This document shows, piece after piece, positions 1-64,000 of a stretch of DNA of 64,000 nucleotides. Source of the DNA: Mycobacterium saskatchewanense. Lineage in GTDB: Bacteria > Actinomycetota > Actinomycetes > Mycobacteriales > Mycobacteriaceae. The stretch is from NCBI RefSeq assembly GCF_010729105.1, contig NZ_AP022573.1, forward strand, positions 4,898,001 through 4,962,000. The letters are read 5' to 3'. The translations under genes were made by a program, and so were the position numbers. Within the stretch, counting starts at the first letter, position 1; every line of letters starts with the position of its first letter. A model generated the notes under the pieces. The model was not told the DNA's origin. It searched no databases and worked only from the letters and a program-made list of their open reading frames with translations.

Positions 1-1
1 G

Positions 2-2473
2 GCCATGGCGATGGGCGCCATCCGGGCCCGGGAGTCCCTGGACTCGGCCGCCGGGTGGCTGGCCCCGCTGGGCGGCGCGCACCTGCGGTCCGGCGAGGAG
101 ATGGCCCGGCTGTTCGCGTGGTGCCCCGAGGCGGTGAGCGCCGCGGCCGAGCTCGGCGAGCGGTGCGCGTTCGGGCTGGCGCTCATCGCACCCCAGCTGC
201 CGCCGTTCGAGGTGCCCGCCGGGCACACCGAGGACAGCTTTTTGCGGCAGCTGACGATGGCGGGGGCGCGTGCCCGCTACGGCCCCGCCGATGCCGCGCC
301 GCGGGCCTACGCCCAGATCGAGCACGAGCTGAAAATCATTGCGCAGCTGACCTTTCCGGGATATTTCCTGGTGGTCCACGACATCGCCCGGTTCTGCCGG
401 GAGAACAACATCCTGTGCCAGGGCAGGGGCTCGGCGGCGAATTCCGCGGTCTGCTACGCCCTGGGCGTCACCGCCGTCGACCCGGTGGCCAACGAGCTGC
501 TGTTCGAGCGGTTCCTGTCGCCGGCCCGCGACGGGCCGCCCGACATCGACATGGACATCGAATCCGACCAGCGCGAAAAGGTCATCCAGTACGTCTACGA
601 CAAGTACGGCCGCGACTACGCCGCCCAGGTCGCCAACGTCATCACCTACCGGGGCCGGATCGCGGTGCGCGACATGGCCCGCGCCCTGGGCTTCTCGCAG
701 GGCCAGCAGGACGCCTGGAGCAAGCAGATCAGCCACTGGAACGGCCTGGCCGACTCGCCGGACGTCGAGGGCATCCCGCCGCAGGTCGTCGATTTGGCCA
801 ACCAGATCCGGAACCTGCCGCGGCACATGGGCATTCACTCCGGCGGCATGGTGATCTGCGATCGCCCGATAGCCGACGTCTGCCCGGTGGAATGGGCGCG
901 CATGGAGAACCGCAGCGTGTTGCAGTGGGACAAGGACGACTGCGCGGCCATCGGTTTGGTGAAGTTCGACCTGCTCGGGCTGGGCATGCTTTCGGCGCTG
1001 CATTACGCCATCGACCTGGTGGGCGAGCACAAGGGGATCGAGGTGGACCTGGCCCGGCTCGACCTGTCCGAGCCGGCGGTGTACGAGATGCTGGCCCGCG
1101 CCGATTCCGTCGGCGTGTTCCAGGTGGAGTCGCGCGCGCAGATGGCGACGTTGCCGAGGTTGAAGCCGCGAATCTTCTACGACCTCGTCGTCGAGGTCGC
1201 GCTGATCCGTCCCGGGCCCATCCAGGGCGGGTCGGTGCACCCCTACATCCGGCGGCGCAACGGCCTGGACCCGGTCGTCTACGATCACCCGTCGATGGAG
1301 CCGGCGCTGCGAAAGACGCTGGGGGTGCCGCTCTTTCAGGAGCAGCTGATGCAGCTCGCGGTCGACTGCGCCGGCTTTTCCGCCGCCGAGGCCGACCAGC
1401 TGCGGCGTGCCATGGGCTCCAAGCGTTCGACCGAACGCATGCGGCGGCTGCGCGGGCGGTTCTACGACGGTATGCGCGCGCTGCACGGCGCCCCCGACGA
1501 GGTGATCGACCGGACCTACGAAAAGCTGGAGGCCTTCGCCAACTTCGGCTTTCCGGAGAGCCACGCCTTGTCCTTCGCGTCGCTGGTGTTCTATTCGTCG
1601 TGGTTCAAGCTGCACCACCCGGCGGCGTTCTGCGCGGCGCTGCTGCGGGCGCAGCCGATGGGCTTCTATTCGCCGCAGTCGCTGGTGGCCGACGCGCGCC
1701 GGCACGGCGTGACGGTGCACGGCCCGGACGTCAACGCCAGCCTGGTGCACGCCACGCTGCAGAACGCGGGAACCGAGGTCCGCCTGGGGTTGGGCGCCGT
1801 TCGTCACATCGGCGACGACCTGGCCGAGCGGCTGGTGGACGAGCGAAAGGCCAACGGGCCGTTCGCTTCTCTGCTGGATCTGACCGCCCGGCTGCAACTG
1901 TCCGTCCCGCAGACCGAGGCGCTGGCGACGGCCGGGGCCTTCGCGTGCTTCGGCATGTCCCGGCGGGAGGGGCTGTGGGCGGCCGGCGCGGCCGCCACCC
2001 AGCGGCCGGACCGGTTGCCGGGGGTGGGCTCGTCGTCGCACATCCCGGCGCTGCCGGGGATGAGCGAGCTGGAGCTGGCCGCCGCCGACGTGTGGGCCAC
2101 CGGCGTCTCCCCGGACAGCTACCCGACGCAGTTCCTGCGGGAAGACCTGGACGCGCTGGGCGTGCTACCCGCCGAGAAGCTGCTCGGTGTGCCCGACGGC
2201 GACCGCGTGCTGATCGCGGGCGCGGTGACCCACCGGCAGCGGCCCGGGACGGCCCAGGGGGTGACGTTTTTGAACCTCGAGGACGAGACCGGCATGGTCA
2301 ACGTGCTCTGCACACCGGGGGTGTGGGCGCGGCACCGCAAGCTGGCGAACGCGGCACCGGCGCTGCTCGTCCGGGGCCAGCTGCAGAACGCCAGCGGCGC
2401 GGTCACCGTCGTCGCCGAGCGTCTCGGCCGCATCACCCTGGCGGTCGGATCGAAGTCGCGCGACTTCCGGTGA
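2..2473 (+). CDS. dnaE2: Error-prone DNA polymerase III alpha subunit DnaE2, 3' part
   Basis: C-family translesion polymerase that carries out damage-induced mutagenesis with ImuA'/ImuB. The reading frame is open at the left edge, so the N-terminal PHP domain and true start lie outside; about 823 codons of a roughly 1,080-residue family remain. The palm is recognised by the acidic PDIDMDIE motif (about residue 180 of the visible part), with RGSAANS before it and FQVESRAQM and RPGPIQGG after it. The tail is an OB-fold starting near GDRVLIAGAV. The missing beta-clamp/tau tail typical of replicative DnaE1, plus similarity to Rv3370c as I recall it, favours DnaE2. An SOS box, if present, would be upstream of the window. 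ATG at 5 is an internal methionine, not the start. Confidence 0.95.
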   Translation, partial: AMAMGAIRARESLDSAAGWLAPLGGAHLRSGEEMARLFAWCPEAVSAAAELGERCAFGLALIAPQLPPFEVPAGHTEDSFLRQLTMAGARARYGPADAAPRAYAQIEHELKIIAQLTFPGYFLVVHDIARFCRENNILCQGRGSAANSAVCYALGVTAVDPVANELLFERFLSPARDGPPDIDMDIESDQREKVIQYVYDKYGRDYAAQVANVITYRGRIAVRDMARALGFSQGQQDAWSKQISHWNGLADSPDVEGIPPQVVDLANQIRNLPRHMGIHSGGMVICDRPIADVCPVEWARMENRSVLQWDKDDCAAIGLVKFDLLGLGMLSALHYAIDLVGEHKGIEVDLARLDLSEPAVYEMLARADSVGVFQVESRAQMATLPRLKPRIFYDLVVEVALIRPGPIQGGSVHPYIRRRNGLDPVVYDHPSMEPALRKTLGVPLFQEQLMQLAVDCAGFSAAEADQLRRAMGSKRSTERMRRLRGRFYDGMRALHGAPDEVIDRTYEKLEAFANFGFPESHALSFASLVFYSSWFKLHHPAAFCAALLRAQPMGFYSPQSLVADARRHGVTVHGPDVNASLVHATLQNAGTEVRLGLGAVRHIGDDLAERLVDERKANGPFASLLDLTARLQLSVPQTEALATAGAFACFGMSRREGLWAAGAAATQRPDRLPGVGSSSHIPALPGMSELELAAADVWATGVSPDSYPTQFLREDLDALGVLPAEKLLGVPDGDRVLIAGAVTHRQRPGTAQGVTFLNLEDETGMVNVLCTPGVWARHRKLANAAPALLVRGQLQNASGAVTVVAERLGRITLAVGSKSRDFR

Positions 2474-2487
2474 TGCCCTTCATGCCT

Positions 2488-2551
2488 TCGCCGAGCGTGA
2501 AACCACGGCGAAAAATCGGCCGAATCCTCGCCGTGCCTTCACGCTCGGCGA
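2488..2551 (+). terminator. Long intergenic hairpin after dnaE2
   Basis: A 14-bp inverted repeat (TCGCCGAGCGTGAA at 2488-2501 against its complement at 2538-2551) continues inward, after a 2-nt internal mismatch, with an 8-bp repeat (2504-2511 with 2528-2535). The loop is about 16 nt and itself contains TCGGCCGA. It starts 15 nt after the dnaE2 stop. There is no U-tract, so it could be an intrinsic terminator of the mycobacterial type or a mobile palindromic repeat unit. Confidence 0.6.
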
Positions 2552-2636
2552 GGGGGACGCTCGCGTCGGCGCGATGGACGACGGGCGTCCGTTCGACGCC
2601 CAAAAGGCCCTAATATCGGCCGGTAGTCTCGCCTGT

Positions 2637-3281
2637 ATGACCCTCAACCTGTCCGTCGACGAAGTCCTGACCACCACCCGCTCGGTGCGCAAGCGCCTCG
2701 ATTTCGACAGGCCGGTGGGCCGCGAGGTGTTGATGGAGTGTCTCGAACTGGCGCTGCAGGCGCCCACCGGATCCAACAGCCAGGGGTGGCAGTGGGTGTT
2801 CGTCGAGGACGCCGACAAGCGCAAGGCGCTCGGCGAGATCTATCTGGCCAACGCCCGCGCGTACCTCAGCGCGCCGTCACCCGAGTACGCCGACGGTGAC
2901 ACCCGCGGCGAGCGGATGGGCAAGGTGCGCGATTCCGCCACCTACCTCGCCGAGCACATGCACGAGGCGCCGGTCCTGCTGGTCCCCTGCATCCAGGGCC
3001 GTGACGACCAGTCGCCACTGGGCGGCGTGTCGTTCTGGGCGTCGTTGTTCCCGGCGGTGTGGAGCTTCTGCCTGGCGCTGCGGTCCCGCGGGCTGGGCAC
3101 CTGCTGGACGACGCTGCACCTGCTCAAGGACGGTGAGCGGCAGGCCGCCGAGGTGCTCGGCATCCCGTTCGACCAGTACAGCCAGGCCGGGTTGTTCCCG
3201 ATCGCCTACACCAAGGGCACCGACTTCCGCCCGGCCAAGCGCCTGCCCGCCGAGCAGGTGACGCACTGGAATGCCTGGTAA
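2637..3281 (+). CDS. Nitroreductase family protein
   Basis: FMN-dependent NAD(P)H oxidoreductase of the nitroreductase fold, 214 residues, the same length as M. tuberculosis Rv3368c. Family signals are the N-terminal RSVRKRLDFDRPV segment, the phosphate-binding QAPTGSNSQGWQW region near residue 40, and a C-terminal core containing GLGTCW. The ATG at 2637 is preferred because it begins the conserved region; an in-frame upstream ATG at 2574 would add 21 unconserved residues that overlap the hairpin area. Physiological substrate is unknown; members reduce nitro groups, quinones or flavins. It converges on the tRNA methylase with an 11-bp gap. Confidence 0.88.
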   Translation: MTLNLSVDEVLTTTRSVRKRLDFDRPVGREVLMECLELALQAPTGSNSQGWQWVFVEDADKRKALGEIYLANARAYLSAPSPEYADGDTRGERMGKVRDSATYLAEHMHEAPVLLVPCIQGRDDQSPLGGVSFWASLFPAVWSFCLALRSRGLGTCWTTLHLLKDGERQAAEVLGIPFDQYSQAGLFPIAYTKGTDFRPAKRLPAEQVTHWNAW

Positions 3282-3292
3282 GCCCCTCGGTC

Positions 3293-3757
3293 TCAGGTCG
3301 CCCCGGCATACCCTTGCTGGCGCCACGCCTCGTAGACGGCGATCGCCGCGGCGTTGGACAGGTTCAGCGAGCGCCGGCCCGCCAGCATCGGGATGCGCAC
3401 CTGCCCGGTGACGTGCGGATCGGCCAGCGTTTCGGCGTCCAGCCCGTCGGGCTCCGGGCCGAACATCAACACGTCCCCGGCGCGGTAGTCGACGTCGGCG
3501 AACCGGGTGGTCGCCTTCGACGTGAAGGCGAACACCCGTGCCGGCGTCAGCGTCGCCCACGCCTCGGCCAGCGACGGGTGAACGGTCACCGACGCCAGGT
3601 CGTGATAGTCCAGGCCGGCCCGCCGCAACTGGGGCTCGGACAGGTCGAACCCCAGGGGCTCGACCAGGTGCAGTTCGCAGCCGGTGGCGGCCGCCGTCCG
3701 GATGGCGTTGCCCGTATTCGGGGGGATGCGCGGGGACACGAACATCAGCCGGAACAT
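3293..3757 (-). CDS. SpoU/TrmL-type tRNA (cytidine/uridine-2'-O)-methyltransferase
   Basis: SPOUT-class SAM-dependent 2'-O-ribose methylase, 154 residues, the length typical of the single-domain TrmL subfamily that modifies the wobble nucleotide 34. Visible motifs: NTGNAIRTAAA (motif 1), FGPEPDGL (motif 2) and IPMLAGRRSLNLSNAAAI (motif 3, the trefoil-knot SAM site). The start at 3757 (MFRLMFVSPRIPPNTGN) is chosen because the family begins exactly here; an upstream methionine at 3823 adds 22 non-family residues. Equivalent to Rv3366 as I recall it. The 249 bp between it and the conservon kinase hold the divergent promoters; I see no gene there. Confidence 0.9.
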   Translation of the reverse strand: MFRLMFVSPRIPPNTGNAIRTAAATGCELHLVEPLGFDLSEPQLRRAGLDYHDLASVTVHPSLAEAWATLTPARVFAFTSKATTRFADVDYRAGDVLMFGPEPDGLDAETLADPHVTGQVRIPMLAGRRSLNLSNAAAIAVYEAWRQQGYAGAT

Positions 3758-4006
3758 CTGCCGATCATGACAAAGCCGGGCCGGCCGCGTTTGCCAGCGT
3801 CGCAGCCCGGCGCCGGGCCCCACGCCGGTGCACAGTGAGAATCTGGTGACCTGCGGCTTGGGCTGTCATACTCGTCGAATTGCCACGTTCACCGCTCGTG
3901 CCTATCTGCGCGCGGCGGGTGGAAATAACGCAGGAAGTTTCATGAGCCTCTCGTTTCGTTCAGCGCTGAAGGTCTGCGTGGCGGCCGGTCTCCCGGCCGC
4001 GGCGAC

Positions 4007-6757
4007 GTGACCATGTTCGCCCGCCCGGCCCACGCGGCCGAGGCGGTCCCGCCCGGGTTCGCCGACGACCCGGCCGGCGCGCCGGCGCCCGCCAAGCGCC
4101 CGCCCGCGTGGGCACCGAGCAACTGGCCCGTCCGCTGGAAGGTCCTGGCGATGGTGCTGGTCCCGCTCGTCCTGGCGACGGTGTTCGGTGCCCTGAGGAT
4201 CCAGGGCGCGATGGCCAACTCGAGCGGATTGCGGCTCGCTGCGGCCCGCGCGGACGTGGTGCCGGCGATCACGAAATACATGTCCGCGCTGGACGTGGCG
4301 CTGTTGGCGAGTTCCACCGACCGCGACGTCGAGGGCGCGAAGAAGAACTACGAGGCGCGCAAGTACGAGCTGCAGCAGCGGCTGGCCGACACCGACGTGA
4401 CCTCCGACGTGCGGTCCGGGGTGACAACCCTGCTGGGCGGCGGTCAGGCGCTGCTGGACAAGGTGGCCGACAACAGCATCGGTCTGCGCGACCGGGTCAC
4501 CACCTACGCCCCGATCCTGCTGACGGCCGAGGACGTCATCAACGCGTCGGTACAGGTGGACAACCGGCAGACCCGGGCGCAGACGCAGGGGCTGAGCCGG
4601 GCGGTCGGCGCCCGTGGACAGATGACGATGCAGAAGATCCTCGTCACCCGCGGCGCCGACCTGCCCGAGCCGCAGCTGCGGACGTCGATGATCACCCTGG
4701 CCGGCACCGAGCCGTCGACCCTGTTCGGGATGAGCGAGGTGCTCGGCGCGGGTTCGCCCGACGCCAAGACGCTGCAGCAGCAGATGGTGACCCGGATGGC
4801 GATCATGTCCGATCCGGCCGCGGTGCTGGTCGACAACCCCGAGCTGCTGCGCTCGATCCAGACCACCGACGACATCGCCGAACAGGTCATCAAGGACACG
4901 ACGGCGTCGGTCACCAAGTCGGTGCACGCCCAGGCCAACGACCGGCGCGACGCCGCCATCCTCGACGCCGTCCTGGTGCTGACCGCCATCGTGGTCGCCC
5001 TGGCCGTGGTGCTGCTGGTGGCCCGCGCGCTGGTCCGACCGCTGCGCGTGCTGCGCGACGGCGCGCTCAAAGTCGCGCACACCGACCTCGAGGAGGAGGT
5101 CGCCCGGGTCAAGGCCGGCGGCACCACGCCGACGCCCGCGCCGCTCCCCGTCTACACCACCGAGGAGATCGGCCAGGTCGCGCACGCCGTCGACGAGCTG
5201 CACACCCAGGCCCTGCTGCTGGCCGGTGACGAGGCGCGCCTGCGGCTGCTGGTCAACGACATGTTCGAGACCATGTCGCGGCGCAGCCGCTCCCTGGTCG
5301 ATCAGCAGCTGCAGCTCATCGACCGGCTGGAGCGCAACGAGGAGGACCCTGAGCGCCTCGACAGCCTCTTCCGGCTGGACCACTTGGCGGCCCGGCTGCG
5401 CCGCAACAGCGCCAACCTACTGGTGCTGGCCGGCGCGCAGCTCGCCCGTGACCAGCGCGACCCGGTGCCGCTGTCGACCGTGGTCAACGCCGCCGTGTCG
5501 GAGGTCGAGGACTACCGGCGGGTGGAGATCGTGGCGTTGCCCGAGTGCGCGCTGGTCGGCGCGACCGCCGGCGGCGTCATCCACCTGTTCGCCGAGCTGA
5601 TCGACAACGCCCTGCGCTACTCGCCGCCGACGACGGCCGTCCGGGTATCCGCCGCACGCGGGGGTGACGGCGGCGTGTTGCTCCGCATCTCCGACTCCGG
5701 CCTGGGGATGAACGACGCCGACCGGCGCATCGCGAACACGCGGCTGCAGGCCGGGGGGGACGCCCCCGACCCCACCCCCGACAACGCCCGTCACATGGGG
5801 CTATTCGTGGTGGGCCGCATCGCGGCGCGGCACGGCATCCGGGTGGGGCTGCGCGGCCCGGCGCCGGACGAGACCGGCCCCGGCACAACCGCCGAGATAT
5901 ACCTGCCGGCCACCGTCCTCGACGGGGTGCGGGCCGAGCCGCGCGACATTCGGGCGGTGCCGGTGCCGAGCGCACCGCCGGCAGAAGCGGTCGCCGCCCC
6001 CGCGGACACCCGGATTCGCGGTCGGTCGGACAAGAACGGTGCGGCGGGGTCCACCCCGCCGGTCACGCTGCTGCCGCGGCGCAATCCCGGTTCCAGCGGC
6101 ATCACCGAGTTGCCCGAGCCATCCGGCGAGCCGGAGCCCAGCCACCACCGGCGCGACCTGCCCGCCCCGGCGCAGGCACCGGCGGCCCCGGTGACCAACA
6201 CGGTGACCAACACGTCGGCGTTCTTCGGCGCGCGGTCGCGAAACGCCGAGGAGCGGGCCCAACCGTCTGCCGTCGCCGAGGCCCCGGCGGCCCCGGTCGC
6301 GCCGAAGGCCCCGCCCACCCCGAAGGCCCCGCCCACCCCGAAGGCCGCCCCGGCCGCCCCGGCCGATGATGACGTCATCTACCGGAGGATGCTGTCGGAG
6401 ATGCTGGGCGACCCGCACGACCTGGTCAACAGCCCGGACCTGGACTGGCAGTCGGTCTGGGACCGCGGCTGGACGCTGGCGGCCGAGGCCGAGGACAAGC
6501 CCGTCGAGGCGCGCACCGCCGACCACGGGCTGCCGGTCCGCACTCCCGGCGCCCGGCTGGTGCCCGGTACGGCCAACGGCGCTGAATCCCGCGAGCAGGA
6601 CGAGAGCGACCAGGGCGACCAGGGTCTCAATGGGCGGCACCCGCAGCACGCGGCCGTCACCCGCGACCCCGAGGCCGTCCGCGCCTCCTTCAGCAGCCAT
6701 TTCGGCGGCGTGCGCACGGGCCGTGCGCACGCCCATGATCAAGGGTCTGAGCAGTAA
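4007..6757 (+). CDS. Conservon sensor histidine kinase-like protein (CvnA type)
   Basis: First gene of a cvn-type operon. Membrane sensor of 916 residues: TM1 about 45-64, an extracytoplasmic nitrate/nitrite-sensing-like helical domain about 70-315, TM2 about 318-342, a HAMP segment, a DHp-like helix with His near residue 457 ([11 protein letters not shown]), and an HATPase domain with N-box [12 protein letters not shown] (about 530), G1 SDSGLGMND and GLFVVGRIA. The C-terminal 280 residues are Pro/Ala-rich and disordered, ending in a short conserved patch. No response regulator follows, as usual for conservons; signalling probably runs to the roadblock protein and GTPase downstream. The GTG at 4007 and the ATG at 4013 are both possible starts, and no clear ribosome binding site decides between them. 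Homologous to Rv3365c. Confidence 0.88.
6302..6337 (+). repeat. 18-bp in-frame tandem repeat in the kinase tail
   Basis: Two perfect copies of CCGAAGGCCCCGCCCACC (6302-6319, 6320-6337) followed by a partial third copy encode the repeated P-K-A-P-P-T peptide in the disordered tail of the sensor kinase. Copy number could vary between strains without breaking the frame. Confidence 0.85.
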
Positions 6758-7155
6758 TGACATCACCCGACAACTCCCTGGACTGGCTGGTGACGCGGTT
6801 CTCCCGCGAGGTGCCCGGCGTGGCGCACGCCCTGCTGGTGTCGGTCGACGGGCTGCCCATCGCCGCCAGCGAGCACCTGCCGCGCGAGCGCGCCGACCAA
6901 CTGGCCGCGGTGGCCTCCGGGCTGGCCAGCCTCGCCGCCGGCGCCGCGCAGCTCTTCGAGGGCGGTCAGGTGCTGCAGTCGGTGGTCGAGATGGAGAACG
7001 GCTACCTGTTGCTGATGCGGGTCGGCGACGGCTCGCATCTGGCCACGCTGGCCGCCACGTCGTGTGACATCGGCCAGATCGGCTACGAGATGGCCCTCCT
7101 GGTCGAACGAGTGGGCGGCGTGGTCCAGTCCGCCCGCCGGTCCACCGTCTCGTGA
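6757..7155 (+). CDS. Roadblock/LC7 domain protein of the conservon (CvnB type)
   Basis: Small alpha/beta Roadblock/LC7 protein, 132 residues, of the family that partners Ras-like or MglA-like GTPases. Characteristic stretches are [20 protein letters not shown], the ELxAxxSGLASLA-like helix, and the glycine-rich end of a beta sheet. Its ATG overlaps the kinase stop by one base (TAATG at 6755-6759), so translation is probably coupled. Predicted to link the sensor kinase to the GTPase encoded two genes downstream. Equivalent to Rv3364c as I recall it. Confidence 0.9.
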
Positions 7156-7162
7156 GCCCCCG

Positions 7163-7537
7163 ATGGTCGAACACGAGCCCTGGGCGGTCAGACGCGAGGC
7201 CAGCCTGGTTCGTCCGTACACCCTGACGGCCGGCCGAACCGACACCGACGTCGACCTACCCCTGGAAGCGCCCATCCAGACCCTGCAGGCCGGGCTGGCC
7301 CACCGCTGGCCGCCCGACGACGCGAGAGGCAAGATCATCCACCTGTGTGTCGACAGCCCATCCGTGGCGGAAATCTCGGCGCGGCTGGATTTACCCGTCG
7401 GAGTCGCGCGCGTCCTGGTCGGTGATCTGGTGCTGTCCGGCTACCTTCGGGTGCATAGGACCTTGACCGAGCGTTCGACCAGGGACGAGCGCTACGAACT
7501 CATAGGAAGGACGCTGCGTGGCCTCAAAGCACTCTGA
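7163..7537 (+). CDS. DUF742 protein of the conservon (CvnC type)
   Basis: 124-residue DUF742 protein with the family hallmark LVRPYTLTAGRT near residue 15 and a winged-helix-like part (VAEISARLDLPVGVARVLVGDL, quoted in two overlapping pieces: VAEISARLDLPVG and VARVLVGDL). It probably acts as a DNA- or protein-binding adaptor of the conservon. The ATG at 7163 is chosen over an upstream in-frame start at 7064, which would sit inside the roadblock gene and add non-family residues. Its 3' end overlaps the GTPase gene by 20 nt. Equivalent to Rv3363c. Confidence 0.87.
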   Translation: MVEHEPWAVRREASLVRPYTLTAGRTDTDVDLPLEAPIQTLQAGLAHRWPPDDARGKIIHLCVDSPSVAEISARLDLPVGVARVLVGDLVLSGYLRVHRTLTERSTRDERYELIGRTLRGLKAL

Positions 7538-8105
7538 GGCGCAGCCCGAGGGGGGAGCCCACGCGTCGACGAAGATCGTCGTCGCGGGCGGGTTCGGCGC
7601 CGGCAAGACCACGTTCGTGGGGGCGGTGTCGGAGATTATGCCGCTGCGCACCGAGGCGATGCTGACCGACGCCTCGACCGGCGTGGACGCGCTCGAGGCC
7701 ACCCCGGACAAACGGACCACGACCGTCGCGATGGACTTCGGGCGGATCACGCTGGACGAGGACCTGGTGCTGTACCTGTTCGGCACCCCGGGTCAGCGCC
7801 GGTTCTGGTTCATGTGGGACGACCTGGTCCGCGGCGCGATCGGCGCCATCATCCTCGTCGACTGCCGACGGCTGGAGGACAGCTTCGCCGCCGTCGACTT
7901 CTTCGAGCACCGCAACCTGCCGTTTCTGATTGCGGTCAACGAGTTCGACGGCGCGCCGCGGTATCCGGTCGCCGAGGTGCGTGAGGCGCTCACCCTGCCC
8001 GCGCACATCCCGGTGATCGGGGTCGACGCCCGGGACCGCCGGTCGGCGACGGACGCGCTGATCGCCGTGAGCGAGTACGCGCTGCAGAGCCTGGCCGCGA
8101 GCTGA
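7518..8105 (+). CDS. Conservon small GTPase (CvnD type)
   Basis: P-loop GTP-binding protein of 195 residues. The G1 loop is GGFGAGKTT (about 24-32), G3 is LFGTPGQ (about 90-96) and the G4 box is the degenerate NEFD instead of NKxD, a feature of the CvnD/Rv3362c family. It starts at GTG 7518 inside the end of the DUF742 gene. In mycobacteria the equivalent protein is reported to interact with MfpA, whose gene follows here with a 4-nt overlap. I infer that nucleotide state controlled by the upstream roadblock and kinase proteins feeds into MfpA. Confidence 0.9.
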   Translation: MASKHSEAQPEGGAHASTKIVVAGGFGAGKTTFVGAVSEIMPLRTEAMLTDASTGVDALEATPDKRTTTVAMDFGRITLDEDLVLYLFGTPGQRRFWFMWDDLVRGAIGAIILVDCRRLEDSFAAVDFFEHRNLPFLIAVNEFDGAPRYPVAEVREALTLPAHIPVIGVDARDRRSATDALIAVSEYALQSLAAS

Positions 8106-8671
8106 CCGCTGCGCTTCGGTGGGCCGAGCGCGAGTTCGAGGGCCACGACTTCACCGACGAGGACCTCAGCCGGCTGCTAACGGAGCGGGTCGTGTTCAGC
8201 GACTGCAACTTCAGCGGCGCCAACCTGGCCGAGTCGCAGCACCGCGGTTCGGCGTTTCGCAACTGCCGGTTCGAACGCACCACGCTGTGGCACAGCTTGT
8301 TCGCGCAGTGCAGCCTGCTCGGCTCGGTGTTCGTGCACTGCCGGCTGCGGCCCATCTCGTTCGACGAGGTGGACTTCACGCTCGCGGTGCTGGGCGGCAA
8401 CGACCTGCGCGGCGTCGACCTGAGCGGCTGCCGGCTGCGCGAGGCCAGTCTGGTGGGAACCGACCTGCGCAAGGCCGTGCTGTGCGGCGCGGACCTCAGC
8501 GGCGCCCGGACCACCGGCGCCCGGCTGGACAACGCCGACCTGCGCGGCGCGACCGTCGACCCCGCGCTGTGGCGGACGGCGGCGCTGGCCGGCGCCCGGG
8601 TCGACGTCGGCCAGGCGGTGGCGTTTGCGCTGGCGCACGGGCTACTGCTGGACGGGGGCCCGGACGGGTAA
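8102..8671 (+). CDS. mfpA: Pentapeptide-repeat gyrase-protecting protein MfpA
   Basis: Right-handed quadrilateral beta-helix protein that mimics B-form DNA and binds DNA gyrase; linked to intrinsic fluoroquinolone tolerance. A(D/N)LxX pentapeptides run throughout, for example GANLAES, GNDLRGVDLSG, GADLSGA and NADLRGAT. The pentapeptide frame continues upstream of the first standard start (GTG at 8192) with DFTDEDLSRLLTERVVFSDC, matching the start of M. tuberculosis MfpA as I remember it. The only start-like codon in that extension is CTG at 8102, overlapping the GTPase stop as CTGA. I therefore annotate 189 residues from CTG; the shorter alternative from 8192 has 159 and would lose the first coil. 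Confidence 0.8.
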   Translation: MTAALRWAEREFEGHDFTDEDLSRLLTERVVFSDCNFSGANLAESQHRGSAFRNCRFERTTLWHSLFAQCSLLGSVFVHCRLRPISFDEVDFTLAVLGGNDLRGVDLSGCRLREASLVGTDLRKAVLCGADLSGARTTGARLDNADLRGATVDPALWRTAALAGARVDVGQAVAFALAHGLLLDGGPDG

Positions 8672-8675
8672 CCCG

Positions 8676-11285
8676 TCAGCGCTTGAGCCGGATGCGCCAC
8701 CGCACGACGACGGCGTAGGCGACCGACAGGGCGCCGAGCATCCCCATGTCGAGCAGCCACGCGCCGGGGGTGTGTTTCCAGTGGCCGTCCTTGGGGCTCA
8801 GCGTGCCCGGCACCAGCTTCCACAGGTCGACCGTCGACGCCGACGCCGCGTAGCCCCAGCGCGACGGCACGGCCCAGGAGAGCTGATCGAGGAAGATGCG
8901 GGCGGTGATCGGGACCATGCCGCCGGCCAGCACGAGCTGCAGCATCAGCGACACCACCAGCAGCGGCATGACCTGCTCGTTGGAACGCGCGATCGACGAC
9001 AGCATCATCCCGAAGACCGCCGAGGCCACGCAGGTCGCGGCCACGGCCACGAACAGCTCCAGGCTGGCGGCGTACTTGGAGGACCCGAGCAGCACCGCCG
9101 GCTGGCTGGGCGTGCCCTTGCCCACCAGCACGATGCCCGTCGCGATCGCCGCCTGCACGATCGCGAACGCGCAGAACACCGTGATCTTGGCGATCAGGTA
9201 GGCCCCGGTCGACAGGCCCACCGCCTGCTCACGCCGGAAGATGGCGCGCTCGCCGATGAGGTCGCGGATGGTCAGCGCCGTGCCCATGAAGACGGCGGCG
9301 ATGGTCAGCAGGATGAGGATCTGCGCCGACTCGTCGGGCGTCTCGCTGGTTGGCTGGGCGACGCCGAAGCCGGTGTCGCCCGGCACGGTCAGCGACAGCG
9401 CCCCCAGCACGAACGGGAGCAGCGCGAGGAAGACGAAGTACGCCCGGTCGGAGACCACTAGGCGGACCTGGCGGCGGGCGACGGTGGAGAACTGCCGGCG
9501 CATGCTCGTGTGCGCCGGGGCGCCCAGGTCGGCGGGCGCTTCGATCCGGGCGACCGGCGGCGCGTTCCGGGCCTCGTTGTGGGCCCTGAAGCGGCGATTG
9601 GCCTCGTCGGGGTCGGCGCCCACCTTGGCGAAGATCTGCGCCCAGTTGGTGGTGCCCATCGCGTCGCCGATCCGCCCCGGCGGCCCCAGGTAGGCGGTCT
9701 TGCCGCCGGGCGCCATCAGCAGCACCTGGTCGCAGACGTCGAGATAGGTCAGGGAGTGGGTGACCACCAGCACGACGCGCCCGGCGTCGGCCAGCTGCCG
9801 GAGCATCGTCATGACCTGCAGGTCGAGCGCCGGGTCGAGCCCCGAGGTGGGCTCGTCGAGGATGAGCAGCGACGGCCCGGTGAGTAGCTCCAGCGCGACC
9901 GACGCGCGCTTGCGTTGGCCGCCGGACAGCTTGTCGACGCGGGTGTCGGCGTGCTGGGTGAGCCCCAGCTCGTCGAGCACCTGCGCGACCACCTGCTCCC
10001 GGTCGGCCTTGCTCGTGTCCGGCGGCAGGCGCAGCTCGGCGGCGTAGCCGAGCGCCTGGTTGACCGTGAGCTGGCGGTGCACGACGTCGTCCTGGGGGAC
10101 CATGCCGATCCGGGTGCGCAGCGACGCGTATTCGGTGTGGATGTCGTGCCCCTCGAAGGTGACCAGGCCGGAGGTCGGGGTGGCATACCCGGCGATCAGC
10201 CGCGACAGCGTGGTCTTGCCCGCCCCGGATCCGCCGATGATCGCGGTCAGCGTGCCCGGACGCGCGGTCAGCGAGATCCGCTCGAGCAGGTTCTTCCCCT
10301 CGATGGTGAAGTTGACGTCGCGCACCTCCAGGCCGCCCGTGCGGGCCGCCGCCTCGCCGCGACGCACCAGCACGCCCGCGGTGAAGACCAGGTCCACATT
10401 GCCGATGGTCACCACGTCACCCTCGGCGAGCACCGCGGACCCGACCCTGATCCCGTTGACGAAGGTCCCGTTGATGCTCTGCGCGTCGCGGATCTCGGTG
10501 CCGATCGGCGTCGCGGTGAGGAAGGCGTGGTGGCGCGAGGCCAGCACGTCGTGGATCACGATGTCGTTGTCGAGCGCGCGGCCGATCCACGCCGTCCCGG
10601 TGACGGGCTCCCGCAGATCCCCGGCCCCGGGGACTTTCACCCGGGTGGTTGGGAACTCGACCACCTCGCCGCTCACGCCGATCTGCGTGGGCGGATTCGC
10701 CTCCGACGACGGGTCCGGAGGCTGCGCACCCTGCGCTAGCGCCTGCGTCGCGGCGGTCGGGGGCACGACGGGGACGGCGGTGGTCCGCAGCGGGTCGTTG
10801 GGCCGGTGCAGCCTCGGCGGGGCCTGCTGCGGCGGCTGGCCCGGGGGAGGGGGCCGCCGGGGAGGCGCGGGCTGGGGCTGCGACACGGGCCCCGAGGACG
10901 CCGGTGGCCGGCCGCCGGGCGTGGCGATGACCGGTATCGATTCCGTCGTCAGCGGGAGGAGGCCGACCGACCCGGTGTGGTGGCCGACCCGGAATGTCAC
11001 CCGCGGTCCGTCGGGCTTGCCGACGTTGAGCGCCTGCCCGTCGCGGATGTCCACCGTGGCCACCCGCTGGCCGTTGAGGAACACACCGTTCAGCGAGTTG
11101 TTGTCGACGGCGATCCACCGGCCGTTGTCGAAGCGCAACAGCAGGTGCGCCCGGGCGACCAGCGGGTGGGCCACGCGCAGGTCGGCGCGCACGTCGCTGC
11201 CGACGACGACGTCGCGCCCCGGCGCGAAGCTCAATTCAGAACGTCCGGATCCAACCGTCAGCACGGGCTGAGCGGGTCGAGTCAT
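8676..11285 (-). CDS. FHA-domain ABC exporter, Rv1747-like (copy 1)
   Basis: Half-transporter of 869 residues with the Rv1747 layout: FHA1 about 10-100 (GSxxRADL...HLLLRF, NSLNGVFLNG), a Pro/Gln-rich linker about 110-215, FHA2 about 230-305 (IGRALDNDI, SRHHA, SINGTFVNG), an ABC ATPase with Walker A GGSGAGKTT at 351-359, signature LSGGQRKR and Walker B/D-loop LILDEPTSGLD, then an ABC-2 membrane domain of about six helices. Rv1747 exports a phosphatidylinositol-mannoside-type cargo and is controlled by Ser/Thr kinases through pThr-FHA binding; the linker TQIG around Thr200 is a candidate site (inference). No kinase gene is adjacent. The start is ATG preceded by GAGGGACGG. It converges on mfpA with a 4-bp gap. 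Confidence 0.9.
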   Translation of the reverse strand: MTRPAQPVLTVGSGRSELSFAPGRDVVVGSDVRADLRVAHPLVARAHLLLRFDNGRWIAVDNNSLNGVFLNGQRVATVDIRDGQALNVGKPDGPRVTFRVGHHTGSVGLLPLTTESIPVIATPGGRPPASSGPVSQPQPAPPRRPPPPGQPPQQAPPRLHRPNDPLRTTAVPVVPPTAATQALAQGAQPPDPSSEANPPTQIGVSGEVVEFPTTRVKVPGAGDLREPVTGTAWIGRALDNDIVIHDVLASRHHAFLTATPIGTEIRDAQSINGTFVNGIRVGSAVLAEGDVVTIGNVDLVFTAGVLVRRGEAAARTGGLEVRDVNFTIEGKNLLERISLTARPGTLTAIIGGSGAGKTTLSRLIAGYATPTSGLVTFEGHDIHTEYASLRTRIGMVPQDDVVHRQLTVNQALGYAAELRLPPDTSKADREQVVAQVLDELGLTQHADTRVDKLSGGQRKRASVALELLTGPSLLILDEPTSGLDPALDLQVMTMLRQLADAGRVVLVVTHSLTYLDVCDQVLLMAPGGKTAYLGPPGRIGDAMGTTNWAQIFAKVGADPDEANRRFRAHNEARNAPPVARIEAPADLGAPAHTSMRRQFSTVARRQVRLVVSDRAYFVFLALLPFVLGALSLTVPGDTGFGVAQPTSETPDESAQILILLTIAAVFMGTALTIRDLIGERAIFRREQAVGLSTGAYLIAKITVFCAFAIVQAAIATGIVLVGKGTPSQPAVLLGSSKYAASLELFVAVAATCVASAVFGMMLSSIARSNEQVMPLLVVSLMLQLVLAGGMVPITARIFLDQLSWAVPSRWGYAASASTVDLWKLVPGTLSPKDGHWKHTPGAWLLDMGMLGALSVAYAVVVRWRIRLKR

Positions 11286-11321
11286 CCGTCCCTCAGGGCG
11301 AAAGCGGGTGGCGGGGCCACC

Positions 11322-14000
11322 TCAGTGCCGTTTGAGCCGGATGTGCCAGCGAACGAAGCCCGTGTAGGCGATCGACAGCAGGGCCAGCATGCCCAGGTCG
11401 AACAGCAGGATGTGGACCGAGTGCTGCCAGATCGGGTCGTTCGTCGGGATCTGCTTGACCTTCACCAGCGACGGGAAGTCGATCGAGGACGCCCCCGCCG
11501 CGTAGCCCCACCGCGCCGGCGTGAGCCACGCCAGCTCCTCGAGCCCGAAGCGCTGATACACCGGGATCATGCCGCTGGAGAACACCAGCTGCGACATGAT
11601 CGACACCACCAGCAGCGGCATGATCTGTTCGTTGGACTGCGCCACGGCGGACAGCAGCAGCCCGAGCATCGCCGAGGCCACACAGGTGCCCGCCACGGTG
11701 ATGAACAGCGCAAAGGTCGAGTTGCCGAACAGCGGCGGATGCGCCGTCGGCGCGCCCTTACCCAGCCGCACGATGAACGTCGCCACCGCGGCCTGGGCCG
11801 TCGCGAAGACGCAGAACACGGCGATCTTGGCCAGCAGGTAGGCGGTCGTCGACAGGCCGACGGCCTGCTCCCGGCGGAAGATGGGACGCTCCCCGATGAG
11901 GTCGCGGATGGTCAGCGCGGTGCCCATGAAGACGGCGCCGATGTTGAGCAGCACCATGATGTACTGCGGCTGCGTGGGCGCGGGGCCGAGCGGGTCGGCG
12001 GGACCGAGGCCCGGCGTGGGGCCCTTCACGGTCAGCGACAGCGCGCCGATGAGGAACGGCAACACCGCCAGGAAAATCGTGTAGCCGCGGTCCGACACGA
12101 CGAGCCGGACCTGGCGGCGCGCGACGGTGGACAACTGGCGCCACAGGTCGGTCTTGGGCGGTTCGCCCAGGTCGGCCGGGCTCTGCGGCGAGGGGGCCTG
12201 CTCCGACTGCTGGTTGCGCTCCTTGAAACGGCGGTTGGCCTCGTCCGGGTCGGCGCCCACCTTGGCGAAGATGTCGGCCCAGTTGCGGGTGCCCATCGCG
12301 GCCTCGACCTGATCCGGGGGCCCGCAGAACGCGGTCTTGCCGCCAGGCGCGATCAGCAGGATCTGGTCGCAGACGTCCAGGTAGGACACGGAGTGGGTGA
12401 CCACCAGCACCACGCGGCCGGCGTCGGCGAGCTGGCGCATCATCAGCATCACCTGGCGGTCCAGGGCCGGGTCGAGGCCCGAGGTCGGTTCGTCCAGCAG
12501 CAGCAGCGACGGCTGGGTGAGCAGCTCGAGCGCCACCGAGGCGCGTTTGCGCTGACCGCCGGACAGGTTGTCGACGCGGGTGTCGGCGTGCCGCGTCATG
12601 TCGAGCTCTTCGAGCACCTGCGCGACGATCTGGGCGCGTTCCTGTTTGCTGGTGTCCGGCGGTAGGCGCAGCTCCGCGGCGTAGTTCAGGGCCTGGTTGA
12701 CCGTCAGCTGACGGTGCACCACGTCGTCCTGGGGGACCATCCCGATCCTGCTGCGCATCGACGCGTACTCGCTGTGGATGTCGTGGCCCTCGAACGTCAC
12801 CGAACCGGACGTCGGGTTGGTGTAGCCGACGATCACGCGTGACAGCGTGGTCTTGCCAGCGCCGGAACCGCCGATGATCGCCGTCAGCGTGCCCGGGCGG
12901 GCGGTCAGCGAGACGTGGTCGAGCAGCTGCTTGCCGTGGTCGACGGTGTAGCAGACCGAGTTGACCTCCAGGCCGCCGGTGCGCGTGGCGGCCTCGGTGC
13001 GACGGACCAGGGTGTCGCGGGTGAAGACCAGGTCGACGTTGCCGATGGTCACCACGTCGCCCTCGGTCAGCAGCGCCGACCCGACCCGGACCCCGTTGAC
13101 GAAGGTGCCGTTGACGCTGTGCGCGTCGCGGATCTCGGTGCCCAGCGGGGTCTGCGTCATGAACGCGTGGTGGCGCGACGCGAGGACGTCCTGGATGACG
13201 ATGTCGTTGTCGGTGGCACGCCCGATGGTCTGCGCCCCGATCGGCTTCTGGAACGCCCCGGACCGGGACGGCATCAGCGCGTTGAACATCTTGGTCGCGA
13301 GGTTCCCCACCTCGGGTGGCTTGTCGGCGACCGGCGACAGCTGGGTCTGCGGCGCCGCGGGTGGGGCGCCACCGCCCGGCATCGGCGGGTGCGGATGGAA
13401 GTTGGGTGACGGCGGGGGCGGTGGTGGCGGCGCGTTGACCGGATGGGCCGGGCCGGGCGCGTAGGCGGAGTGGCGCCCGGCGGCGGGCGGGTACACCGGC
13501 TGCCCGTGCGGGGGCGGCGGTGGTCCCGGGTGCGGCCGCAGCGGCGGCGGCGCGACGCGGCCGTGCGGTCGGCCGGGGACGGGCGCGGGGGGAGGCGCGG
13601 GGGCGGCCGACCAGGCGCCGCCGGCCGACTGCGTCGCCCCGGCCGGCAGGCGCATCGACTCGGTCTCGGGCGGGCGCCCGACCAAGCCCTGATGCCGTCC
13701 GACCTCGAACCTCAGCAGCGGACCGTCGGGATTCCCGATGTTGAGCGTCGCGCCGTCGTGGATGTCGACCACCGGCACCCGCCGGCCGTTGACGAAAGTG
13801 CCGTTGAGCGAACCGTTGTCGATCGCCAGCCAGCGTCCCTGGTCGAATCGCAGCAGCAGGTGGGCGCGCGAGATCAGTGGGTGGGTGATGCGCATGTCAG
13901 CGCGAAGATCGCGACCGATCACCACGTCGTGGCCCGCCGCGAAGGTGCGTTCCGAGCCGTCGAAGCGGACGGTCAACACTGGTGGGGCTGCTGCGGTCAT
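11322..14000 (-). CDS. FHA-domain ABC exporter, Rv1747-like (copy 2)
   Basis: Paralogue of the gene just downstream, about 892 residues from the ATG at 14000 (a TTG three codons earlier is possible). It has the same order: FHA1, a longer proline-rich linker (about residues 125-245, with polyproline runs), FHA2 (IGRATDNDI, SRHHA, SVNGTFVNG), an ABC ATPase (Walker A near 377-385, LSGGQRKR, LLLDEPTSGLD) and an ABC-2 permease with six predicted helices. Identity between the copies is very high in FHA2 and ATPase and low in the linkers, so they may receive different phosphorylation input. The 36-bp gap suggests co-transcription, and the two half-transporters could form a heterodimer. The neighbouring oxidoreductase gene ends 21 bp upstream of it. 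Confidence 0.9.
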   Translation of the reverse strand: MTAAAPPVLTVRFDGSERTFAAGHDVVIGRDLRADMRITHPLISRAHLLLRFDQGRWLAIDNGSLNGTFVNGRRVPVVDIHDGATLNIGNPDGPLLRFEVGRHQGLVGRPPETESMRLPAGATQSAGGAWSAAPAPPPAPVPGRPHGRVAPPPLRPHPGPPPPPHGQPVYPPAAGRHSAYAPGPAHPVNAPPPPPPPSPNFHPHPPMPGGGAPPAAPQTQLSPVADKPPEVGNLATKMFNALMPSRSGAFQKPIGAQTIGRATDNDIVIQDVLASRHHAFMTQTPLGTEIRDAHSVNGTFVNGVRVGSALLTEGDVVTIGNVDLVFTRDTLVRRTEAATRTGGLEVNSVCYTVDHGKQLLDHVSLTARPGTLTAIIGGSGAGKTTLSRVIVGYTNPTSGSVTFEGHDIHSEYASMRSRIGMVPQDDVVHRQLTVNQALNYAAELRLPPDTSKQERAQIVAQVLEELDMTRHADTRVDNLSGGQRKRASVALELLTQPSLLLLDEPTSGLDPALDRQVMLMMRQLADAGRVVLVVTHSVSYLDVCDQILLIAPGGKTAFCGPPDQVEAAMGTRNWADIFAKVGADPDEANRRFKERNQQSEQAPSPQSPADLGEPPKTDLWRQLSTVARRQVRLVVSDRGYTIFLAVLPFLIGALSLTVKGPTPGLGPADPLGPAPTQPQYIMVLLNIGAVFMGTALTIRDLIGERPIFRREQAVGLSTTAYLLAKIAVFCVFATAQAAVATFIVRLGKGAPTAHPPLFGNSTFALFITVAGTCVASAMLGLLLSAVAQSNEQIMPLLVVSIMSQLVFSSGMIPVYQRFGLEELAWLTPARWGYAAGASSIDFPSLVKVKQIPTNDPIWQHSVHILLFDLGMLALLSIAYTGFVRWHIRLKRH

Positions 14001-14030
14001 CGAAAACAACTGTAGCTTGTGGGCCGCCTA

Positions 14031-15239
14031 TCACCCTGTGACGTCGGGTGCGCCTGTCACCACGCAGTGCGTGCGCGTGTAGATCGTCGCCATGCACTTG
14101 TTGCAGTGCGTGCAGGCCGAATGCACGCTGTGCGCGGCGCCGTCGGCCGCGATCCGACTGATCAGGTCGGGCTCCGCGAGCAGGGCCCGGCCCATCGCGA
14201 CGAACTGGAACCCCTCGGCCATCGCGAGGTCCATCGTCTCCCGGTTGGTGATGCCGCCGAGCAGGATCAGCGGCATCGTCAGCTCGGCCCGGAACAGCTT
14301 GGCGTGGCGTAACAAATAGGCCTCGCGATACGGGTACTCGCGGAGGAATTTCTTGCCGGTCGCGCGCATGCCCCAACTCAGCGGCGGCCTGAAGGCGCCG
14401 GCGAACTCCTTGAGCGGGGCGTCACCGTGGAACAGGTACATCGGGTTGACGAGCGAGCTGCCCGCGGTGAGCTCGATCGCGTCCAGCCCGCCGTCGTCCT
14501 GCAGCCACTTGGCCGTCGTCAGCGCCTCGTCGGTGTTGATGCCGCCGCGGACGCCGTCGGTCATGTTGAGCTTGGCGGTGACCGCCACCCGTCCCGGGGC
14601 CTGCATGTCGACAGCGCGGCGCACTGCCATCACCAGCGCGCGGGCCACCTTCGCGCGATTCTCCAGCGATCCGCCGAACTCGTCGTCGCGGCGGTTGATC
14701 AGCGGGGAGAGGAACGCGCTCGCCAAATAGTTGTGCCCCAAGTGGATTTCGACGGCGTCGAAGCCAGCGTCGATGGCGAGCAGCGCGGCGTTCGCGTGGG
14801 CCGCGATGACGTCGTCGATGTCGTCGCGGGTCGCCTTCTTGGCGAACCGCATCCCGATCGGGTTGAAGAACCGCACCGGCGCCAGCGCGGTGGCCTTGTT
14901 GGACTTGGCGTTGGCCACCGGACCGGCGTGGCCGATCTGCGCGCTCACCGCCGCGCCCTCCGCGTGGATCGCGTCGGTGAGCCGGCGGAACCCGGGCACG
15001 GCCTCCGGGCGCATCCAGATCCCGTTGCCCTCGGTGCGGCCGCCGGGGGAGACGGCGCAGTAGGCGACGGTGGTCATGCCGACCCCGCCCGCGGCCGGCG
15101 CCCGGTGGTACTCGATGAGGTCGTCGGTCACCAGCGCGTCCGGCGTGCGCGCCTCGAACGTCGCGGCCTTGATGGTGCGGTTGCGCAGCGTGACAGGGCC
15201 CAGTTTGGCGGGGGCCAGGACGTCCGGGGGGGTAGACAT
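14031..15239 (-). CDS. NADH:flavin oxidoreductase (old yellow enzyme / dienoyl-CoA reductase type)
   Basis: TIM-barrel FMN oxidoreductase of 402 residues. N-terminal LGPVTLRNRTIKAATFEA, the active-site region SAQIGHAGP, the catalytic EIHLGHNYLASAFLSP segment, and the phosphate-binding LLGGITNRET and GRALLAEPD near the C terminus are all present. It ends with a cysteine cluster (CTHCNKCM and one more Cys), similar to the Fe-S-like motif of 2,4-dienoyl-CoA reductases but without their extra C-terminal domain. It may reduce enoates or enones, perhaps lipid-derived. Equivalent to Rv3359 as I recall it. It shares direction with the two ABC genes, with 21-30 bp between them. Confidence 0.88.
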   Translation of the reverse strand: MSTPPDVLAPAKLGPVTLRNRTIKAATFEARTPDALVTDDLIEYHRAPAAGGVGMTTVAYCAVSPGGRTEGNGIWMRPEAVPGFRRLTDAIHAEGAAVSAQIGHAGPVANAKSNKATALAPVRFFNPIGMRFAKKATRDDIDDVIAAHANAALLAIDAGFDAVEIHLGHNYLASAFLSPLINRRDDEFGGSLENRAKVARALVMAVRRAVDMQAPGRVAVTAKLNMTDGVRGGINTDEALTTAKWLQDDGGLDAIELTAGSSLVNPMYLFHGDAPLKEFAGAFRPPLSWGMRATGKKFLREYPYREAYLLRHAKLFRAELTMPLILLGGITNRETMDLAMAEGFQFVAMGRALLAEPDLISRIAADGAAHSVHSACTHCNKCMATIYTRTHCVVTGAPDVTG

Positions 15240-15333
15240 ATCGGGAGCCTAGTGGCGATCGCAAGCGCGGCTGCGGTGTGTCCCAGCCGGGCGCGGCGGG
15301 TCGCCATCGTCGAGATCTGCCAGACTGTTTGGC

Positions 15334-16179
15334 GTGGGCGCAATCACACTGGACGGCAAGGCCACCCGCGACGAGATCTTCGTCGACCTGAAGGAACGGG
15401 TGGCGGCGCTCACCGCGGTCGGCCGCACGCCGGGCCTGGGCACCATCCTGATCGGCGACGACCCCGGCTCGCAGGCGTACGTCCGTGGCAAGCACGCCGA
15501 CTGCGCGAAGGTCGGGATCACGTCGATCCGCCGGGACCTGCCCGCCGACATCAGCACGACCACGCTGCACGACACCATCGCCGAACTCAACGCCAACCCG
15601 GAATGCACCGGATACATCGTGCAGCTGCCGCTGCCCAAGCACCTGGACGAGAACGCGGCGCTCGAGCTCGTGGACCCGAACAAGGACGCCGACGGGCTGC
15701 ACCCGACCAACCTGGGCCGCCTGGTGCTGGGCGTTCCGGCGCCGCTGCCGTGCACGGCGCGCGGCATCGTGCACCTGTTGCGGCGCTACGACATCGAGAT
15801 CGCCGGGGCACACGTGGTCGTCATCGGCCGGGGTGTGACGGTCGGCCGCCCGCTGGGGCTGCTGCTCACCCGCCGCTCCGAGAACGCCACCGTGACCTTG
15901 TGCCACACCGGAACTCGCGACCTGGCCGCCTTCACCAAGCAGGCCGACATCGTCGTCGCGGCCGTCGGCGTGCCGCACATGCTGACCGCCGGCATGGTGC
16001 GGCCCGGTGCCGCCGTCGTCGACGTCGGTGTCAGCCGCACGGACAGCGGCCTGGTCGGCGACGTGCACCCCGACGTCTGGGAGGTGGCCGGCCACGTGTC
16101 GCCGAATCCCGGCGGCGTCGGGCCGTTGACGCGGGCGTTCCTGCTGACCAACGTCGTCGAACTGGCCGAGCGGCAATGA
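15334..16179 (+). CDS. folD: Bifunctional methylenetetrahydrofolate dehydrogenase/cyclohydrolase FolD
   Basis: Interconverts 5,10-methylene-THF and 10-formyl-THF using NADP. 281 residues, normal length. Seen: [17 protein letters not shown] (active-site Tyr and Lys region), the PLPKHLD loop, [11 protein letters not shown], and the Rossmann motif [17 protein letters not shown], followed by GGVGPLTRA near the end. The start is GTG 15334, matching the family N terminus. Divergent from the oxidoreductase with about 94 bp of shared promoter region, and its stop overlaps the next gene by ATGA. Confidence 0.96.
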
Positions 16180-16457
16180 CCGCGCGGTCCGTGCTGCAGG
16201 CGCAGTGGCCGATCCTGTTGGTGGGCCTCATCTTTGCGACGGCGTTCATCCTCGCGGGCGCCAACTTCTGGCGCCGCGGTTCCCTGCTGATCGGCATCGG
16301 TGTCGGGGTGGCCGCGGTGCTGCGTCTGGTGCTGTCCGAGGACCGCGCCGGCCTGTTGGCGGTGCGCAGCAAGGGCACCGACTTCGTCACGACCGCGGCG
16401 GTCGGGGCGGCGATGGTCTATATCGCGTCGACCATCGACCCGCTGGGTACGCGCTAG
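16176..16457 (+). CDS. DUF3017-type small membrane protein
   Basis: 93-residue integral membrane protein with three predicted hydrophobic segments (about 11-29, 36-53 and 71-86). The ATG overlaps the folD stop (ATGA at 16176-16179), indicating coupling with folD. Equivalent to Rv3355c as I recall it; function unknown. Its TAG stop shares the palindromic CTAG at 16454-16457 with the stop of the convergent gene. Confidence 0.85.
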
Positions 16458-16936
16458 ATCCCCGGGATCCCACCCGGGAGCCCACCGGGGAGCCCGCCCA
16501 TTCCCGGGAGTCCGGGCATTCCCGGCAGCTGGGGCACGGCGGCGCCGAGGTTGCCGCTGGCGATGTTGGCCATCTCCTGTGGGCAGTACATCTGGATCGC
16601 GATGCTGGTGAACATCTGGGCCATCTGCGGGGACATGCCCCGGTGGGAAACGCTGGCCGCGGCGGCGGCGAAGTTGCCGCCCGGCTCGACGAGCATCGGG
16701 CAGATGGACTGGCCGACGGCCATCGCGTTCCCGGGTTCGCCGAAGTCGATGCCGGCATGGTTGAGCGCGTCGATGAAGTGGTCGTCGGTGGCGGGATCCG
16801 CCCCGGCGGGCGCCGCGAACGCGGACGCCGCGGTCAGGAGGCCGGCGGCAGCAGCCAGCAGGCGGATTGTGAGGGGCTGGTGACGGAGATCCCAGATCCA
16901 CCGGTGCGTCGATGCCAACGATGCCATTGCCCTCAT
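16454..16936 (-). CDS. Secreted DUF732-family protein
   Basis: 160-residue exported protein. A hydrophobic stretch LLAAAAGLLTAASAFA followed by APAGADP is a typical Sec signal peptide with an A-x-A site. The mature part starts DDHFIDALNHAGI and has two cysteines (SICPML, MYCPQ) as in DUF732, then a Gly/Pro/Met-rich tail of PGMPGL-like repeats. The ATG at 16936 has GGGGAGG six bases upstream; a longer in-frame option at 16984 lacks such a site. Resembles Rv3354. Function unknown. Confidence 0.85.
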   Translation of the reverse strand: MRAMASLASTHRWIWDLRHQPLTIRLLAAAAGLLTAASAFAAPAGADPATDDHFIDALNHAGIDFGEPGNAMAVGQSICPMLVEPGGNFAAAAASVSHRGMSPQMAQMFTSIAIQMYCPQEMANIASGNLGAAVPQLPGMPGLPGMGGLPGGLPGGIPGI

Positions 16937-17173
16937 GCCAGCCTCCCCATCTGTTTGTGGAGTGCTCGGCGGCACTCGAATCACCTATGGAACTCTGATC
17001 TACGCGTGTCACGTTTGCAACACGGTGCGATAAAGCTTTGCCCAATAAGCGTTTCGTAAGGGTTGCCCGTCCGAGACGTGGATTATGGGCGGTCCCAACG
17101 ATCGTCGCAACAAAGTTACCCGACACGGGCGGCGGCGCCGGACTTCGCGGTCGAAATGGGCGAGAATCCGGCC

Positions 17174-18649
17174 ATGACGACGAATCACGGCCGTCCGCTG
17201 GACCCTGCCCTGGCTAAGGGCATCTCGCGTCAGAGCTTCCTTCGCGGTGCGGTGTCGGTGCTGGCAGCGGGCGCGGTGTTCGGGACGTCTCGCGCCGCTG
17301 CCGACCCGGCGGCCGGCTGGAGTGGCCTGGCGTCCTCCATCGGGGGCCGGGTGCTGTTGCCGTCCAGCGGAGCTCAATTCGCCTCGGGAAAGCAAGTTTT
17401 CAACTCCTTCTATGACAGTACGAATCCCGCTGCGGTGGTGTCTGTTTCGTCGCAGTCGGATGTGCAGAAGGCGGTCACGTTCGCGACGGCGAACAACCTG
17501 AAGATCGCCCCGCGGGGCGGCGGGCATTCCTATGTCGGCGCGTCGAGTGCCAACGGCACCATGGTGATCGACCTGCGCGGGCTGCCCGGCGGCGCGAACC
17601 TCGACGGTGGCGGCAACGTGACGGTCACCCCCGCCACCAATCTGTATGCGGTGCAACAGGCTTTGGCCGCGTCGGGGCGGGCGATGCCGACGGGCAGCTG
17701 CCCGACCGTCGGCGTCGCGGGGCTGGCGCTTGGGGGCGGGATGGGATCGGCCACCCGGCGCGCCGGGCTGACCTGTGACGCGCTGCAGTCAGCAACGGTG
17801 GTGTTGCCCAGCGGCGACGTGGTCACCGCGTCGGCCAACGACCATCCGGACCTGTTCTGGGCGCTCCGTGGCGGCGGCGGTGGCAATTTCGGGGTGACGA
17901 CGTCCATGACGTTCGCGACGTTCGCGACCGCCGACAGCGACCTCGTCCGGCTCGAGTTCGCGCCGTCCGCGGCGGTCCAGGTGCTCACCGGTTGGCAGTC
18001 CTGGCTGTCGACCGCCGACCGCAACGCCTGGGGGTTGGTCGACCTGTCCGTCGGTTCGGCCCAGGCTAATTGCCACGTGCTGGCGACGTGCCCGGCCGGC
18101 GCCGGCTCGGGCGTGGTGAACGCGCTCAAGTCCGCAATCGGGCTGGCGCCCAACTCCGTTCAGAACAAGACGCTCGGCTACATGGAGTTGATGACGTACC
18201 TGGGCGGCGGCAGCTCGACGAGCCCGCCGCGCGCCTTCGTCGCCGGGTCCGACGTCATAGGCACCGTGAATTCCGCCTCCGCCCATGCCATCGCGACGGC
18301 GATCGGGCTGTGGCCGGCGTCCGGATCGGGCAAGGCTTCGGTAGTCGTCGACCCGCTCGGTGGCGCGGCCGGCGACGTCGCCGCCGGTGACACCGCGTTT
18401 CCGTGGCGCTCTCAGGCCGCCGTGTTGCAGTGGTACGTCGAGCCCGCGAGCAACGAGGTGGCCGTCGCGAACAAGTGGGTGGCGTCCGCACATCAAGCGG
18501 TGCAACAGTATTCGGCCGGCGGCTACGTCAACTACCTGGAGGCCAACGCGTCGGCGGCGCGCTACTTCGGGCCGAACCTGTCCCGGCTCACCGCGGTCCG
18601 GCAGAAGTACGACCCGAACCGGGTGATGTTCTCGGGGTTGGCCTTCTGA
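17174..18649 (+). CDS. Tat-exported FAD-linked oxidase, berberine-bridge-enzyme type
   Basis: 491-residue flavoprotein of the PCMH/BBE family. The N terminus has SRQSFLRG followed by a hydrophobic region and SRAAADP, a Tat-like signal in which the second arginine is Gln. GGGHSYVG (His118) and GSCPTVGVAG (Cys176) are the two positions that in BBE-type enzymes anchor FAD by bicovalent linkage, so bicovalent FAD is predicted. The C-terminal BBE domain ends NYLEANAS...YDPNRVMFSG. Such enzymes oxidise sugars, alcohols or alkaloid-like compounds; the substrate here is unknown. The start is the ATG at 17174, since upstream codons to 17063 are not family-like. Confidence 0.85.
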   Translation: MTTNHGRPLDPALAKGISRQSFLRGAVSVLAAGAVFGTSRAAADPAAGWSGLASSIGGRVLLPSSGAQFASGKQVFNSFYDSTNPAAVVSVSSQSDVQKAVTFATANNLKIAPRGGGHSYVGASSANGTMVIDLRGLPGGANLDGGGNVTVTPATNLYAVQQALAASGRAMPTGSCPTVGVAGLALGGGMGSATRRAGLTCDALQSATVVLPSGDVVTASANDHPDLFWALRGGGGGNFGVTTSMTFATFATADSDLVRLEFAPSAAVQVLTGWQSWLSTADRNAWGLVDLSVGSAQANCHVLATCPAGAGSGVVNALKSAIGLAPNSVQNKTLGYMELMTYLGGGSSTSPPRAFVAGSDVIGTVNSASAHAIATAIGLWPASGSGKASVVVDPLGGAAGDVAAGDTAFPWRSQAAVLQWYVEPASNEVAVANKWVASAHQAVQQYSAGGYVNYLEANASAARYFGPNLSRLTAVRQKYDPNRVMFSGLAF

Positions 18650-18666
18650 CAACGACCGCGCGGGGG

Positions 18667-19998
18667 TTACCCCAGCAGACGGTCCCTGTGCTCGATGAAT
18701 TGCTCGTGGGTGATCAAACCCTCATCGCGTAGCTTGGCGAACTCGCGTACCTCCGCGGCGAGCCCCATGACCACGGTCCGTGCCGGGTCTTGCGCCTCGG
18801 TGTCATCACCGCCGGGCTGCGCGGCCCCGCCGGCGGCCGACGGACATCGGGCCGCTTCCTTGTCGCGTGGGTGGGGACCGCGCACGCCGATGGTGTCGCG
18901 CAGGGCGCGGGCGGCGGTGCCGGCCAGTGCCATCTCGCCGAACGTGTTCCCCAAAGTCGTCGACATGGCTTGCGCACCGAGTCCCGCGGGCGCGGCCGGC
19001 AGCGCCAGCGCGATCGAGCGCACCCCCGGCGCCGCCGCGGTCCACGAGGGCGGCACCGAGAGCGCGCCGACCGTGTCCGCGCTCCCGATGCCGGCCGACA
19101 CGGCGCTCGAGGCCGCGTTCGATGCCGCGGCAGCCACGGGCGAGGTGGTCGCCACCGTCCCCGGCAGTGAACCCAGCGCCTCCCAGCCGCTGACGATGTC
19201 GTCGGTGTGCAAACCGGTTTGAGCACCGATGAGGTCGATCGGGAGGGATATCGCCCCCAGGGGCGACATGGGGGCGTCCACCCCGTACGCGATTGCATCG
19301 GCGCCTAGATTCACCAGGTCCAACGGCGATGACACCCCGAGCGGGGACGTGGCACCGGTGAGGGCCTGCGCCGCCGACGAAATCGGCTGGGTGATCACGG
19401 ACAACACGCTCTGCGCGGACCCGGCGGGCAGTTCGGCGGCTTGCCCGACCGCGTCGGCCTGACCGGCCAGGCCGTCGGTGTTCTGCGGTGGCGGACGGAA
19501 CGGGGTCAGCTGCGAGGCGGCGGCCGACGATCCGGCGTAGCCGTACATGGCGGCCGCGTCCTGCGCCCACATCTCGCCGTACTGCGCCTCGGTCGCCGCG
19601 ATCGCAGGGGTGTTCTGCCCCAATAGGTTCGTGGCGACCAGCGCGGCCAGCAGACTGCGGTTGGCCGCAACCTCCGTCGGCGGCACCGTCGCCGCGAATG
19701 CTGTCTCGTAGGCCGCGGCGGCCGCTCTGGCCTGGCCGGCGGTCTCCTCGGCCCGCGCGGCGGTGCCGCTCATCCACGCGCTGTAGGACGCCGCGGCGGC
19801 CGCCATGGTCACCGACGAAGGCCCCAGCCAGGGTCCGGCGGTGAGGGCCGAGACCGCCGACTGGTAAGAGCCGGCAGTCCCGTAGAGCTCGGCCGCCAAC
19901 GATTCCCACGCGGCCGCGGCCGCGAGCATTGGCGCGGCGCCCGGGCCGGCGTACATCAGGCCCGAGTTGACTTCCGGTGGAAGCGTCGCGAAATCCAT
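18667..19998 (-). CDS. PPE family protein, SVP subfamily, with C-terminal SHOCT-like domain
   Basis: 443 residues. N terminus [13 protein letters not shown] is the PPE domain (1 to about 175) with the WLGP (WxG-type) turn near 57-60. A GxLSVPPSW motif lies at 312-319, placing it in the PPE-SVP group. Unusually the last about 33 residues, [19 protein letters not shown], form a SHOCT-like short helical hairpin normally found at the end of other membrane or short proteins. A linker of about 45 polar residues joins them. No PE gene is adjacent, so its secretion partner must be elsewhere. Likely a type VII (ESX) substrate; function unknown. Confidence 0.88.
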
Positions 19999-20149
19999 TG
20001 CGGCGCCCTATCCCCGGCGCGTGCCGGCGGCGCCGCCGCGCGAACTGTGGATGGTGACCTTCGACTGAGCGGTCGTGGACGACAAAGCCTTCCCCCTCGA
20101 ATGGCTTGTGGCGACGCGGCGGCCGGGCCGGCGTCGGGTCGATGACTGG

Positions 20150-21952
20150 CTACGCCGCGCCCCTCCCCGAGCGGTTGGAGCCGTCGGACTTTGCCCGCGC
20201 CGGGCGCGGCAATTCGGTGTTCAGTTCCTGTTCTGCACCCGGTCGCGGCGACGGCCGGCCCTTGGCCAAGGTGGCGAGCAGTTCCCGATATGGCCCGACC
20301 AGGTAGACGGTGTCACCCGCACTGAGCCGAGAGTCGCGACGCGGATGCAGCCGAACCGGGGCGTCCTCCCGGGTCACCGCGATGACCCGGGTCTGGGTCG
20401 ACACTTCGAACATCGGGAGCCCGTCCAGCTCGCTACCGGCCTGCACGTGCATGCCACCGATCAGAAACGACCGGTTCCCGACCGAGAACGTGCCCAGCAC
20501 CTGCAGGCCCATCGCCGCGCCGATGAACCAGGGCGCCGCCAATTCGACTGTGGAACGGACGTTTTCGAATCCGAACCGTTGCGCGACCGCGGACGCGAGG
20601 TCGTGATCGTAGACCCGCAGCACCAGTGGTACTTGCCCCCAACGATTTCCGACGGGAGCGGTTTGGGATCCCAGCATCTCGCGGACGACGATCCCCGTCT
20701 CGATGTTGACCATGTCGTCGCGGGTCAGCACCGCGACCGCGCGCGCGGTGTCGACCCGGGCCGCCTCCATGGTCGACCGTAACGTCGCATCCCCGAAGAT
20801 GACCGGTACGTCGAGCTCGGCGGCCGTGGCCAAAAAGGGGTTGTTCTGGTCGCGCTCGATGACGGCCACGTCGTATCCGGCCTCGGTCAGATCGGTCACG
20901 ACTCGCACCCCGAGGGCGCTCAAGCCGACCACGATGACGTGGTTGCGCAGGTGGCGCGCTCGCGGGCGCGCGGAAGACAACAGGAAACGCCGCGACAACA
21001 GGACATCGGCGACGAACGCGACCAGCAGGGCGGTCGTGGTGACGCCACCCAACATCAGCAGGGCGGCGTACAGCCGCAGCCACGTCGGCTGTTTGGCGAA
21101 GCTGAAGTCACCATAGCCCGTGGTCGTGATCGTCTCGTTGGTGAAGTAGAAAGCGTCGGTCCACGACATTCCGGGATGGATGTAGGAGAAGTGCAGCAAC
21201 GTCGTAGAGACGATGATCAGGATGGTCAGGGCGGCGATCACGGGATAGAACGCGGGGTTGACTTCACTGGGCAGGGCGCGCGTCGCGTAGATGAACCGTC
21301 GCAGTCGCGACTGACGCGACCGCGCGCCCTTGACCTGCCGGGGGACCTTGATGCCGCACGCCGCCACCTCCTCGGAGGTGCCGATCATCGCCGTCCAGTC
21401 CCCGGCGCTGACGCGCATGTCGCGTCCCGGACACACCATCACCTCGCCGGCGTTCGCGGCGTCGTCGTTGTGCACCACGGCAACCGGTGCGAGGTCGCCG
21501 TAGATCTCCCGAAGCGACGCGTCGAATGGTGCCTCGGCGCCGAAGACCACGAAGTCGATGCCGGCCACCTCGAAGGGATGCGTGGTGCGCGCCAGGCTCG
21601 CCTCGACGACGGCGGGCGCGGCGATGTCGGCGACGCCGAGGATCGCGCTGGGCCCATCGTCGGCGGCGACCGCTTCGCGCAGTACGTCATTGGCCAGCCG
21701 TGCGACCACGCGAATGTCGGGATTGGCGCGCCGGGCCAGCAGCGCGATCTCGAGGTTCGTCGCGTCGTCGTTTCCGGCACAGACGACGGCCGCCGCCTCC
21801 GCGACTCCCGCCTTGGTGAGTTCGGTCTTGACGCGGGTGCTGGCGAGGTCGGAGTCCAGAAGTCTGGCCACGCTCGCGCCCGCCCTTTTCAACTCATCGA
21901 CGATGGTCGACGCCAGCGCGTCGTCACCGCTGACGATGACGCGCTGGTTCAT
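20150..21952 (-). CDS. Two-TM potassium channel with flanking RCK/TrkA-N domains
   Basis: 600 residues. An N-terminal RCK-like NAD-binding domain (1 to about 200) has VIVSGDDALASTIV in place of a full GxGxxG. TM1 is at about 236-256, the pore helix and selectivity filter TTTGYGD at 276-282, and TM2 at about 295-318. A second RCK domain follows from 338 (VIVVGLSALGVRVV) with a TrkA-C-like part and a charged tail. GYGD identifies a K+ pore. The start at 21952 has GGAGGGG upstream; an in-frame start at 22375 would add 141 residues with no recognisable domain. Divergent from two KimA-like K+ importers, which suggests a joint role in potassium and osmotic homeostasis. Confidence 0.88.
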   Translation of the reverse strand: MNQRVIVSGDDALASTIVDELKRAGASVARLLDSDLASTRVKTELTKAGVAEAAAVVCAGNDDATNLEIALLARRANPDIRVVARLANDVLREAVAADDGPSAILGVADIAAPAVVEASLARTTHPFEVAGIDFVVFGAEAPFDASLREIYGDLAPVAVVHNDDAANAGEVMVCPGRDMRVSAGDWTAMIGTSEEVAACGIKVPRQVKGARSRQSRLRRFIYATRALPSEVNPAFYPVIAALTILIIVSTTLLHFSYIHPGMSWTDAFYFTNETITTTGYGDFSFAKQPTWLRLYAALLMLGGVTTTALLVAFVADVLLSRRFLLSSARPRARHLRNHVIVVGLSALGVRVVTDLTEAGYDVAVIERDQNNPFLATAAELDVPVIFGDATLRSTMEAARVDTARAVAVLTRDDMVNIETGIVVREMLGSQTAPVGNRWGQVPLVLRVYDHDLASAVAQRFGFENVRSTVELAAPWFIGAAMGLQVLGTFSVGNRSFLIGGMHVQAGSELDGLPMFEVSTQTRVIAVTREDAPVRLHPRRDSRLSAGDTVYLVGPYRELLATLAKGRPSPRPGAEQELNTELPRPARAKSDGSNRSGRGAA

Positions 21953-22626
21953 GAGCTTGCTCCCCTCCGTTGAACATTCCACCCCTCCGCCGAATGTTGA
22001 ATCAGGACGACCTGGACTGGTTACTCCACGAGTCCGGCGGGGCAGACGCGAGCTCTGGCGTAAGCGCTTACTTTGCTGACGGATGCCGCGTGCTACTCCA
22101 AGGAAATGGAGATCGAACTCGATGCTAACAGACAGATTCGGCGGGTGGTGAGTCTGTGCGCATCGGTTCGATAACGCAGGCGCGTGAGCGACCTCTCCCA
22201 TGTGTCCCAAATGCGCTTTATTGCAACATAATTCAATTAATCCAACGAGATGTTGTGGGAACCGCCCGAACAACGACCGCGCGTCCTCGATCAGACTAAC
22301 TGCCAGGCAATGGGTTTGGCAGACGGCACCTGCACCGGCTTCTTCAACAGTCATGCAGGATTTCGTCGATGACATCGAAGAGATATGACGTACAGCATGT
22401 TTCGCATCCAGATCACGAGACGGGTCAATGCGGCCGCCGCGCCTAGATTCATTACCAGCGCTTGTCGGTTTGTTACCCCCGGGTCACCGATCTGGGAATG
22501 TGCTGGCAAATCTGCTGAGGAAGTCCTGTGGTTGTGGTTGCTGGCGGCGAATGGGGATGGGAGATGTGCACTGTGGCGGCTACGCTTCCGGAGGGCTTCA
22601 CGGCCGCGGGGGACGAGTTGTGAGGA
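21953..22626. other. 674-bp divergent intergenic region, AT-richer than its surroundings
   Basis: Lies between the channel and KimA-like copy 1 and must carry both promoters. The middle (about 22,200-22,260) is markedly AT-rich, with TTGCAACATAATTCAATTAA around 22,222. A short hairpin ACAGAC/GTCTGT is seen near 22,128-22,160. No convincing ORF: a 62-codon frame at 22200-22388 has no ribosome binding site or recognisable protein. I looked for the c-di-AMP (ydaO) riboswitch expected upstream of kimA-type genes and did not find its conserved segments. Confidence 0.5.
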
Positions 22627-24630
22627 ATGGGGGAAGGGATATGGCTTTTGGCAACGTCATTGGCTAGCGGGGGGGCTAGCGGGTCGGCCAGCGGGGGCAC
22701 GGGCGAACACAAGGCGTGGTCGTCCTTCGGCGACGTGTGCAAGCGCGGCGTCCTGGGCAAGCCGTTGATCAACTCCCAACTCGAGCATGAGAAGTTGTCG
22801 AATCCAGTCGCGCTGGGGGTGTTGTCGCCGGATGCGATCTCCTCGACCGCCTACGGCTCCGAGCAGATCATGATCGAACTGCTGCCGGCGGCCGGGATGG
22901 CGGCGTTCACCCTTCTGCTTCCGATCACCGGTGTGATCCTGCTGATTCTGGTGTTGGTGGCGGCGTCGTATCGCCAGGTCGTCATGGTCTACACCAGATC
23001 CGGCGGATCGTACGTGGTCGCGCGCGAAAACTTCGGGCCCCGGGTGGCGCAGGTCGCCGCCGCCGCGCTGCTGATCGACTACGTGGTCACCGTCGCGGTC
23101 CAGTGCGCGGCGGGCACGGTCGCGGTGGCCTCGGCGATACCCGCACTGGGTCCTTACAGTCTGGAAATCACCGTCGGAATGGTGCTGCTGATGTGCTTGG
23201 CGAACCTTCGTGGTTTGCGCGAGGCCGGCGCCCGTTTCGCGGTACCGACCTACGCCTTCGTCGGCATGGTGTCGTTGACGATCGTCGTCGGGATCGTCCG
23301 GGAGCTGTGCGGCACGCTGCCGGTCTACGACGCCGAACACGTCGCCGGAGCGGTCCCGGTCCATCACGGCGGCGGCCTCATCATGGGTGCGACGGTTCTG
23401 GTTGTGCTGCGCGCGTTCGCCAATGGCGGATCGTCGCTGACCGGAGTGGAGGCCATCTCCAACACGGTCACCACCTTCCGCAAGCCGGAGGGCATCAACG
23501 CGCGCCGGGTCATGACGATCATGGCCTGCATCCTTGCGTTCTTGCTTGCGGGCGTGGCGTGGCTGACGCACGTCACGCATGCCGTGCCGTACACCGACGG
23601 CTACCCCTCGATGTTGTCCGAGATCGCTCGCGCGGTGTTCGGCCACGGGGTGATCGGTAACGCCCTGTACATCCTGGTTCAGGCGTCGACGGCGGCGATC
23701 CTCTACACCGGCGGCAACACCAGCTTCAACGGATTCCCGGCGTTGGCCAGTTTCGTTGCGGGGGACCGCTTTCTGCCGCGTCCATTGATGAAGCGCGGAC
23801 ATCGCCTGGTGTTCTCCAACGGCATCATCGCCCTGACCGCGCTGTCGATCGCGCTGCTCGTCATCACCGGCGGCTCGGTCGACGCGCTGGTGCCGTTTTA
23901 TGCGATCGGTGTGTTCACCGGGTTCTCGATGGCCGGCTACGGCATGACCAAGCACTATCTGGCCCAACGCGGGTCGGGTTGGCGGCGCAACGTGCTGATC
24001 AATTTGTCGGCGGGCGTCTTGTCGACGATCGTCGTGGGCATCTTCGCGGTCGCCAAGTTCACCGAGGGCGCCTGGCTGATCGTCGTCGTGTTTCCCCTGC
24101 TCGTGCTGGCGTTGATGCGCCTCAACCGGCAGTACCGCGCCGAGGCCTCCGTCCTGGAGATGTCTCGCACGGAACCGCCGGTCCTGAGCCGATACACGCG
24201 ACACCGGGTGTTCGTCTTCGTGGATGCGATCGACCTCGCCGAGGTCGAGGCCATGAGGTACGCGAACGGGCTGCATGCCGACGAGCTCACGGTCGTGCAC
24301 TTCGTGATCGATCCCGATCACGCCGCCCGGTTGCAGAAGCGCTGGGAGGTCTTCGAACACGGGACCCCGCTGCGACTGGTCGACTGCCCGGACCGTCACC
24401 TCGGTCGGGCCGCGCATGAGTTGGTCCTGCGAGTGCTGAGCGATCATCCGGACACCAAGGCGACCGTGCTGCTTCCGCGCCGAACCTACTCGCCGCTCAT
24501 CGGTCGACTGCTACACGACCGTACCGCCGACAAGATCGCCCGAGCCGTCAGCCGCATCCCCGGAGCGGCCGCGCAGATAGTGCCTTACGACATCGAGTCG
24601 CGCATCGCAGAGGTCACTCGCGCCGGATGA
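22627..24630 (+). CDS. KimA-like potassium/amino-acid permease (copy 1)
   Basis: APC-superfamily transporter of the B. subtilis KimA (YdaO) type, 667 residues. The family signature is the N-terminal LGKPLIN...LSPDAISSTAYGSEQI block near 45-80, then about 12 hydrophobic segments to about residue 490 (for example VVMVYTRSGGSYVVARENFG) and a cytosolic USP-like tail of about 170 residues (VFVFVDAIDLAEVEAM, LPRRTYSPLIGRLLHDRT). KimA proteins are high-affinity H+/K+ symporters inhibited by c-di-AMP; transport here is inferred by homology. The start is uncertain: ATG 22627 gives an N-terminal extension, rich in Gly/Ser, beyond that of copy 2, and its spacing to GAGGA is too short. Confidence 0.82.
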   Translation: MGEGIWLLATSLASGGASGSASGGTGEHKAWSSFGDVCKRGVLGKPLINSQLEHEKLSNPVALGVLSPDAISSTAYGSEQIMIELLPAAGMAAFTLLLPITGVILLILVLVAASYRQVVMVYTRSGGSYVVARENFGPRVAQVAAAALLIDYVVTVAVQCAAGTVAVASAIPALGPYSLEITVGMVLLMCLANLRGLREAGARFAVPTYAFVGMVSLTIVVGIVRELCGTLPVYDAEHVAGAVPVHHGGGLIMGATVLVVLRAFANGGSSLTGVEAISNTVTTFRKPEGINARRVMTIMACILAFLLAGVAWLTHVTHAVPYTDGYPSMLSEIARAVFGHGVIGNALYILVQASTAAILYTGGNTSFNGFPALASFVAGDRFLPRPLMKRGHRLVFSNGIIALTALSIALLVITGGSVDALVPFYAIGVFTGFSMAGYGMTKHYLAQRGSGWRRNVLINLSAGVLSTIVVGIFAVAKFTEGAWLIVVVFPLLVLALMRLNRQYRAEASVLEMSRTEPPVLSRYTRHRVFVFVDAIDLAEVEAMRYANGLHADELTVVHFVIDPDHAARLQKRWEVFEHGTPLRLVDCPDRHLGRAAHELVLRVLSDHPDTKATVLLPRRTYSPLIGRLLHDRTADKIARAVSRIPGAAAQIVPYDIESRIAEVTRAG

Positions 24631-24705
24631 TTCCGGGCGGCCGGCGATCGACAGCCTGGCCGCGAAGCCGAATTCGACTGAAGACCCTCGAGGAAGGGAT
24701 GCATT

Positions 24706-26700
24706 GTGACGCAACCGAGCGGTGGACTGCCGCTGTCTTTCACCGACAAGTGCAAGCGGGTGTTCCTCGGAAAGCCCCTGACCACCGATCAGCTGGACGG
24801 CGAGCGGCTGCCGAATCACATTGCTCTGGGCGCACTTTCGCCGGACGCCATCTCCTCGACCGCGTACGGAACCGAGCAGATCATGATCGAACTGCTCCCT
24901 GCGGCCGGTATGGCGGCGTTTGCATTGGTGCTTCCGATCACCGGCGTCATCCTCGTTGTCCTTGCGCTGGTGTCCGCGTCGTACCGACAGGTCGTCATGG
25001 CTTACACCCGGGCCGGCGGGTCCTACACGGTCGCGCGAGAGAACTTCGGTCCGCGGGTGGCGCAGGTCGCCGCTGCGGCGTTGCTCATCGATTATGTGGT
25101 CACCGTGGCGGTGCAGCCGGCGGCGGCGACGGTGGCGGTGGTCTCGGCGATTCCCCCGCTGCGGCCCTATCACCTCGAGATCACACTCGCGGCCGTAGTC
25201 CTCATCTGCCTGGCCAACCTGCGCGGGCTGCGACGGTCGGGTCGCACGTTCGCGATGACGACCTATGCCTTCGTCGGAATGATCACCCTGACGATTGTGA
25301 CCGGAATCGTCCGCGAAATGTTCTGGGGATTGCCGAAATACGACCCCCAGCACATCGTGGGAGCTGTGCCGGTTCATCAGGGCGGCGGGCTCGTGATGGG
25401 CGCGTCCATCCTGATCGTGTTGCGCGCGTTCGCCAACGGCGGCACGTCGTTGACCGGGGTGGAGGCCGTGTCCAACACCGTCAACGTCTTGCAGAAGCCG
25501 CAGGGCCCCAACGCCCGTCGCGTGCTGACGTGGATGGCCTGCATACTCGGCTTCTTGCTGGCGGGCGTCGCGTGGCTGACGCACGTCACCCACGCCGTGC
25601 CGTATCTCGATGAGTACCCGTCGATGTTGTCCGAGATCGCCAGGGCGGTCTTCGGCCACGGGGTGATCGGCAATGCCTTGTACTTCCTGGTGCAGGCGTC
25701 GACCGCGGCCATCCTCTTCACGGGATGCAATACCAGCTTCAACGGCTTTCCTGCGTTGGCCAGTTTCGTTGCCGAGGACCGCTTTCTGCCGCGTCCGCTG
25801 ACGAAACGTGGCCATCGCCTGGTCTTCTCGAACGGCATCTTCGTGTTGACGGCGCTGGCTATGGTGCTGCTGATCATCACCGAAGCCAAGGTCAGTGCGC
25901 TGGTGCCGTTCTTCGCGATCGGCGTGTTCACCGCATTCGCGATGGCTGGTTACGGCATGGCCAAGCACCACTTGACCCGCCGCGAGCCAGGCTGGCGATT
26001 CAAGCTGGCGGTGAACCTGTCGGCAGGAACGATGTCGACGGTCGTGGTGGGCATCTTCGTGGTGGCCAAGTTCACCGAGGGCGCCTGGCTGATCGTCGTC
26101 ATCTTCCCGTTGCTGGTCCTGGCGCTGATGCGCCTGAACCGGAAATACTGCGACGAGGCCTCGGTATTGGAGATGTCGCGCGCCGAGCATCTTGACCTGA
26201 CCCGGCATCCGCGACTGCAGGTGCTGGTTTTTGTGGACTCAATCGATCTCGCGGAGATCGAGGCGCTACGCCTCGGCTACGGGTTGCACGCCGACGAGCT
26301 CACTGCGGTGCATTTCGTCATCGACGTCGATCATGCGATGGCGCTGCGGGAACGTTGGAACGTCTTCGAGCACGACACGCCGCTGTGGTTGATCAACTGC
26401 CCAGATCGCCACCTCGGCCGAGCCTCGCACGAGTTGGTGGTACGGGTTCTCAACGACCATGCGGACACCAAGGTGACGGTGCTGTTGCCGCGGAGGACCT
26501 ATTCGCCGCTCCTGGGTCGCTTACTGCACGACCGGACTGCCGACAAGATGGCCCGCGCCGTCAGCCGCATCCGCGGGGCGACCGCCATCATCGTTCCGTA
26601 CGACATCGAGTCGCGCATAGCGCGCGTCGCCCCGGCTGATCTCGAGGTCGAGCCGCACGACGTCGTCGGGGCGGCCAGGTCCACCCTCGTGGGTGATTGA
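24706..26700 (+). CDS. KimA-like potassium/amino-acid permease (copy 2)
   Basis: 664-residue paralogue of the preceding gene, very similar over its whole length: FLGKPLTT...LSPDAISSTAYGTEQI, about 12 TM segments and the same soluble tail (VLVFVDSIDLAEIEAL, LPRRTYSPLLGRLLHDRT). The start is GTG 24706 with AGGAAGGG ten bases upstream. The gap to copy 1 is 75 bp, so the two are probably one transcript and arose by tandem duplication. In KimA the C-terminal domain dimerises and binds c-di-AMP; the tail here suggests a similar arrangement, unproven. It could also carry an amino acid, as many APC members do. Confidence 0.86.
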   Translation: MTQPSGGLPLSFTDKCKRVFLGKPLTTDQLDGERLPNHIALGALSPDAISSTAYGTEQIMIELLPAAGMAAFALVLPITGVILVVLALVSASYRQVVMAYTRAGGSYTVARENFGPRVAQVAAAALLIDYVVTVAVQPAAATVAVVSAIPPLRPYHLEITLAAVVLICLANLRGLRRSGRTFAMTTYAFVGMITLTIVTGIVREMFWGLPKYDPQHIVGAVPVHQGGGLVMGASILIVLRAFANGGTSLTGVEAVSNTVNVLQKPQGPNARRVLTWMACILGFLLAGVAWLTHVTHAVPYLDEYPSMLSEIARAVFGHGVIGNALYFLVQASTAAILFTGCNTSFNGFPALASFVAEDRFLPRPLTKRGHRLVFSNGIFVLTALAMVLLIITEAKVSALVPFFAIGVFTAFAMAGYGMAKHHLTRREPGWRFKLAVNLSAGTMSTVVVGIFVVAKFTEGAWLIVVIFPLLVLALMRLNRKYCDEASVLEMSRAEHLDLTRHPRLQVLVFVDSIDLAEIEALRLGYGLHADELTAVHFVIDVDHAMALRERWNVFEHDTPLWLINCPDRHLGRASHELVVRVLNDHADTKVTVLLPRRTYSPLLGRLLHDRTADKMARAVSRIRGATAIIVPYDIESRIARVAPADLEVEPHDVVGAARSTLVGD

Positions 26701-26855
26701 CGGGGGGCTTTGGCTCGACCTGGCGGTGGCTCGAATCGTCGGCGTTGCGGCCTCGGTGTGATCCGAAATGGGTTGGCTGAAAGTAATTTTTCGAGTGTGT
26801 ATCTGGGGCGATTTGACCGGCGGGTTTTGTCGGGGGTGGGGGTTAGTTTGGCGGT

Positions 26856-28247
26856 GTGAGTGCGGGTGGTTGTGCAGAGATCGATGCGGTGTTCGACGCG
26901 CTCGATGCCGACTTGGACCGTGCTTTGGGGTTGTCGTTTGATGTGTTGGACACCGGTGCGCGGTTGCGGGTGTTGCGCCGGTGTGAGCGGGTGCGTCGGC
27001 GGATCCCGGCGATCGAGCATCCGCTGATCAATGACCTGGCCCGGCAGGCCACCGCTGAAGAGTTGGGCGGCAAGCTGTCTCATGCGATCGCCGAGACGGT
27101 GTTGATCAGCCGCGCCGAAGCCGGCCGGCGCATCAAGGGCGCCGCCGAGTTGGGTGCGCGGCACGGCCTTACCGGGGAGCCGATCGCGCCGGCGCTGTCG
27201 GCGACCGCCGCCGCCCAACGCGCCGGCACGTTGGGGGTCAAGCAGGTCGCGGTGGTCCGCCGGTTGTTTCACACCCTGCCCGCCTCGGTGGACGTCGAGA
27301 CCCGCGAACTGGTGGAAACCCAGCTGGCCGCCCTGGGCGCGCAGTGCGGCCCTGAACACCTGGCGCAGTTCGCCGCCGCGGTGGCCGACCGGCTCAACCC
27401 CGACGGCAGCTACACCGACACCGACCGCGCCCGGCGGCGCGGGCTGACCCTGGGCCCCCAGGGCGCCGACGGCATGTCGCAGCTGCGCGGGCACCTGACC
27501 CCCCAAGCCCGCGCCACCGTGGAGGCGGTGCTGGCCAAACTGGCCGCCCCCGGCATGTGCAACCCCCTCGAGCAGACCCCGTGCGTGGACGGCGCCCCCA
27601 CCCAGCAGGCGAGCGACCGCGACGCCCGCACCGCCGCCCAACGCCACCACGACGGACTGCTCGCGGGCCTGCGCGCGCTACTGGCCTCAGGCAACCTCGG
27701 CCAACACAACGGGCTGCCCGCGGCCATCATCGTCACCACCACCCTGCAGGAGCTCGAAGCCGCCGCCGGCACCGGCCGCACCGGCGGCGGCACCCGGCTA
27801 CCGATCAGCGACCTGATCCGGCTGGCCCGCCACGCCCACCACTACCTGGCCGTCTTCGACCACGCCAAAGCCCTGGCGCTCTACCACACCAAACGGCTGG
27901 CCTCACCCGGCCAACGAATCGTGCTCTACGCCAAAGACCGCGGCTGCACCGCCCCGGGCTGCACCGTGCCCGGCTACTACAGCGAAGTCCACCACATCAC
28001 CGACTACGCACAATGCCAACGCACCGACATCAACGGCCTGACCTTCGCCTGCGGCCCCCACCACCGCCTCCTGCAACCCGGCGGCTGGACCACCCGCACC
28101 ACCCCCCACGGCGACACCCAATGGATCCCCCCACCCCACCAAGAACGCGGCCAACCCCGCACCAACCCCTGCTGGCACCCCGAAAAACTCCTCCACAACG
28201 AGAACGAAGACGAAGAGGACGACGACGGCGAAGAAGACGAAAACTAA
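26856..28247 (+). CDS. DUF222 and HNH endonuclease-domain protein (13E12 repeat family)
   Basis: 463 residues: an N-terminal DUF222 helical domain (about 1-330) and a C-terminal HNH domain (about 350-410) with the zinc/metal pattern CTAPGC...EVHHITDY...CGPHH. The family is abundant in mycobacteria, where related REP13E12 copies serve as phage attachment sites; function of the protein is unknown. The last 17 residues are almost entirely Glu, Asp and Asn. From about 27,600 to the end the coding strand is strikingly C-rich and G-poor. It starts at GTG 26856 and converges on the methyltransferase with a 6-bp gap. Confidence 0.85.
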
Positions 28248-28253
28248 AGGCGG

Positions 28254-28988
28254 TCAGGCGGCCAGCGTCGCCCGGATGCAGACGGTGACATAGGGCAGCG
28301 CCAGGCCCGTCGCATTGGCCAGCGCCGGATGGGTGGCCAACAGTTCCCGCACCTGGTCCAGCGTCTTGCTGCGCACCTCGGTCGGCGAGGTGATGCAGTA
28401 ACTGCGCGATGCGACCAAATCGATCAACGCCTGCGGCGTAAGGTAACTCGTCCACTCGACGTGATGGCGTTCGGGCTGCTCGAAGGACGCGGTCAGGTCC
28501 ACGTCGAAGCGGCCCCCATCGCCATCGGAACCGATGATCTGGCCGAGCTCACGCACCCAGCCGAGCCGTTCGTCGCGCGTGTTCCACACCAGCCCAAGCC
28601 GCCCGCCCGGTCGCAGCACGCGAGCCACCTCCGGGATGGCGCGCTCGGGGTCCACCCAATGCCAGGCCTGGGCTACCAGGACGGCGTCAACGCTGTTGTC
28701 CGGCAACGGGATTTCCTCGGCGGTCCCCAGCAGCGCGCTGGTTTCCGGCAGGGACGTGCGCAACACTTCGAGCATGTCGGGGATCGGGTCGACGGCCACG
28801 ACCTCGAGGCCGCGTTCCACCAGTCGGGTGGTCAGCTTTCCGGTGCCCGCTCCGAGGTCGAGCACCTGGCGCGCGCCCCGCGGCAGCAGCCAGTCGATCG
28901 CCTCCGGCGGATAGGACGGGCGGCCCCGCTCGTAGGCGGCGGCCGCCGAGCCGAACGACAGGGAGCGCTCGTGGCTGGAACGCGTCAC
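28254..28988 (-). CDS. SAM-dependent class I methyltransferase
   Basis: 244-residue Methyltransf_11-type enzyme: motif [16 protein letters not shown] near residue 42, acidic motif [28 protein letters not shown] and the post-motif [13 protein letters not shown]. Substrate unknown; very like Rv3342. GTG 28988 overlaps the metX stop (GTGA), so it is translationally coupled to the methionine genes and probably lies under the same SAM-IV riboswitch leader. A SAM-consuming enzyme in a SAM-repressed transcript is noteworthy. Confidence 0.88.
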
Positions 28989-30148
28989 CGCCGGCACGCG
29001 CCTTGGGTCTCGCCTGTGTCCCCGCCCGCGTTGAGGGCCACGTCGAGCGTCTTGCGGATCAAGCCCCCGACGGCATCGGTTTCGACCAGGAAGCCGTCGT
29101 GCCCGCAGATCGACTCGACCACCTGCAGCTCCCCGCAGCCCGGCAACAGCTCGGCCAGTTCGTCCTGCAGCCGCAGCGGATAGAGCCGGTCGGAGGTGAT
29201 GCCGCCCACCACCGCCGGGACCGGGCAGCCGCGCAGCGCCGCCGCCACCCCGCCCCGGCCACGGCCCACGTCGTGGCTGTTCAGCGCCTCGGTGAGCACC
29301 ACATAGCTGCCAGCGTCGAACCGCGCCAGCAGCTTGTTGCCCTGGTGTTCCAGATAGCTCTGCACGGCGTAGCGGCCGCCGCTCGCACGGTCCTCGTCGC
29401 CCTGCGCGGCATTGGCGAACCGGGTGTCGAGCTCGACCTCGCCGCGGTAGGTGAGGTGCGCGAAGCGGCGGGCGATCGCCAGGCCGGCGTCCGGCCTGCG
29501 CCCGGTCTCGTGATAGTCGCCGCCCTGCCAGTTCGGGTCGGCCTTGATGGCAGCGATCTGGGTGGTTTGGGTGCCGATCTGGTCGGCGGTGGCGCGCGCC
29601 CCGACCGCCAGCAGCAGGCCGGCCCGGACTCGATCGGGGTGGCCGACCATCCACTCCAAAGCCCTTGCGCCGCCCATGGATCCGCCGACGACGGCGGCGA
29701 CCCGGTCGATGCCCAGCGCGGACAGCGCCGCGATGTCCGCCTCCACCTGATCGCGCACCGTGATCAGCGGGAACCTTGAGCCCCAGGGCTTTCCGTCGCG
29801 GGCGCGGGAGCTGGGCCCGGTGGAGCCGCGGCAACCCCCCAGCACGTTGGTGGCCACCGCGCACCAGCGGTTGGTGTCGATCGGCGCGCCGGGCCCGGCG
29901 ATCCCGTCCCACCAGCCGGGCGTGGGATGTCCCGGTCCGGCGGGGCCGGTGATGTGCGAGTCGCCGGTGAGTGCATGCAGGACCACCACCACGTTGTCTC
30001 GCGTCGGCGACAGCTCGCCCCAGCGCTGGACGGCGATGCACACGTCGTCGATGACCGCGCCGCTCTCGGTGGTGAGCGAGCCGATGTCGACGAAGCCGAG
30101 TTCCCCCTCGGCGGGCAGCGTTTGGATCGGCACGTCGGAGATCGTCAC
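28985..30148 (-). CDS. metX: Homoserine O-acetyltransferase
   Basis: Transfers acetyl from acetyl-CoA to L-homoserine, the first committed step to methionine. 387 residues of alpha/beta-hydrolase fold with the nucleophile elbow GGSMGGARA (Ser157), oxyanion region [23 protein letters not shown] and the C-terminal HDGFLVE carrying the catalytic His. GTG 30148 begins the conserved TISDVP N terminus; longer upstream frames are shadows of metY. It lies 10 bp after metY. In M. tuberculosis the gene is often called metA. Confidence 0.95.
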
Positions 30149-30158
30149 GTCGGAGCCC

Positions 30159-31511
30159 CTAGAACGCCGCCACGGCCTGCGGGTCGGAAGTCGCCGCGTG
30201 CGTGCGGGCCGCGGCGAAGCCCAGCTCCAGGTCGGCCAGGATGTCGTCGATGCCCTCGAGGCCCACCGCCAGCCGCACCAGCCCTGGGCTGACACCTGTG
30301 GTGAGCTGTTCCTCCGGGCTCAGCTGGGCGTGGGTGGTGGACGCGGGGTGAATCACCAGCGAACGCACGTCCCCGATGTTGGCGACGTGACTGTGCAGCT
30401 TGAGCGCGTTCACGAACGCCTTGCCCGCCTCGACGCCGCCGGCCAGCTCGAACGCCAGCACCGCCCCGCATCCCTTGGGGGCCAGCTTCTTTCCCCGCTC
30501 GTGCCACGGCGAACTCGGCAGCCCGGCGTAGTTGACCGACAGCACGCCGTCATGGCCGGCCAGGAACTCGGCGACCCGCTGCGCGTTGGCGACGTGCCGC
30601 TCCACCCGCAGGCTCAGCGTCTCCAGGCCCTGGGCCACCAGGAACGCGTTGAACGGCGAAGCGGCCGAACCGAGGTCGCGCAGCAGCTGCACCCGCGCCT
30701 TGAGCGCGTAGGCCGGCGGACCCAGTTCGGCGAACACCACGCCGTGGTAGCTCGGGTCGGGCTCGGTGAAGCCCGGGAAGCGGCCCTGCGCCCAGTCGAA
30801 GGTGCCGCCGTCGACGATGACGCCGGCAATCGCGGCGCCGTGCCCGCCCAGGTACTTGGTGGCCGAGTGCACCACGATGTCGGCGCCGTGCTTGAACGGC
30901 TGGATCAGGTACGGCGTGGCGATGGTGTTGTCGACGATCAGCGGCACGCCGTTGGCGTGGGCGACGCCGGACACCCCCGGGATGTCGAGCACGTCGATCT
31001 TCGGGTTGGAGATCGTCTCGGCGAAGAACGCCTTGGTGTTCGGCCGCACCGCGGCCTGCCAGGAGTCCAGGTCGTCGGGATCCTCGACGAAGGTGACCTC
31101 GATGCCGAGCTTCGCCAGCGAGTAGTGGAACAGGTTGTAGGTGCCGCCATAGAGCCGCGGGCTGGAGACGATGTGATCTCCGGCACACGTGAGGTTCAAT
31201 ATGGCGATGGTCTCAGCCGCCTGCCCCGAGCTGAGGAACAGCGCGGCCACCCCGCCCTCCAGCGCGGCGATGCGTTGCTCGACGACGTCGACGGTCGGGT
31301 TGCCGATCCGGGTGTAGATGTTGCCCGGAACCTCCAGCCCGAACAGGGCGGCGGCGTGCGTGGTGTCGTCGAAGACGTACGACGTGGTCTGGTAGATCGG
31401 CAGCGCGCGGGCGTGCGTGGCCGGGTCGGGCTGTTGGCCCGCGTGGATCTGCTTGGTCTCGAAGGACCAGTGCGCCGCCGGGTCCGGATCGGTGGTGTTC
31501 TCGGAGCTCAT
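30159..31511 (-). CDS. metY: O-acetylhomoserine sulfhydrylase (PLP-dependent)
   Basis: Cys/Met-metabolism PLP enzyme, 450 residues, making homocysteine from O-acetylhomoserine and sulfide. Seen: [23 protein letters not shown], the PLP-Lys motif [11 protein letters not shown] and the C-terminal [15 protein letters not shown]. First gene of metY-metX-methyltransferase, with a 5' leader of about 290 nt containing the SAM-IV riboswitch, so expression should fall when SAM is high. Annotated as metC (Rv3340) in M. tuberculosis. Confidence 0.95.
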
Positions 31512-31651
31512 GGATGGTTGCTTTCTGCTGAACGTGCTGCTGAAGGTGCTCTGTGGCGAACAGGGATGTGACCGGGGTCACCGGTTAGCAACGGCACACG
31601 ACTCGGCGCATGGGCGAATCCGAACGGGGTAAATGGAGGCACATCACGTTT

Positions 31652-31667
31652 CCCCTCTGGTCAGGGG
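31652..31667 (-). promoter_or_regulatory. Small hairpin in the metY leader, possible expression platform
   Basis: On the minus strand CCCCTGACCAGAGGGG forms a 5-bp stem with a 6-nt loop, 13 nt after the riboswitch. There is no U-run after it. It is about 140 nt from the metY start, so a direct role in hiding the ribosome binding site is unclear. Confidence 0.35.
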
Positions 31668-31679
31668 TCCGTCATGGCG

Positions 31680-31800
31680 GACCCGCGCTTGCCGTGCAGC
31701 CGGCTACTGGCTACTAGACCTGGTCATCACCCGGGGCACCCCACCGCGGTTGGAGGGTTGCCGGCCAGCAAGCCGGGGCTTGACGCTGGCGCTCATGACC
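31680..31800 (-). ncRNA. SAM-IV riboswitch
   Basis: Reading the minus strand, the segment begins GGTCATGAGCGCCAGCG, continues with AAGCCCCGGCTTGCTGGCCG, then GGCAACCCTCCAACCGCGGT, GGGGTGCCCCGGGTGATGAC and ends GGCAAGCGCGGGTC. These are the conserved blocks of the actinobacterial SAM-IV class in the correct order, including the GGCAACC..CCGCGGTGGGGTGCC core shared with SAM-I and the 3' pseudoknot helix. About 121 nt, matching the M. tuberculosis RNA in the same place. It binds S-adenosylmethionine and should down-regulate metY-metX-methyltransferase. Confidence 0.93.
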
Positions 31801-31811
31801 AATACGAAGAC

Positions 31812-31817
31812 TATCTT
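31812..31817 (-). promoter_or_regulatory. Possible -10 element for the riboswitch transcript
   Basis: Minus-strand TAAGAT fits the mycobacterial TANNNT -10 consensus and would place the transcription start at about 31,804-31,806, just upstream of the first paired base of the SAM-IV element. A TTGGCA upstream is only 14 nt away, shorter than ideal for -35. Confidence 0.35.
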
Positions 31818-31890
31818 ATGGTGCCGACTCCGTGCCAACCCCGATGGCCTTGACCATCGGACGCCGCGCGGGCTTCTTGAGGACCGGCCC

Positions 31891-33102
31891 CTACAGCTGG
31901 TCCAGGTCATCGGCCGCCGGCGTGTCGGGCTTCGATGCGTACAGTTCGTGCAGACGCAGCGCCACCGACAGTTCATCTCGCCGCGACAGGAGTGGCCGCC
32001 CGAGTTTCTCCTCGACCGTACGCAGCCGGTAGCCGACGGTTCGATCGTTGAGCGAGAGCCGGTTAGCGGTTGCCGATGCGTTGTGTCCGGCGTCGAAGTA
32101 GGCGCGAACGGTAGTGCGCAGTTCCTCAGCGCGCTGGTCGTCCTCTGCCAGGAACCCGAGTTCGCGCTGGATGAACTCGCGTGCCAGCGTCGCGTCATGG
32201 CTGGTGAGGGACAGCAGCGCCACGTCGGCGTACTGCAGCGTCCTGGACCCCAGCTGTCGACCGATGCGGTATGCCTCGCGAGCCTCCCGATGGCTGATCC
32301 GGAAACCCTCCAGGCCCTCGCCCACCTCGCCGAACGCGACGAAGGTGGTGCTCGGCACGGCGGCCACCACAGCCTTCTGGGTCGCCACGTCTCGAAGGTT
32401 CTTGCCGCCGATCCACGCCCAGACGGATTGAGTCGGTCCTCGGACGGTGAGGCAGCTCAAACCGCTACGGGCAGCGAGCCGGCGGATCACCCCTTCGGAG
32501 CCCTCTCCAATCGAGATGGCGGCCATGTGCGTATCTGTAAGTCGGTAGGGGAGCTTGCTCTGGTCGATGGGTAGCCCGTCGAGCAAGTCTCTGACCATTT
32601 GCCTTCGCCGACGGTCACTTTCGCGGAAAAGCGACAACCGCTCCCCCTCGTAGACCTCGGTCACCAGGACGATCATCCGGTCGAAGTAGGCAAAAAGGTA
32701 GCGAGAGCTGAGCTTGAGGACCTGCGAACGTACGGTTGACTCGTCGATCGTCTGCTCGGCAACGTCCATGGTGTGCTCCCAGATGACCGAGTGGCCGGTC
32801 CGATACGTCTGGATGAGCGCCTCCAATGAGATGCCCCACTGGGCCACGGCGCGCGTCTCCTCGACCGCAGCTGTGGGGAGCGCCTCTGGGATGACGCGGT
32901 CCGAGGTCATCTGGTCGAGCATCAATCCGAGATGCGCGTAGCAACTCGCGGTATACAGGGTGACAAAGTCGGGATCGTCGGAACTGAAGAAGGCCGGGAT
33001 GTCGACCCTCATTCGCTGGAGCATCTCCTCGACCATCGGGCGGTGGCGGTCGCGCAACCGTACGCGCAACGTCGCCATCCGCTGATCCATCGAGTCTCCC
33101 AC
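31891..33102 (-). CDS. PucR-type transcriptional regulator
   Basis: 403 residues. The N-terminal two thirds is helical and ligand- or partner-sensing (RsbRD-like/GGDEF-like PucR layout); the C terminus is the PucR HTH_30 domain with the helix-turn-helix ASATANRLSLNDRTVGYRL (about 350-370), then GRPLLSRRDELSVALRLHEL. GTG 33102 has GGGAGGAGG upstream; ATG 33090 also has GGGAG at a good distance, so the start is unresolved. It is divergent from the eight-gene catabolic cluster across 313 bp and is probably its controller. PucR proteins often respond to nitrogen compounds or pathway intermediates. Confidence 0.85.
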   Translation of the reverse strand: MGDSMDQRMATLRVRLRDRHRPMVEEMLQRMRVDIPAFFSSDDPDFVTLYTASCYAHLGLMLDQMTSDRVIPEALPTAAVEETRAVAQWGISLEALIQTYRTGHSVIWEHTMDVAEQTIDESTVRSQVLKLSSRYLFAYFDRMIVLVTEVYEGERLSLFRESDRRRRQMVRDLLDGLPIDQSKLPYRLTDTHMAAISIGEGSEGVIRRLAARSGLSCLTVRGPTQSVWAWIGGKNLRDVATQKAVVAAVPSTTFVAFGEVGEGLEGFRISHREAREAYRIGRQLGSRTLQYADVALLSLTSHDATLAREFIQRELGFLAEDDQRAEELRTTVRAYFDAGHNASATANRLSLNDRTVGYRLRTVEEKLGRPLLSRRDELSVALRLHELYASKPDTPAADDLDQL

Positions 33103-33415
33103 TGCCCTCCTCCCGGTCGAACTTCTCGTCGATGGTATTGCCAATGCCCATCGAACCGCCGCGTTTAACAAATGCGTTAACAGTTGATTTCGGTGAGCGT
33201 CATGAAGACGGGCGTTGTTACACAGGCGAACCGGACGGACCTCACGCCTACCGAAGATCGCAAAGACCGGCGTCAAAGTTTGACGGCTTTCGTAATTGTC
33301 GCGACGGCACACCGCGCAGCAAAGTTAGCCGCATGTGCCCACCAAGCGCGACAGGTGTCACGGAATGCCTTGGCGTTCCAACACCTAACCGGCCACGAGT
33401 TGAAGGATCAACGTC
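33103..33415. promoter_or_regulatory. Divergent promoter region of the catabolic cluster
   Basis: 313 bp without a gene, visibly less GC-rich than the flanks. It holds a near-repeat GCGTTTAAC/GCGTTAAC at 33161-33181, a small palindrome ATTGCCAAT at 33137-33145 and the imperfect palindrome listed next. These are candidate operator or promoter elements for the PucR regulator acting in both directions. Confidence 0.5.
33353..33386. promoter_or_regulatory. Imperfect palindrome upstream of the kinase gene, candidate operator
   Basis: Arms AGGTGT...GGAATGCC and GGCGTTCC...ACACCT flank a TT centre, with one mismatch and a 2-nt bulge. It sits 29 bp before the first gene of the cluster. It could be the binding site of the divergent PucR regulator or a leader RNA hairpin. 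Confidence 0.4.
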
Positions 33416-34429
33416 GTGATCCAGTTCTGCGACGATATCAACGTCACTGTGCGGCAGACGATTACCGCGCGGTTGAGTAACTGGCTTCCAGCTGACGGTG
33501 TCGCCGACGTCAAGGTGCGGGCACTCCCGGGTGGCGCCATCAACCGCAATTACCTGGTCGATGTCGGCAACGGTTACGTCCTGCGCCTGGCACCCCCCGC
33601 GCGGTCGAGAGCTCAGATCGGTATCGACATGGCCAATTCGGCCGTCGTTGCGAGAATCGCCGCGGAGGCGGGAGTTGGGCCATCGGTTATCGGTGTGGAT
33701 CAGGAGACCGGCGATTCGTTGATCGAGTTCCTCCCCGGAGTCCTCAGCGCCAGCACCATTCGCGATCTAGACGTCCTGCGTCGGGTCGGCGACACCGTCC
33801 GAAGGCTTCATGAACTGCCGGTAGGGACCGTTCGTCGGGTGTCCGCGTTCGACGAATTCGACGAATGGTTCGGCAATGCCGTCGGGCGGTGCGCGCCGCA
33901 CGCCGAAAAGTACTCGGCATTGCAGAAATCGCTCGAGGCATGCCGCACGGTCCTGGAGAACGTGGAAGGCACCTGCCTCTCACACCGGGATCTCAACCCG
34001 CAGAACTGTATTCAGACCAACGACACGGTCAGGCTGATCGACTGGGACTTCTCCGGCGTGGACAGCCCTTACCTTGACCTCGCGATGCTCGCCACCTACG
34101 CCGAGCTGGACGACGGTCAGTTGGACGTCTTCGTCCGCGCCGCAATACCCGACTTCGAGGCAGAGGACCTGGCGCGGGTGCAACTGATGCGGTTCGTTCA
34201 TGCGTTGCGCGAGTGGGCCTGGTGTCTGAGCGCCAGCGACTTACTCGTCGACCGCACCCATGCCGAAGCGGCTCTGTTGCCCACCACGCAGTCCGGCGTA
34301 GAGACAAACTTCTACGACGGTTACCGCGCGGTCAACTGGCGGTTTGCCGTGGACCTCAGCAGTGATGGCCGGTGGGACATGTGGCTGCACAGTGCGTCGT
34401 CAGCACTCCCGGCACCCGGATTCCGGTGA
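33416..34429 (+). CDS. APH/choline-kinase-family phosphotransferase
   Basis: 337-residue protein-kinase-like small-molecule kinase. Brenner motif LSHRDLNPQNC (catalytic Asp near residue 187) and the metal-binding LIDWDFSGVDSP follow an N-lobe with GGAINRNYLVDV. These resemble choline/ethanolamine or amino-alcohol kinases more than aminoglycoside resistance enzymes; the substrate is unknown. The start is GTG 33416 with AAGGAT upstream. First of eight same-strand genes; it may activate or trap the cluster's substrate. Confidence 0.8.
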   Translation: MIQFCDDINVTVRQTITARLSNWLPADGVADVKVRALPGGAINRNYLVDVGNGYVLRLAPPARSRAQIGIDMANSAVVARIAAEAGVGPSVIGVDQETGDSLIEFLPGVLSASTIRDLDVLRRVGDTVRRLHELPVGTVRRVSAFDEFDEWFGNAVGRCAPHAEKYSALQKSLEACRTVLENVEGTCLSHRDLNPQNCIQTNDTVRLIDWDFSGVDSPYLDLAMLATYAELDDGQLDVFVRAAIPDFEAEDLARVQLMRFVHALREWAWCLSASDLLVDRTHAEAALLPTTQSGVETNFYDGYRAVNWRFAVDLSSDGRWDMWLHSASSALPAPGFR

Positions 34430-34437
34430 GCGAAGGC

Positions 34438-34469
34438 AACAGCGATGAGTGACAACAGCGATGAGTGAA
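34438..34469 (+). repeat. 16-bp tandem duplication at the kinase/cupin junction
   Basis: AACAGCGATGAGTGAC at 34438-34453 is followed directly by AACAGCGATGAGTGAA at 34454-34469, with 15 of 16 bases identical. It lies between the kinase stop and the cupin ribosome binding site and contains two ATGAGTGA units. Confidence 0.85.
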
Positions 34470-34490
34470 AGGAAAGAGGAGCACGGACCA

Positions 34491-34883
34491 ATGGCGGGCA
34501 ACGATTCACGTGAGAACCTGGCAACACTGGCCTATGCGTCGAGCGTCGACGCTCAGCATCTGGTGTCTATGACGCCGGAGGAACTCGGCCTCGTCGACGT
34601 GTGCGGAAACCCCGACATGCTTGTCCACGAGTTGCGTTCGACCAGTGGACCGGGCGGCAGCGTGTGGGCTGCCGTGGTCACAGTCTTTCCGTGTTGCTTC
34701 AATTATGTCTTTGCCGGGAATGAAACCGTTCTCGTTCTCGAGGGAGAAGCCACGGTCGAGGTTGGCGGGACGCAAATCGTCGAATTAGGACCCGGGACCA
34801 TCGCATCCTTCACGAAGGGGACGAAGTCGCGGTGGCGAATTCACAAGAGATTACGCGAATTCGCGGTGCTCACGGACACCTGA
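34491..34883 (+). CDS. Cupin-domain protein (DUF861-like)
   Basis: 130-residue single-domain beta-barrel. VLVLEGEATVEVGGTQIV followed by LGPGTIASFTKGTKSRW is a cupin motif pair in which most metal-binding histidines are replaced, as in DUF861. No signal peptide. The start ATG 34491 has GAGGAG upstream; an alternative at 34461 gives ten extra residues. Members act as small isomerases, hydrolases or binding proteins; in similar oxidase/dehydrogenase clusters the role is undefined. Confidence 0.75.
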   Translation: MAGNDSRENLATLAYASSVDAQHLVSMTPEELGLVDVCGNPDMLVHELRSTSGPGGSVWAAVVTVFPCCFNYVFAGNETVLVLEGEATVEVGGTQIVELGPGTIASFTKGTKSRWRIHKRLREFAVLTDT

Positions 34884-34939
34884 TCACTCGAAAACCCTTG
34901 TATGTCGTATGAATTAAGGCCGCCCCGGAAGGAAGAAGT

Positions 34940-36367
34940 GTGTCAAACGTTGCTGACGTTCGCCCTGTGAAGGACCGTCGCTCCATCGACGGAAAGGTTC
35001 TCTGGCTGGACCCGGAGGCCGGTGCGCCCACTACGTCCGCGGCACCCTCGCTCGCCGGTGATGTGGAGGCGGAGTTCTGCATCGTGGGCGGCGGATTCCT
35101 GGGACTGTGGACCGCGTTGAAGTTGCTCGCGGCCAAGCCGGACGCCGACATCATCCTCCTCGAGGCGAAGACCTGCGGCTGCGGGGCGTCCGGCCGCAAC
35201 GCCGGATTCGCGATGACGATGTGGTCGAAGGCTGCGTCGCTGACCAAACGCGCGACGGTCCAGGACGCCGCCCGTCTGGCACAGGCGAGCGAAACAGCAC
35301 TGACCGAAATCGCCGGGTTTTGCGCCGCTGAGGGCATCGACTGCGGCTTCGACATGTCCGGCTGGTTGTGGACTGCGAACGCGCCCGCACAGGTGGGCTC
35401 CTGGGAGTCGACGGTGAGGGCGGCCGAGTCCCTCGGTGGCAGCCCCTTCGAGCGGGTATCCGCCAAAGACGCTCGTGAGCGCCTGGGCACCGACAATGTA
35501 TTCGGCGCGGTGTTCGAGGAGAAATCCGCGATCGTGGACCCTGGACGGCTGGTGCTCGGGTTGCGCGACGCGGTCGCGCGTCGCGGCGTACGGCTGTTCG
35601 AGAACTCGGCGGTCAAGAGCATCGATCGAGCCGGTCAGGTCGTCACCACCGACGCAGGCTCGGTGCGGTGCCGCCAGCTCATCTTGGCCACGAATGCCTG
35701 GTTGGCGGAGCTGCCGGAGTTGAGGCGCGTGATCGTCCCCGTCTCGGCGGACGCGGTCGCAACCGAGCCTGTGCCGGACTTCTTGGACTGTAACTGGCGC
35801 GCCCGCGAATCCTGGACCAACTCCGGCACTGTCGTGGACTTCGCCAGGCCCACCGGCGACCGGCGAGTGGTGTTCGGCCGAGGGGCGGCTGCCATCGCGT
35901 TCCGCGGTCAGATCGACGACCGCTTCTTCGTGAATCCCCCTCGCACGCTGGAACTCTCGACGGCACTCGTGCAGCAGATACCCCGGCTGTTCGGTGCTGC
36001 GGTGACCCACTCCTGGTCGGGACCGGTAGATCGCACACAGGACGGTCTTCCGATCATCGGCCGACTTCCCGGGTCGCGGGCGCTGTTCTGTGCGGGCTTC
36101 GCCGGCAACGGCGTTGGGCCCTCGGTCGTCTTCGCCCAGATGCTTGCGTCGCTGGCGTTGGGGCTCGACGACGCCTGGGCCGCAAGCAGTTACGTCGGGA
36201 TACCGAAATACCGCTTCCCGCCGGAGCCGGTGCGCTATGTCGGCGCGCTGATGATCCGTGGAGCGGTCCGGCGCCACATGGCCGCCAGCGATCAAGGCCG
36301 GCCGAGCTCACGCCTGACGAAGCGATTGGCCGAACTGGGGCCCACCGGGCTCATGAAGGTGAAGTGA
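34940..36367 (+). CDS. FAD-dependent amine/amino-acid oxidase-like oxidoreductase (DAO family)
   Basis: 475 residues. The Rossmann FAD motif is FCIVGGGFLGLWTAL near residue 46, followed by the ribose-binding EAKTCGCGASGRNAGF; the C terminus has the second FAD motif LFCAGFAGNGVGPSV. Closest type is the gamma-glutamylputrescine oxidase/glycine oxidase group, which oxidise a C-N bond to an aldehyde or keto acid. An aldehyde dehydrogenase is next, which supports amine-to-aldehyde chemistry. The start is GTG 34940 with GGAAGGAAG upstream. Confidence 0.82.
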   Translation: MSNVADVRPVKDRRSIDGKVLWLDPEAGAPTTSAAPSLAGDVEAEFCIVGGGFLGLWTALKLLAAKPDADIILLEAKTCGCGASGRNAGFAMTMWSKAASLTKRATVQDAARLAQASETALTEIAGFCAAEGIDCGFDMSGWLWTANAPAQVGSWESTVRAAESLGGSPFERVSAKDARERLGTDNVFGAVFEEKSAIVDPGRLVLGLRDAVARRGVRLFENSAVKSIDRAGQVVTTDAGSVRCRQLILATNAWLAELPELRRVIVPVSADAVATEPVPDFLDCNWRARESWTNSGTVVDFARPTGDRRVVFGRGAAAIAFRGQIDDRFFVNPPRTLELSTALVQQIPRLFGAAVTHSWSGPVDRTQDGLPIIGRLPGSRALFCAGFAGNGVGPSVVFAQMLASLALGLDDAWAASSYVGIPKYRFPPEPVRYVGALMIRGAVRRHMAASDQGRPSSRLTKRLAELGPTGLMKVK

Positions 36368-36379
36368 TGGTCACGACGC

Positions 36380-36409
36380 GAACCGTGGGAAAGAGAACCG
36401 TGGGAAAGA
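36380..36409 (+). repeat. 15-bp perfect tandem duplication before the aldehyde dehydrogenase
   Basis: GAACCGTGGGAAAGA occurs at 36380-36394 and again at 36395-36409, immediately before the GTG start at 36413. The purine-rich GGGAAAGA in the second copy probably serves as the ribosome binding site, so the duplication also doubles that site. Confidence 0.9.
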
Positions 36410-36412
36410 ACA

Positions 36413-37906
36413 GTGAATCTCCAGTCTGAAGCCGCACCCGAGGCGGTGCATGTCTCCGAGCGGCCTCATTACGGCCTGTTCATCGGGGGCTCCTTCGTCG
36501 ACGCCCTTGACGGTGACGTCTTCCCTTCGGTCAACCCCTACACCGGGGAGGACTGGGCCTTCATGGCCAGGGCGGCCAGCGCCGACGTGGACGCCGCCGT
36601 CGCGTCCGCCCGTCGTGCCTTCGAGCTCTGGTCGCGGACGTCGGGACGCCGGCGAGCCGCCCACATGCACAGTCTGGCAAGGGTCATCGAGAAGAACGCT
36701 GACCGGCTGGCGCGCATCGAGACCATCGACAACGGCAAGCTGTTGGCGGACACCAGCCGACACGTCCGGGGACTGCCGGCATGGCTGGACTACTTCGGCG
36801 GATTGGCCGACAAACTGCACGGAACCACGATCCCCCTCGAGGAGCCCGGGCTGGTGGCCTACACCAAACGGGAGCCAGTCGGCGTGGTGGCTGCCATCAC
36901 GCCCTGGAATGCCCCGCTCGCGGTTCTGTTGTGGAAGCTTGCGCCAGCACTGGCCGCGGGGTGCACGATGGTGATCAAGCCATCCGAGCACGCCTCCGCG
37001 TCAACCCTTGAGCTCGGAAAGCTGTGTGTCGAGGCGGGATTGCCCGACGGGGTCGTCAACATCGTGACGGGATTCGGCCACGAGTGCGGCGAGCCGCTGG
37101 TGCGTCACCCAGGGATCGACAAGGTCTCGTTCACCGGCTCGACGGCGGTCGGTTCGGCAGTGATGCGGACCGCCGCGACGAACATCACCGGCGTTGCCCT
37201 GGAGTTGGGCGGCAAGTCCCCCAACATCGTCTTCGACGACGCCGACCCCCAAAGGGCTTCCGAGGCGGCCGCGAAGGCGATCTTTTCCTCGACGGGCCAG
37301 AGCTGCCAGGCGGGCTCGCGACTCTTCGTGCAGCGCCGGCTCTACGACGACGTGGTCCGACGCGTGGCCGGTCACGCCGAGGCGATGAGGCTCGGCAACC
37401 CGCTGGAGCCGTCGACCGACATGGGACCGGTGGCCTTCCGTGCACACCTGCAGCGAATCGCCGCGCTCGTCGCCGCCGCCCAGGACGAGGGCGCCGCCCT
37501 GGCGGCCGGCGGTCGGGCGCCCAGCGCCCCTGAGCTGGGCAATGGATACTTCTTTGAACCGACGGTCCTGAGCGAGGTACGCAACGACATGACCATCGCT
37601 CAGGAAGAGGTTTTCGGCCCGGTTCTGGCGGTGCTTCCCTTCGAGGACGAGGCCGACGTGATCCAGCAGGCCAATGACAGTCCATTCGGCCTCGCCGCAG
37701 GAGTGTGGACACGCGATGTCAGCCGCGCCCACCGGGTCGCTGCCAACCTTCGCGCCGGCACGGTCTGGGTCAACACGTTCCGCCGAATCGACCCCGCGAT
37801 GCCGTTCGGGGGCGTCAAGCGCAGTGGTATCGGCCGCGACAGCGGCGTCGAGTCGCTGAACGAGTACTTGGAAACCAAAGCGGTGTGGATAGACACGTCT
37901 GCCTGA
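36413..37906 (+). CDS. NAD(P)-dependent aldehyde dehydrogenase
   Basis: 497 residues of the ALDH superfamily. Oxyanion-hole Asn in TPWNAPLAV, Glu motif ELGGKSPN, nucleophile FSSTGQSCQAGSRL (Cys about 298) and C-terminal PFGGVKRSGIGRDSG are intact. Converts an aldehyde, probably from the preceding flavin oxidase, to a carboxylic acid. The start is GTG 36413, just after the tandem repeat. Exact aldehyde unknown. Confidence 0.93.
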   Translation: MNLQSEAAPEAVHVSERPHYGLFIGGSFVDALDGDVFPSVNPYTGEDWAFMARAASADVDAAVASARRAFELWSRTSGRRRAAHMHSLARVIEKNADRLARIETIDNGKLLADTSRHVRGLPAWLDYFGGLADKLHGTTIPLEEPGLVAYTKREPVGVVAAITPWNAPLAVLLWKLAPALAAGCTMVIKPSEHASASTLELGKLCVEAGLPDGVVNIVTGFGHECGEPLVRHPGIDKVSFTGSTAVGSAVMRTAATNITGVALELGGKSPNIVFDDADPQRASEAAAKAIFSSTGQSCQAGSRLFVQRRLYDDVVRRVAGHAEAMRLGNPLEPSTDMGPVAFRAHLQRIAALVAAAQDEGAALAAGGRAPSAPELGNGYFFEPTVLSEVRNDMTIAQEEVFGPVLAVLPFEDEADVIQQANDSPFGLAAGVWTRDVSRAHRVAANLRAGTVWVNTFRRIDPAMPFGGVKRSGIGRDSGVESLNEYLETKAVWIDTSA

Positions 37907-37953
37907 TGTGAGGCGTGGCTCACCCACAGGGACCAACAGCGAAAGGAAACCGC

Positions 37954-38826
37954 ATGGATGGCAAGGGCCTGGTGAATGGCCTCCTGGCGGGCAAGGCGGT
38001 GATCGTCACCGGGGCAGGAAGTGGCATCGGAGCCGCGGTGGCAAAGCAGGCCGCCGCCGACGGAGCGAACGTCCTGCTCCTTGGGCGACGCGTGGACAAG
38101 CTGGAGGAAACCGCTGCCGCCATCGGCGACGGCGCGCTTGTCCAGCGATGCGATGTGACGCAGCAGGCCGACATCGACCGGGCGGTCGCCCTCGCCCTCG
38201 CCAGGTGGGGCCGGATCGACGGACTCGTGAACAACGCCGGGATGTTCGTCATGGCCCACGCCCTTGAGATGACGCGGGAGCAATGGAATCAGGTTATCGA
38301 CGTCGACCTGAGCGCGTCGTTCTTCTTCACGCAGGCGGCGGGCCGTGTCATGGCACGCGCGGGTGGGGGCTCGGTCGTCAACATCGCCTCGGTCAACGGG
38401 CACCAGGGCGAACCGCTCAACGCGCCCTACAACGCGTCAAAAGCGGGCCTGATCGGGTTGACCCGTTCCCTTGCGATGGACCTCGGCCGCTTCGGGATCC
38501 GCGTCAACTCCGTCAGCCCCGGATATGTCGACGGGACCCCCATGGCCGACGACACGGGCGATGCCGACGAGCCCATGAGCGTGCTCCTCAGTGATTGGCA
38601 GCGTGCGCCGCTGCGGCGGATGGTGGACACCCCGGAGGTCGCGAACCTGTGTACGTTCCTGCTCTCAGACAGGGCGTCGGGCATGACGGGATCGGACGTG
38701 GTCATCGATGGCGGGATGCTGACGAATCACTATGCGCTCGAATCAGTCCCGGCTACGGGATGGGCGTCCTTCCAGGACAGCGTTACCGCGCAGGTGAGGG
38801 CCAAGCTGGTGTCCGGCGAACTCTGA
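37954..38826 (+). CDS. Short-chain dehydrogenase/reductase
   Basis: 290-residue classical SDR: cofactor loop VTGAGSGIGAAV, NNAGM, catalytic Ser in NIASVN and YNASKAG. After the catalytic region is PGYVDGTPMADD, and the end (about residues 260-290) is longer than usual. Likely NAD(H)-dependent alcohol or 3-hydroxyacyl dehydrogenase acting on a pathway intermediate. ATG 37954 has AAAGGAAA upstream; an upstream in-frame ATG at 37915 is not favoured. Confidence 0.9.
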   Translation: MDGKGLVNGLLAGKAVIVTGAGSGIGAAVAKQAAADGANVLLLGRRVDKLEETAAAIGDGALVQRCDVTQQADIDRAVALALARWGRIDGLVNNAGMFVMAHALEMTREQWNQVIDVDLSASFFFTQAAGRVMARAGGGSVVNIASVNGHQGEPLNAPYNASKAGLIGLTRSLAMDLGRFGIRVNSVSPGYVDGTPMADDTGDADEPMSVLLSDWQRAPLRRMVDTPEVANLCTFLLSDRASGMTGSDVVIDGGMLTNHYALESVPATGWASFQDSVTAQVRAKLVSGEL

Positions 38827-38937
38827 GGGCGACGAACTTCTCGTCGGCATACGCGATCGATAACACATCCGATTCTCTGCCCGGCGCCGCGTGGTGAATG
38901 AAACAAGACACGGATGCACAAGGTGAAAGGACCCTCA

Positions 38938-40398
38938 ATGGCCGTACAGGAAGAGCCGAAGGTCGGAGTTGTCAACCAAATCGAGCTGCACTCAATCGAT
39001 TACGTCCCGTTGCGAGCACGCCACGGCCGGCTTGTCGACCAGACCACGATCTGGTTCGCGTGTTTCCATCCACTGACCCTGGTGACCGGCGCGATCGGCA
39101 TCGGCTTGGGGTTGAATCTCATTTGGACGTTGCTCGGGGTGGCGCTCGGAACGCTGTTCGGCACGATCCCGGTGTCCATCCACGCCACGCAGGGTCCCCA
39201 CCTCGGATTACCCCAGATGGTGCAGACCCGGCCGCAGTTCGGCCGATACGGTGCCCTGTTCATCTGGGTGATGGCAATCGTCGTTTACTGGGGTTACCTC
39301 GTCGTGGGCGGCAACATCTTCGGCACCAACCTGCACCAGTTCGTCGGCGGTAGTGCGCCCGTCTGGGCGATAGTCACGGGCGTCGTCGCGATCGTGTTGG
39401 CGATCTTCGGGTATCGGTGGCTGCATTCCGCGCAGCGCATTGTCTCCATTGGACTCGTGATCGTGTTGGTGATCTACATTGCAGGGCTGGCAGTCGGCGG
39501 CTACATCCCGGGCAACGCGCTCAACCTCGGCGAGACCTTCCAACCGGTGCCGTTCGCGGTCACCGTCTCGGCGGCCATGGCCTACCAGCTGTCGTGGGCG
39601 TTCTTCGTCTCGGATTACTCGCGCTACATGCCCCCGGACACCAACCGCGGCGCCATCATCCTGTGGACGTCGATCGGCCTCTATTTCAGCGTGTTCGCCT
39701 ACGAAGCGGTCGGCGCCATGGCCGCGGCGATGCTGCCCGGCGACGACATCATCGCAAGCGTGTCGGCGACCGGTGACCACGTCTTCCCCGGGCTGGGGAC
39801 GCTGATGCTCCTGGTCTTCGGGTTGGGATTGCTCGGCCTCATGGGGATGTGCGTCTACGGCGGGTCACTGACGCTCATCACTGCCATCGACAGCATCCGG
39901 CCCGTCGATGTGAGCCGCTCAATCCGCGTCGTCACGATCCTGTTGCTCGGGGGCAGCAGCGCGATCGCGGGCGCTTTCCTGCCCGACAATTTCCTCAACA
40001 CCGTTTTCCTGGTCGTCCTGGAGGTGTTCGCCTACCTGATGGCGCCGTGGACGTCAGTGAACTTGACCGATTTCTTCATCGTCCGGCGGGGGCACTATTC
40101 GGTGCGCGAAATCTTCAAGCGCGACGGCATCTATGGGCGATGGAATTGGCGCGGCATCATGGCGTACACGGTCACGTTTCTCGTCATGATCCCCTTCATG
40201 CACGCTTCCCACTTCGAGGGCCCGATCTCTGCCGCGTTGGGCGGGATAGACGTCGCGTTCTTTGTGGGGGTGCCGGTCGGCTGCCTGACCTACTGGCTAC
40301 TGTGTCGCAACCTCGACATGGCAACCGAGCGTGAGGTGGTCAAAGAGTCCGACCGTGACCTTGAGCCAGTCGTACGTGATCTCGAAGCGATTGCATGA
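38938..40398 (+). CDS. NCS1-family permease (nucleobase/hydantoin/cation symporter)
   Basis: 486-residue membrane protein with about 12 TM helices and the NCS1 start region SIDYVPLRARHGRLVDQTTIWF. VSDYSRYMPPDTNR in the middle and APWTSVNLTDFFIVRRGHYSV late are typical of the cytosine/purine permease branch. It provides the import step of the cluster. Specificity cannot be read from sequence; members carry purines, cytosine, allantoin, hydantoins or thiamine precursors. ATG 38938 is preceded by GAAAGGA. Confidence 0.88.
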   Translation: MAVQEEPKVGVVNQIELHSIDYVPLRARHGRLVDQTTIWFACFHPLTLVTGAIGIGLGLNLIWTLLGVALGTLFGTIPVSIHATQGPHLGLPQMVQTRPQFGRYGALFIWVMAIVVYWGYLVVGGNIFGTNLHQFVGGSAPVWAIVTGVVAIVLAIFGYRWLHSAQRIVSIGLVIVLVIYIAGLAVGGYIPGNALNLGETFQPVPFAVTVSAAMAYQLSWAFFVSDYSRYMPPDTNRGAIILWTSIGLYFSVFAYEAVGAMAAAMLPGDDIIASVSATGDHVFPGLGTLMLLVFGLGLLGLMGMCVYGGSLTLITAIDSIRPVDVSRSIRVVTILLLGGSSAIAGAFLPDNFLNTVFLVVLEVFAYLMAPWTSVNLTDFFIVRRGHYSVREIFKRDGIYGRWNWRGIMAYTVTFLVMIPFMHASHFEGPISAALGGIDVAFFVGVPVGCLTYWLLCRNLDMATEREVVKESDRDLEPVVRDLEAIA

Positions 40399-41081
40399 CG
40401 CCGGCTCCCGCCGATATGACGGAGATTCTGTTGATCCGCCACGGCCAGCCGCGTCCGGGATACGTCGATCCACCACTTTCCCCTGTCGGCCGTCATCAAT
40501 CGGAGCGACTGGGACGGTGGCTCGCGGGGGAACGCGTCGACGCGGTGGTCGCGAGTCCGATGGCCCGCGCCCTCGAAACCGCGGAGGTCGCAGCCCATGA
40601 GATGGCGCTGGCGGTGGCCGGCACCCTCGAGGATCTCCGCGAATGGGACCGCGACCATCGATCCGACGGGACTTACGTGGCGATAGAGGATTTGGGGGAC
40701 GACAACCCCCGGTCTCACGCGCTGAGGACTGGCCGCTACGAATACTTCGTTCCAGACATCGACCGCACTGGCTTTCTGTCCCGCGCCCGGCGGGTCGTGG
40801 ACGAACTCAGCGACCGCTGGCCGGGCCGGAGAGTGGCGGCGTTCAGCCACGGCGGGCTGATCAACGCGGCGCTGTCGACAGTGCTGGGGCTCGAGGAGCA
40901 GCTGTTCTTCTTCCTGCCCGACTACACGTCGGTGTCGACCGTGCGGGTCATGCCCGGCGGCCGGCGTGTCGTGCACGCACTGAACAACACGAGCCACCTG
41001 GTGGGACAACGCGTTCCCGAGCCTGACTCGATGCTGGCCCGCCGGCCTGGCGCCGACCGGCCGATCATTCGAACCCAATAA
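40395..41081 (+). CDS. Histidine-phosphatase (phosphoglycerate-mutase-like) family protein
   Basis: 228 residues with the RHG motif LLIRHGQPRPG near residue 15, VVASPMARALETAEV, and the second catalytic His in AAFSHGGLINAAL. The ATG overlaps the permease stop (ATGA at 40395-40398). Could remove the phosphate added by the cluster's APH-like kinase, or act in repair of a dead-end phosphate; this pairing is inference. Confidence 0.85.
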   Translation: MTPAPADMTEILLIRHGQPRPGYVDPPLSPVGRHQSERLGRWLAGERVDAVVASPMARALETAEVAAHEMALAVAGTLEDLREWDRDHRSDGTYVAIEDLGDDNPRSHALRTGRYEYFVPDIDRTGFLSRARRVVDELSDRWPGRRVAAFSHGGLINAALSTVLGLEEQLFFFLPDYTSVSTVRVMPGGRRVVHALNNTSHLVGQRVPEPDSMLARRPGADRPIIRTQ

Positions 41082-41103
41082 GCGATCGTTCGAACCCAAT
41101 AAG
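41062..41103 (+). repeat. 21-bp tandem duplication at the phosphatase/ligase junction
   Basis: CGATCATTCGAACCCAATAA plus G at 41062-41082 is repeated at 41083-41103 with one A/G difference. The phosphatase stop TAA lies in the first unit; the second ends 8 bp before the ligase ATG. Confidence 0.9.
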
Positions 41104-41111
41104 GTGGTGGG

Positions 41112-42746
41112 ATGGCGCCCACGAGCCCGGAGGCATCCTCACCCGTGCATGCAGTGGCAACCAGAGGGGGCCATTCCTCGTTGGTCGATGCGTGGCGCGC
41201 CAGGGTCAAACGGGAGCCGGACGCCCGCGCGATCGCGTATTTCGACGGGGCCATGACGGTCCGTGAGTTCGATGAAGCCAGTGATGCCCTCGCGGCCGGG
41301 TTCCGATCGCTCGGCACTTCCCGTGGGGACCGGGTCGGTATCTACCTGCAGAACATTCCGCAGTACGCCCTGTCGTTCCTCGCCCTCTGGAAGCTCGGGG
41401 CCACCGCGCTCCTGCTCAACCCGATGTACCGAGGTCACGAGTTACGGCGGCTGATCGATGATGCCGAGGCAGTCGGCATCGTCTGCACCGACGACGACGT
41501 GGCGGAAACCTCGGCGACCTTGGCCGGCAGCTCGGTCCGGTGGGTGGTGAGCACGTCACCCCTGGCCTTTCAGAGCCGCAATGATCCACGAGTGTTCGAT
41601 ACGGACGAACGTGTGGCCCGCGACACGGACCGTGACCTGGAGAACCTGATCGCGCAGTTCCGCGGGAGGTCCGCGCCCCGGCTTGACCTGACGTCAGACG
41701 AGGTCGCCCTGCTGACCTACACCTCCGGAACGACCGGTCCGCCGAAGGGCGCCACCAACACACACGGCAACCTTCTCGCGGTCACCGACAGCTTCGCTGC
41801 CTGGATCGACCTCCAACCCGGGGATGCAGTGTTCGCGATGGCGCCGTTCTTCCACATCACCGGCGCCGTCGTCAACGCCGCCATGGCCTTGCTGCATGAC
41901 GCAATCCTCGTGCTGGTCAACCGCTTTCACCCCGAAGTGGCGATCGAGGCGTTTGTGGAGCACGGGGTTACTTTTACAATCGGCTCGATAACCGCCTTCA
42001 ATTCCATCTCACGGCTGCCGCACGCGTCGCACGAGCATTTTGCGTCCCTGAAGTCTGTGTACAGCGGTGGCGCGCCTATCCCGCCGTCGACGGTCGGCCA
42101 GTTCATGCAACGGTTCGGCGTGTACATCCACAACGTCTACGGGATGACCGAGACGTCGTCGGCGGTGATCGGCGTACCACTCGGCGCGGAAGCGCCCGTG
42201 GACCGGGCGAGCGGCGCGCTGTCGATCGGCAGACCGCTGCACGGGATGGAGGTGCGGGTGGTGGATGCCTCCGGCCGGCCCGTGATCCCGCATGTGCAGG
42301 GGGAACTGGTGCTGCGTGGGCCGCAGGTGGTTCCCGGCTACTGGCGGAACCCCGAGGCGACCGCGTCGACAATGCCGGACGGATGGCTGCACACCGGTGA
42401 CGGCGCCATCGTGGACGAGGATGGCTGGGTCTATCTGGTGGACCGCCTCAAAGACCAGATCAACACCTCGGGATACAAGGTGTGGCCGCGCGAAGTCGAA
42501 GATGTGCTGTCGGCGCACCCAGCGGTGTTCGAGGCGGCGGTCGTGGGGACGCCGGACGAGTATCGCGGTGAGGCGGTGGTGGCGTACGTGTCCCTCAACG
42601 GCGGTGAAACAGCCACGGAGGCCGAGATGATCGCCTTCGCCCGGGAACGGCTGGCCGCGTACAAGTGTCCGCGCGCAATCCGCGTCGTACCCGAACTGCC
42701 CAAGACACAGACAGGCAAGATCCGGCGCAACGCCGTCCGGGAGTAG
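41112..42746 (+). CDS. AMP-forming acyl-CoA synthetase/ligase
   Basis: 544-residue ANL-superfamily enzyme: the AMP/phosphate loop YTSGTTGPPKGATNTHGN (about residues 203-220), the A5 motif YGMTETSS near 342, GWLHTGDGAIVDEDGW, and the A10 catalytic Lys in PKTQTGKIRRN close to the C terminus. Would convert the acid made by the aldehyde dehydrogenase to a CoA thioester for entry into beta-oxidation or the TCA cycle. Last gene of the cluster; ATG 41112 has AAGGTGGTGGG upstream. Confidence 0.9.
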   Translation: MAPTSPEASSPVHAVATRGGHSSLVDAWRARVKREPDARAIAYFDGAMTVREFDEASDALAAGFRSLGTSRGDRVGIYLQNIPQYALSFLALWKLGATALLLNPMYRGHELRRLIDDAEAVGIVCTDDDVAETSATLAGSSVRWVVSTSPLAFQSRNDPRVFDTDERVARDTDRDLENLIAQFRGRSAPRLDLTSDEVALLTYTSGTTGPPKGATNTHGNLLAVTDSFAAWIDLQPGDAVFAMAPFFHITGAVVNAAMALLHDAILVLVNRFHPEVAIEAFVEHGVTFTIGSITAFNSISRLPHASHEHFASLKSVYSGGAPIPPSTVGQFMQRFGVYIHNVYGMTETSSAVIGVPLGAEAPVDRASGALSIGRPLHGMEVRVVDASGRPVIPHVQGELVLRGPQVVPGYWRNPEATASTMPDGWLHTGDGAIVDEDGWVYLVDRLKDQINTSGYKVWPREVEDVLSAHPAVFEAAVVGTPDEYRGEAVVAYVSLNGGETATEAEMIAFARERLAAYKCPRAIRVVPELPKTQTGKIRRNAVRE

Positions 42747-42884
42747 GCCCCGCGCTGGCCGATCGGGCGGCGCATCCAGCCTGCGGGTCGACACCCGCCC
42801 GAACGCCGCTGATAACGTGGCAGCCAGAACGCTGAGCCCGGATGAGGTCTGTCCGATCAAGATTTGAACGCCGGAAGAGGGACC

Positions 42885-45122
42885 GTGAGCGCCGAACAGC
42901 CGACCGTCATCTACACGCTGACCGACGAGGCGCCCCTGCTGGCGACCTACGCGTTGCTGCCGATCGTGCGCGCCTTCGCCGAGCCGGCGGGCATCACGAT
43001 CAAGACCAGCGACATCTCCGTGGCCGCCCGGATCCTGGCCGAGTTCCCCGAGCACCTGACCGAGGATCAGCGGGTGCCGGACGACCTCGGTGAGCTCGGC
43101 CGCCTGACGAAGCTGCCCGACACCAACATCATCAAGCTGCCGAACATCAGTGCGTCGGTGCCCCAGCTGATCGCGGCTGTCAAGGAGCTGCAGGGCAAGG
43201 GATTCAAGGTCCCGGACTTCCCGCAGAGCCCGAAGACGGACGAGGACAAGGCAATTCGCGAGCGTTACGCCAAGTGCCTTGGCAGCGCCGTGAACCCCGT
43301 GCTTCGCGAGGGCAACTCGGACCGGCGCGCACCCAAGGCGGTGAAGGAGTACGCGCGCAAGCACCCGCACAGCATGGGGGAGTGGTCGCCGGCGTCGCGC
43401 ACGCACGTCGCGACCATGCGGCACGGCGACTTCTACCACGGTGAGAAGTCGATGACGCTGGACCACGCGCGCGACGTGAAGATGGTGCTTCGGACCGAGA
43501 GTGGGGAAACCCTCGAGCTCAAGCCCAAAGTCGAGCTGCGCGCGGGCGACGTCATCGACTCCATGTTCATGAGCAAGAAGGCGCTCTGCGAGTTCTACGA
43601 GCAGCAGATGCAGGACGCCTACGAGACCGGCGTGATGTTCTCGCTGCACGTCAAGGCGACGATGATGAAGGTCTCCCATCCGATCGTCTTCGGCCACGCG
43701 GTGAAGATCTTCTACAAGGACGCGTTCGCCAAGCATCAGGAACTGTTCGACGAGCTCGGCGTCAACGTCAACAACGGACTGGTCGACCTGTACAACAAGA
43801 TCGAGTCGCTGCCCGCGTCGCTGCACGAGGAGATCATCCGGGACCTGCACGCCTGCCACGAACACCGGCCCGAGCTGGCGATGGTCGATTCGGCCAAGGG
43901 CATCACGAACTTCCACTCGCCGAGCGACGTCATCGTGGACGCGTCGATGCCGGCGATGATCCGCGCCGGCGGCAAGATGTGGGGCGCCGACGGGCGCCAG
44001 AAGGACACCAAGGCCGTCAACCCCGAGTCGACGTTCTCCCGCATCTACCAGGAGATGATCAACTTCTGCAAGACCAACGGGCAGTTCGATCCGACCACGA
44101 TGGGCACCGTGCCGAACGTCGGCCTGATGGCGCAGCAGGCCGAGGAGTACGGCTCACACGACAAGACGTTCGAGGTTCCCGAGGACGGGGTCGCCGACAT
44201 CGTCGACCTCGACACCGGGGAAGTCCTGCTGACCCAGAATGTGGAGGCCGGTGACATCTGGCGCATGCCTATCGTCACCGACGCCGCGATCCGCGACTGG
44301 GTCAAGCTGGCCGTCACCCGGGCCCGCAACTCGGGCATGACGGTGGTGTTCTGGTTGGACACCGAACGGCCGCACGAGGTCGAGCTGCGCAAGAAGGTGA
44401 AGCAGTACCTCAAGGAGCACGACACCGAGGGCCTGGAAATCCAGATCATGCCGCAGGTGTGGGCCATGAGGTACACGATCGAGCGCGCGGTGCGCGGGCA
44501 GGACACCATCGCCGCCACCGGAAACATCCTGCGCGACTACCTCACCGACCTGTTCCCCATCCTGGAGCTCGGCACCAGCGCCAAGATGTTGTCCATCGTG
44601 CCGTTGATGGCCGGCGGCGGAATGTACGAGACCGGGGCGGGCGGTTCGGCGCCCAAACACGTCCACCAGCTCGTCGAGGAGAACCACCTGCGTTGGGACT
44701 CCCTCGGTGAGTTCCTCGCGCTGGGAGCGTGTTTCGAAGACATCGGGATCAAGACCGGCAACGAGCGCGCCAAGATCCTGGGCAAGACGCTGGACGCGGC
44801 GATCGGCAAGCTGCTGGACAACAACAAGAGTCCGTCCCGCAAGACCGGCGAACTCGACAACCGCGGCAGCCAGTTCTACCTCGCGCTGTACTGGGCCGAA
44901 CAACTCGCCGCGCAGTCCGACGACGAGGAGCTGCGCAAGCACTTCGCCGCGCTGGCCGACGCGCTGAGCAAAAACGAGGACACCATCGTGGCCGAGCTCG
45001 CCGAAGCGCAGGGCGAGGCCGTTGACATCGGTGGTTACTATCGGCCGGACAGCGAGAAGACAACTGCAGTCATGCGGCCGAGCAAAACGTTTAACGAAGC
45101 GCTGGCACGCTCGCAAGGCTAA
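42885..45122 (+). CDS. icd2: Monomeric-type NADP-dependent isocitrate dehydrogenase
   Basis: 745 residues, the large IDH class unrelated in length to classical IDH. Recognised by [20 protein letters not shown] at the start, [17 protein letters not shown] substrate region ([13 protein letters not shown]), [21 protein letters not shown] and [17 protein letters not shown]. Converts isocitrate to 2-oxoglutarate plus CO2. GTG 42885 with GGAAGAGGG upstream begins the conserved region. The neighbour is icd1, only 27 bp downstream; in M. tuberculosis the two genes, as I recall, are far apart (Rv0066c and Rv3339c). Confidence 0.95.
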
Positions 45123-45149
45123 GGGCCGCGAGGAGGGAGTCGACTCGAG

Positions 45150-46385
45150 ATGTCCGACGGAAGCAAGATCAAGGTCAAGGGCCCGGTCGTCGAACTCGAC
45201 GGTGACGAGATGACCCGTGTCATCTGGAAGTTCATCAAGGACCTGCTGATCCTGCCGCACCTCGACATCAACCTCGAGTACTACGACCTCGGCATCGAGA
45301 ACCGCGACCGCACCAATGACCAGGTGACGATCGATGCGGCGTATGCGATCAAGCGGCACGGCGTGGGCGTCAAGTGCGCCACCATCACCCCCGACGAGGC
45401 CCGCGTCTCCGAGTTCAACCTCAAGAAGATGTGGTTGTCGCCCAACGGCACGATCCGGAACATCCTGGGCGGCACCATTTTCCGCGAGCCCATCGTGATC
45501 TCGAACGTCCCCCGGCTGGTTCCGGGCTGGACCAAGCCGATCGTCATCGGCCGCCACGCCTTCGGCGACCAGTACCGGGCGACCAACTTCAAGGTGGACA
45601 AGCCGGGCGCCGTGTCGATCACGTTCACCCCGTCGGACGGCAGCGAGCCGATTGTGCACGAGGTGGTCTCCATTCCCGAGGACGGCGGCGTCGTGATGGG
45701 GATGTACAACTTCAAGGAATCGGTCCGGGACTTCGCGCGCGCCTCGCTGGCGTACGGCCTCAACGCCAAGTGGCCGGTGTACCTGTCCACCAAGAACACC
45801 ATCCTCAAGGCCTATGACGGCATGTTCAAGGACGAGTTCCAGCGCATCTACGACGAAGAGTTCAAGGACAAATTCGAGGCCGAGGGGCTCACCTACGAGC
45901 ACCGGCTGATCGACGACATGGTCGCCGCCTGCCTGAAGTGGGAGGGCGGCTACGTGTGGGCCTGCAAGAACTACGACGGCGACGTCCAGTCCGACCTCGT
46001 TGCCCAGGGCTACGGCTCGCTGGGGCTGATGACGTCGGTGCTGATGACGGCCGACGGCAAGACGGTCGAGGCCGAGGCCGCGCACGGCACCGTCACCCGG
46101 CACTTCCGGCAGTACCAGGCCGGCAAGCCGACGTCGACCAACCCGATCGCCTCGATCTTCGCCTGGACGCGCGGGTTGCAGCACCGCGGCAAGCTCGACA
46201 ACACGCCGGAAGTGATCGAGTTCGCGCAGACTGTGGAAAGCGTGGTCATCGCGACGGTCGAGAGCGGCAAGATGACCAAGGACCTCGCCATCCTCATCGG
46301 TCCCGACCAGGAGTGGCAGCAGAGCGAGCAGTTCCTCAACTCGATCGCCGAGAACCTCGACAAGAAGCTCGCCGGGGCCGACTAG
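45150..46385 (+). CDS. icd1: Dimeric NADP-dependent isocitrate dehydrogenase
   Basis: 411 residues, eukaryotic-type homodimeric IDH. Seen: [32 protein letters not shown] substrate loop ([17 protein letters not shown]), PNYDGD-like [20 protein letters not shown] and [18 protein letters not shown] cycle enzyme making NADPH. RBS GAGGAGGGAG lies upstream of ATG 45150. Equivalent to Rv3339c. Together with icd2 it gives two unrelated enzymes for one reaction in one transcription unit. Confidence 0.96.
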
Positions 46386-46412
46386 CCAACTAGCGGGTCG
46401 CCGCCATAAAAG

Positions 46413-47252
46413 CTAGCCGGCCGGCTGCTGGCGATCCCGCGTCTCGCGGGTGCACTCGTCGATGAAGCCGCTGATCACCTCGGCGACGCGGTCGGGCGCC
46501 TCGAACATCGGGACGTGCCCCACGCCGTCGAGCTCGGTGACCTGATGGTCCGGCAGGTGGTTGGTGAAGTGTCGGCTGAATCTGGGTGCGGGGATCACCC
46601 GGTCCTTCTCGCAGACCACCAGGTGTGCGGGAACCGCGTTGTCGGCGAGCTCCCGCAGGCCGTGCAGCAGTGTCGCCTTGACCAGCAGCTGGAAGTAGGC
46701 GGGGCAGTGCGCGACGTCGTCGATGCAGGTGAGGATGTCGGCGTCGCTGATGGCATCGGGCGACCCGCTGATCGCGTACGTCGCCAGCCGGCGGCTGTAG
46801 GGCAGGCGCATGACGCGCGGTCCGAACGCCCAGGCCAGCAGCAGCAGCGGGATGCCGAGGACGAACTTGAAGATCACCTCGAACTTGTGCGGGCTCCACC
46901 GCGTCCAGCCGCCCGCGGGCGCGATGCCGGTGACGCTGCGGGCCCGTCCGCGCCGCTCCAGCTCGAAGGCCACCCAGCCGCCCAGGGAGTTGCCGACGAT
47001 GTGGGCGGTGTCCCAGCCCAGCTCGTCCATCTGCCGCTCGACGTGATCGGCGAGCACCGCCGAGGACAGGAACCAGGTCCCGGCGCGCGGGCCGCCGTTG
47101 TGGCCGGCCATCGTCGGGGCGAACACCTCGTAGCGGCCGGTGTCGGCCAGCCGCCTGGCCACGCCCTCCCACACCGCCTGGGACAGCAGGAATGGGTGCA
47201 GCAGCAGGACGGGCTCTCCGGAGCCGAGGTGGATCGGTGGACGATTCCCCAT
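46413..47252 (-). CDS. Alpha/beta-fold hydrolase
   Basis: 279 residues. N-terminal SGEPVLLLHPFLLSQAVWEG (oxyanion HPF), nucleophile elbow VGNSLGGWVAFEL with Ser near 92, acidic CEKDRVIP and terminal His in GVGHVPMFEAPD. Substrate unknown. ATG 47252 is chosen; the frame extends upstream through the GC palindromes, which is not family-like. Resembles Rv3338, but full length here. It converges on icd1 with a 27-bp gap. Confidence 0.85.
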   Translation of the reverse strand: MGNRPPIHLGSGEPVLLLHPFLLSQAVWEGVARRLADTGRYEVFAPTMAGHNGGPRAGTWFLSSAVLADHVERQMDELGWDTAHIVGNSLGGWVAFELERRGRARSVTGIAPAGGWTRWSPHKFEVIFKFVLGIPLLLLAWAFGPRVMRLPYSRRLATYAISGSPDAISDADILTCIDDVAHCPAYFQLLVKATLLHGLRELADNAVPAHLVVCEKDRVIPAPRFSRHFTNHLPDHQVTELDGVGHVPMFEAPDRVAEVISGFIDECTRETRDRQQPAG

Positions 47253-47300
47253 ATCCGTGACAGTAAATGCGGTACCGCCGGTACCGCAAGCGAGCGCGGG

Positions 47301-47424
47301 GCGGGCGCCCGGCTGGCCGGGCGCCCGGCCGAAGCGGCCAAGCACTCGGAGGCGGCCAAGCGAGTGCGGGGCGGGCGCCCGGCTGGCCGGGCGCTGGAAG
47401 GCGGGCGCCCGGCTGGCCGGGCGC
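47301..47424. repeat. Three GC-rich palindromic repeats upstream of trpS
   Basis: The 24-mer made of GCGG followed by GCGCCCGGCTGGCCGGGCGC occurs at 47301-47324, 47361-47384 and 47401-47424. Its 20-nt core is an inverted repeat with 9-bp arms. Copies 1 and 2 are 60 bp apart and share flanks (AGCGAG before, CGGCCAAGC-like between). They fill the 209-bp gap between the divergent hydrolase and trpS. Confidence 0.9.
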
Positions 47425-47446
47425 TCGGCCGAAGCGGGCCGCGTGA

Positions 47447-48481
<1,035 letters not shown>

Positions 48482-48490
48482 GTTTCACAC

Positions 48491-49519
48491 ATGAACGAGC
48501 CGGCCAAGCCGGGGATCCTGGACCGCCTGCGGGCCCGGTACGACTGGCTCGACCACGCCGTGCGCGCCTACCAGCGCTTCGACGACCGCAACGGCGGGTT
48601 CTTCGCGGCCGGGCTCACGTACTACACGATCTTTGCGCTGTTCCCTTTGCTGATGGTCGGTTTCGCGGTCTTCGGCTTCCTGCTCGCGACCCGTCCCCGG
48701 CTGCTGGGCACGATCGACGACCACATCCGGGCGCAGGTGTCGGGCCCGCTCGGGAACCAGCTGCTGGAGCTCATCGACTCGGCTATCGACGCGCGGACAT
48801 CGGTCGGTGTCATCGGCCTGGCGACGGCGGCCTGGGGCGGCCTGAGCTGGATCTCCCATCTGCGGCAGGCCCTCACCGAGATGTGGTGGGAACACTGCGT
48901 GGACTCGCCGGGCTTCGTGCGCAACAAGGTCTCGGACCTGTTGGCGATGGGCGGGACGTTCGCGGTGACGATGGGCACCGTCGCACTGACCACGCTCGGC
49001 CACGAGCAGCCGATGGCCGCGGTGCTGAGATGGGCCGGCATACCGGAGTTCCTGGTGTTCGAATGGCTCTTCCGCGGCATCTCGATCGTGGTGTCGGTGC
49101 TGGTGTCGTGGCTGCTGTTCACCTGGATGATCGCCCGGCTGCCCCGGGAGAAGGTCAGCGTGGTCCACTCGATGCGGGCCGGGCTGATGGCGGCGGTCGG
49201 CTTCGAGATCTTCAAGCAGGTGGCCTCCGTTTACCTGCGGGTGGTGTCGCGCAGCCCGGCGGGCGCCACGTTCGGGCCGGTGCTGGGCCTGATGGTGTTC
49301 GCCTACATCACCGCCTATCTCGTGCTGTTCTGCACCGCGTGGGCGGCGACCACCTCGACCGATGCGCGCCGTCGTCGCATCGAGCCGCCGCCCCCGGCCA
49401 TCATCGCCCCGCGGGTGCAGCTGGACGAGGGCCTGAGCGCGCGGCAGACGTTGACCGCGATGGGGCTGGGAGCTCTTGTGGCGCTTGCGTTTTCGCGCCT
49501 GACCCGCTGGCTGCGCTAG
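48491..49519 (+). CDS. YihY/BrkB-family inner membrane protein
   Basis: 342 residues, six predicted TM helices between about 35 and 305. Family signals include FFAAGLTYYTIFALFPLLM at the start and AGATFGPVLGLMVFAYIT late. Function of the family is unsettled; it is not the RNase BN once proposed. Equivalent to Rv3335c as I recall it. It likely shares a transcript with trpS. Its TAG stop shares CTAG (49516-49519) with the convergent nagA stop. Confidence 0.87.
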   Translation: MNEPAKPGILDRLRARYDWLDHAVRAYQRFDDRNGGFFAAGLTYYTIFALFPLLMVGFAVFGFLLATRPRLLGTIDDHIRAQVSGPLGNQLLELIDSAIDARTSVGVIGLATAAWGGLSWISHLRQALTEMWWEHCVDSPGFVRNKVSDLLAMGGTFAVTMGTVALTTLGHEQPMAAVLRWAGIPEFLVFEWLFRGISIVVSVLVSWLLFTWMIARLPREKVSVVHSMRAGLMAAVGFEIFKQVASVYLRVVSRSPAGATFGPVLGLMVFAYITAYLVLFCTAWAATTSTDARRRRIEPPPPAIIAPRVQLDEGLSARQTLTAMGLGALVALAFSRLTRWLR

Positions 49520-50634
49520 TCACGGGTGACCCGCCAGTCGCCGCGCACCATCACCGCCCTGACACGCAGGTCGGCGTCCAGCACAACCAGGTTCGCGTCG
49601 TGGCCCGCGCGCAGGTGCCCCACCCGCTCGAGGCCCAGGGCCCCCGCCGGCGTGGCGGCGGTCATCCGCACGGCGGCGGGCACTCCCGCGAGCGTGGCGG
49701 CGACTCGGAAGATCTCGGCCATGGTGGCGGTGCTGCCCGCGATCGTCGACGCGCCGCGCACCCGCGCGACACCGGACTCCACGTCGATCGGTATGGCGCC
49801 GAGTGTGTATGCGCCGTCGCCACATCCGGCCGCGGCGATGGCGTCGGTGATCAGCGCGACGCGGCCGGGTCCCGCGGCCCGGATCGCCGCGCGGAGGACG
49901 GCCGGGTGCACGTGCGCGCCGTCGGCGATGAGCTCGCACGTCACCCGCGGGTCCTGTAGCAGCGCCAGCGCCGGCCCCGGCTCGCGGTGATGCAGTGGCG
50001 GCATCGCGTTGAACAGGTGGGTGGCGACCGTGGCACCGGCGTCGACGGCGCGCTCGGTCTGGTCGTAGGTCGCATCGGTATGGCCAACGGCCACAACGAC
50101 TCCCGCGTCCAGGAAGCGCCGGATCGCCTCACCGGCACCGGGCAGTTCCGGGGCCAGCGTGACCATCCGGATGGCGCCGCCACCGGCAGCCAGCACGGCC
50201 TCGATCTCCGCGGGGTCGGGGGGACGCGTCTGGGCGGGGTCGTGCGCCCCGCAGCGCGCGCGGCTCAGCCACGGCCCCTCCAGGTGGATACCGGCGACCG
50301 CGCCCTCGTGGCTGGCTGCGGCGAGCGCGCGAATGCCGGCGAGGAGGTCGGTGGGCGAGGCGGTGACCAGGCTCGCGAGCGTGGTGGTGGTGCCCTGCCG
50401 CACATGGAAGTCGGCCGCCCGGATGATGCCGGCGGGGTCGGTGTAGGACGCCCCGCCGCCACCGTGCACGTGCATGTCGACAAAGCCAGGCACCACGGTG
50501 CAATCCGGGAAGTCGTCGTGGGTCGGCCGGGGCGGGGGACCGGCGCCGCAGGCCAGGATTCGGCCGCCGGACGTCTCCAGCCACCCCGGCCGGGCGACCT
50601 CCCCGTCGAGGACCATGGTGCCCGCGGTGATCAC
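49516..50634 (-). CDS. nagA: N-acetylglucosamine-6-phosphate deacetylase
   Basis: 372-residue amidohydrolase: metal site FVDMHVHGGGG, the EGPW glutamate in HLEGPWLS, GHTDATYDQ, HLFNAMPPLHHREPG and the catalytic Asp in LITDAIAAAG. Releases acetate from GlcNAc-6-P in amino-sugar and cell-wall recycling. GTG 50634 overlaps the sugI stop (GTGA). It is downstream of dacB and a sugar-type transporter, which suggests a small wall-recycling unit. Confidence 0.94.
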   Translation of the reverse strand: MITAGTMVLDGEVARPGWLETSGGRILACGAGPPPRPTHDDFPDCTVVPGFVDMHVHGGGGASYTDPAGIIRAADFHVRQGTTTTLASLVTASPTDLLAGIRALAAASHEGAVAGIHLEGPWLSRARCGAHDPAQTRPPDPAEIEAVLAAGGGAIRMVTLAPELPGAGEAIRRFLDAGVVVAVGHTDATYDQTERAVDAGATVATHLFNAMPPLHHREPGPALALLQDPRVTCELIADGAHVHPAVLRAAIRAAGPGRVALITDAIAAAGCGDGAYTLGAIPIDVESGVARVRGASTIAGSTATMAEIFRVAATLAGVPAAVRMTAATPAGALGLERVGHLRAGHDANLVVLDADLRVRAVMVRGDWRVTRD

Positions 50635-51992
50635 GGGCCTTCCCAGCGGCCGCCGTTTTCCCAGAAATGGCGGATGTCCTCGAGCGGGCGGCCCTTGGTT
50701 TCCGGCGCATACCGGTAGACGAAGCCCAGCGCGAACACCGCGAGGGCCGCGAACACCGCGAAAGTGCCCGCGCCCCCGAGCGAATGCAGCATGGTCAGGA
50801 AGACGGCGGCGACGATCGCGTTAGCCACCAGGTTGGACGTCAGCATCGCGCTCGAGCCGATGGACCGCAGCCGGGTGGGGAAGCTCTCGCTGGCGTACAC
50901 CCAGCCCAGCGAGCCGAAACCCATGGTGTAGCCGATGATGAACAGCAGCACCCCGGCGAAGCCGGGGATCACCCCGCCGGCGCCGCGGCCGAACACCAGC
51001 AGCAGGATGACGTCGGCGACGATCATCATCGCGATGCCGCACAACAGGATTGGGCGCCGCCCGACCCTGTCGACGAGCAGCAGCGCGACGCCCACCGCCG
51101 CCAGCCCGGCGACCTGCACCAGGGCCGGCAGCGCCAGCAGGGCGAAGTCGCCGGTGAAGCCCATTGCCGCGAATATCCTTGGGCTGTAGTAGATGATCGC
51201 GTTGATGCCGGTGATCTGGATGAGGAAGCCGAGCGTGATCACGAAGGCGGTGGCCCGCGCGTACGGGGGGCGCAGCATCTCGGCCGCTCCGCCGCCCTCC
51301 TCGCCCAGCGCACGGCCGATCTCGGCGAGCTCCGCGTCGGCGGCGTCGACGTCGGCGGTGGGCTCCACGCGCAGCAGCGCGGCGCGGGCGTCGTCGGGCC
51401 GACCCCGCAGCAAATACCACCGGGCGGTGTCGGGCATCCGGCCGATCAACGGCAGCAACAGGATTGCGGGCACGGCGGCCAGGCCCAGCATCCACCGCCA
51501 GCTGTGGGTGCCGGCCAGCAGGTAGCCCGTCAGGTAGCCGACGATGAGGCCGCTGACCACGGCGAGCTGATAGGCCGTCAGCAGCGACCCGCGCACCGCC
51601 GCGGGGGCCGATTCCGCCACGTACACCGGGATGACGACCACCGACACCCCGATGGTCAGGCCCACCAGGAACCGCGCCGCCAGCAGCATCGGCAGCGACA
51701 CCGAGAACGCGTCCAGCAACGCGAACGCCGCGTACGCGACCAGGATCAACAGCACGGATCCCTTGCGACCGATCCGGTTGGCGAGCACGCCGGCGCCGAG
51801 CGCGCCGGGGATCTGGCCAAGCACCACCATCGTCGTCAGCAGCTCCTGCTGCCGGGTGGTGAGCCCGAAGTCGTCGGCGACGAACAGCTGGGCGCCGGCG
51901 ATGATGGACAGGTCGTAGCCGTAGATGAGACCGACGCTGGCGGCGGTGAGCCCGACCAGCGCGCCGCGCAACCGGGCGGGCCGCGCGGTCAA
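50631..51992 (-). CDS. sugI: MFS sugar porter-type transporter (SugI)
   Basis: 453 residues, 12 predicted TM helices. Sugar-porter motifs: GRKGS after TM2, [18 protein letters not shown] near TM5, the shortened PESPRW equivalent [12 protein letters not shown], and GRRP and ETKGRPLED near the end. Start is TTG 51992, overlapping the dacB stop as TTGA, with no better ATG nearby. Substrate not determined; neighbours nagA and dacB favour amino sugars or wall fragments. Confidence 0.88.
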
Positions 51993-53236
51993 CGGTGTTG
52001 GGGCCGGCGGTTCATCGAGCGTGCGACCATGATCAAGCTAAACACGACGATGGTGCCGACGACGGCGACGCCCACCCGCACGGGCATCGCGTCCCCCGAC
52101 GGGATGAGGCCCGCCGCCTGCGCGCCGGTCTGCCGGTCCGTGGCGCTGTCGTGCTTCGGCAGCAGCGACGGGTCGGGCTCGATCAGCGATCCGACCTGGG
52201 TGCCCTGCGGGGTGGCAAAGCCGTAGTCGAGCAGGTGCGCCGCCTGTTCCCAGGGGGCGATCGGCACCCGCGTCCCGTGCAGCAGCACGGCCATCAGCCG
52301 CCGCCCGTTGCGGTTGGCCGCGCCCACGAACGTCTGGCCGGCGTCGTCGGTGTACCCGGTCTTGCCGCCGAGCGCGCCGGGATACTTGTAGAGCAGCTGG
52401 TTGTCGTTCTCCAGCTCGTAGCCGGGGTGGTCCCCGTGGCCGGGAAAGTCGAACGAGCGCGTGGCGACGATGTCGGCGAAAGTCGGGTTCTGCCAGGCGT
52501 AGCGGTAGAACAGCCCGATGTCGTACGCAGACGTGCTCATGCCCGGGCCGTCCAGGCCGGACGGCGTCGCCACCCGGGTGTCGCGGCCGCCGAGCTTGGC
52601 GGCCAGCACGTTGATCTTCTCCACCGCCTGCTGCATCCCGCCGAGCTGCATGGCCAGCGCGTGGGCGGCGTCGTTGCCGGAGTGCATCAGCAGCCCGTGC
52701 AGCAGCTGGTTGATCGTGAACACCCCGCCTTCGTCGACGCCCACCTTGGTGCCCTCGGCGGCGGCGTCCTCGGCGGTGCCGGGCACCGACTTGTTGAGGT
52801 TGAACGCGTTGATCGACGCCATCGCGACGAGCACCTTGATGATGCTCGCGGGCCGGTGCCGGCCGTGCGGGTCCTTGGCGGCAACGACGGCGCCGCTGTC
52901 GAGGTCGGCCACCAGCCACGCGTCGGCCGACACGTCGGTCGGCAGCGGCGGTGTATCCGGCGCCGTGACGATGCCGCAGCCGCCCAGCGCGTCGCCGCCG
53001 ACCGGCTTGGCCGGCACCGCAAGCGGGATCGGCGGGTCGCCGGCCTGCGGCGCCTCCGACGAGTCGACCGCTGGCGGGGTGTTGACCTTGAAGGGGCAGT
53101 TCGCCGGCGCCGCGTTGGGGCCCGGGTTCGGCTCGGCGGCCGCCTTCGGGAGGGCGCCGGGAGTCGCGAACAGCACCGGGGCCGCCGTCAGGAAAGCCGC
53201 CGCTGCCAGGCAAGATGCGGAGCGCAGTACGTTCAT
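51989..53236 (-). CDS. dacB: D-alanyl-D-alanine carboxypeptidase (PBP, S11 family)
   Basis: 415 residues. Signal sequence in the first 30 ([20 protein letters not shown]), then the transpeptidase fold with SxxK in [11 protein letters not shown] in HSGNDAAH and KTG in [10 protein letters not shown]-terminal hydrophobic helix ([16 protein letters not shown]) anchors it to the membrane. Trims the terminal D-Ala of peptidoglycan stems. First gene of the leftward dacB-sugI-nagA operon. Corresponds to dacB1 (Rv3330). Confidence 0.93.
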
Positions 53237-53322
53237 TGTGTGTGCAGACTAGGCGATCCGCGCCCCGATTCCGGGGAGCCGCGCTGTGACTGCTGGGACG
53301 CAAGTTACTTCGCGCCCGCGGT

Positions 53323-54654
53323 CTATAGGCGCCGGGACTCCTCGCTGAGCACCGCGCGCAGGACGGCCTCGATGGTGTCGAACTCGGCGGGGCCGCTGAT
53401 CAGCGGCGGCGCCAGCTGGATGACGGAGTCGCCGCGATCGTCGGTGCGGCAGTACAACCCGTTCTCGAACAGCGCCGCACCGACCCGCGGCAGCAGCGAC
53501 CGGCGCTCGTCATCGGTGAAGGTCTCCTTCGTCGCCTGGTCCTTGACCAATTCGACGCCGTAGAAGTAGCCCTCGCCGCGCACGTCGCCGACGATCGGCA
53601 GGTCGTACAGCTTCTCCAGGGTCGCCCGGAAGCCGGCCGCGTGCTGTTTGACGCGATCGTTGAGGCCCTCGCGCTCGAAGATGTCGAGGTTGGCCAGCCC
53701 GACGGCGGCCGACACCGGGTGGCCGCCGAACGTATAGCCGTGCGGGAACATCGTTTTGCCGTCGTCGAAGGGCTCGAACAACCGCTCGCTGGCGATCATC
53801 GCGCCCAGGGGTGAGTAGCCCGACGTCAGTCCCTTGGCGCAGGTGATCATGTCGGGCACGTAGCCGAAGTCCTCACAGGCGAACATCGACCCGATCCGGC
53901 CGAACGCGCAGATCACCTCGTCGGAGACCAGCAGCACGTCGTAGGCGTCGCAGATCTCGCGGACCCGCTCGAAATAACCCGGCGGAGGCGGGATGCTGCC
54001 GCCCGCGTTCTGCACCGGCTCGAGGAAGACGGCCGCGACGGTGTCAGGGCCCTCGAACTCGATGGCCTCGGCGACCCGATCGGCGGCCCACCTCCCGAAG
54101 GCCTTGAGGTCGGTTTGGAACGGTTCGGGAGCGCGGTAGAAGTTGGTGTTGGGCACCCGGAAGCCCCCCGGGGTGACCGGCTCGAACGGCGCCTTGTACT
54201 TGGGCAGCCCGGTGATCGCCAGCGCCCCCTGCGTGGTGCCGTGGTAGGCGACCCAGCGCGAGATCACCTTGTGCTTACCGGGTTTGCCGGTCAGCTTGAA
54301 GTACTGCTTGGCCAGCTTCCAGGCGGTCTCGACGGCCTCGGTGCCGCCGGTGGTGAAGAACACCCGGTTCAGGTCGCCCGGCGTGTGGCCGGCGACGCGC
54401 TCGGCCAGCTCGATCGCGGGCGGGGTGGCATACCCCCACAACGGGAAGTAGGCCAGGGTGCTCGCCTGCCGGGCGGCAACGTCGGCGAGTTCCGTTCGCC
54501 CGTGGCCGACCTGCACGGTGAACAGCCCCGACAGGCCGTCGAGGTAGCTCTTGCCGCGGTCGTCGTAGATGGTGACGCCGTCGCCGCGGGTGATGATCGG
54601 CGGCGTCGCGCCCGCGCCGTGCCGGGTGAAGTGCAGCCACAGGTTGTCGGTCAT
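53323..54654 (-). CDS. Class III PLP aminotransferase (omega-amino acid type)
   Basis: 443 residues. SGLFTVQVGHGRTEL N-terminal region, the pyridoxal pocket FTTGGTEAVETAWKLA, the acidic LLVSDEVICAFGR and the PLP-Lys in ITCAKGLTSGYSPLGA. Omega-amino acid:pyruvate aminotransferase type; the amine donor is unknown. Equivalent to Rv3329. Divergent from sigJ with only 47 bp between starts, so their promoters overlap. Confidence 0.9.
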   Translation of the reverse strand: MTDNLWLHFTRHGAGATPPIITRGDGVTIYDDRGKSYLDGLSGLFTVQVGHGRTELADVAARQASTLAYFPLWGYATPPAIELAERVAGHTPGDLNRVFFTTGGTEAVETAWKLAKQYFKLTGKPGKHKVISRWVAYHGTTQGALAITGLPKYKAPFEPVTPGGFRVPNTNFYRAPEPFQTDLKAFGRWAADRVAEAIEFEGPDTVAAVFLEPVQNAGGSIPPPPGYFERVREICDAYDVLLVSDEVICAFGRIGSMFACEDFGYVPDMITCAKGLTSGYSPLGAMIASERLFEPFDDGKTMFPHGYTFGGHPVSAAVGLANLDIFEREGLNDRVKQHAAGFRATLEKLYDLPIVGDVRGEGYFYGVELVKDQATKETFTDDERRSLLPRVGAALFENGLYCRTDDRGDSVIQLAPPLISGPAEFDTIEAVLRAVLSEESRRL

Positions 54655-54701
54655 TGGAGTGAGCGTATCGGTGGGTGCGATCGACGGGTAGGTTCAAGGC
54701 C

Positions 54702-55643
54702 ATGACCTCAACCCGGGAGGTCGCCCAATTCGAGGCGCTGCGACCGCATCTCATGGCCGTCGCGTACCGGTTGACGGGCACGGTGGCCGACGCCGAGGAC
54801 ATCGTGCAGGAGGCCTGGCTGCGCTGGGACCGCCAGAAGTCTGACATCGCCGACCTCCGCGCGTGGCTGACGACGGTGGTCAGCCGGCTCGGCCTGGACA
54901 GGCTCCGGTCGGCCAGGCATCGCCGCGAGGCCTACACCGGCAACTGGCTGCCCGAACCCGTCGTCGCGCCGTTGTCCCGGGAGGCCGACCCGCTGTCCGC
55001 CGTGGTGGCCCGCGAGGACGCCCGGTTCGCCGCGATGGTGGTGCTGGAGCGACTGTCGCCGGATCAGCGGGTGGCGTTCGTGCTGCACGACGGGTTCGTC
55101 GTGCCGTTCGCCGAGGTGGCGCGGGTGCTCGGCACCACCGAGGCCGCCGCCCGCCAGCTGGCGTCGCGGGCGCGCAAGGCGGTCGCCGCGCAGCCGCCGC
55201 CGGAACCCGACCCCTCGCACGACGCGGTGGTCGGCCGCCTGCTGGCCGCCATGGCCGCCGGCGACGTGGACGCGGTGGTGGCGCTGCTGCACCCGGACGT
55301 GATCTTGACCGGCGACTCGAACGGCAAGGCGCCCACAGCCGTTCAGGTCATCCATGGCCGCGACAAGGTGGTGCGGTTCATGCTCGGCCTGGCCGAGCGC
55401 TACGGCCCGGCCTTCTTTACCGCCCAGCAGCTCGCCCGGGTCAACGGCGAGCTCGGCGCCTACACCGCGGGCACCCCCGGTGGCGACGGCCACCGGGGCA
55501 TGCTGCCGCGGATCACGGCGTTCACCGTGCGCGACGGGAAGGTCTGCGCGCTGTGGGACATCGCCAATCCCGACAAGTTCACCGGCTCTCCGCTGCGGAC
55601 GCCGGCGCGGCCCACGGAATCCGGCATGCCGCACCGGAACTGA
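54702..55643 (+). CDS. sigJ: ECF41-family RNA polymerase sigma factor SigJ
   Basis: 313 residues. Sigma-2 region about 8-75 (MAVAYRLTGTVADAEDIVQ), the ECF41-specific linker WLPEP, sigma-4 about 115-170 (RLSPDQRVAFVLHDGFVVPF), then a fused SnoaL-like C-terminal domain with GDSNGKAP (DGGGK-type loop) and NPDKF (NPDKL-type). ECF41 factors lack an anti-sigma factor and are controlled by that C-terminal domain. The CMD-family gene beside it is the usual ECF41 partner. ATG 54702 is preferred over 54675. Confidence 0.93.
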   Translation: MTSTREVAQFEALRPHLMAVAYRLTGTVADAEDIVQEAWLRWDRQKSDIADLRAWLTTVVSRLGLDRLRSARHRREAYTGNWLPEPVVAPLSREADPLSAVVAREDARFAAMVVLERLSPDQRVAFVLHDGFVVPFAEVARVLGTTEAAARQLASRARKAVAAQPPPEPDPSHDAVVGRLLAAMAAGDVDAVVALLHPDVILTGDSNGKAPTAVQVIHGRDKVVRFMLGLAERYGPAFFTAQQLARVNGELGAYTAGTPGGDGHRGMLPRITAFTVRDGKVCALWDIANPDKFTGSPLRTPARPTESGMPHRN

Positions 55644-56181
55644 AGCCCTGCTCGGTGATGCCCAGCGCGGAGTTGACCCGGGCCCGCATGTTCTCCACGC
55701 CGATCTGGTAGGTCAGCTCGATCACTCCGGCGTCGCCGAACCGGGCCCGCAGGTCGGTCACCTGCTCGTCGGTGACGGTGTGCGGATCCGTCGTCATCGC
55801 GTCGGCGTAGCGGATTGCGGCGCGCTCGTCGTCGGTGAAGGCCGAAGAGGTTGCGTAATTGTCGATGTCGTTGAGTCGCTCCACGTCGAGGCCATCCATC
55901 CGCTGCAGCATGGACCCGAAGTCGACGCACCAGGAGCAGCCGATGCTGCGTGCGGTCCACAGCACCGCCAGCTCACGCACGCCGACCGGCAGCCGCTTCG
56001 ACGCCCGCTCGATCATCGTCTCGTGCACGGCTCCGGCGAGCATCAGCCCGCGATGGTGCGCTGTGACGGCAAACGGTTCGGGGACCTGGCCGTAGCGCCG
56101 ACTGGCGATCCGGTACATGGCGCGGGTCCACAGCCCGGCGCGTTCGGGGGGCAGGGGTTCGATGCGGGTTTTTTGTGTCAT
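55579..56181 (-). CDS. Carboxymuconolactone decarboxylase / AhpD-like protein
   Basis: 200 residues. CMD helical fold with the redox CxxC in SIGCSWCVDFG and a preceding VRELAVLW. Members act as peroxide-reducing or gamma-lactone enzymes. As the typical ECF41-linked (COE) partner it is a candidate target of SigJ. Its last about 65 nt overlap the 3' end of sigJ on the opposite strand, so both C termini are encoded by the same DNA. AAGGG lies close before ATG 56181. Confidence 0.85.
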   Translation of the reverse strand: MTQKTRIEPLPPERAGLWTRAMYRIASRRYGQVPEPFAVTAHHRGLMLAGAVHETMIERASKRLPVGVRELAVLWTARSIGCSWCVDFGSMLQRMDGLDVERLNDIDNYATSSAFTDDERAAIRYADAMTTDPHTVTDEQVTDLRARFGDAGVIELTYQIGVENMRARVNSALGITEQGFSSGAACRIPWAAPASAAESR

Positions 56182-56205
56182 GCCCTTGAGACGAGGTTGC
56201 CCCGG

Positions 56206-56266
56206 CGAACGTGACGGTGCGTTCACGTTCGGCGCCGACGGTGACGCTGGCGTCACGCTCGCCGTC
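56206..56266. repeat. Paired inverted repeats upstream of the CMD gene
   Basis: CGAACGTGA (56206-56214) pairs with TCACGTTCG (56223-56231); next to it GTGACG (56241-56246) pairs with CGTCAC (56251-56256), extended by GACG/CGTC. The TCACGCTCGCCG core resembles the arms of the hairpin after dnaE2, so both may belong to one intergenic repeat family. It also lies after sdhB. Confidence 0.5.
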
Positions 56267-56286
56267 AGGAGGGTCCTGGCGCGGGT

Positions 56287-57087
56287 CTAGCGCGTGAACA
56301 TCAACGCGCGCTTGACTTCCTGGATCGCCTTGGTGACCTGGATGCCGCGCGGGCACGCCTCGGTGCAGTTGAACGTGGTCCGGCACCGCCACACCCCGTC
56401 CACCTCGTTGAGGATGTCGAGGCGCTCGGCGGCGGCCTCGTCGCGACTGTCGAAGATGAACCGGTGCGCGTTGACGATCGCCGCCGGCCCGTAGTAGCTG
56501 CCCTCCTGCCAGAAGATCGGGCAGCTGGTGGTGCAGGCCGCGCACAGGATGCACTTGGTGGTGTCGTCGTAGCGCGCGCGGTCGGTGGGGCTCTGGATGC
56601 GTTCGCGCGTCGGCGGGTTCCCGGTGGTGACCAGGTACGGTTTCACCGCGCGGTAGGCGTCGAAGAAGGGTTCCATGTCGACCACCAGGTCCTTCTCCAC
56701 GGGCAGCCCGCGGATCGGTTCGACCGTGATGGTCAGTGTCTTGCCCGGCTTGGGCTTCTCGGGCAGCAGGTCACGCATCAGCACCTTGCACGCCAACCGG
56801 TTGACGCCGTTGATGCGCATGGCGTCCGAACCGCACACCCCGTGGGCGCAGGACCGCCGGAAGGTCAGCGTCCCGTCGAGGTAGCTCTTCACATAGATCA
56901 GCAGGTTGAGCAGGCGGTCGCTCGGCAGGCAGGGCACCCGAAAGCTCTGCCAGCCACCGGTTTGCGCGAACGCGTCGGGCTGGTCGGGGTTGAACCGGGC
57001 GATCTTGAGCGTCACCATCACCGCGCCCTCGGGGACGGGCGGCAACGGCGGCTCGACGCGGGGTTCGACAGCCTCGCCTGCAGTCAT
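56287..57087 (-). CDS. sdhB: Succinate dehydrogenase iron-sulfur subunit
   Basis: 266 residues. [2Fe-2S] ligands in RRSCAHGVCGSDAM and LACK; [4Fe-4S]/[3Fe-4S] ligands in CILCAACTTSCP and the later CTEACPRGI. Electron-transfer subunit between SdhA and quinone. ATG 57087 overlaps the sdhA stop by one base (TGATG). Last gene of sdhCDAB, corresponding to Rv3319. Confidence 0.96.
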   Translation of the reverse strand: MTAGEAVEPRVEPPLPPVPEGAVMVTLKIARFNPDQPDAFAQTGGWQSFRVPCLPSDRLLNLLIYVKSYLDGTLTFRRSCAHGVCGSDAMRINGVNRLACKVLMRDLLPEKPKPGKTLTITVEPIRGLPVEKDLVVDMEPFFDAYRAVKPYLVTTGNPPTRERIQSPTDRARYDDTTKCILCAACTTSCPIFWQEGSYYGPAAIVNAHRFIFDSRDEAAAERLDILNEVDGVWRCRTTFNCTEACPRGIQVTKAIQEVKRALMFTR

Positions 57088-58841
57088 CAGTACTTCCGTT
57101 CCTTCGGTTCGTAGCGGGTCTGCACGACGGGCTTGAAGTCCAGCGCGATGTCGCTGAGCAGGTCGGTGCCCTGCTTGTATGCCATGGTGTGGCGCATGTA
57201 GTTGACGTCGTCGCGGTTCGGGTAGTCCTCGCGCGCGTGCCCGCCCCGGGACTCCTTGCGGTTCAGCGCGCCCACCACGGTGACCTCGGCCAGCTCCAGC
57301 AGGAAGCCGAGTTCGATCGCCTCCAGCAGGTCGCTGTTGTATCGCTTTCCCTTGTCGTGCACGGTGATCCGGGAATAGCGGTCCTTGAGCGCGTGGATGT
57401 CGGTCAGCGCCTGTTTCAGCGTCTCCTCGGTTCGGAAGACGGCGGCGTTGTTGTCCATCGACTGCTGCAGCGCGCCGCGGATATCGGCGACGCGCTCGTT
57501 GCCGTGCTCGGAGAGGATGTCGCCCACCCAGCCGACCACCATGGCCGCCGGGTCCGGCGGCATGTCGACGAAGTCGTGCCCGTCGGCGAAGCCGGCGGCG
57601 GCGATGCCGGCGCGGCGGCCGAAGACGTTGATGTCCAGCAGGGAGTTGGTGCCCAGCCGGTTGGCGCCGTGCACCGACACGCACGCGCACTCGCCGGCCG
57701 CGTAGAGGCCCGGCACGGTGGAGGTGTTGTCCCGCAACACCTGTCCCGTCACGGTGGTCGGGATGCCGCCCATCACGTAGTGGCAGGTCGGGTAGACCGG
57801 GACCAGCTCGTGCACCGGGTCCACACCCAGGTAGGTGCGGGCGAACTCGGTGATGTCGGGCAGCTTGGACTCCAGCACATCCTCGCCCAGGTGGCGGACG
57901 TCGATGTAGACGTAGTCCTTGTGCGGGCCGGCGCCGCGGCCCTCCAAAACTTCCAAAACCATTGAGCGGGCGACGATGTCGCGCGGTGCCAGGTCGACGA
58001 TCGTCGGCGCGTAGCGCTCCATGAAGCGCTCGCCCTCGCCGTTGAGCAGCCGGCCGCCCTCGCCGCGTACGGCCTCGGAGATCAGGATGCCCAGGCCGGC
58101 CAGCCCGGTCGGGTGGAACTGGTGAAACTCCATGTCCTCCAACGGGAGTCCCTTGCGGAACACGATGCCGATGCCGTCGCCGGTCAGCGTGTGGGCGTTG
58201 GACGTCGTCTTGTACATGCGGCCCGAACCGCCGGTGGCGAGCACGACGGCCTTGGCGTGGAACACGTGGATCTCGCCGGTGGCCAGTTCGTAGGCCACCA
58301 CGCCGGTGGCCACCGGGCCACTCGGGGTCTGCGTCAAAACCAGGTCCAGCGCGTAGAACTCGTTGAAGAACTGCACGTCGTGCTTGACGCAGTTCTGGTA
58401 GAGGGTCTGCAGGATCATGTGGCCGGTGCGGTCGGCGGCGTAGCAGGCGCGGCGCACCGGAGCCTTGCCGTGGTCGCGCGTGTGCCCGCCGAAGCGGCGC
58501 TGGTCGATGCGGCCTTCGGGGGTCCGGTTGAACGGCATCCCCATCTTCTCCAGGTCCAACACCGCGTCGATCGCTTCCTTGCACATGATCTCCACGGCGT
58601 CCTGGTCGGCGAGGTAGTCGCCACCCTTGACGGTGTCGAACGTGTGCCATTCCCAGTTGTCGTCCTCGACGTTGGCCAGCGCCGCGCACATACCGCCCTG
58701 CGCGGCGCCGGTGTGGCTGCGGGTGGGGTAGAGCTTGGTGAGCACCGCTGTCCGCACCCGGGGCCCCGCCTCGACGGCGGCCCGCATGCCGGCACCGCCC
58801 GCGCCGACGATCACCACGTCGTATCGGTGTTGCTGGATCAA
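57087..58841 (-). CDS. sdhA: Succinate dehydrogenase flavoprotein subunit
   Basis: 584 residues. FAD Rossmann motif DVVIVGAGGAGMRAAVEAG, the covalent FAD His in SHTGAAQGGMCAAL, and catalytic-region HPTGLAGLGIL and RGEGGRLLN, with the C-terminal Arg and His in GHARED and YMRHTM. Start TTG 58841 (MIQQHRYDV) with GGAGGCGAC upstream matches the family N terminus. Mycobacterial Sdh2 flavoprotein (Rv3318). Confidence 0.97.
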   Translation of the reverse strand: MIQQHRYDVVIVGAGGAGMRAAVEAGPRVRTAVLTKLYPTRSHTGAAQGGMCAALANVEDDNWEWHTFDTVKGGDYLADQDAVEIMCKEAIDAVLDLEKMGMPFNRTPEGRIDQRRFGGHTRDHGKAPVRRACYAADRTGHMILQTLYQNCVKHDVQFFNEFYALDLVLTQTPSGPVATGVVAYELATGEIHVFHAKAVVLATGGSGRMYKTTSNAHTLTGDGIGIVFRKGLPLEDMEFHQFHPTGLAGLGILISEAVRGEGGRLLNGEGERFMERYAPTIVDLAPRDIVARSMVLEVLEGRGAGPHKDYVYIDVRHLGEDVLESKLPDITEFARTYLGVDPVHELVPVYPTCHYVMGGIPTTVTGQVLRDNTSTVPGLYAAGECACVSVHGANRLGTNSLLDINVFGRRAGIAAAGFADGHDFVDMPPDPAAMVVGWVGDILSEHGNERVADIRGALQQSMDNNAAVFRTEETLKQALTDIHALKDRYSRITVHDKGKRYNSDLLEAIELGFLLELAEVTVVGALNRKESRGGHAREDYPNRDDVNYMRHTMAYKQGTDLLSDIALDFKPVVQTRYEPKERKY

Positions 58842-58857
58842 CTGCGGGTCGCCTCCA

Positions 58858-59325
58858 TCAGGAAATATTCGGGTCGAACGTCAGGATCACGTAGGTGCCC
58901 AGCACCAGCGTGAAGCCCATCGACAGCAGCAGAATGCTGTTGAGCCAGAAGCGGGTGACGTCCTTGCGGCTGTAGTCATCGATGATGGTGCGCAGGCCGT
59001 TGCCGCCGTGCAGCTGGGCCAGCCACAGCAGCGCCAGGTCCCAGAACTGCCAGAACGGCGAAGCCCAGCGCTGGGCCACGAAGTTGAAGTCCAGGCGGTA
59101 GACGCCGTTGTCCCACATCAGCGTGATGAACAGGTGCCCGATCGCCAGGGCGACCAGCGCGACCCCGGAAAACCGCATGAACAGCCAGGCGAACTTCTCG
59201 AAGTTGGGGATGCCGGCGCGGCGGCGCGGGGAGCGCGGGTTGTCCAGGCTGGCGGGGCGGTCGTGGGTGCGCTGCCGCACCGGCGCCGTCTGGCCGCGTC
59301 CGAGCTGGAGGTCGGGGCTGCTCAT
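58858..59325 (-). CDS. sdhD: Succinate dehydrogenase membrane anchor subunit
   Basis: 155 residues with a charged 40-residue cytosolic N terminus and three predicted helices (about 47-66, 88-105 and 128-150). Conserved His in AIGHLFITL may serve as a haem ligand (inference). ATG 59325 overlaps the sdhC stop as ATGA. Anchors SdhAB and contributes to the quinone site. Confidence 0.88.
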   Translation of the reverse strand: MSSPDLQLGRGQTAPVRQRTHDRPASLDNPRSPRRRAGIPNFEKFAWLFMRFSGVALVALAIGHLFITLMWDNGVYRLDFNFVAQRWASPFWQFWDLALLWLAQLHGGNGLRTIIDDYSRKDVTRFWLNSILLLSMGFTLVLGTYVILTFDPNIS

Positions 59326-59750
59326 CGGAAGTGCTCCCACATGTGGATGCCGGTCACCACGCCCGCCGGGACCATCAGCAGCAGGAAGACGACGGCGACG
59401 ATCCACAGCATCAGCTTCTGGTAGCGGGTGCCCTCGGACCAGAAGTCGATCAGGATCACCCGGATCCCGTTCAGGGCGTGGAACAGCACCGCCGCGACCA
59501 GGCCGTATTCCATCAGCCCGACGATCGGCGTCTTGTAGTCCGCCAGCACCGCGTTGTAGGTCTGCGGGCTCACCCGCAGCATCGCCGCGTCGAGCACGTG
59601 GACGAACAGGAAGAAGAAGATGGTCGCGCCGCTGATGCGGTGGAGCACCCAGGCCCACATCCCGGGGTCGCCCCGGTAGAGGGTGCGTGGTGGCCGCCGC
59701 TTGCGCGCCGGTGGCTTCACCGGTTCCGCGGTCGTCGCCTGCGTACTCAA
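59322..59750 (-). CDS. sdhC: Succinate dehydrogenase cytochrome b556 subunit
   Basis: First gene of the operon. The core MWAWVLHRISGATIFFFLFV with the haem-binding His region and three helices is clear. Start is uncertain: TTG 59750 (LSTQATTAEP) is chosen, giving 142 residues with GAGGACAGGG upstream; GTG/TTG codons further up to 59792 and the internal Met about 30 residues in (M. tuberculosis-like, 112 residues) are alternatives. Confidence 0.87.
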   Translation of the reverse strand: MSTQATTAEPVKPPARKRRPPRTLYRGDPGMWAWVLHRISGATIFFFLFVHVLDAAMLRVSPQTYNAVLADYKTPIVGLMEYGLVAAVLFHALNGIRVILIDFWSEGTRYQKLMLWIVAVVFLLLMVPAGVVTGIHMWEHFR

Positions 59751-59913
59751 CCCTGTCCTCACCGCCCTTCTCCGACACTCGCCCACAGCCAAGCCGGGCA
59801 GTTCAGCCTAACCCGGCGAGTTAGCCCGCGGCACCGAACAGGCCGCCAAGCGAAGTGTGGTCCGGGTCTAGGGTGACCTGTGGACACGGCCCATCGGAGG
59901 TAGCGGGTTTCTC

Positions 59914-60303
59914 ATGCCAGGAATTGACTGGGATCAGTTGCGGGACAAGGCAACTCGGGCATCGGCGGGCGCGTACGCGCCGTACTCGCGATTCCGGGTC
60001 GGCGCGGCCGCGCTGGTCGACGACGGCCGCGTTGTCACCGGGTGCAATGTGGAGAACGTCTCATATGGCCTTGGTCTCTGTGCCGAGTGCGGTGTGGTGT
60101 GCGCCCTACACGCGACGGGCGGTGGGCGGCTGGTCGCGCTGGCGTGTGTGAACGCGGCCGGGTCCGCGCTGATGCCCTGCGGACGGTGCCGCCAGGTGCT
60201 GCTGGAGCACGGCGGCCCCGAACTGCTGGTCGACCATCCGGCCGGGCCGCGGCGCCTCGGCGACCTGCTGCCCGACGCGTTCGGTCCCGAGGATCTGGTG
60301 TGA
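59914..60303 (+). CDS. cdd: Cytidine deaminase
   Basis: 129-residue tetrameric-type enzyme. Zinc ligands in LCAECGVV (CAE) and MPCGRCRQVL (PCxxC). Converts (deoxy)cytidine to (deoxy)uridine. Divergent from sdhC across about 160 bp. First of a three-gene salvage operon with 4-nt overlaps. Confidence 0.95.
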   Translation: MPGIDWDQLRDKATRASAGAYAPYSRFRVGAAALVDDGRVVTGCNVENVSYGLGLCAECGVVCALHATGGGRLVALACVNAAGSALMPCGRCRQVLLEHGGPELLVDHPAGPRRLGDLLPDAFGPEDLV

Positions 60304-61583
60304 GCCTCCCGTTCGACGCGCCGACGGTGATCAAGACCAAGCGCGACGGCGGCCGGTTGTCCGACGCCGCCATCGACTGGGTGATCGACGCCTACACCGG
60401 CGGCCGGGTCGCCGAGGAGCAGATGGCGGCCCTGCTGATGGCGATCGTCTTTCGCGGCATGGACCGCGGCGAGCTCGCGCGCTGGACGGCGGCGATGGTG
60501 GCGTCCGGCCCGCGCCTGGATTTCGGTGACCTGCCGCTGCCGACCGTGGACAAGCACTCCACCGGCGGGGTGGGGGACAAGATCACCCTGCCGCTGGTGC
60601 CCGTCGTCGCCGCGTGCGGTGCGGCGGTGCCACAGGCCTCGGGCCGCGGGCTCGGGCACACCGGCGGCACCCTGGACAAGCTGGAGTCCATCGCCGGATT
60701 CACGGCCGACCTGTCCAGCGGCCGGGTGCGCGAGCAGCTGCGCGGTGTGGGCGCGGCCATCTTCGCCGCCGGCGAGCTGGTCCCCGCCGACGCCAAGCTG
60801 TACGCACTGCGCGACGTCACGGGCACCGTCGAGTCGCTGCCGCTGATCGCCAGCTCGGTGATGAGCAAGAAGCTGGCCGAGGGGACGGCCGCGCTGGTGC
60901 TCGACGTCAAGGTGGGCTCGGGGGCGCTGATGGCCTCCGAGGCGCAATGCCGCGACCTGGCGCACACCATGGTCGGGTTGGGCGCGGCCTACGGCGTGCC
61001 GACCCGCGCGCTGCTGACCGACATGAACTGCCCGCTCGGGAAGACGGTGGGCAACGCGCTCGAGGTCGCGGAGTCGCTGGAGGTGCTGTCCGGCGGGGGC
61101 CCGCCCGACGTCGTCGAGCTGACGCTGCGGCTGGCCGCCGAGATGCTCGAGCTCGCCGGGATCGGCGACCGCGACCCCGCCGACACACTGCGTGACGGCT
61201 CCGCGATGGACCGATTCCGGCGACTGATCGCCGCCCAGGGCGGCGACTTGTCGGTCCCGTTGCCGATCGGTGCGCATACCGAGACCGTGACCGCGGCCCG
61301 GGGCGGCACAATGGGCGATATCGACGCGATGGCAGTGGGGCTGGCGGCTTGGCGGCTCGGCGCGGGACGATCCCGGCCGGGTGGCGCGGTGCAGTCGGGT
61401 GCGGGCGTGCGGATCCACCGCCAGCCGGGGGAGCCGGTCGCTGCCGGCGAGACGTTGTTCACCCTCTACACCGACACGCCGGACCGCTTCGCCGCCGCGA
61501 TGGCCGAGCTGGCCGGCGGCTACAGCGTGGGCGACACCGCACCCGCGGGCCGTCCGCTGATCATCGATCGGATCGTCAAGTGA
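60300..61583 (+). CDS. deoA: Thymidine phosphorylase
   Basis: 427 residues. [17 protein letters not shown] phosphate/nucleobase motif, [16 protein letters not shown] signature and KVGSGALM are intact; the C-terminal domain ends with the family pattern [18 protein letters not shown]. Start GTG 60300 overlaps the cdd stop as GTGA. Splits thymidine or deoxyuridine to the base and deoxyribose-1-phosphate. Confidence 0.96.
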
Positions 61584-62668
61584 CCACACCCCTGACTCTC
61601 GACCAGATCACCAAGGCGCCCAAGGCCCTGCTGCACGACCACCTCGACGGGGGCCTGCGCCCGTCGACCGTGGTCGACATCGCGGGCCAGATCGGCTATG
61701 ACGGGCTGCCCGCCACCGACGTCGACGCGCTGGCGAAGTGGTTCCGCACGCGGTCGCACAGCGGCTCGCTGGAGCGCTACCTGGAGCCCTTCTCGCACAC
61801 GGTCGCCGTGATGCAGACGGCGGATTCGCTGCACCGCGTGGCGTTCGAGTGCGTGGAGGACCTGGCCGCCGACTCGGTGGTCTACGCCGAGATTCGGTTC
61901 GCCCCGGAGCTGCACATCGACCGCGGGCTGTCGTTCGACGAGATCGTCGACGCCGTGCTGGCGGGCTTCGCCGACGGCGAGAAGGCCTGCGCCGCAGCGG
62001 GACGGACGATCGTGGTGCGGCTGTTGGTCACCGCGATGCGGCACGCCGCGGTGTCCCGGGAGATCGCCGAGCTGGCGATCCGCTGGCGGGACAAGGGGGT
62101 GGTCGGGTTCGACATCGCCGGTGCCGAGGCCGGCAACCCCCCGACGCGCCACCTGGACGCGTTCGAGTACATGCGGGACAACAACGCGCGCTTCACGATT
62201 CACGCCGGGGAGGCGTTCGGACTGCCGTCGATCCATGAGGCGATCGCGTTCTGCGGGGCCGACCGGCTGGGCCACGGGGTGCGCATCGTCGACGACATCG
62301 ACGTGCTCGCCGACGGGAGCGTCCGGCTGGGCCGTCTCGCAGCGATCCTGCGGGACAAGCGAATTCCGTTGGAGCTGTGCCCAAGCTCCAACGTGCAGAC
62401 CGGCGCGGTGAAGAGCATCGGCGACCACCCCTTCGACCTGCTGGCGCGCACGCGGTTTCGGGTCACCGTGAACACCGACAACCGGCTGATGAGCGACACC
62501 TCGATGAGTCTCGAGATGTCGCGCCTGGTCGACGCTTTCGGCTACGGGTGGAGCGACCTGGAACGGTTCACCATCAACGCCATGAAGTCCGCGTTCATCC
62601 CGTTCGACGAGCGGCTGGCGATCATCGACGAGGTGATCAAGCCGCGCTACGCGGTATTGATCGGGTAA
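61580..62668 (+). CDS. add: Adenosine deaminase
   Basis: 362 residues. Zinc His pair in [22 protein letters not shown] with catalytic Glu, LGHGVRI, and [13 protein letters not shown] with the zinc Asp. GTG 61580 overlaps the deoA stop (GTGA). Completes nucleoside salvage, deaminating (deoxy)adenosine to (deoxy)inosine. A strong terminator follows immediately. Confidence 0.96.
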
Positions 62669-62675
62669 GACGACA

Positions 62676-62710
62676 AACGCCGCCCGCCCGGTAGCCGGGC
62701 GAGCGGCGTT
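62676..62710 (+). terminator. Hairpin terminator after add
   Basis: AACGCCGCCCGCCCGG pairs with CCGGGCGAGCGGCGTT across a TAG loop: 16-bp stem with one C/A mismatch. No U-tract. It lies 8 nt after the add stop, between convergent genes, and could act in both directions. Confidence 0.85.
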
Positions 62711-62725
62711 GCGAGGCCGACCGGG

Positions 62726-63010
62726 TTAGCGGGGCAGCCTGGTGCCGGTGCGACGACCCGTCAGGGTCTCGTAGAGGGCGATGAGAACGATGGCGACGCC
62801 GACTCCGATGAAGAACGGAATCCACGCGATTCCACCGTTGGCATTGTGGTAGCCGAAGTGGCTCGCAAGCGCCGAGCCGATCAGGCCGCCGACGGCGCCG
62901 ATGGCCACCGTCATGAGCATGCCGACGTTCTGCTTACCCGGCATGACGAGACGCGCCACCAAACCGATGATCGCGCCCACAACGATGGCGAGGACTATCG
63001 ATCCGATCAT
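62726..63010 (-). CDS. GlsB/YeaQ/YmgE-family stress-associated membrane protein
   Basis: 94 residues with three hydrophobic segments (about 3-20, 29-48 and 63-82). GAIIGLVARLVMPGKQ followed by GAVGGLIGS is the transglycosylase-associated protein family pattern. Function unknown; often stress-induced. It converges on add across the terminator. The 100 bp upstream hold no gene. Confidence 0.85.
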   Translation of the reverse strand: MIGSIVLAIVVGAIIGLVARLVMPGKQNVGMLMTVAIGAVGGLIGSALASHFGYHNANGGIAWIPFFIGVGVAIVLIALYETLTGRRTGTRLPR

Positions 63011-63110
63011 TTCCGCTCCTGTTCGTAACGGCTCCCGGGGTGGGCGCCATCTTGCACAGGTGTTCCCCGAATTCGCCGCCTCGTAACACAGTTCGGCCGG
63101 AACGGCTTTC

Positions 63111-63761
63111 TCAAATCCGGTCGAGCGCGCCGCCCATGGCGCGCACCGTGCTGGCGAGGTGGGCCTGCACGGCGCGCTGCGTGCGGGGCAGGTCGCCGTC
63201 GCGCAGCGCCTCGGCGATGTCGCGGTGCTCGGCGAGGATGGTCGCCACCCGGCTGGGCTCGCGGAGCGACGACTCGCCGATCATCCGCATCTGCCGGTCG
63301 CGCAGCGACGAGTAGAAGCCAGACAGGATGGCGTTTCCCGACTCCTCGAGCGTGACGGCGTGAAAGGCGCGGTCGGCCTCCACGAATCGCCGCCAGTCCG
63401 ACTTCGCGGCCGCGTCGCGCTGCCGCTGCAGTTCACCCGACAACCGCTCGAACACCGCGGCGCAGGCCGCGGGCCCGCGTTCGGCAACCTTGGTGACCGC
63501 GAACTGTTCCAACACCGAACGGGCCTCGATCACCGCGCGGACCTCATCGGGCGAGACCGGCACGACCAAGGCGCCGCGCTGCGGATACAGCCGGAGCAGA
63601 CCCTCGGCCTCCAGCCGCAGAAACGCCTCGCGCACCGGCGTACGCGACATTCCCAGCGCGGCGGCGACGTCGCCCTCGCTGATGAGCTCACCGCCGGGCA
63701 GGGCGCCGGTGAGGACTCGGGTCTTCACGTACTCCAGCGCGCGGTCCTTTGCGGAAGGCAT
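63111..63761 (-). CDS. GntR-family regulator, FadR/FCD type
   Basis: 216 residues. Winged helix about 5-70 (ISEGDVAAALGMSRTPVREA, then LRLEAEGLL and RGALVV) and an FCD ligand-binding domain with D...H pattern (ADRAFHAVTL and EHRDIAEAL) that normally holds a metal. ATG 63761 is preferred, with GAGGGGTGGTGGG upstream; the frame runs on to 63923 without family sequence. It is probably autoregulated and controls the divergent gene at 63909. Confidence 0.88.
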   Translation of the reverse strand: MPSAKDRALEYVKTRVLTGALPGGELISEGDVAAALGMSRTPVREAFLRLEAEGLLRLYPQRGALVVPVSPDEVRAVIEARSVLEQFAVTKVAERGPAACAAVFERLSGELQRQRDAAAKSDWRRFVEADRAFHAVTLEESGNAILSGFYSSLRDRQMRMIGESSLREPSRVATILAEHRDIAEALRDGDLPRTQRAVQAHLASTVRAMGGALDRI

Positions 63762-63847
63762 CCCACCACCCCTCTTGTAGCTAAGTCGTATCCCAAGGGG
63801 GTTGACCGTACACCCCGGGAAACCGTCCGAGGGAGTCGGTTGACGCT

Positions 63848-63869
63848 TAGATACAAGATAGATACGATA
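63848..63869. promoter_or_regulatory. Two 11-bp direct repeats, candidate GntR operator
   Basis: TAGATACAAGA (63848-63858) is followed at once by TAGATACGATA (63859-63869), one helical turn apart, inside the 147-bp divergent intergenic region. A minus-strand TTGCAC (63873-63878) with TGTATC (63850-63855) at 17-bp spacing would make a promoter for the regulator that these repeats overlap. Confidence 0.4.
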
Positions 63870-63908
63870 TAGGTGCAAGAAGTCACCTTCGTCGAAGGGT
63901 TTGTCCCA

Positions 63909-64000
63909 TGACCACCAGCTCACCCACGAACACCGTGGGCACGGATCACTCAGCGGTTCCCGACCTGAACCCGACCGTTCCCGCGCCGATGATCAACGTC
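63909..64000 (+). CDS. Start of an unidentified gene, cut by the window end
   Basis: ATG 63909 has GAAGGG eight bases upstream and an open frame of 30 codons to the edge (MTTSSPTNTVGTDHS, then VPDLNPTVPAPMINV). The stretch is polar, with no recognisable domain. Position opposite a GntR regulator suggests a transporter or catabolic gene, but the product cannot be named from this piece. Confidence 0.6.

Follow-up and report, generated by a model that had tools for sequence, protein, structure and literature searches.

A PucR-linked gene cluster inserted at the metY/icd region of Mycobacterium saskatchewanense may encode amino alcohol breakdown through a phosphorylated intermediate

Gene content and insertion of the cluster

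The window analyzed here is a 64,000-nucleotide stretch of the M. saskatchewanense genome (contig NZ_AP022573.1, positions 4,898,001 to 4,962,000), in which nine genes form a compact cluster. The ORF list and a Pfam/NCBIfam domain scan indicated that all nine ORFs are intact and bore out the families, one-strand layout, short gaps, and divergent regulator described in the first-pass annotation. The PucR/CdaR-type regulator, with HTH_30 and GGDEF_2 domains (31891..33102, minus strand), lies divergent from eight plus-strand enzyme and transport genes separated by gaps of -4 to 87 nt. Its ORF extends to 33312, but the likely start is the GTG at 33102, preceded by GGGAGGAG. The spacer between the regulator and the kinase (33103..33415) is a probable control region, and a promoter scan of it returned no site. 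The plus-strand genes encode a choline/ethanolamine-kinase-like APH kinase (33416..34429), an EutQ-like Cupin_3 protein (34449..34883; likely start, 34491), a DAO-type FAD amine oxidase (34940..36367), a betaine-aldehyde-dehydrogenase-like aldehyde dehydrogenase (ALDH; 36413..37906; Aldedh domain, 536 bits against a cut-off of 668.6), an SDR oxidoreductase (37915..38826; likely start, 37954), an NCS1 permease (38914..40398; Transp_cyt_pur), a branch 1 histidine phosphatase (40395..41081; His_Phos_1) that overlaps the permease stop by 4 nt, and an acyl-CoA ligase (41112..42746; AMP-binding and AMP-binding_C). The starts of the regulator, cupin, and SDR genes were corrected by eye from Shine-Dalgarno-like positions. 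The translations contain SHRDLNPQN and LIDWD in the kinase, RHG and SHGG in the phosphatase, GQSC in the ALDH, YNASK in the SDR, and YTSGTTGPPKG in the ligase, which we take to be the catalytic motifs of the respective families.

The block is located between metY and the icd genes, described in the first-pass annotation as adjacent in M. tuberculosis (Rv3340 and Rv3339c), and it had therefore been read as inserted or lost. Our comparison favored the former. Cluster genes (>120 bits) were absent from the 19 kb around metY in all 14 other congeners fetched; an icd gene lay no more than about 400 nt from metY in 11 of these, and none was found within the fetched stretch in the remaining three. 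In the closest congener, the alignment was continuous across an empty-site junction at 31838|42786, which delimits an inserted segment at approximately 31839..42785. The GC content of the insert was 64.8%, against 69.3% in the rest of the window, and the GC3 values of the eight plus-strand cluster genes (0.68-0.84) were below those of metX, metY, and both icd genes (0.90-0.95). The nine genes thus constitute one insert, with gain favored over loss, and the operon looks horizontally gained. A repeat scan, the ORFs of 120 aa or longer, and the families of the nine genes revealed neither target-site repeats nor a transposase at the insert ends.

The kinase and the oxidase

The kinase carries Choline_kinase and APH domains with HxDLxxxN and DxD-type motifs. 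Sequence comparison with solved structures gave just two relatives, both choline/ethanolamine-kinase family proteins, its closest structures were choline kinases, and the best 20 Foldseek rows for its predicted fold (pLDDT, 72) were all choline or ethanolamine kinases. By sequence and modeled fold, the protein is therefore assigned to the choline/ethanolamine kinase-like group of APH kinases, with a predicted activity of this type. A heuristic genome search found a kinase match in only 1 of 297 genus genomes, namely the source genome itself, and the relatives in Sphingobium, Rhizobium/Sinorhizobium, a Microbacteriaceae metagenome-assembled genome (MAG), and one genome of the class shared 29-31% identity. 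In the phylogenetic tree, the window kinase was placed, on a long branch that calls for caution, inside a supported set of nine (99/98) with kinases from clusters containing a SurE phosphatase (SurE-type clusters), separate from 11 other APH kinases. The heuristic search found 15 generic APH kinases in the order besides that of the window, and a FAD-oxidase-like protein lay nearby in 8 of the 10 fetched. These kinases were rejected as cluster members; the nine placed in the tree fell apart from the supported set.

The closest NCBIfam model of the DAO was TIGR03329 (Phn_aa_oxid, aminophosphonate oxidoreductase), on which it scored 369 bits, under the curated cut-off of 632.8. For comparison, E. 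coli PuuB scored 183 bits and two order relatives 204 and 216, while five DAOs of varied contexts fell in the same range as the window protein (366-495 bits). With 28% identity (143 bits) to PuuB and 41 other DAOs of the set closer to it, the window DAO does not qualify as a PuuB orthologue. Compared with the DAOs from two of the SurE-type clusters, its identity was only 21-23%. An ALDH adjoined the DAO in 5 of 20 DAO loci from genus and order relatives (about 4 kb each), and a kinase match was present in none of the 20. The DAO was also rejected as a cluster marker, with no kinase match (E<=1e-8) at 12 loci of its relatives from genomes, some on contigs of only 3.7 kb, or at six from plasmids. 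Its predicted structure was too poor for use (pLDDT, 44).

Related clusters in other bacteria

The exact nine-gene set occurred in no other genome examined; the larger genome searches were heuristic, scoring a limited number of first-look candidates per genome, and absences carry that scope. Linkage of the same functional classes, in contrast, was seen again in Alphaproteobacteria and in two actinobacterial genomes other than the source. Searches with the kinase and the SDR pointed to clusters on Sphingobium and Rhizobium/Sinorhizobium (Ensifer) plasmids, to the Microbacteriaceae MAG, and to the class genome G1081. In 9 of the 10 kinase loci examined, the kinase, a DAO, an ALDH, and SurE occurred together (L047, L048, L062, L063, L066, L067, L068, L069, and L112), as judged from gene annotation and, for members of L062, L047, and L112, from Pfam. 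SDR1, to which the window SDR is related (43-44% identity in two clusters compared), was present in nine of the ten and absent from L112, which consists of just DAO, SurE, ALDH, and kinase genes in a row. A CoA ligase was found in seven loci, an EutQ cupin in seven, NCS1 in five, and EutH in two. The tenth locus, L070, holds the kinase, SDR1, and saccharopine-dehydrogenase-like genes, and neither SurE nor a DAO was found there (E<=1e-10). Among the 61 plasmid records with any kinase match, 25 reached at least 80% coverage, and all of these fell among the 36 SDR-matching records (E<=1e-30), under 3 kb separating the kinase and SDR genes; they represent about two lineages rather than 25 events. 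Eleven of the 36 SDR-matching records were absent from the 60 kinase records listed. S. meliloti pRM41A had an SDR match without a kinase match beside it, and the locus of the top-scoring SDR match (Phyllobacterium, 167 bits) contained an ALDH and a distant DAO but no kinase match.

Like the SurE-type clusters, that of the window groups a choline-kinase-like kinase with a DAO, an ALDH, and a phosphatase, and it shares with most of them an SDR1-related gene, a CoA ligase, an EutQ-like cupin, and an NCS1 permease (or EutH in its place). Its phosphatase, however, is His_Phos_1 rather than SurE, its DAO falls outside that of the group, its permease and ligase are of other lineages, and its regulator is PucR, whereas TetR was found where a regulator was annotated in SurE-type clusters. 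The saccharopine-dehydrogenase-like and additional SDR genes of those clusters, and the BKACE genes that they often carry, are also missing from the window. The ligase shared 29% identity with its counterparts, the permease was barely alignable, and the ALDH (40-41%) had better generic matches elsewhere, so the correspondence is mostly one of class rather than descent. Because the histidine phosphatase is unrelated to SurE and the DAO is distant, the kinase-phosphatase pair appears to recur with different parts. The first-pass annotation had named scattered homologues as evidence against its reading: the nearest relatives of the DAO, permease, ligase, and ALDH did lie elsewhere, whereas the clusters linked through the kinase and SDR recurred. 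The permease, ligase, and ALDH were rejected as markers, their best relatives examined sitting in other contexts (this check included one S. meliloti record without gene annotation). A Rhodococcus plasmid locus holds a phosphatase of the window type (45%) in a gene run with an APH kinase, an SDR, and an ALDH, where a Rieske oxygenase is also present and no DAO is annotated.

Most alphaproteobacterial versions were on plasmids whose hosts were recorded from bean or, in the case of Sphingobium, described as having been isolated from tomatine-treated soil. These origins hint at plant-derived hydroxylated amines as possible substrates. A term search of the main text of the tomatine paper (PMC10653915) found none of the terms kinase, SurE, and ethanolamine. 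Tropane and calystegine alkaloids, considered as substrates of the SurE-type clusters because of the plant hosts, were set aside, as the literature searched offered nothing usable.

A candidate pathway and its alternatives

From the gene content, we infer that the genes form an operon, gained horizontally and under PucR control, that supports growth on a small amine bearing a hydroxyl group, of the amino alcohol class, a reading to which we assign a probability of roughly 0.45. The NCS1 permease would import the amino alcohol, and the choline-kinase-like enzyme would place a phosphate on its hydroxyl, trapping the substrate and masking that group. The DAO flavoenzyme may then oxidize the phospho-amine at its C-N bond, giving an imine that would hydrolyze to a phospho-aldehyde, possibly with help from the cupin. 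The ALDH would yield a phospho-acid, from which the histidine phosphatase would strip the phosphate; the SDR could oxidize the freed hydroxyl, and the CoA ligase would form an acyl-CoA for further breakdown. The substrate class, step order, role of the phosphate, regulation, and co-transcription are all proposed on this basis. For the oxidase step, the TIGR03329 score of the window DAO, higher than those of PuuB and the two order relatives, speaks in favor: in the accessible part of the report on PbfB/C/D catabolism (PMC10590968), Pbf flavoenzymes of aminophosphonate clusters convert N-methyl-aminoethylphosphonate to an aldehyde. TIGR03329 probably matches one of the Pbf groups, and the parallel lies in a DAO-family flavoenzyme and a phospho- or phosphono-aldehyde as the proposed product. 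On the other side, phosphoethanolamine was within the Pbf substrate panel, with no oxidation of it reported there, and the score is below the model cut-off. The phosphorylated intermediate that the first-pass annotation saw implied by the kinase-phosphatase pair gains support from the nine kinase loci above, even though the exact set was seen in no other genome examined, and its view that no described pathway has this gene set agrees with the open-licence literature searched, in which we found none.

The scheme resembles the Puu polyamine route of E. coli (puuPADRCBE) in import, ATP-driven masking, a DAO-family oxidase, an ALDH, and hydrolytic unmasking, with phosphate replacing the glutamate that masks the amine in Puu. 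As the first-pass annotation had remarked, a glutamine-synthetase-type gamma-glutamyl ligase (PuuA) is missing among the nine genes in a Pfam scan of the cluster, and so is the gamma-glutamyl hydrolase (PuuD) that the E. coli locus encodes. More tentatively, the phosphate may protect the hydroxyl of the amino alcohol and later be taken off again, in a scheme assembled more than once through independent recruitment of phosphatase and oxidase, the window being its histidine-phosphatase form. Since a beta-placed phosphate is a leaving group, such protection would be chemically sensible for some substrates only.

A Puu-like direct amine oxidation, with the kinase and phosphatase as passengers or in a separate minor task such as the recovery of phosphate from phosphorylated choline or ethanolamine, would involve no phosphorylated pathway intermediate. 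The functional diversity of histidine phosphatases, the position of the nearest relatives of most genes in other loci, and the 20 kinase-free DAO loci described above are consistent with it, but kinases occur with a phosphatase of a different family beside DAO and ALDH in 9 of the 10 kinase loci, and we consider it rather unlikely. A late kinase acting on a hydroxyacyl-CoA is improbable. LvaA in levulinate breakdown and ACAD10/11 act through phosphorylation of a hydroxyacyl-CoA, and an APH kinase, an SDR, and a CoA ligase stand together here as in lvaADE, which would allow ligation followed by phosphorylation and phosphate loss; yet the nine genes include no acyl-CoA dehydrogenase (LvaC/ACAD), the kinase resembles choline/ethanolamine kinases in sequence and fold, and the phosphatase would be unneeded.

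The aminophosphonate match of the DAO raises the alternative that a natural aminophosphonate or phosphorylated amine is imported as such, with the DAO and ALDH acting like PbfB and PhnY. The window DAO nevertheless falls short of the model cut-off, the nine genes contain no phosphonate-hydrolase, PhnW, or C-P lyase domain, no phnW/phnX or phnY/phnA pair or other phosphonate gene lies in the insert, and the ALDH gives no specific evidence for PhnY. The permease, moreover, is NCS1 and not a phosphonate ABC transporter, and the kinase, which would be left unexplained, points to a phosphate ester, not to a C-P bond; we regard this alternative as very unlikely.

Least probable of all is a kinase followed by a phospho-lyase encoded elsewhere. 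Ethanolamine, 1-amino-2-propanol, and hydroxylysine are degraded through a kinase and then a phospho-lyase, and some such routes begin with APH-family kinases. The insert, however, encodes no PLP enzyme, metY outside it serves methionine synthesis, and such a route would leave the DAO and the phosphatase without a function.

The proposed amino alcohol pathway yields a prediction testable with four purified enzymes. If true, it would extend bacterial amine breakdown by a branch that relies on phosphorylation, and it would provide a function for the generically annotated APH-family kinases, SurE proteins, and histidine phosphatases of catabolic clusters.

Gene content and position of the cluster

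All nine open reading frames named in the first-pass annotation were recovered intact. According to the listed coordinates, the eight plus-strand genes are separated by 19, 56, 45, 8, 87, -4, and 30 nt, although reading by eye indicated that the cupin (34491), SDR (37954), and PucR (33102) starts probably lie downstream of the listed ones. The regulator combines a PucR/CdaR C-terminal HTH with a GGDEF-like domain. No glutamine-synthetase, PLP-enzyme, acyl-CoA-dehydrogenase, or phosphonate-specific domain was detected in any gene of the insert (31839-42785), the first of these agreeing with the annotated lack of a gamma-glutamyl ligase. Three near-perfect two-copy tandem duplications (34437-34468, 16 bp; 36380-36409, 15 bp; 41062-41103, 21 bp) are all located at gene junctions of the inserted operon, the second being a doubled GGGAAAGA immediately upstream of the ALDH start. 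These junctions hold three of the five such duplications in the whole window (period 14-30, at most one mismatch).

The block had been described as either inserted or lost. In the metY regions fetched from 14 other congeners, no cluster gene scored above 120 bits; an isocitrate dehydrogenase gene lay within ~400 nt of metY in 11, and none was present in the fetched stretches of the remaining three (L100, L101, and L104). The alignment to the nearest congener (G031; metY 90% identical) runs to 31838 and resumes from 42786, so the insert spans PucR to the CoA ligase almost exactly. Its GC content is 64.8%, against 69.3% in the rest of the window, where the lowest of 157 sampled stretches of insert length reached 66.8%. 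Kinase matches were confined to the window's own genome, a single 6.0-Mb contig, among both 297 genus genomes (E<=1e-20) and 396 phylum genomes (E<=1e-40), as were histidine phosphatase matches among 140 order genomes (E<=1e-28); of the 59 other congeners searched with the DAO, one gave a match (33% identity at E<=1e-50). The empty metY regions, the G031 junction, and the low GC content indicate that the cluster is most likely an insertion, with gain favored over loss.

A SAM-IV riboswitch (31680-31800, minus strand, 112.7 bits) lies upstream of metY, and the insertion starts ~38 bp past it, where a promoter-like site on the riboswitch's strand (31838-31810) has its first base; chance alone would give 1.3 such sites, and one was found. 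On the other flank, 42864-46385 carries two adjoining isocitrate dehydrogenase genes from different families, one monomeric (PF03971) and the other of PF00180 type; the closest congener has the pair in unchanged order. Elsewhere, the window encodes a PPE family protein (18667-19998, minus strand), suggestive of a mycobacterium, and, in a stretch of lower GC, two large amino-acid-permease-like proteins (22627-26700).

Recurrence of the gene combination

The plasmid search with the kinase returned 61 records, 25 of them at >=80% coverage (eight Sphingobium of the Tom series and seventeen Rhizobium/Sinorhizobium), representing about two lineages. The SDR search gave 36 records at E<=1e-30 and none at E<=1e-50. 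All 25 kinase records fall within these 36, and under 3 kb separates kinase from SDR in each, which is unlikely to be coincidence because SDRs form a very large family; 11 of the 36 lay outside the 60 listed kinase records. Scanning genome contigs with a kinase alignment added four loci, two from further rhizobia and one each from a Microbacteriaceae and a Rhodobacteraceae MAG, and a class search using this alignment added one genome of 394, G1081. In the kinase tree, a set of nine supported at 99/98 unites the window kinase, a long branch about which the program warns, with those of the clusters, separate from 11 other APH kinases. For the predicted fold of the window kinase (pLDDT 72, alignment of five), the top 20 Foldseek rows are all choline or ethanolamine kinases, headed by a Mesorhizobium protein and by LicA.

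Ten kinase loci were examined (L047, L048, L062, L063, L066-L070, and L112), with families assigned by Pfam for L062 and L047 members and by BLAST to these members for the remainder. Kinase, ALDH, DAO, and the phosphatase SurE occurred together in nine, SDR1, the relative of the window SDR, in nine (missing from L112), CoA ligase and EutQ cupin in seven each, NCS1 in five, and EutH in two. In L112, DAO, SurE, ALDH, and kinase are consecutive on one strand, and L069 reads ALDH, kinase, ligase, SacDH-like, SDR1, DAO, SurE, two SDRs, and BKACE. The exception is L070 (Rhodobacteraceae), with SacDH-like, kinase, SDR1, and a distant ALDH-like ORF (28%) on the opposite strand, where neither SurE nor DAO was found, leaving it without phosphatase and oxidase. 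These loci are related to one another and do not represent ten independent events. Identity of the L047 and L062 clusters to the window was 43-44% for SDR1, 40-41% for ALDH, 29-31% for the kinase, 29% for the ligase, and 21-23% for DAO; the L062 NCS1 matched at 25% over 89 residues. Linkage of kinase, DAO, ALDH, and phosphatase recurs in these loci; as individual sequences, the window's ligase, permease, and ALDH find better matches in other loci.

The window's histidine phosphatase has a 45% identical counterpart on a Rhodococcus plasmid, in a gene run with an APH kinase, SDR, ALDH, and Rieske oxygenase and no annotated DAO. A separate group of choline-kinase-like APH kinases adjoins FAD-oxidase-like proteins (L065, L087, L088, and L091-L096), and given these loci, a kinase next to an amine-oxidizing flavoenzyme may be a wider theme. 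The Salipiger neighborhood (L065) adds ETF, FolD, PurU, and a protein of the inositol-monophosphatase family. S. meliloti pRM41A (L118:2340-5515) carries fragmented open frames that share 74-93% identity with the ETF subunits encoded in the Sinorhizobium americanum cluster, without the kinase cluster.

Flavoenzyme relationships and a candidate pathway

The top-scoring model for the window DAO was aminophosphonate oxidoreductase, below that model's cut-off. PMC10590968 describes aminophosphonate-cluster flavoenzymes that oxidize N-methyl-aminoethylphosphonate, and the model would correspond to one of these. Near relatives of the DAO, the kinase was absent from 12 genome loci (some short) and six plasmid loci. 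The Agrobacterium plasmid CP115909.1 (L050 and L057), outside the 60 listed kinase records, carries a DAO relative (43%) adjoined by cupin and PucR, with a relative of the window NCS1 permease (55%) within ~14 kb.

What recurs is a set of kinase, DAO, ALDH, and phosphatase. SurE provides the phosphatase in the other clusters and His_Phos_1, a distinct Pfam family, in the window, as expected if phosphate removal is a needed step rather than a passenger gene. Together with the kinase tree and fold, the DAO model score, and the flavoenzymes of PMC10590968, this suggests a scheme using every enzyme once, in which a hydroxyl would be phosphorylated, the amine oxidized, the resulting aldehyde oxidized, the phosphate taken off, the hydroxyl oxidized, and the CoA ester formed; we infer both this order and the substrate.

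Several observations weigh against the scheme. Apart from kinase and SDR, the window genes are not the closest relatives of the cluster genes, and the extra genes of the SurE-type clusters suggest a larger substrate. The locus of the best SDR match overall, in Phyllobacterium, lacks a kinase match but has an ALDH and a distant DAO. The substrate panel for the Pbf flavoenzymes of PMC10590968 included phosphoethanolamine, whose oxidation is not reported in the sections covered. Because of this counter-evidence, L070, and the DAO relatives that lack the kinase, we place a phosphorylate-oxidize-dephosphorylate mechanism slightly below even odds, at roughly 0.45.

The earlier statement that no described pathway has this gene set is consistent with searches of open-licence PubMed Central papers, among whose listed results no description of such a cluster was recognized. 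The cluster is not Puu, failing on ligase, hydrolase, and oxidase, yet it would share the logic of Puu-type catabolism with a different protecting group.
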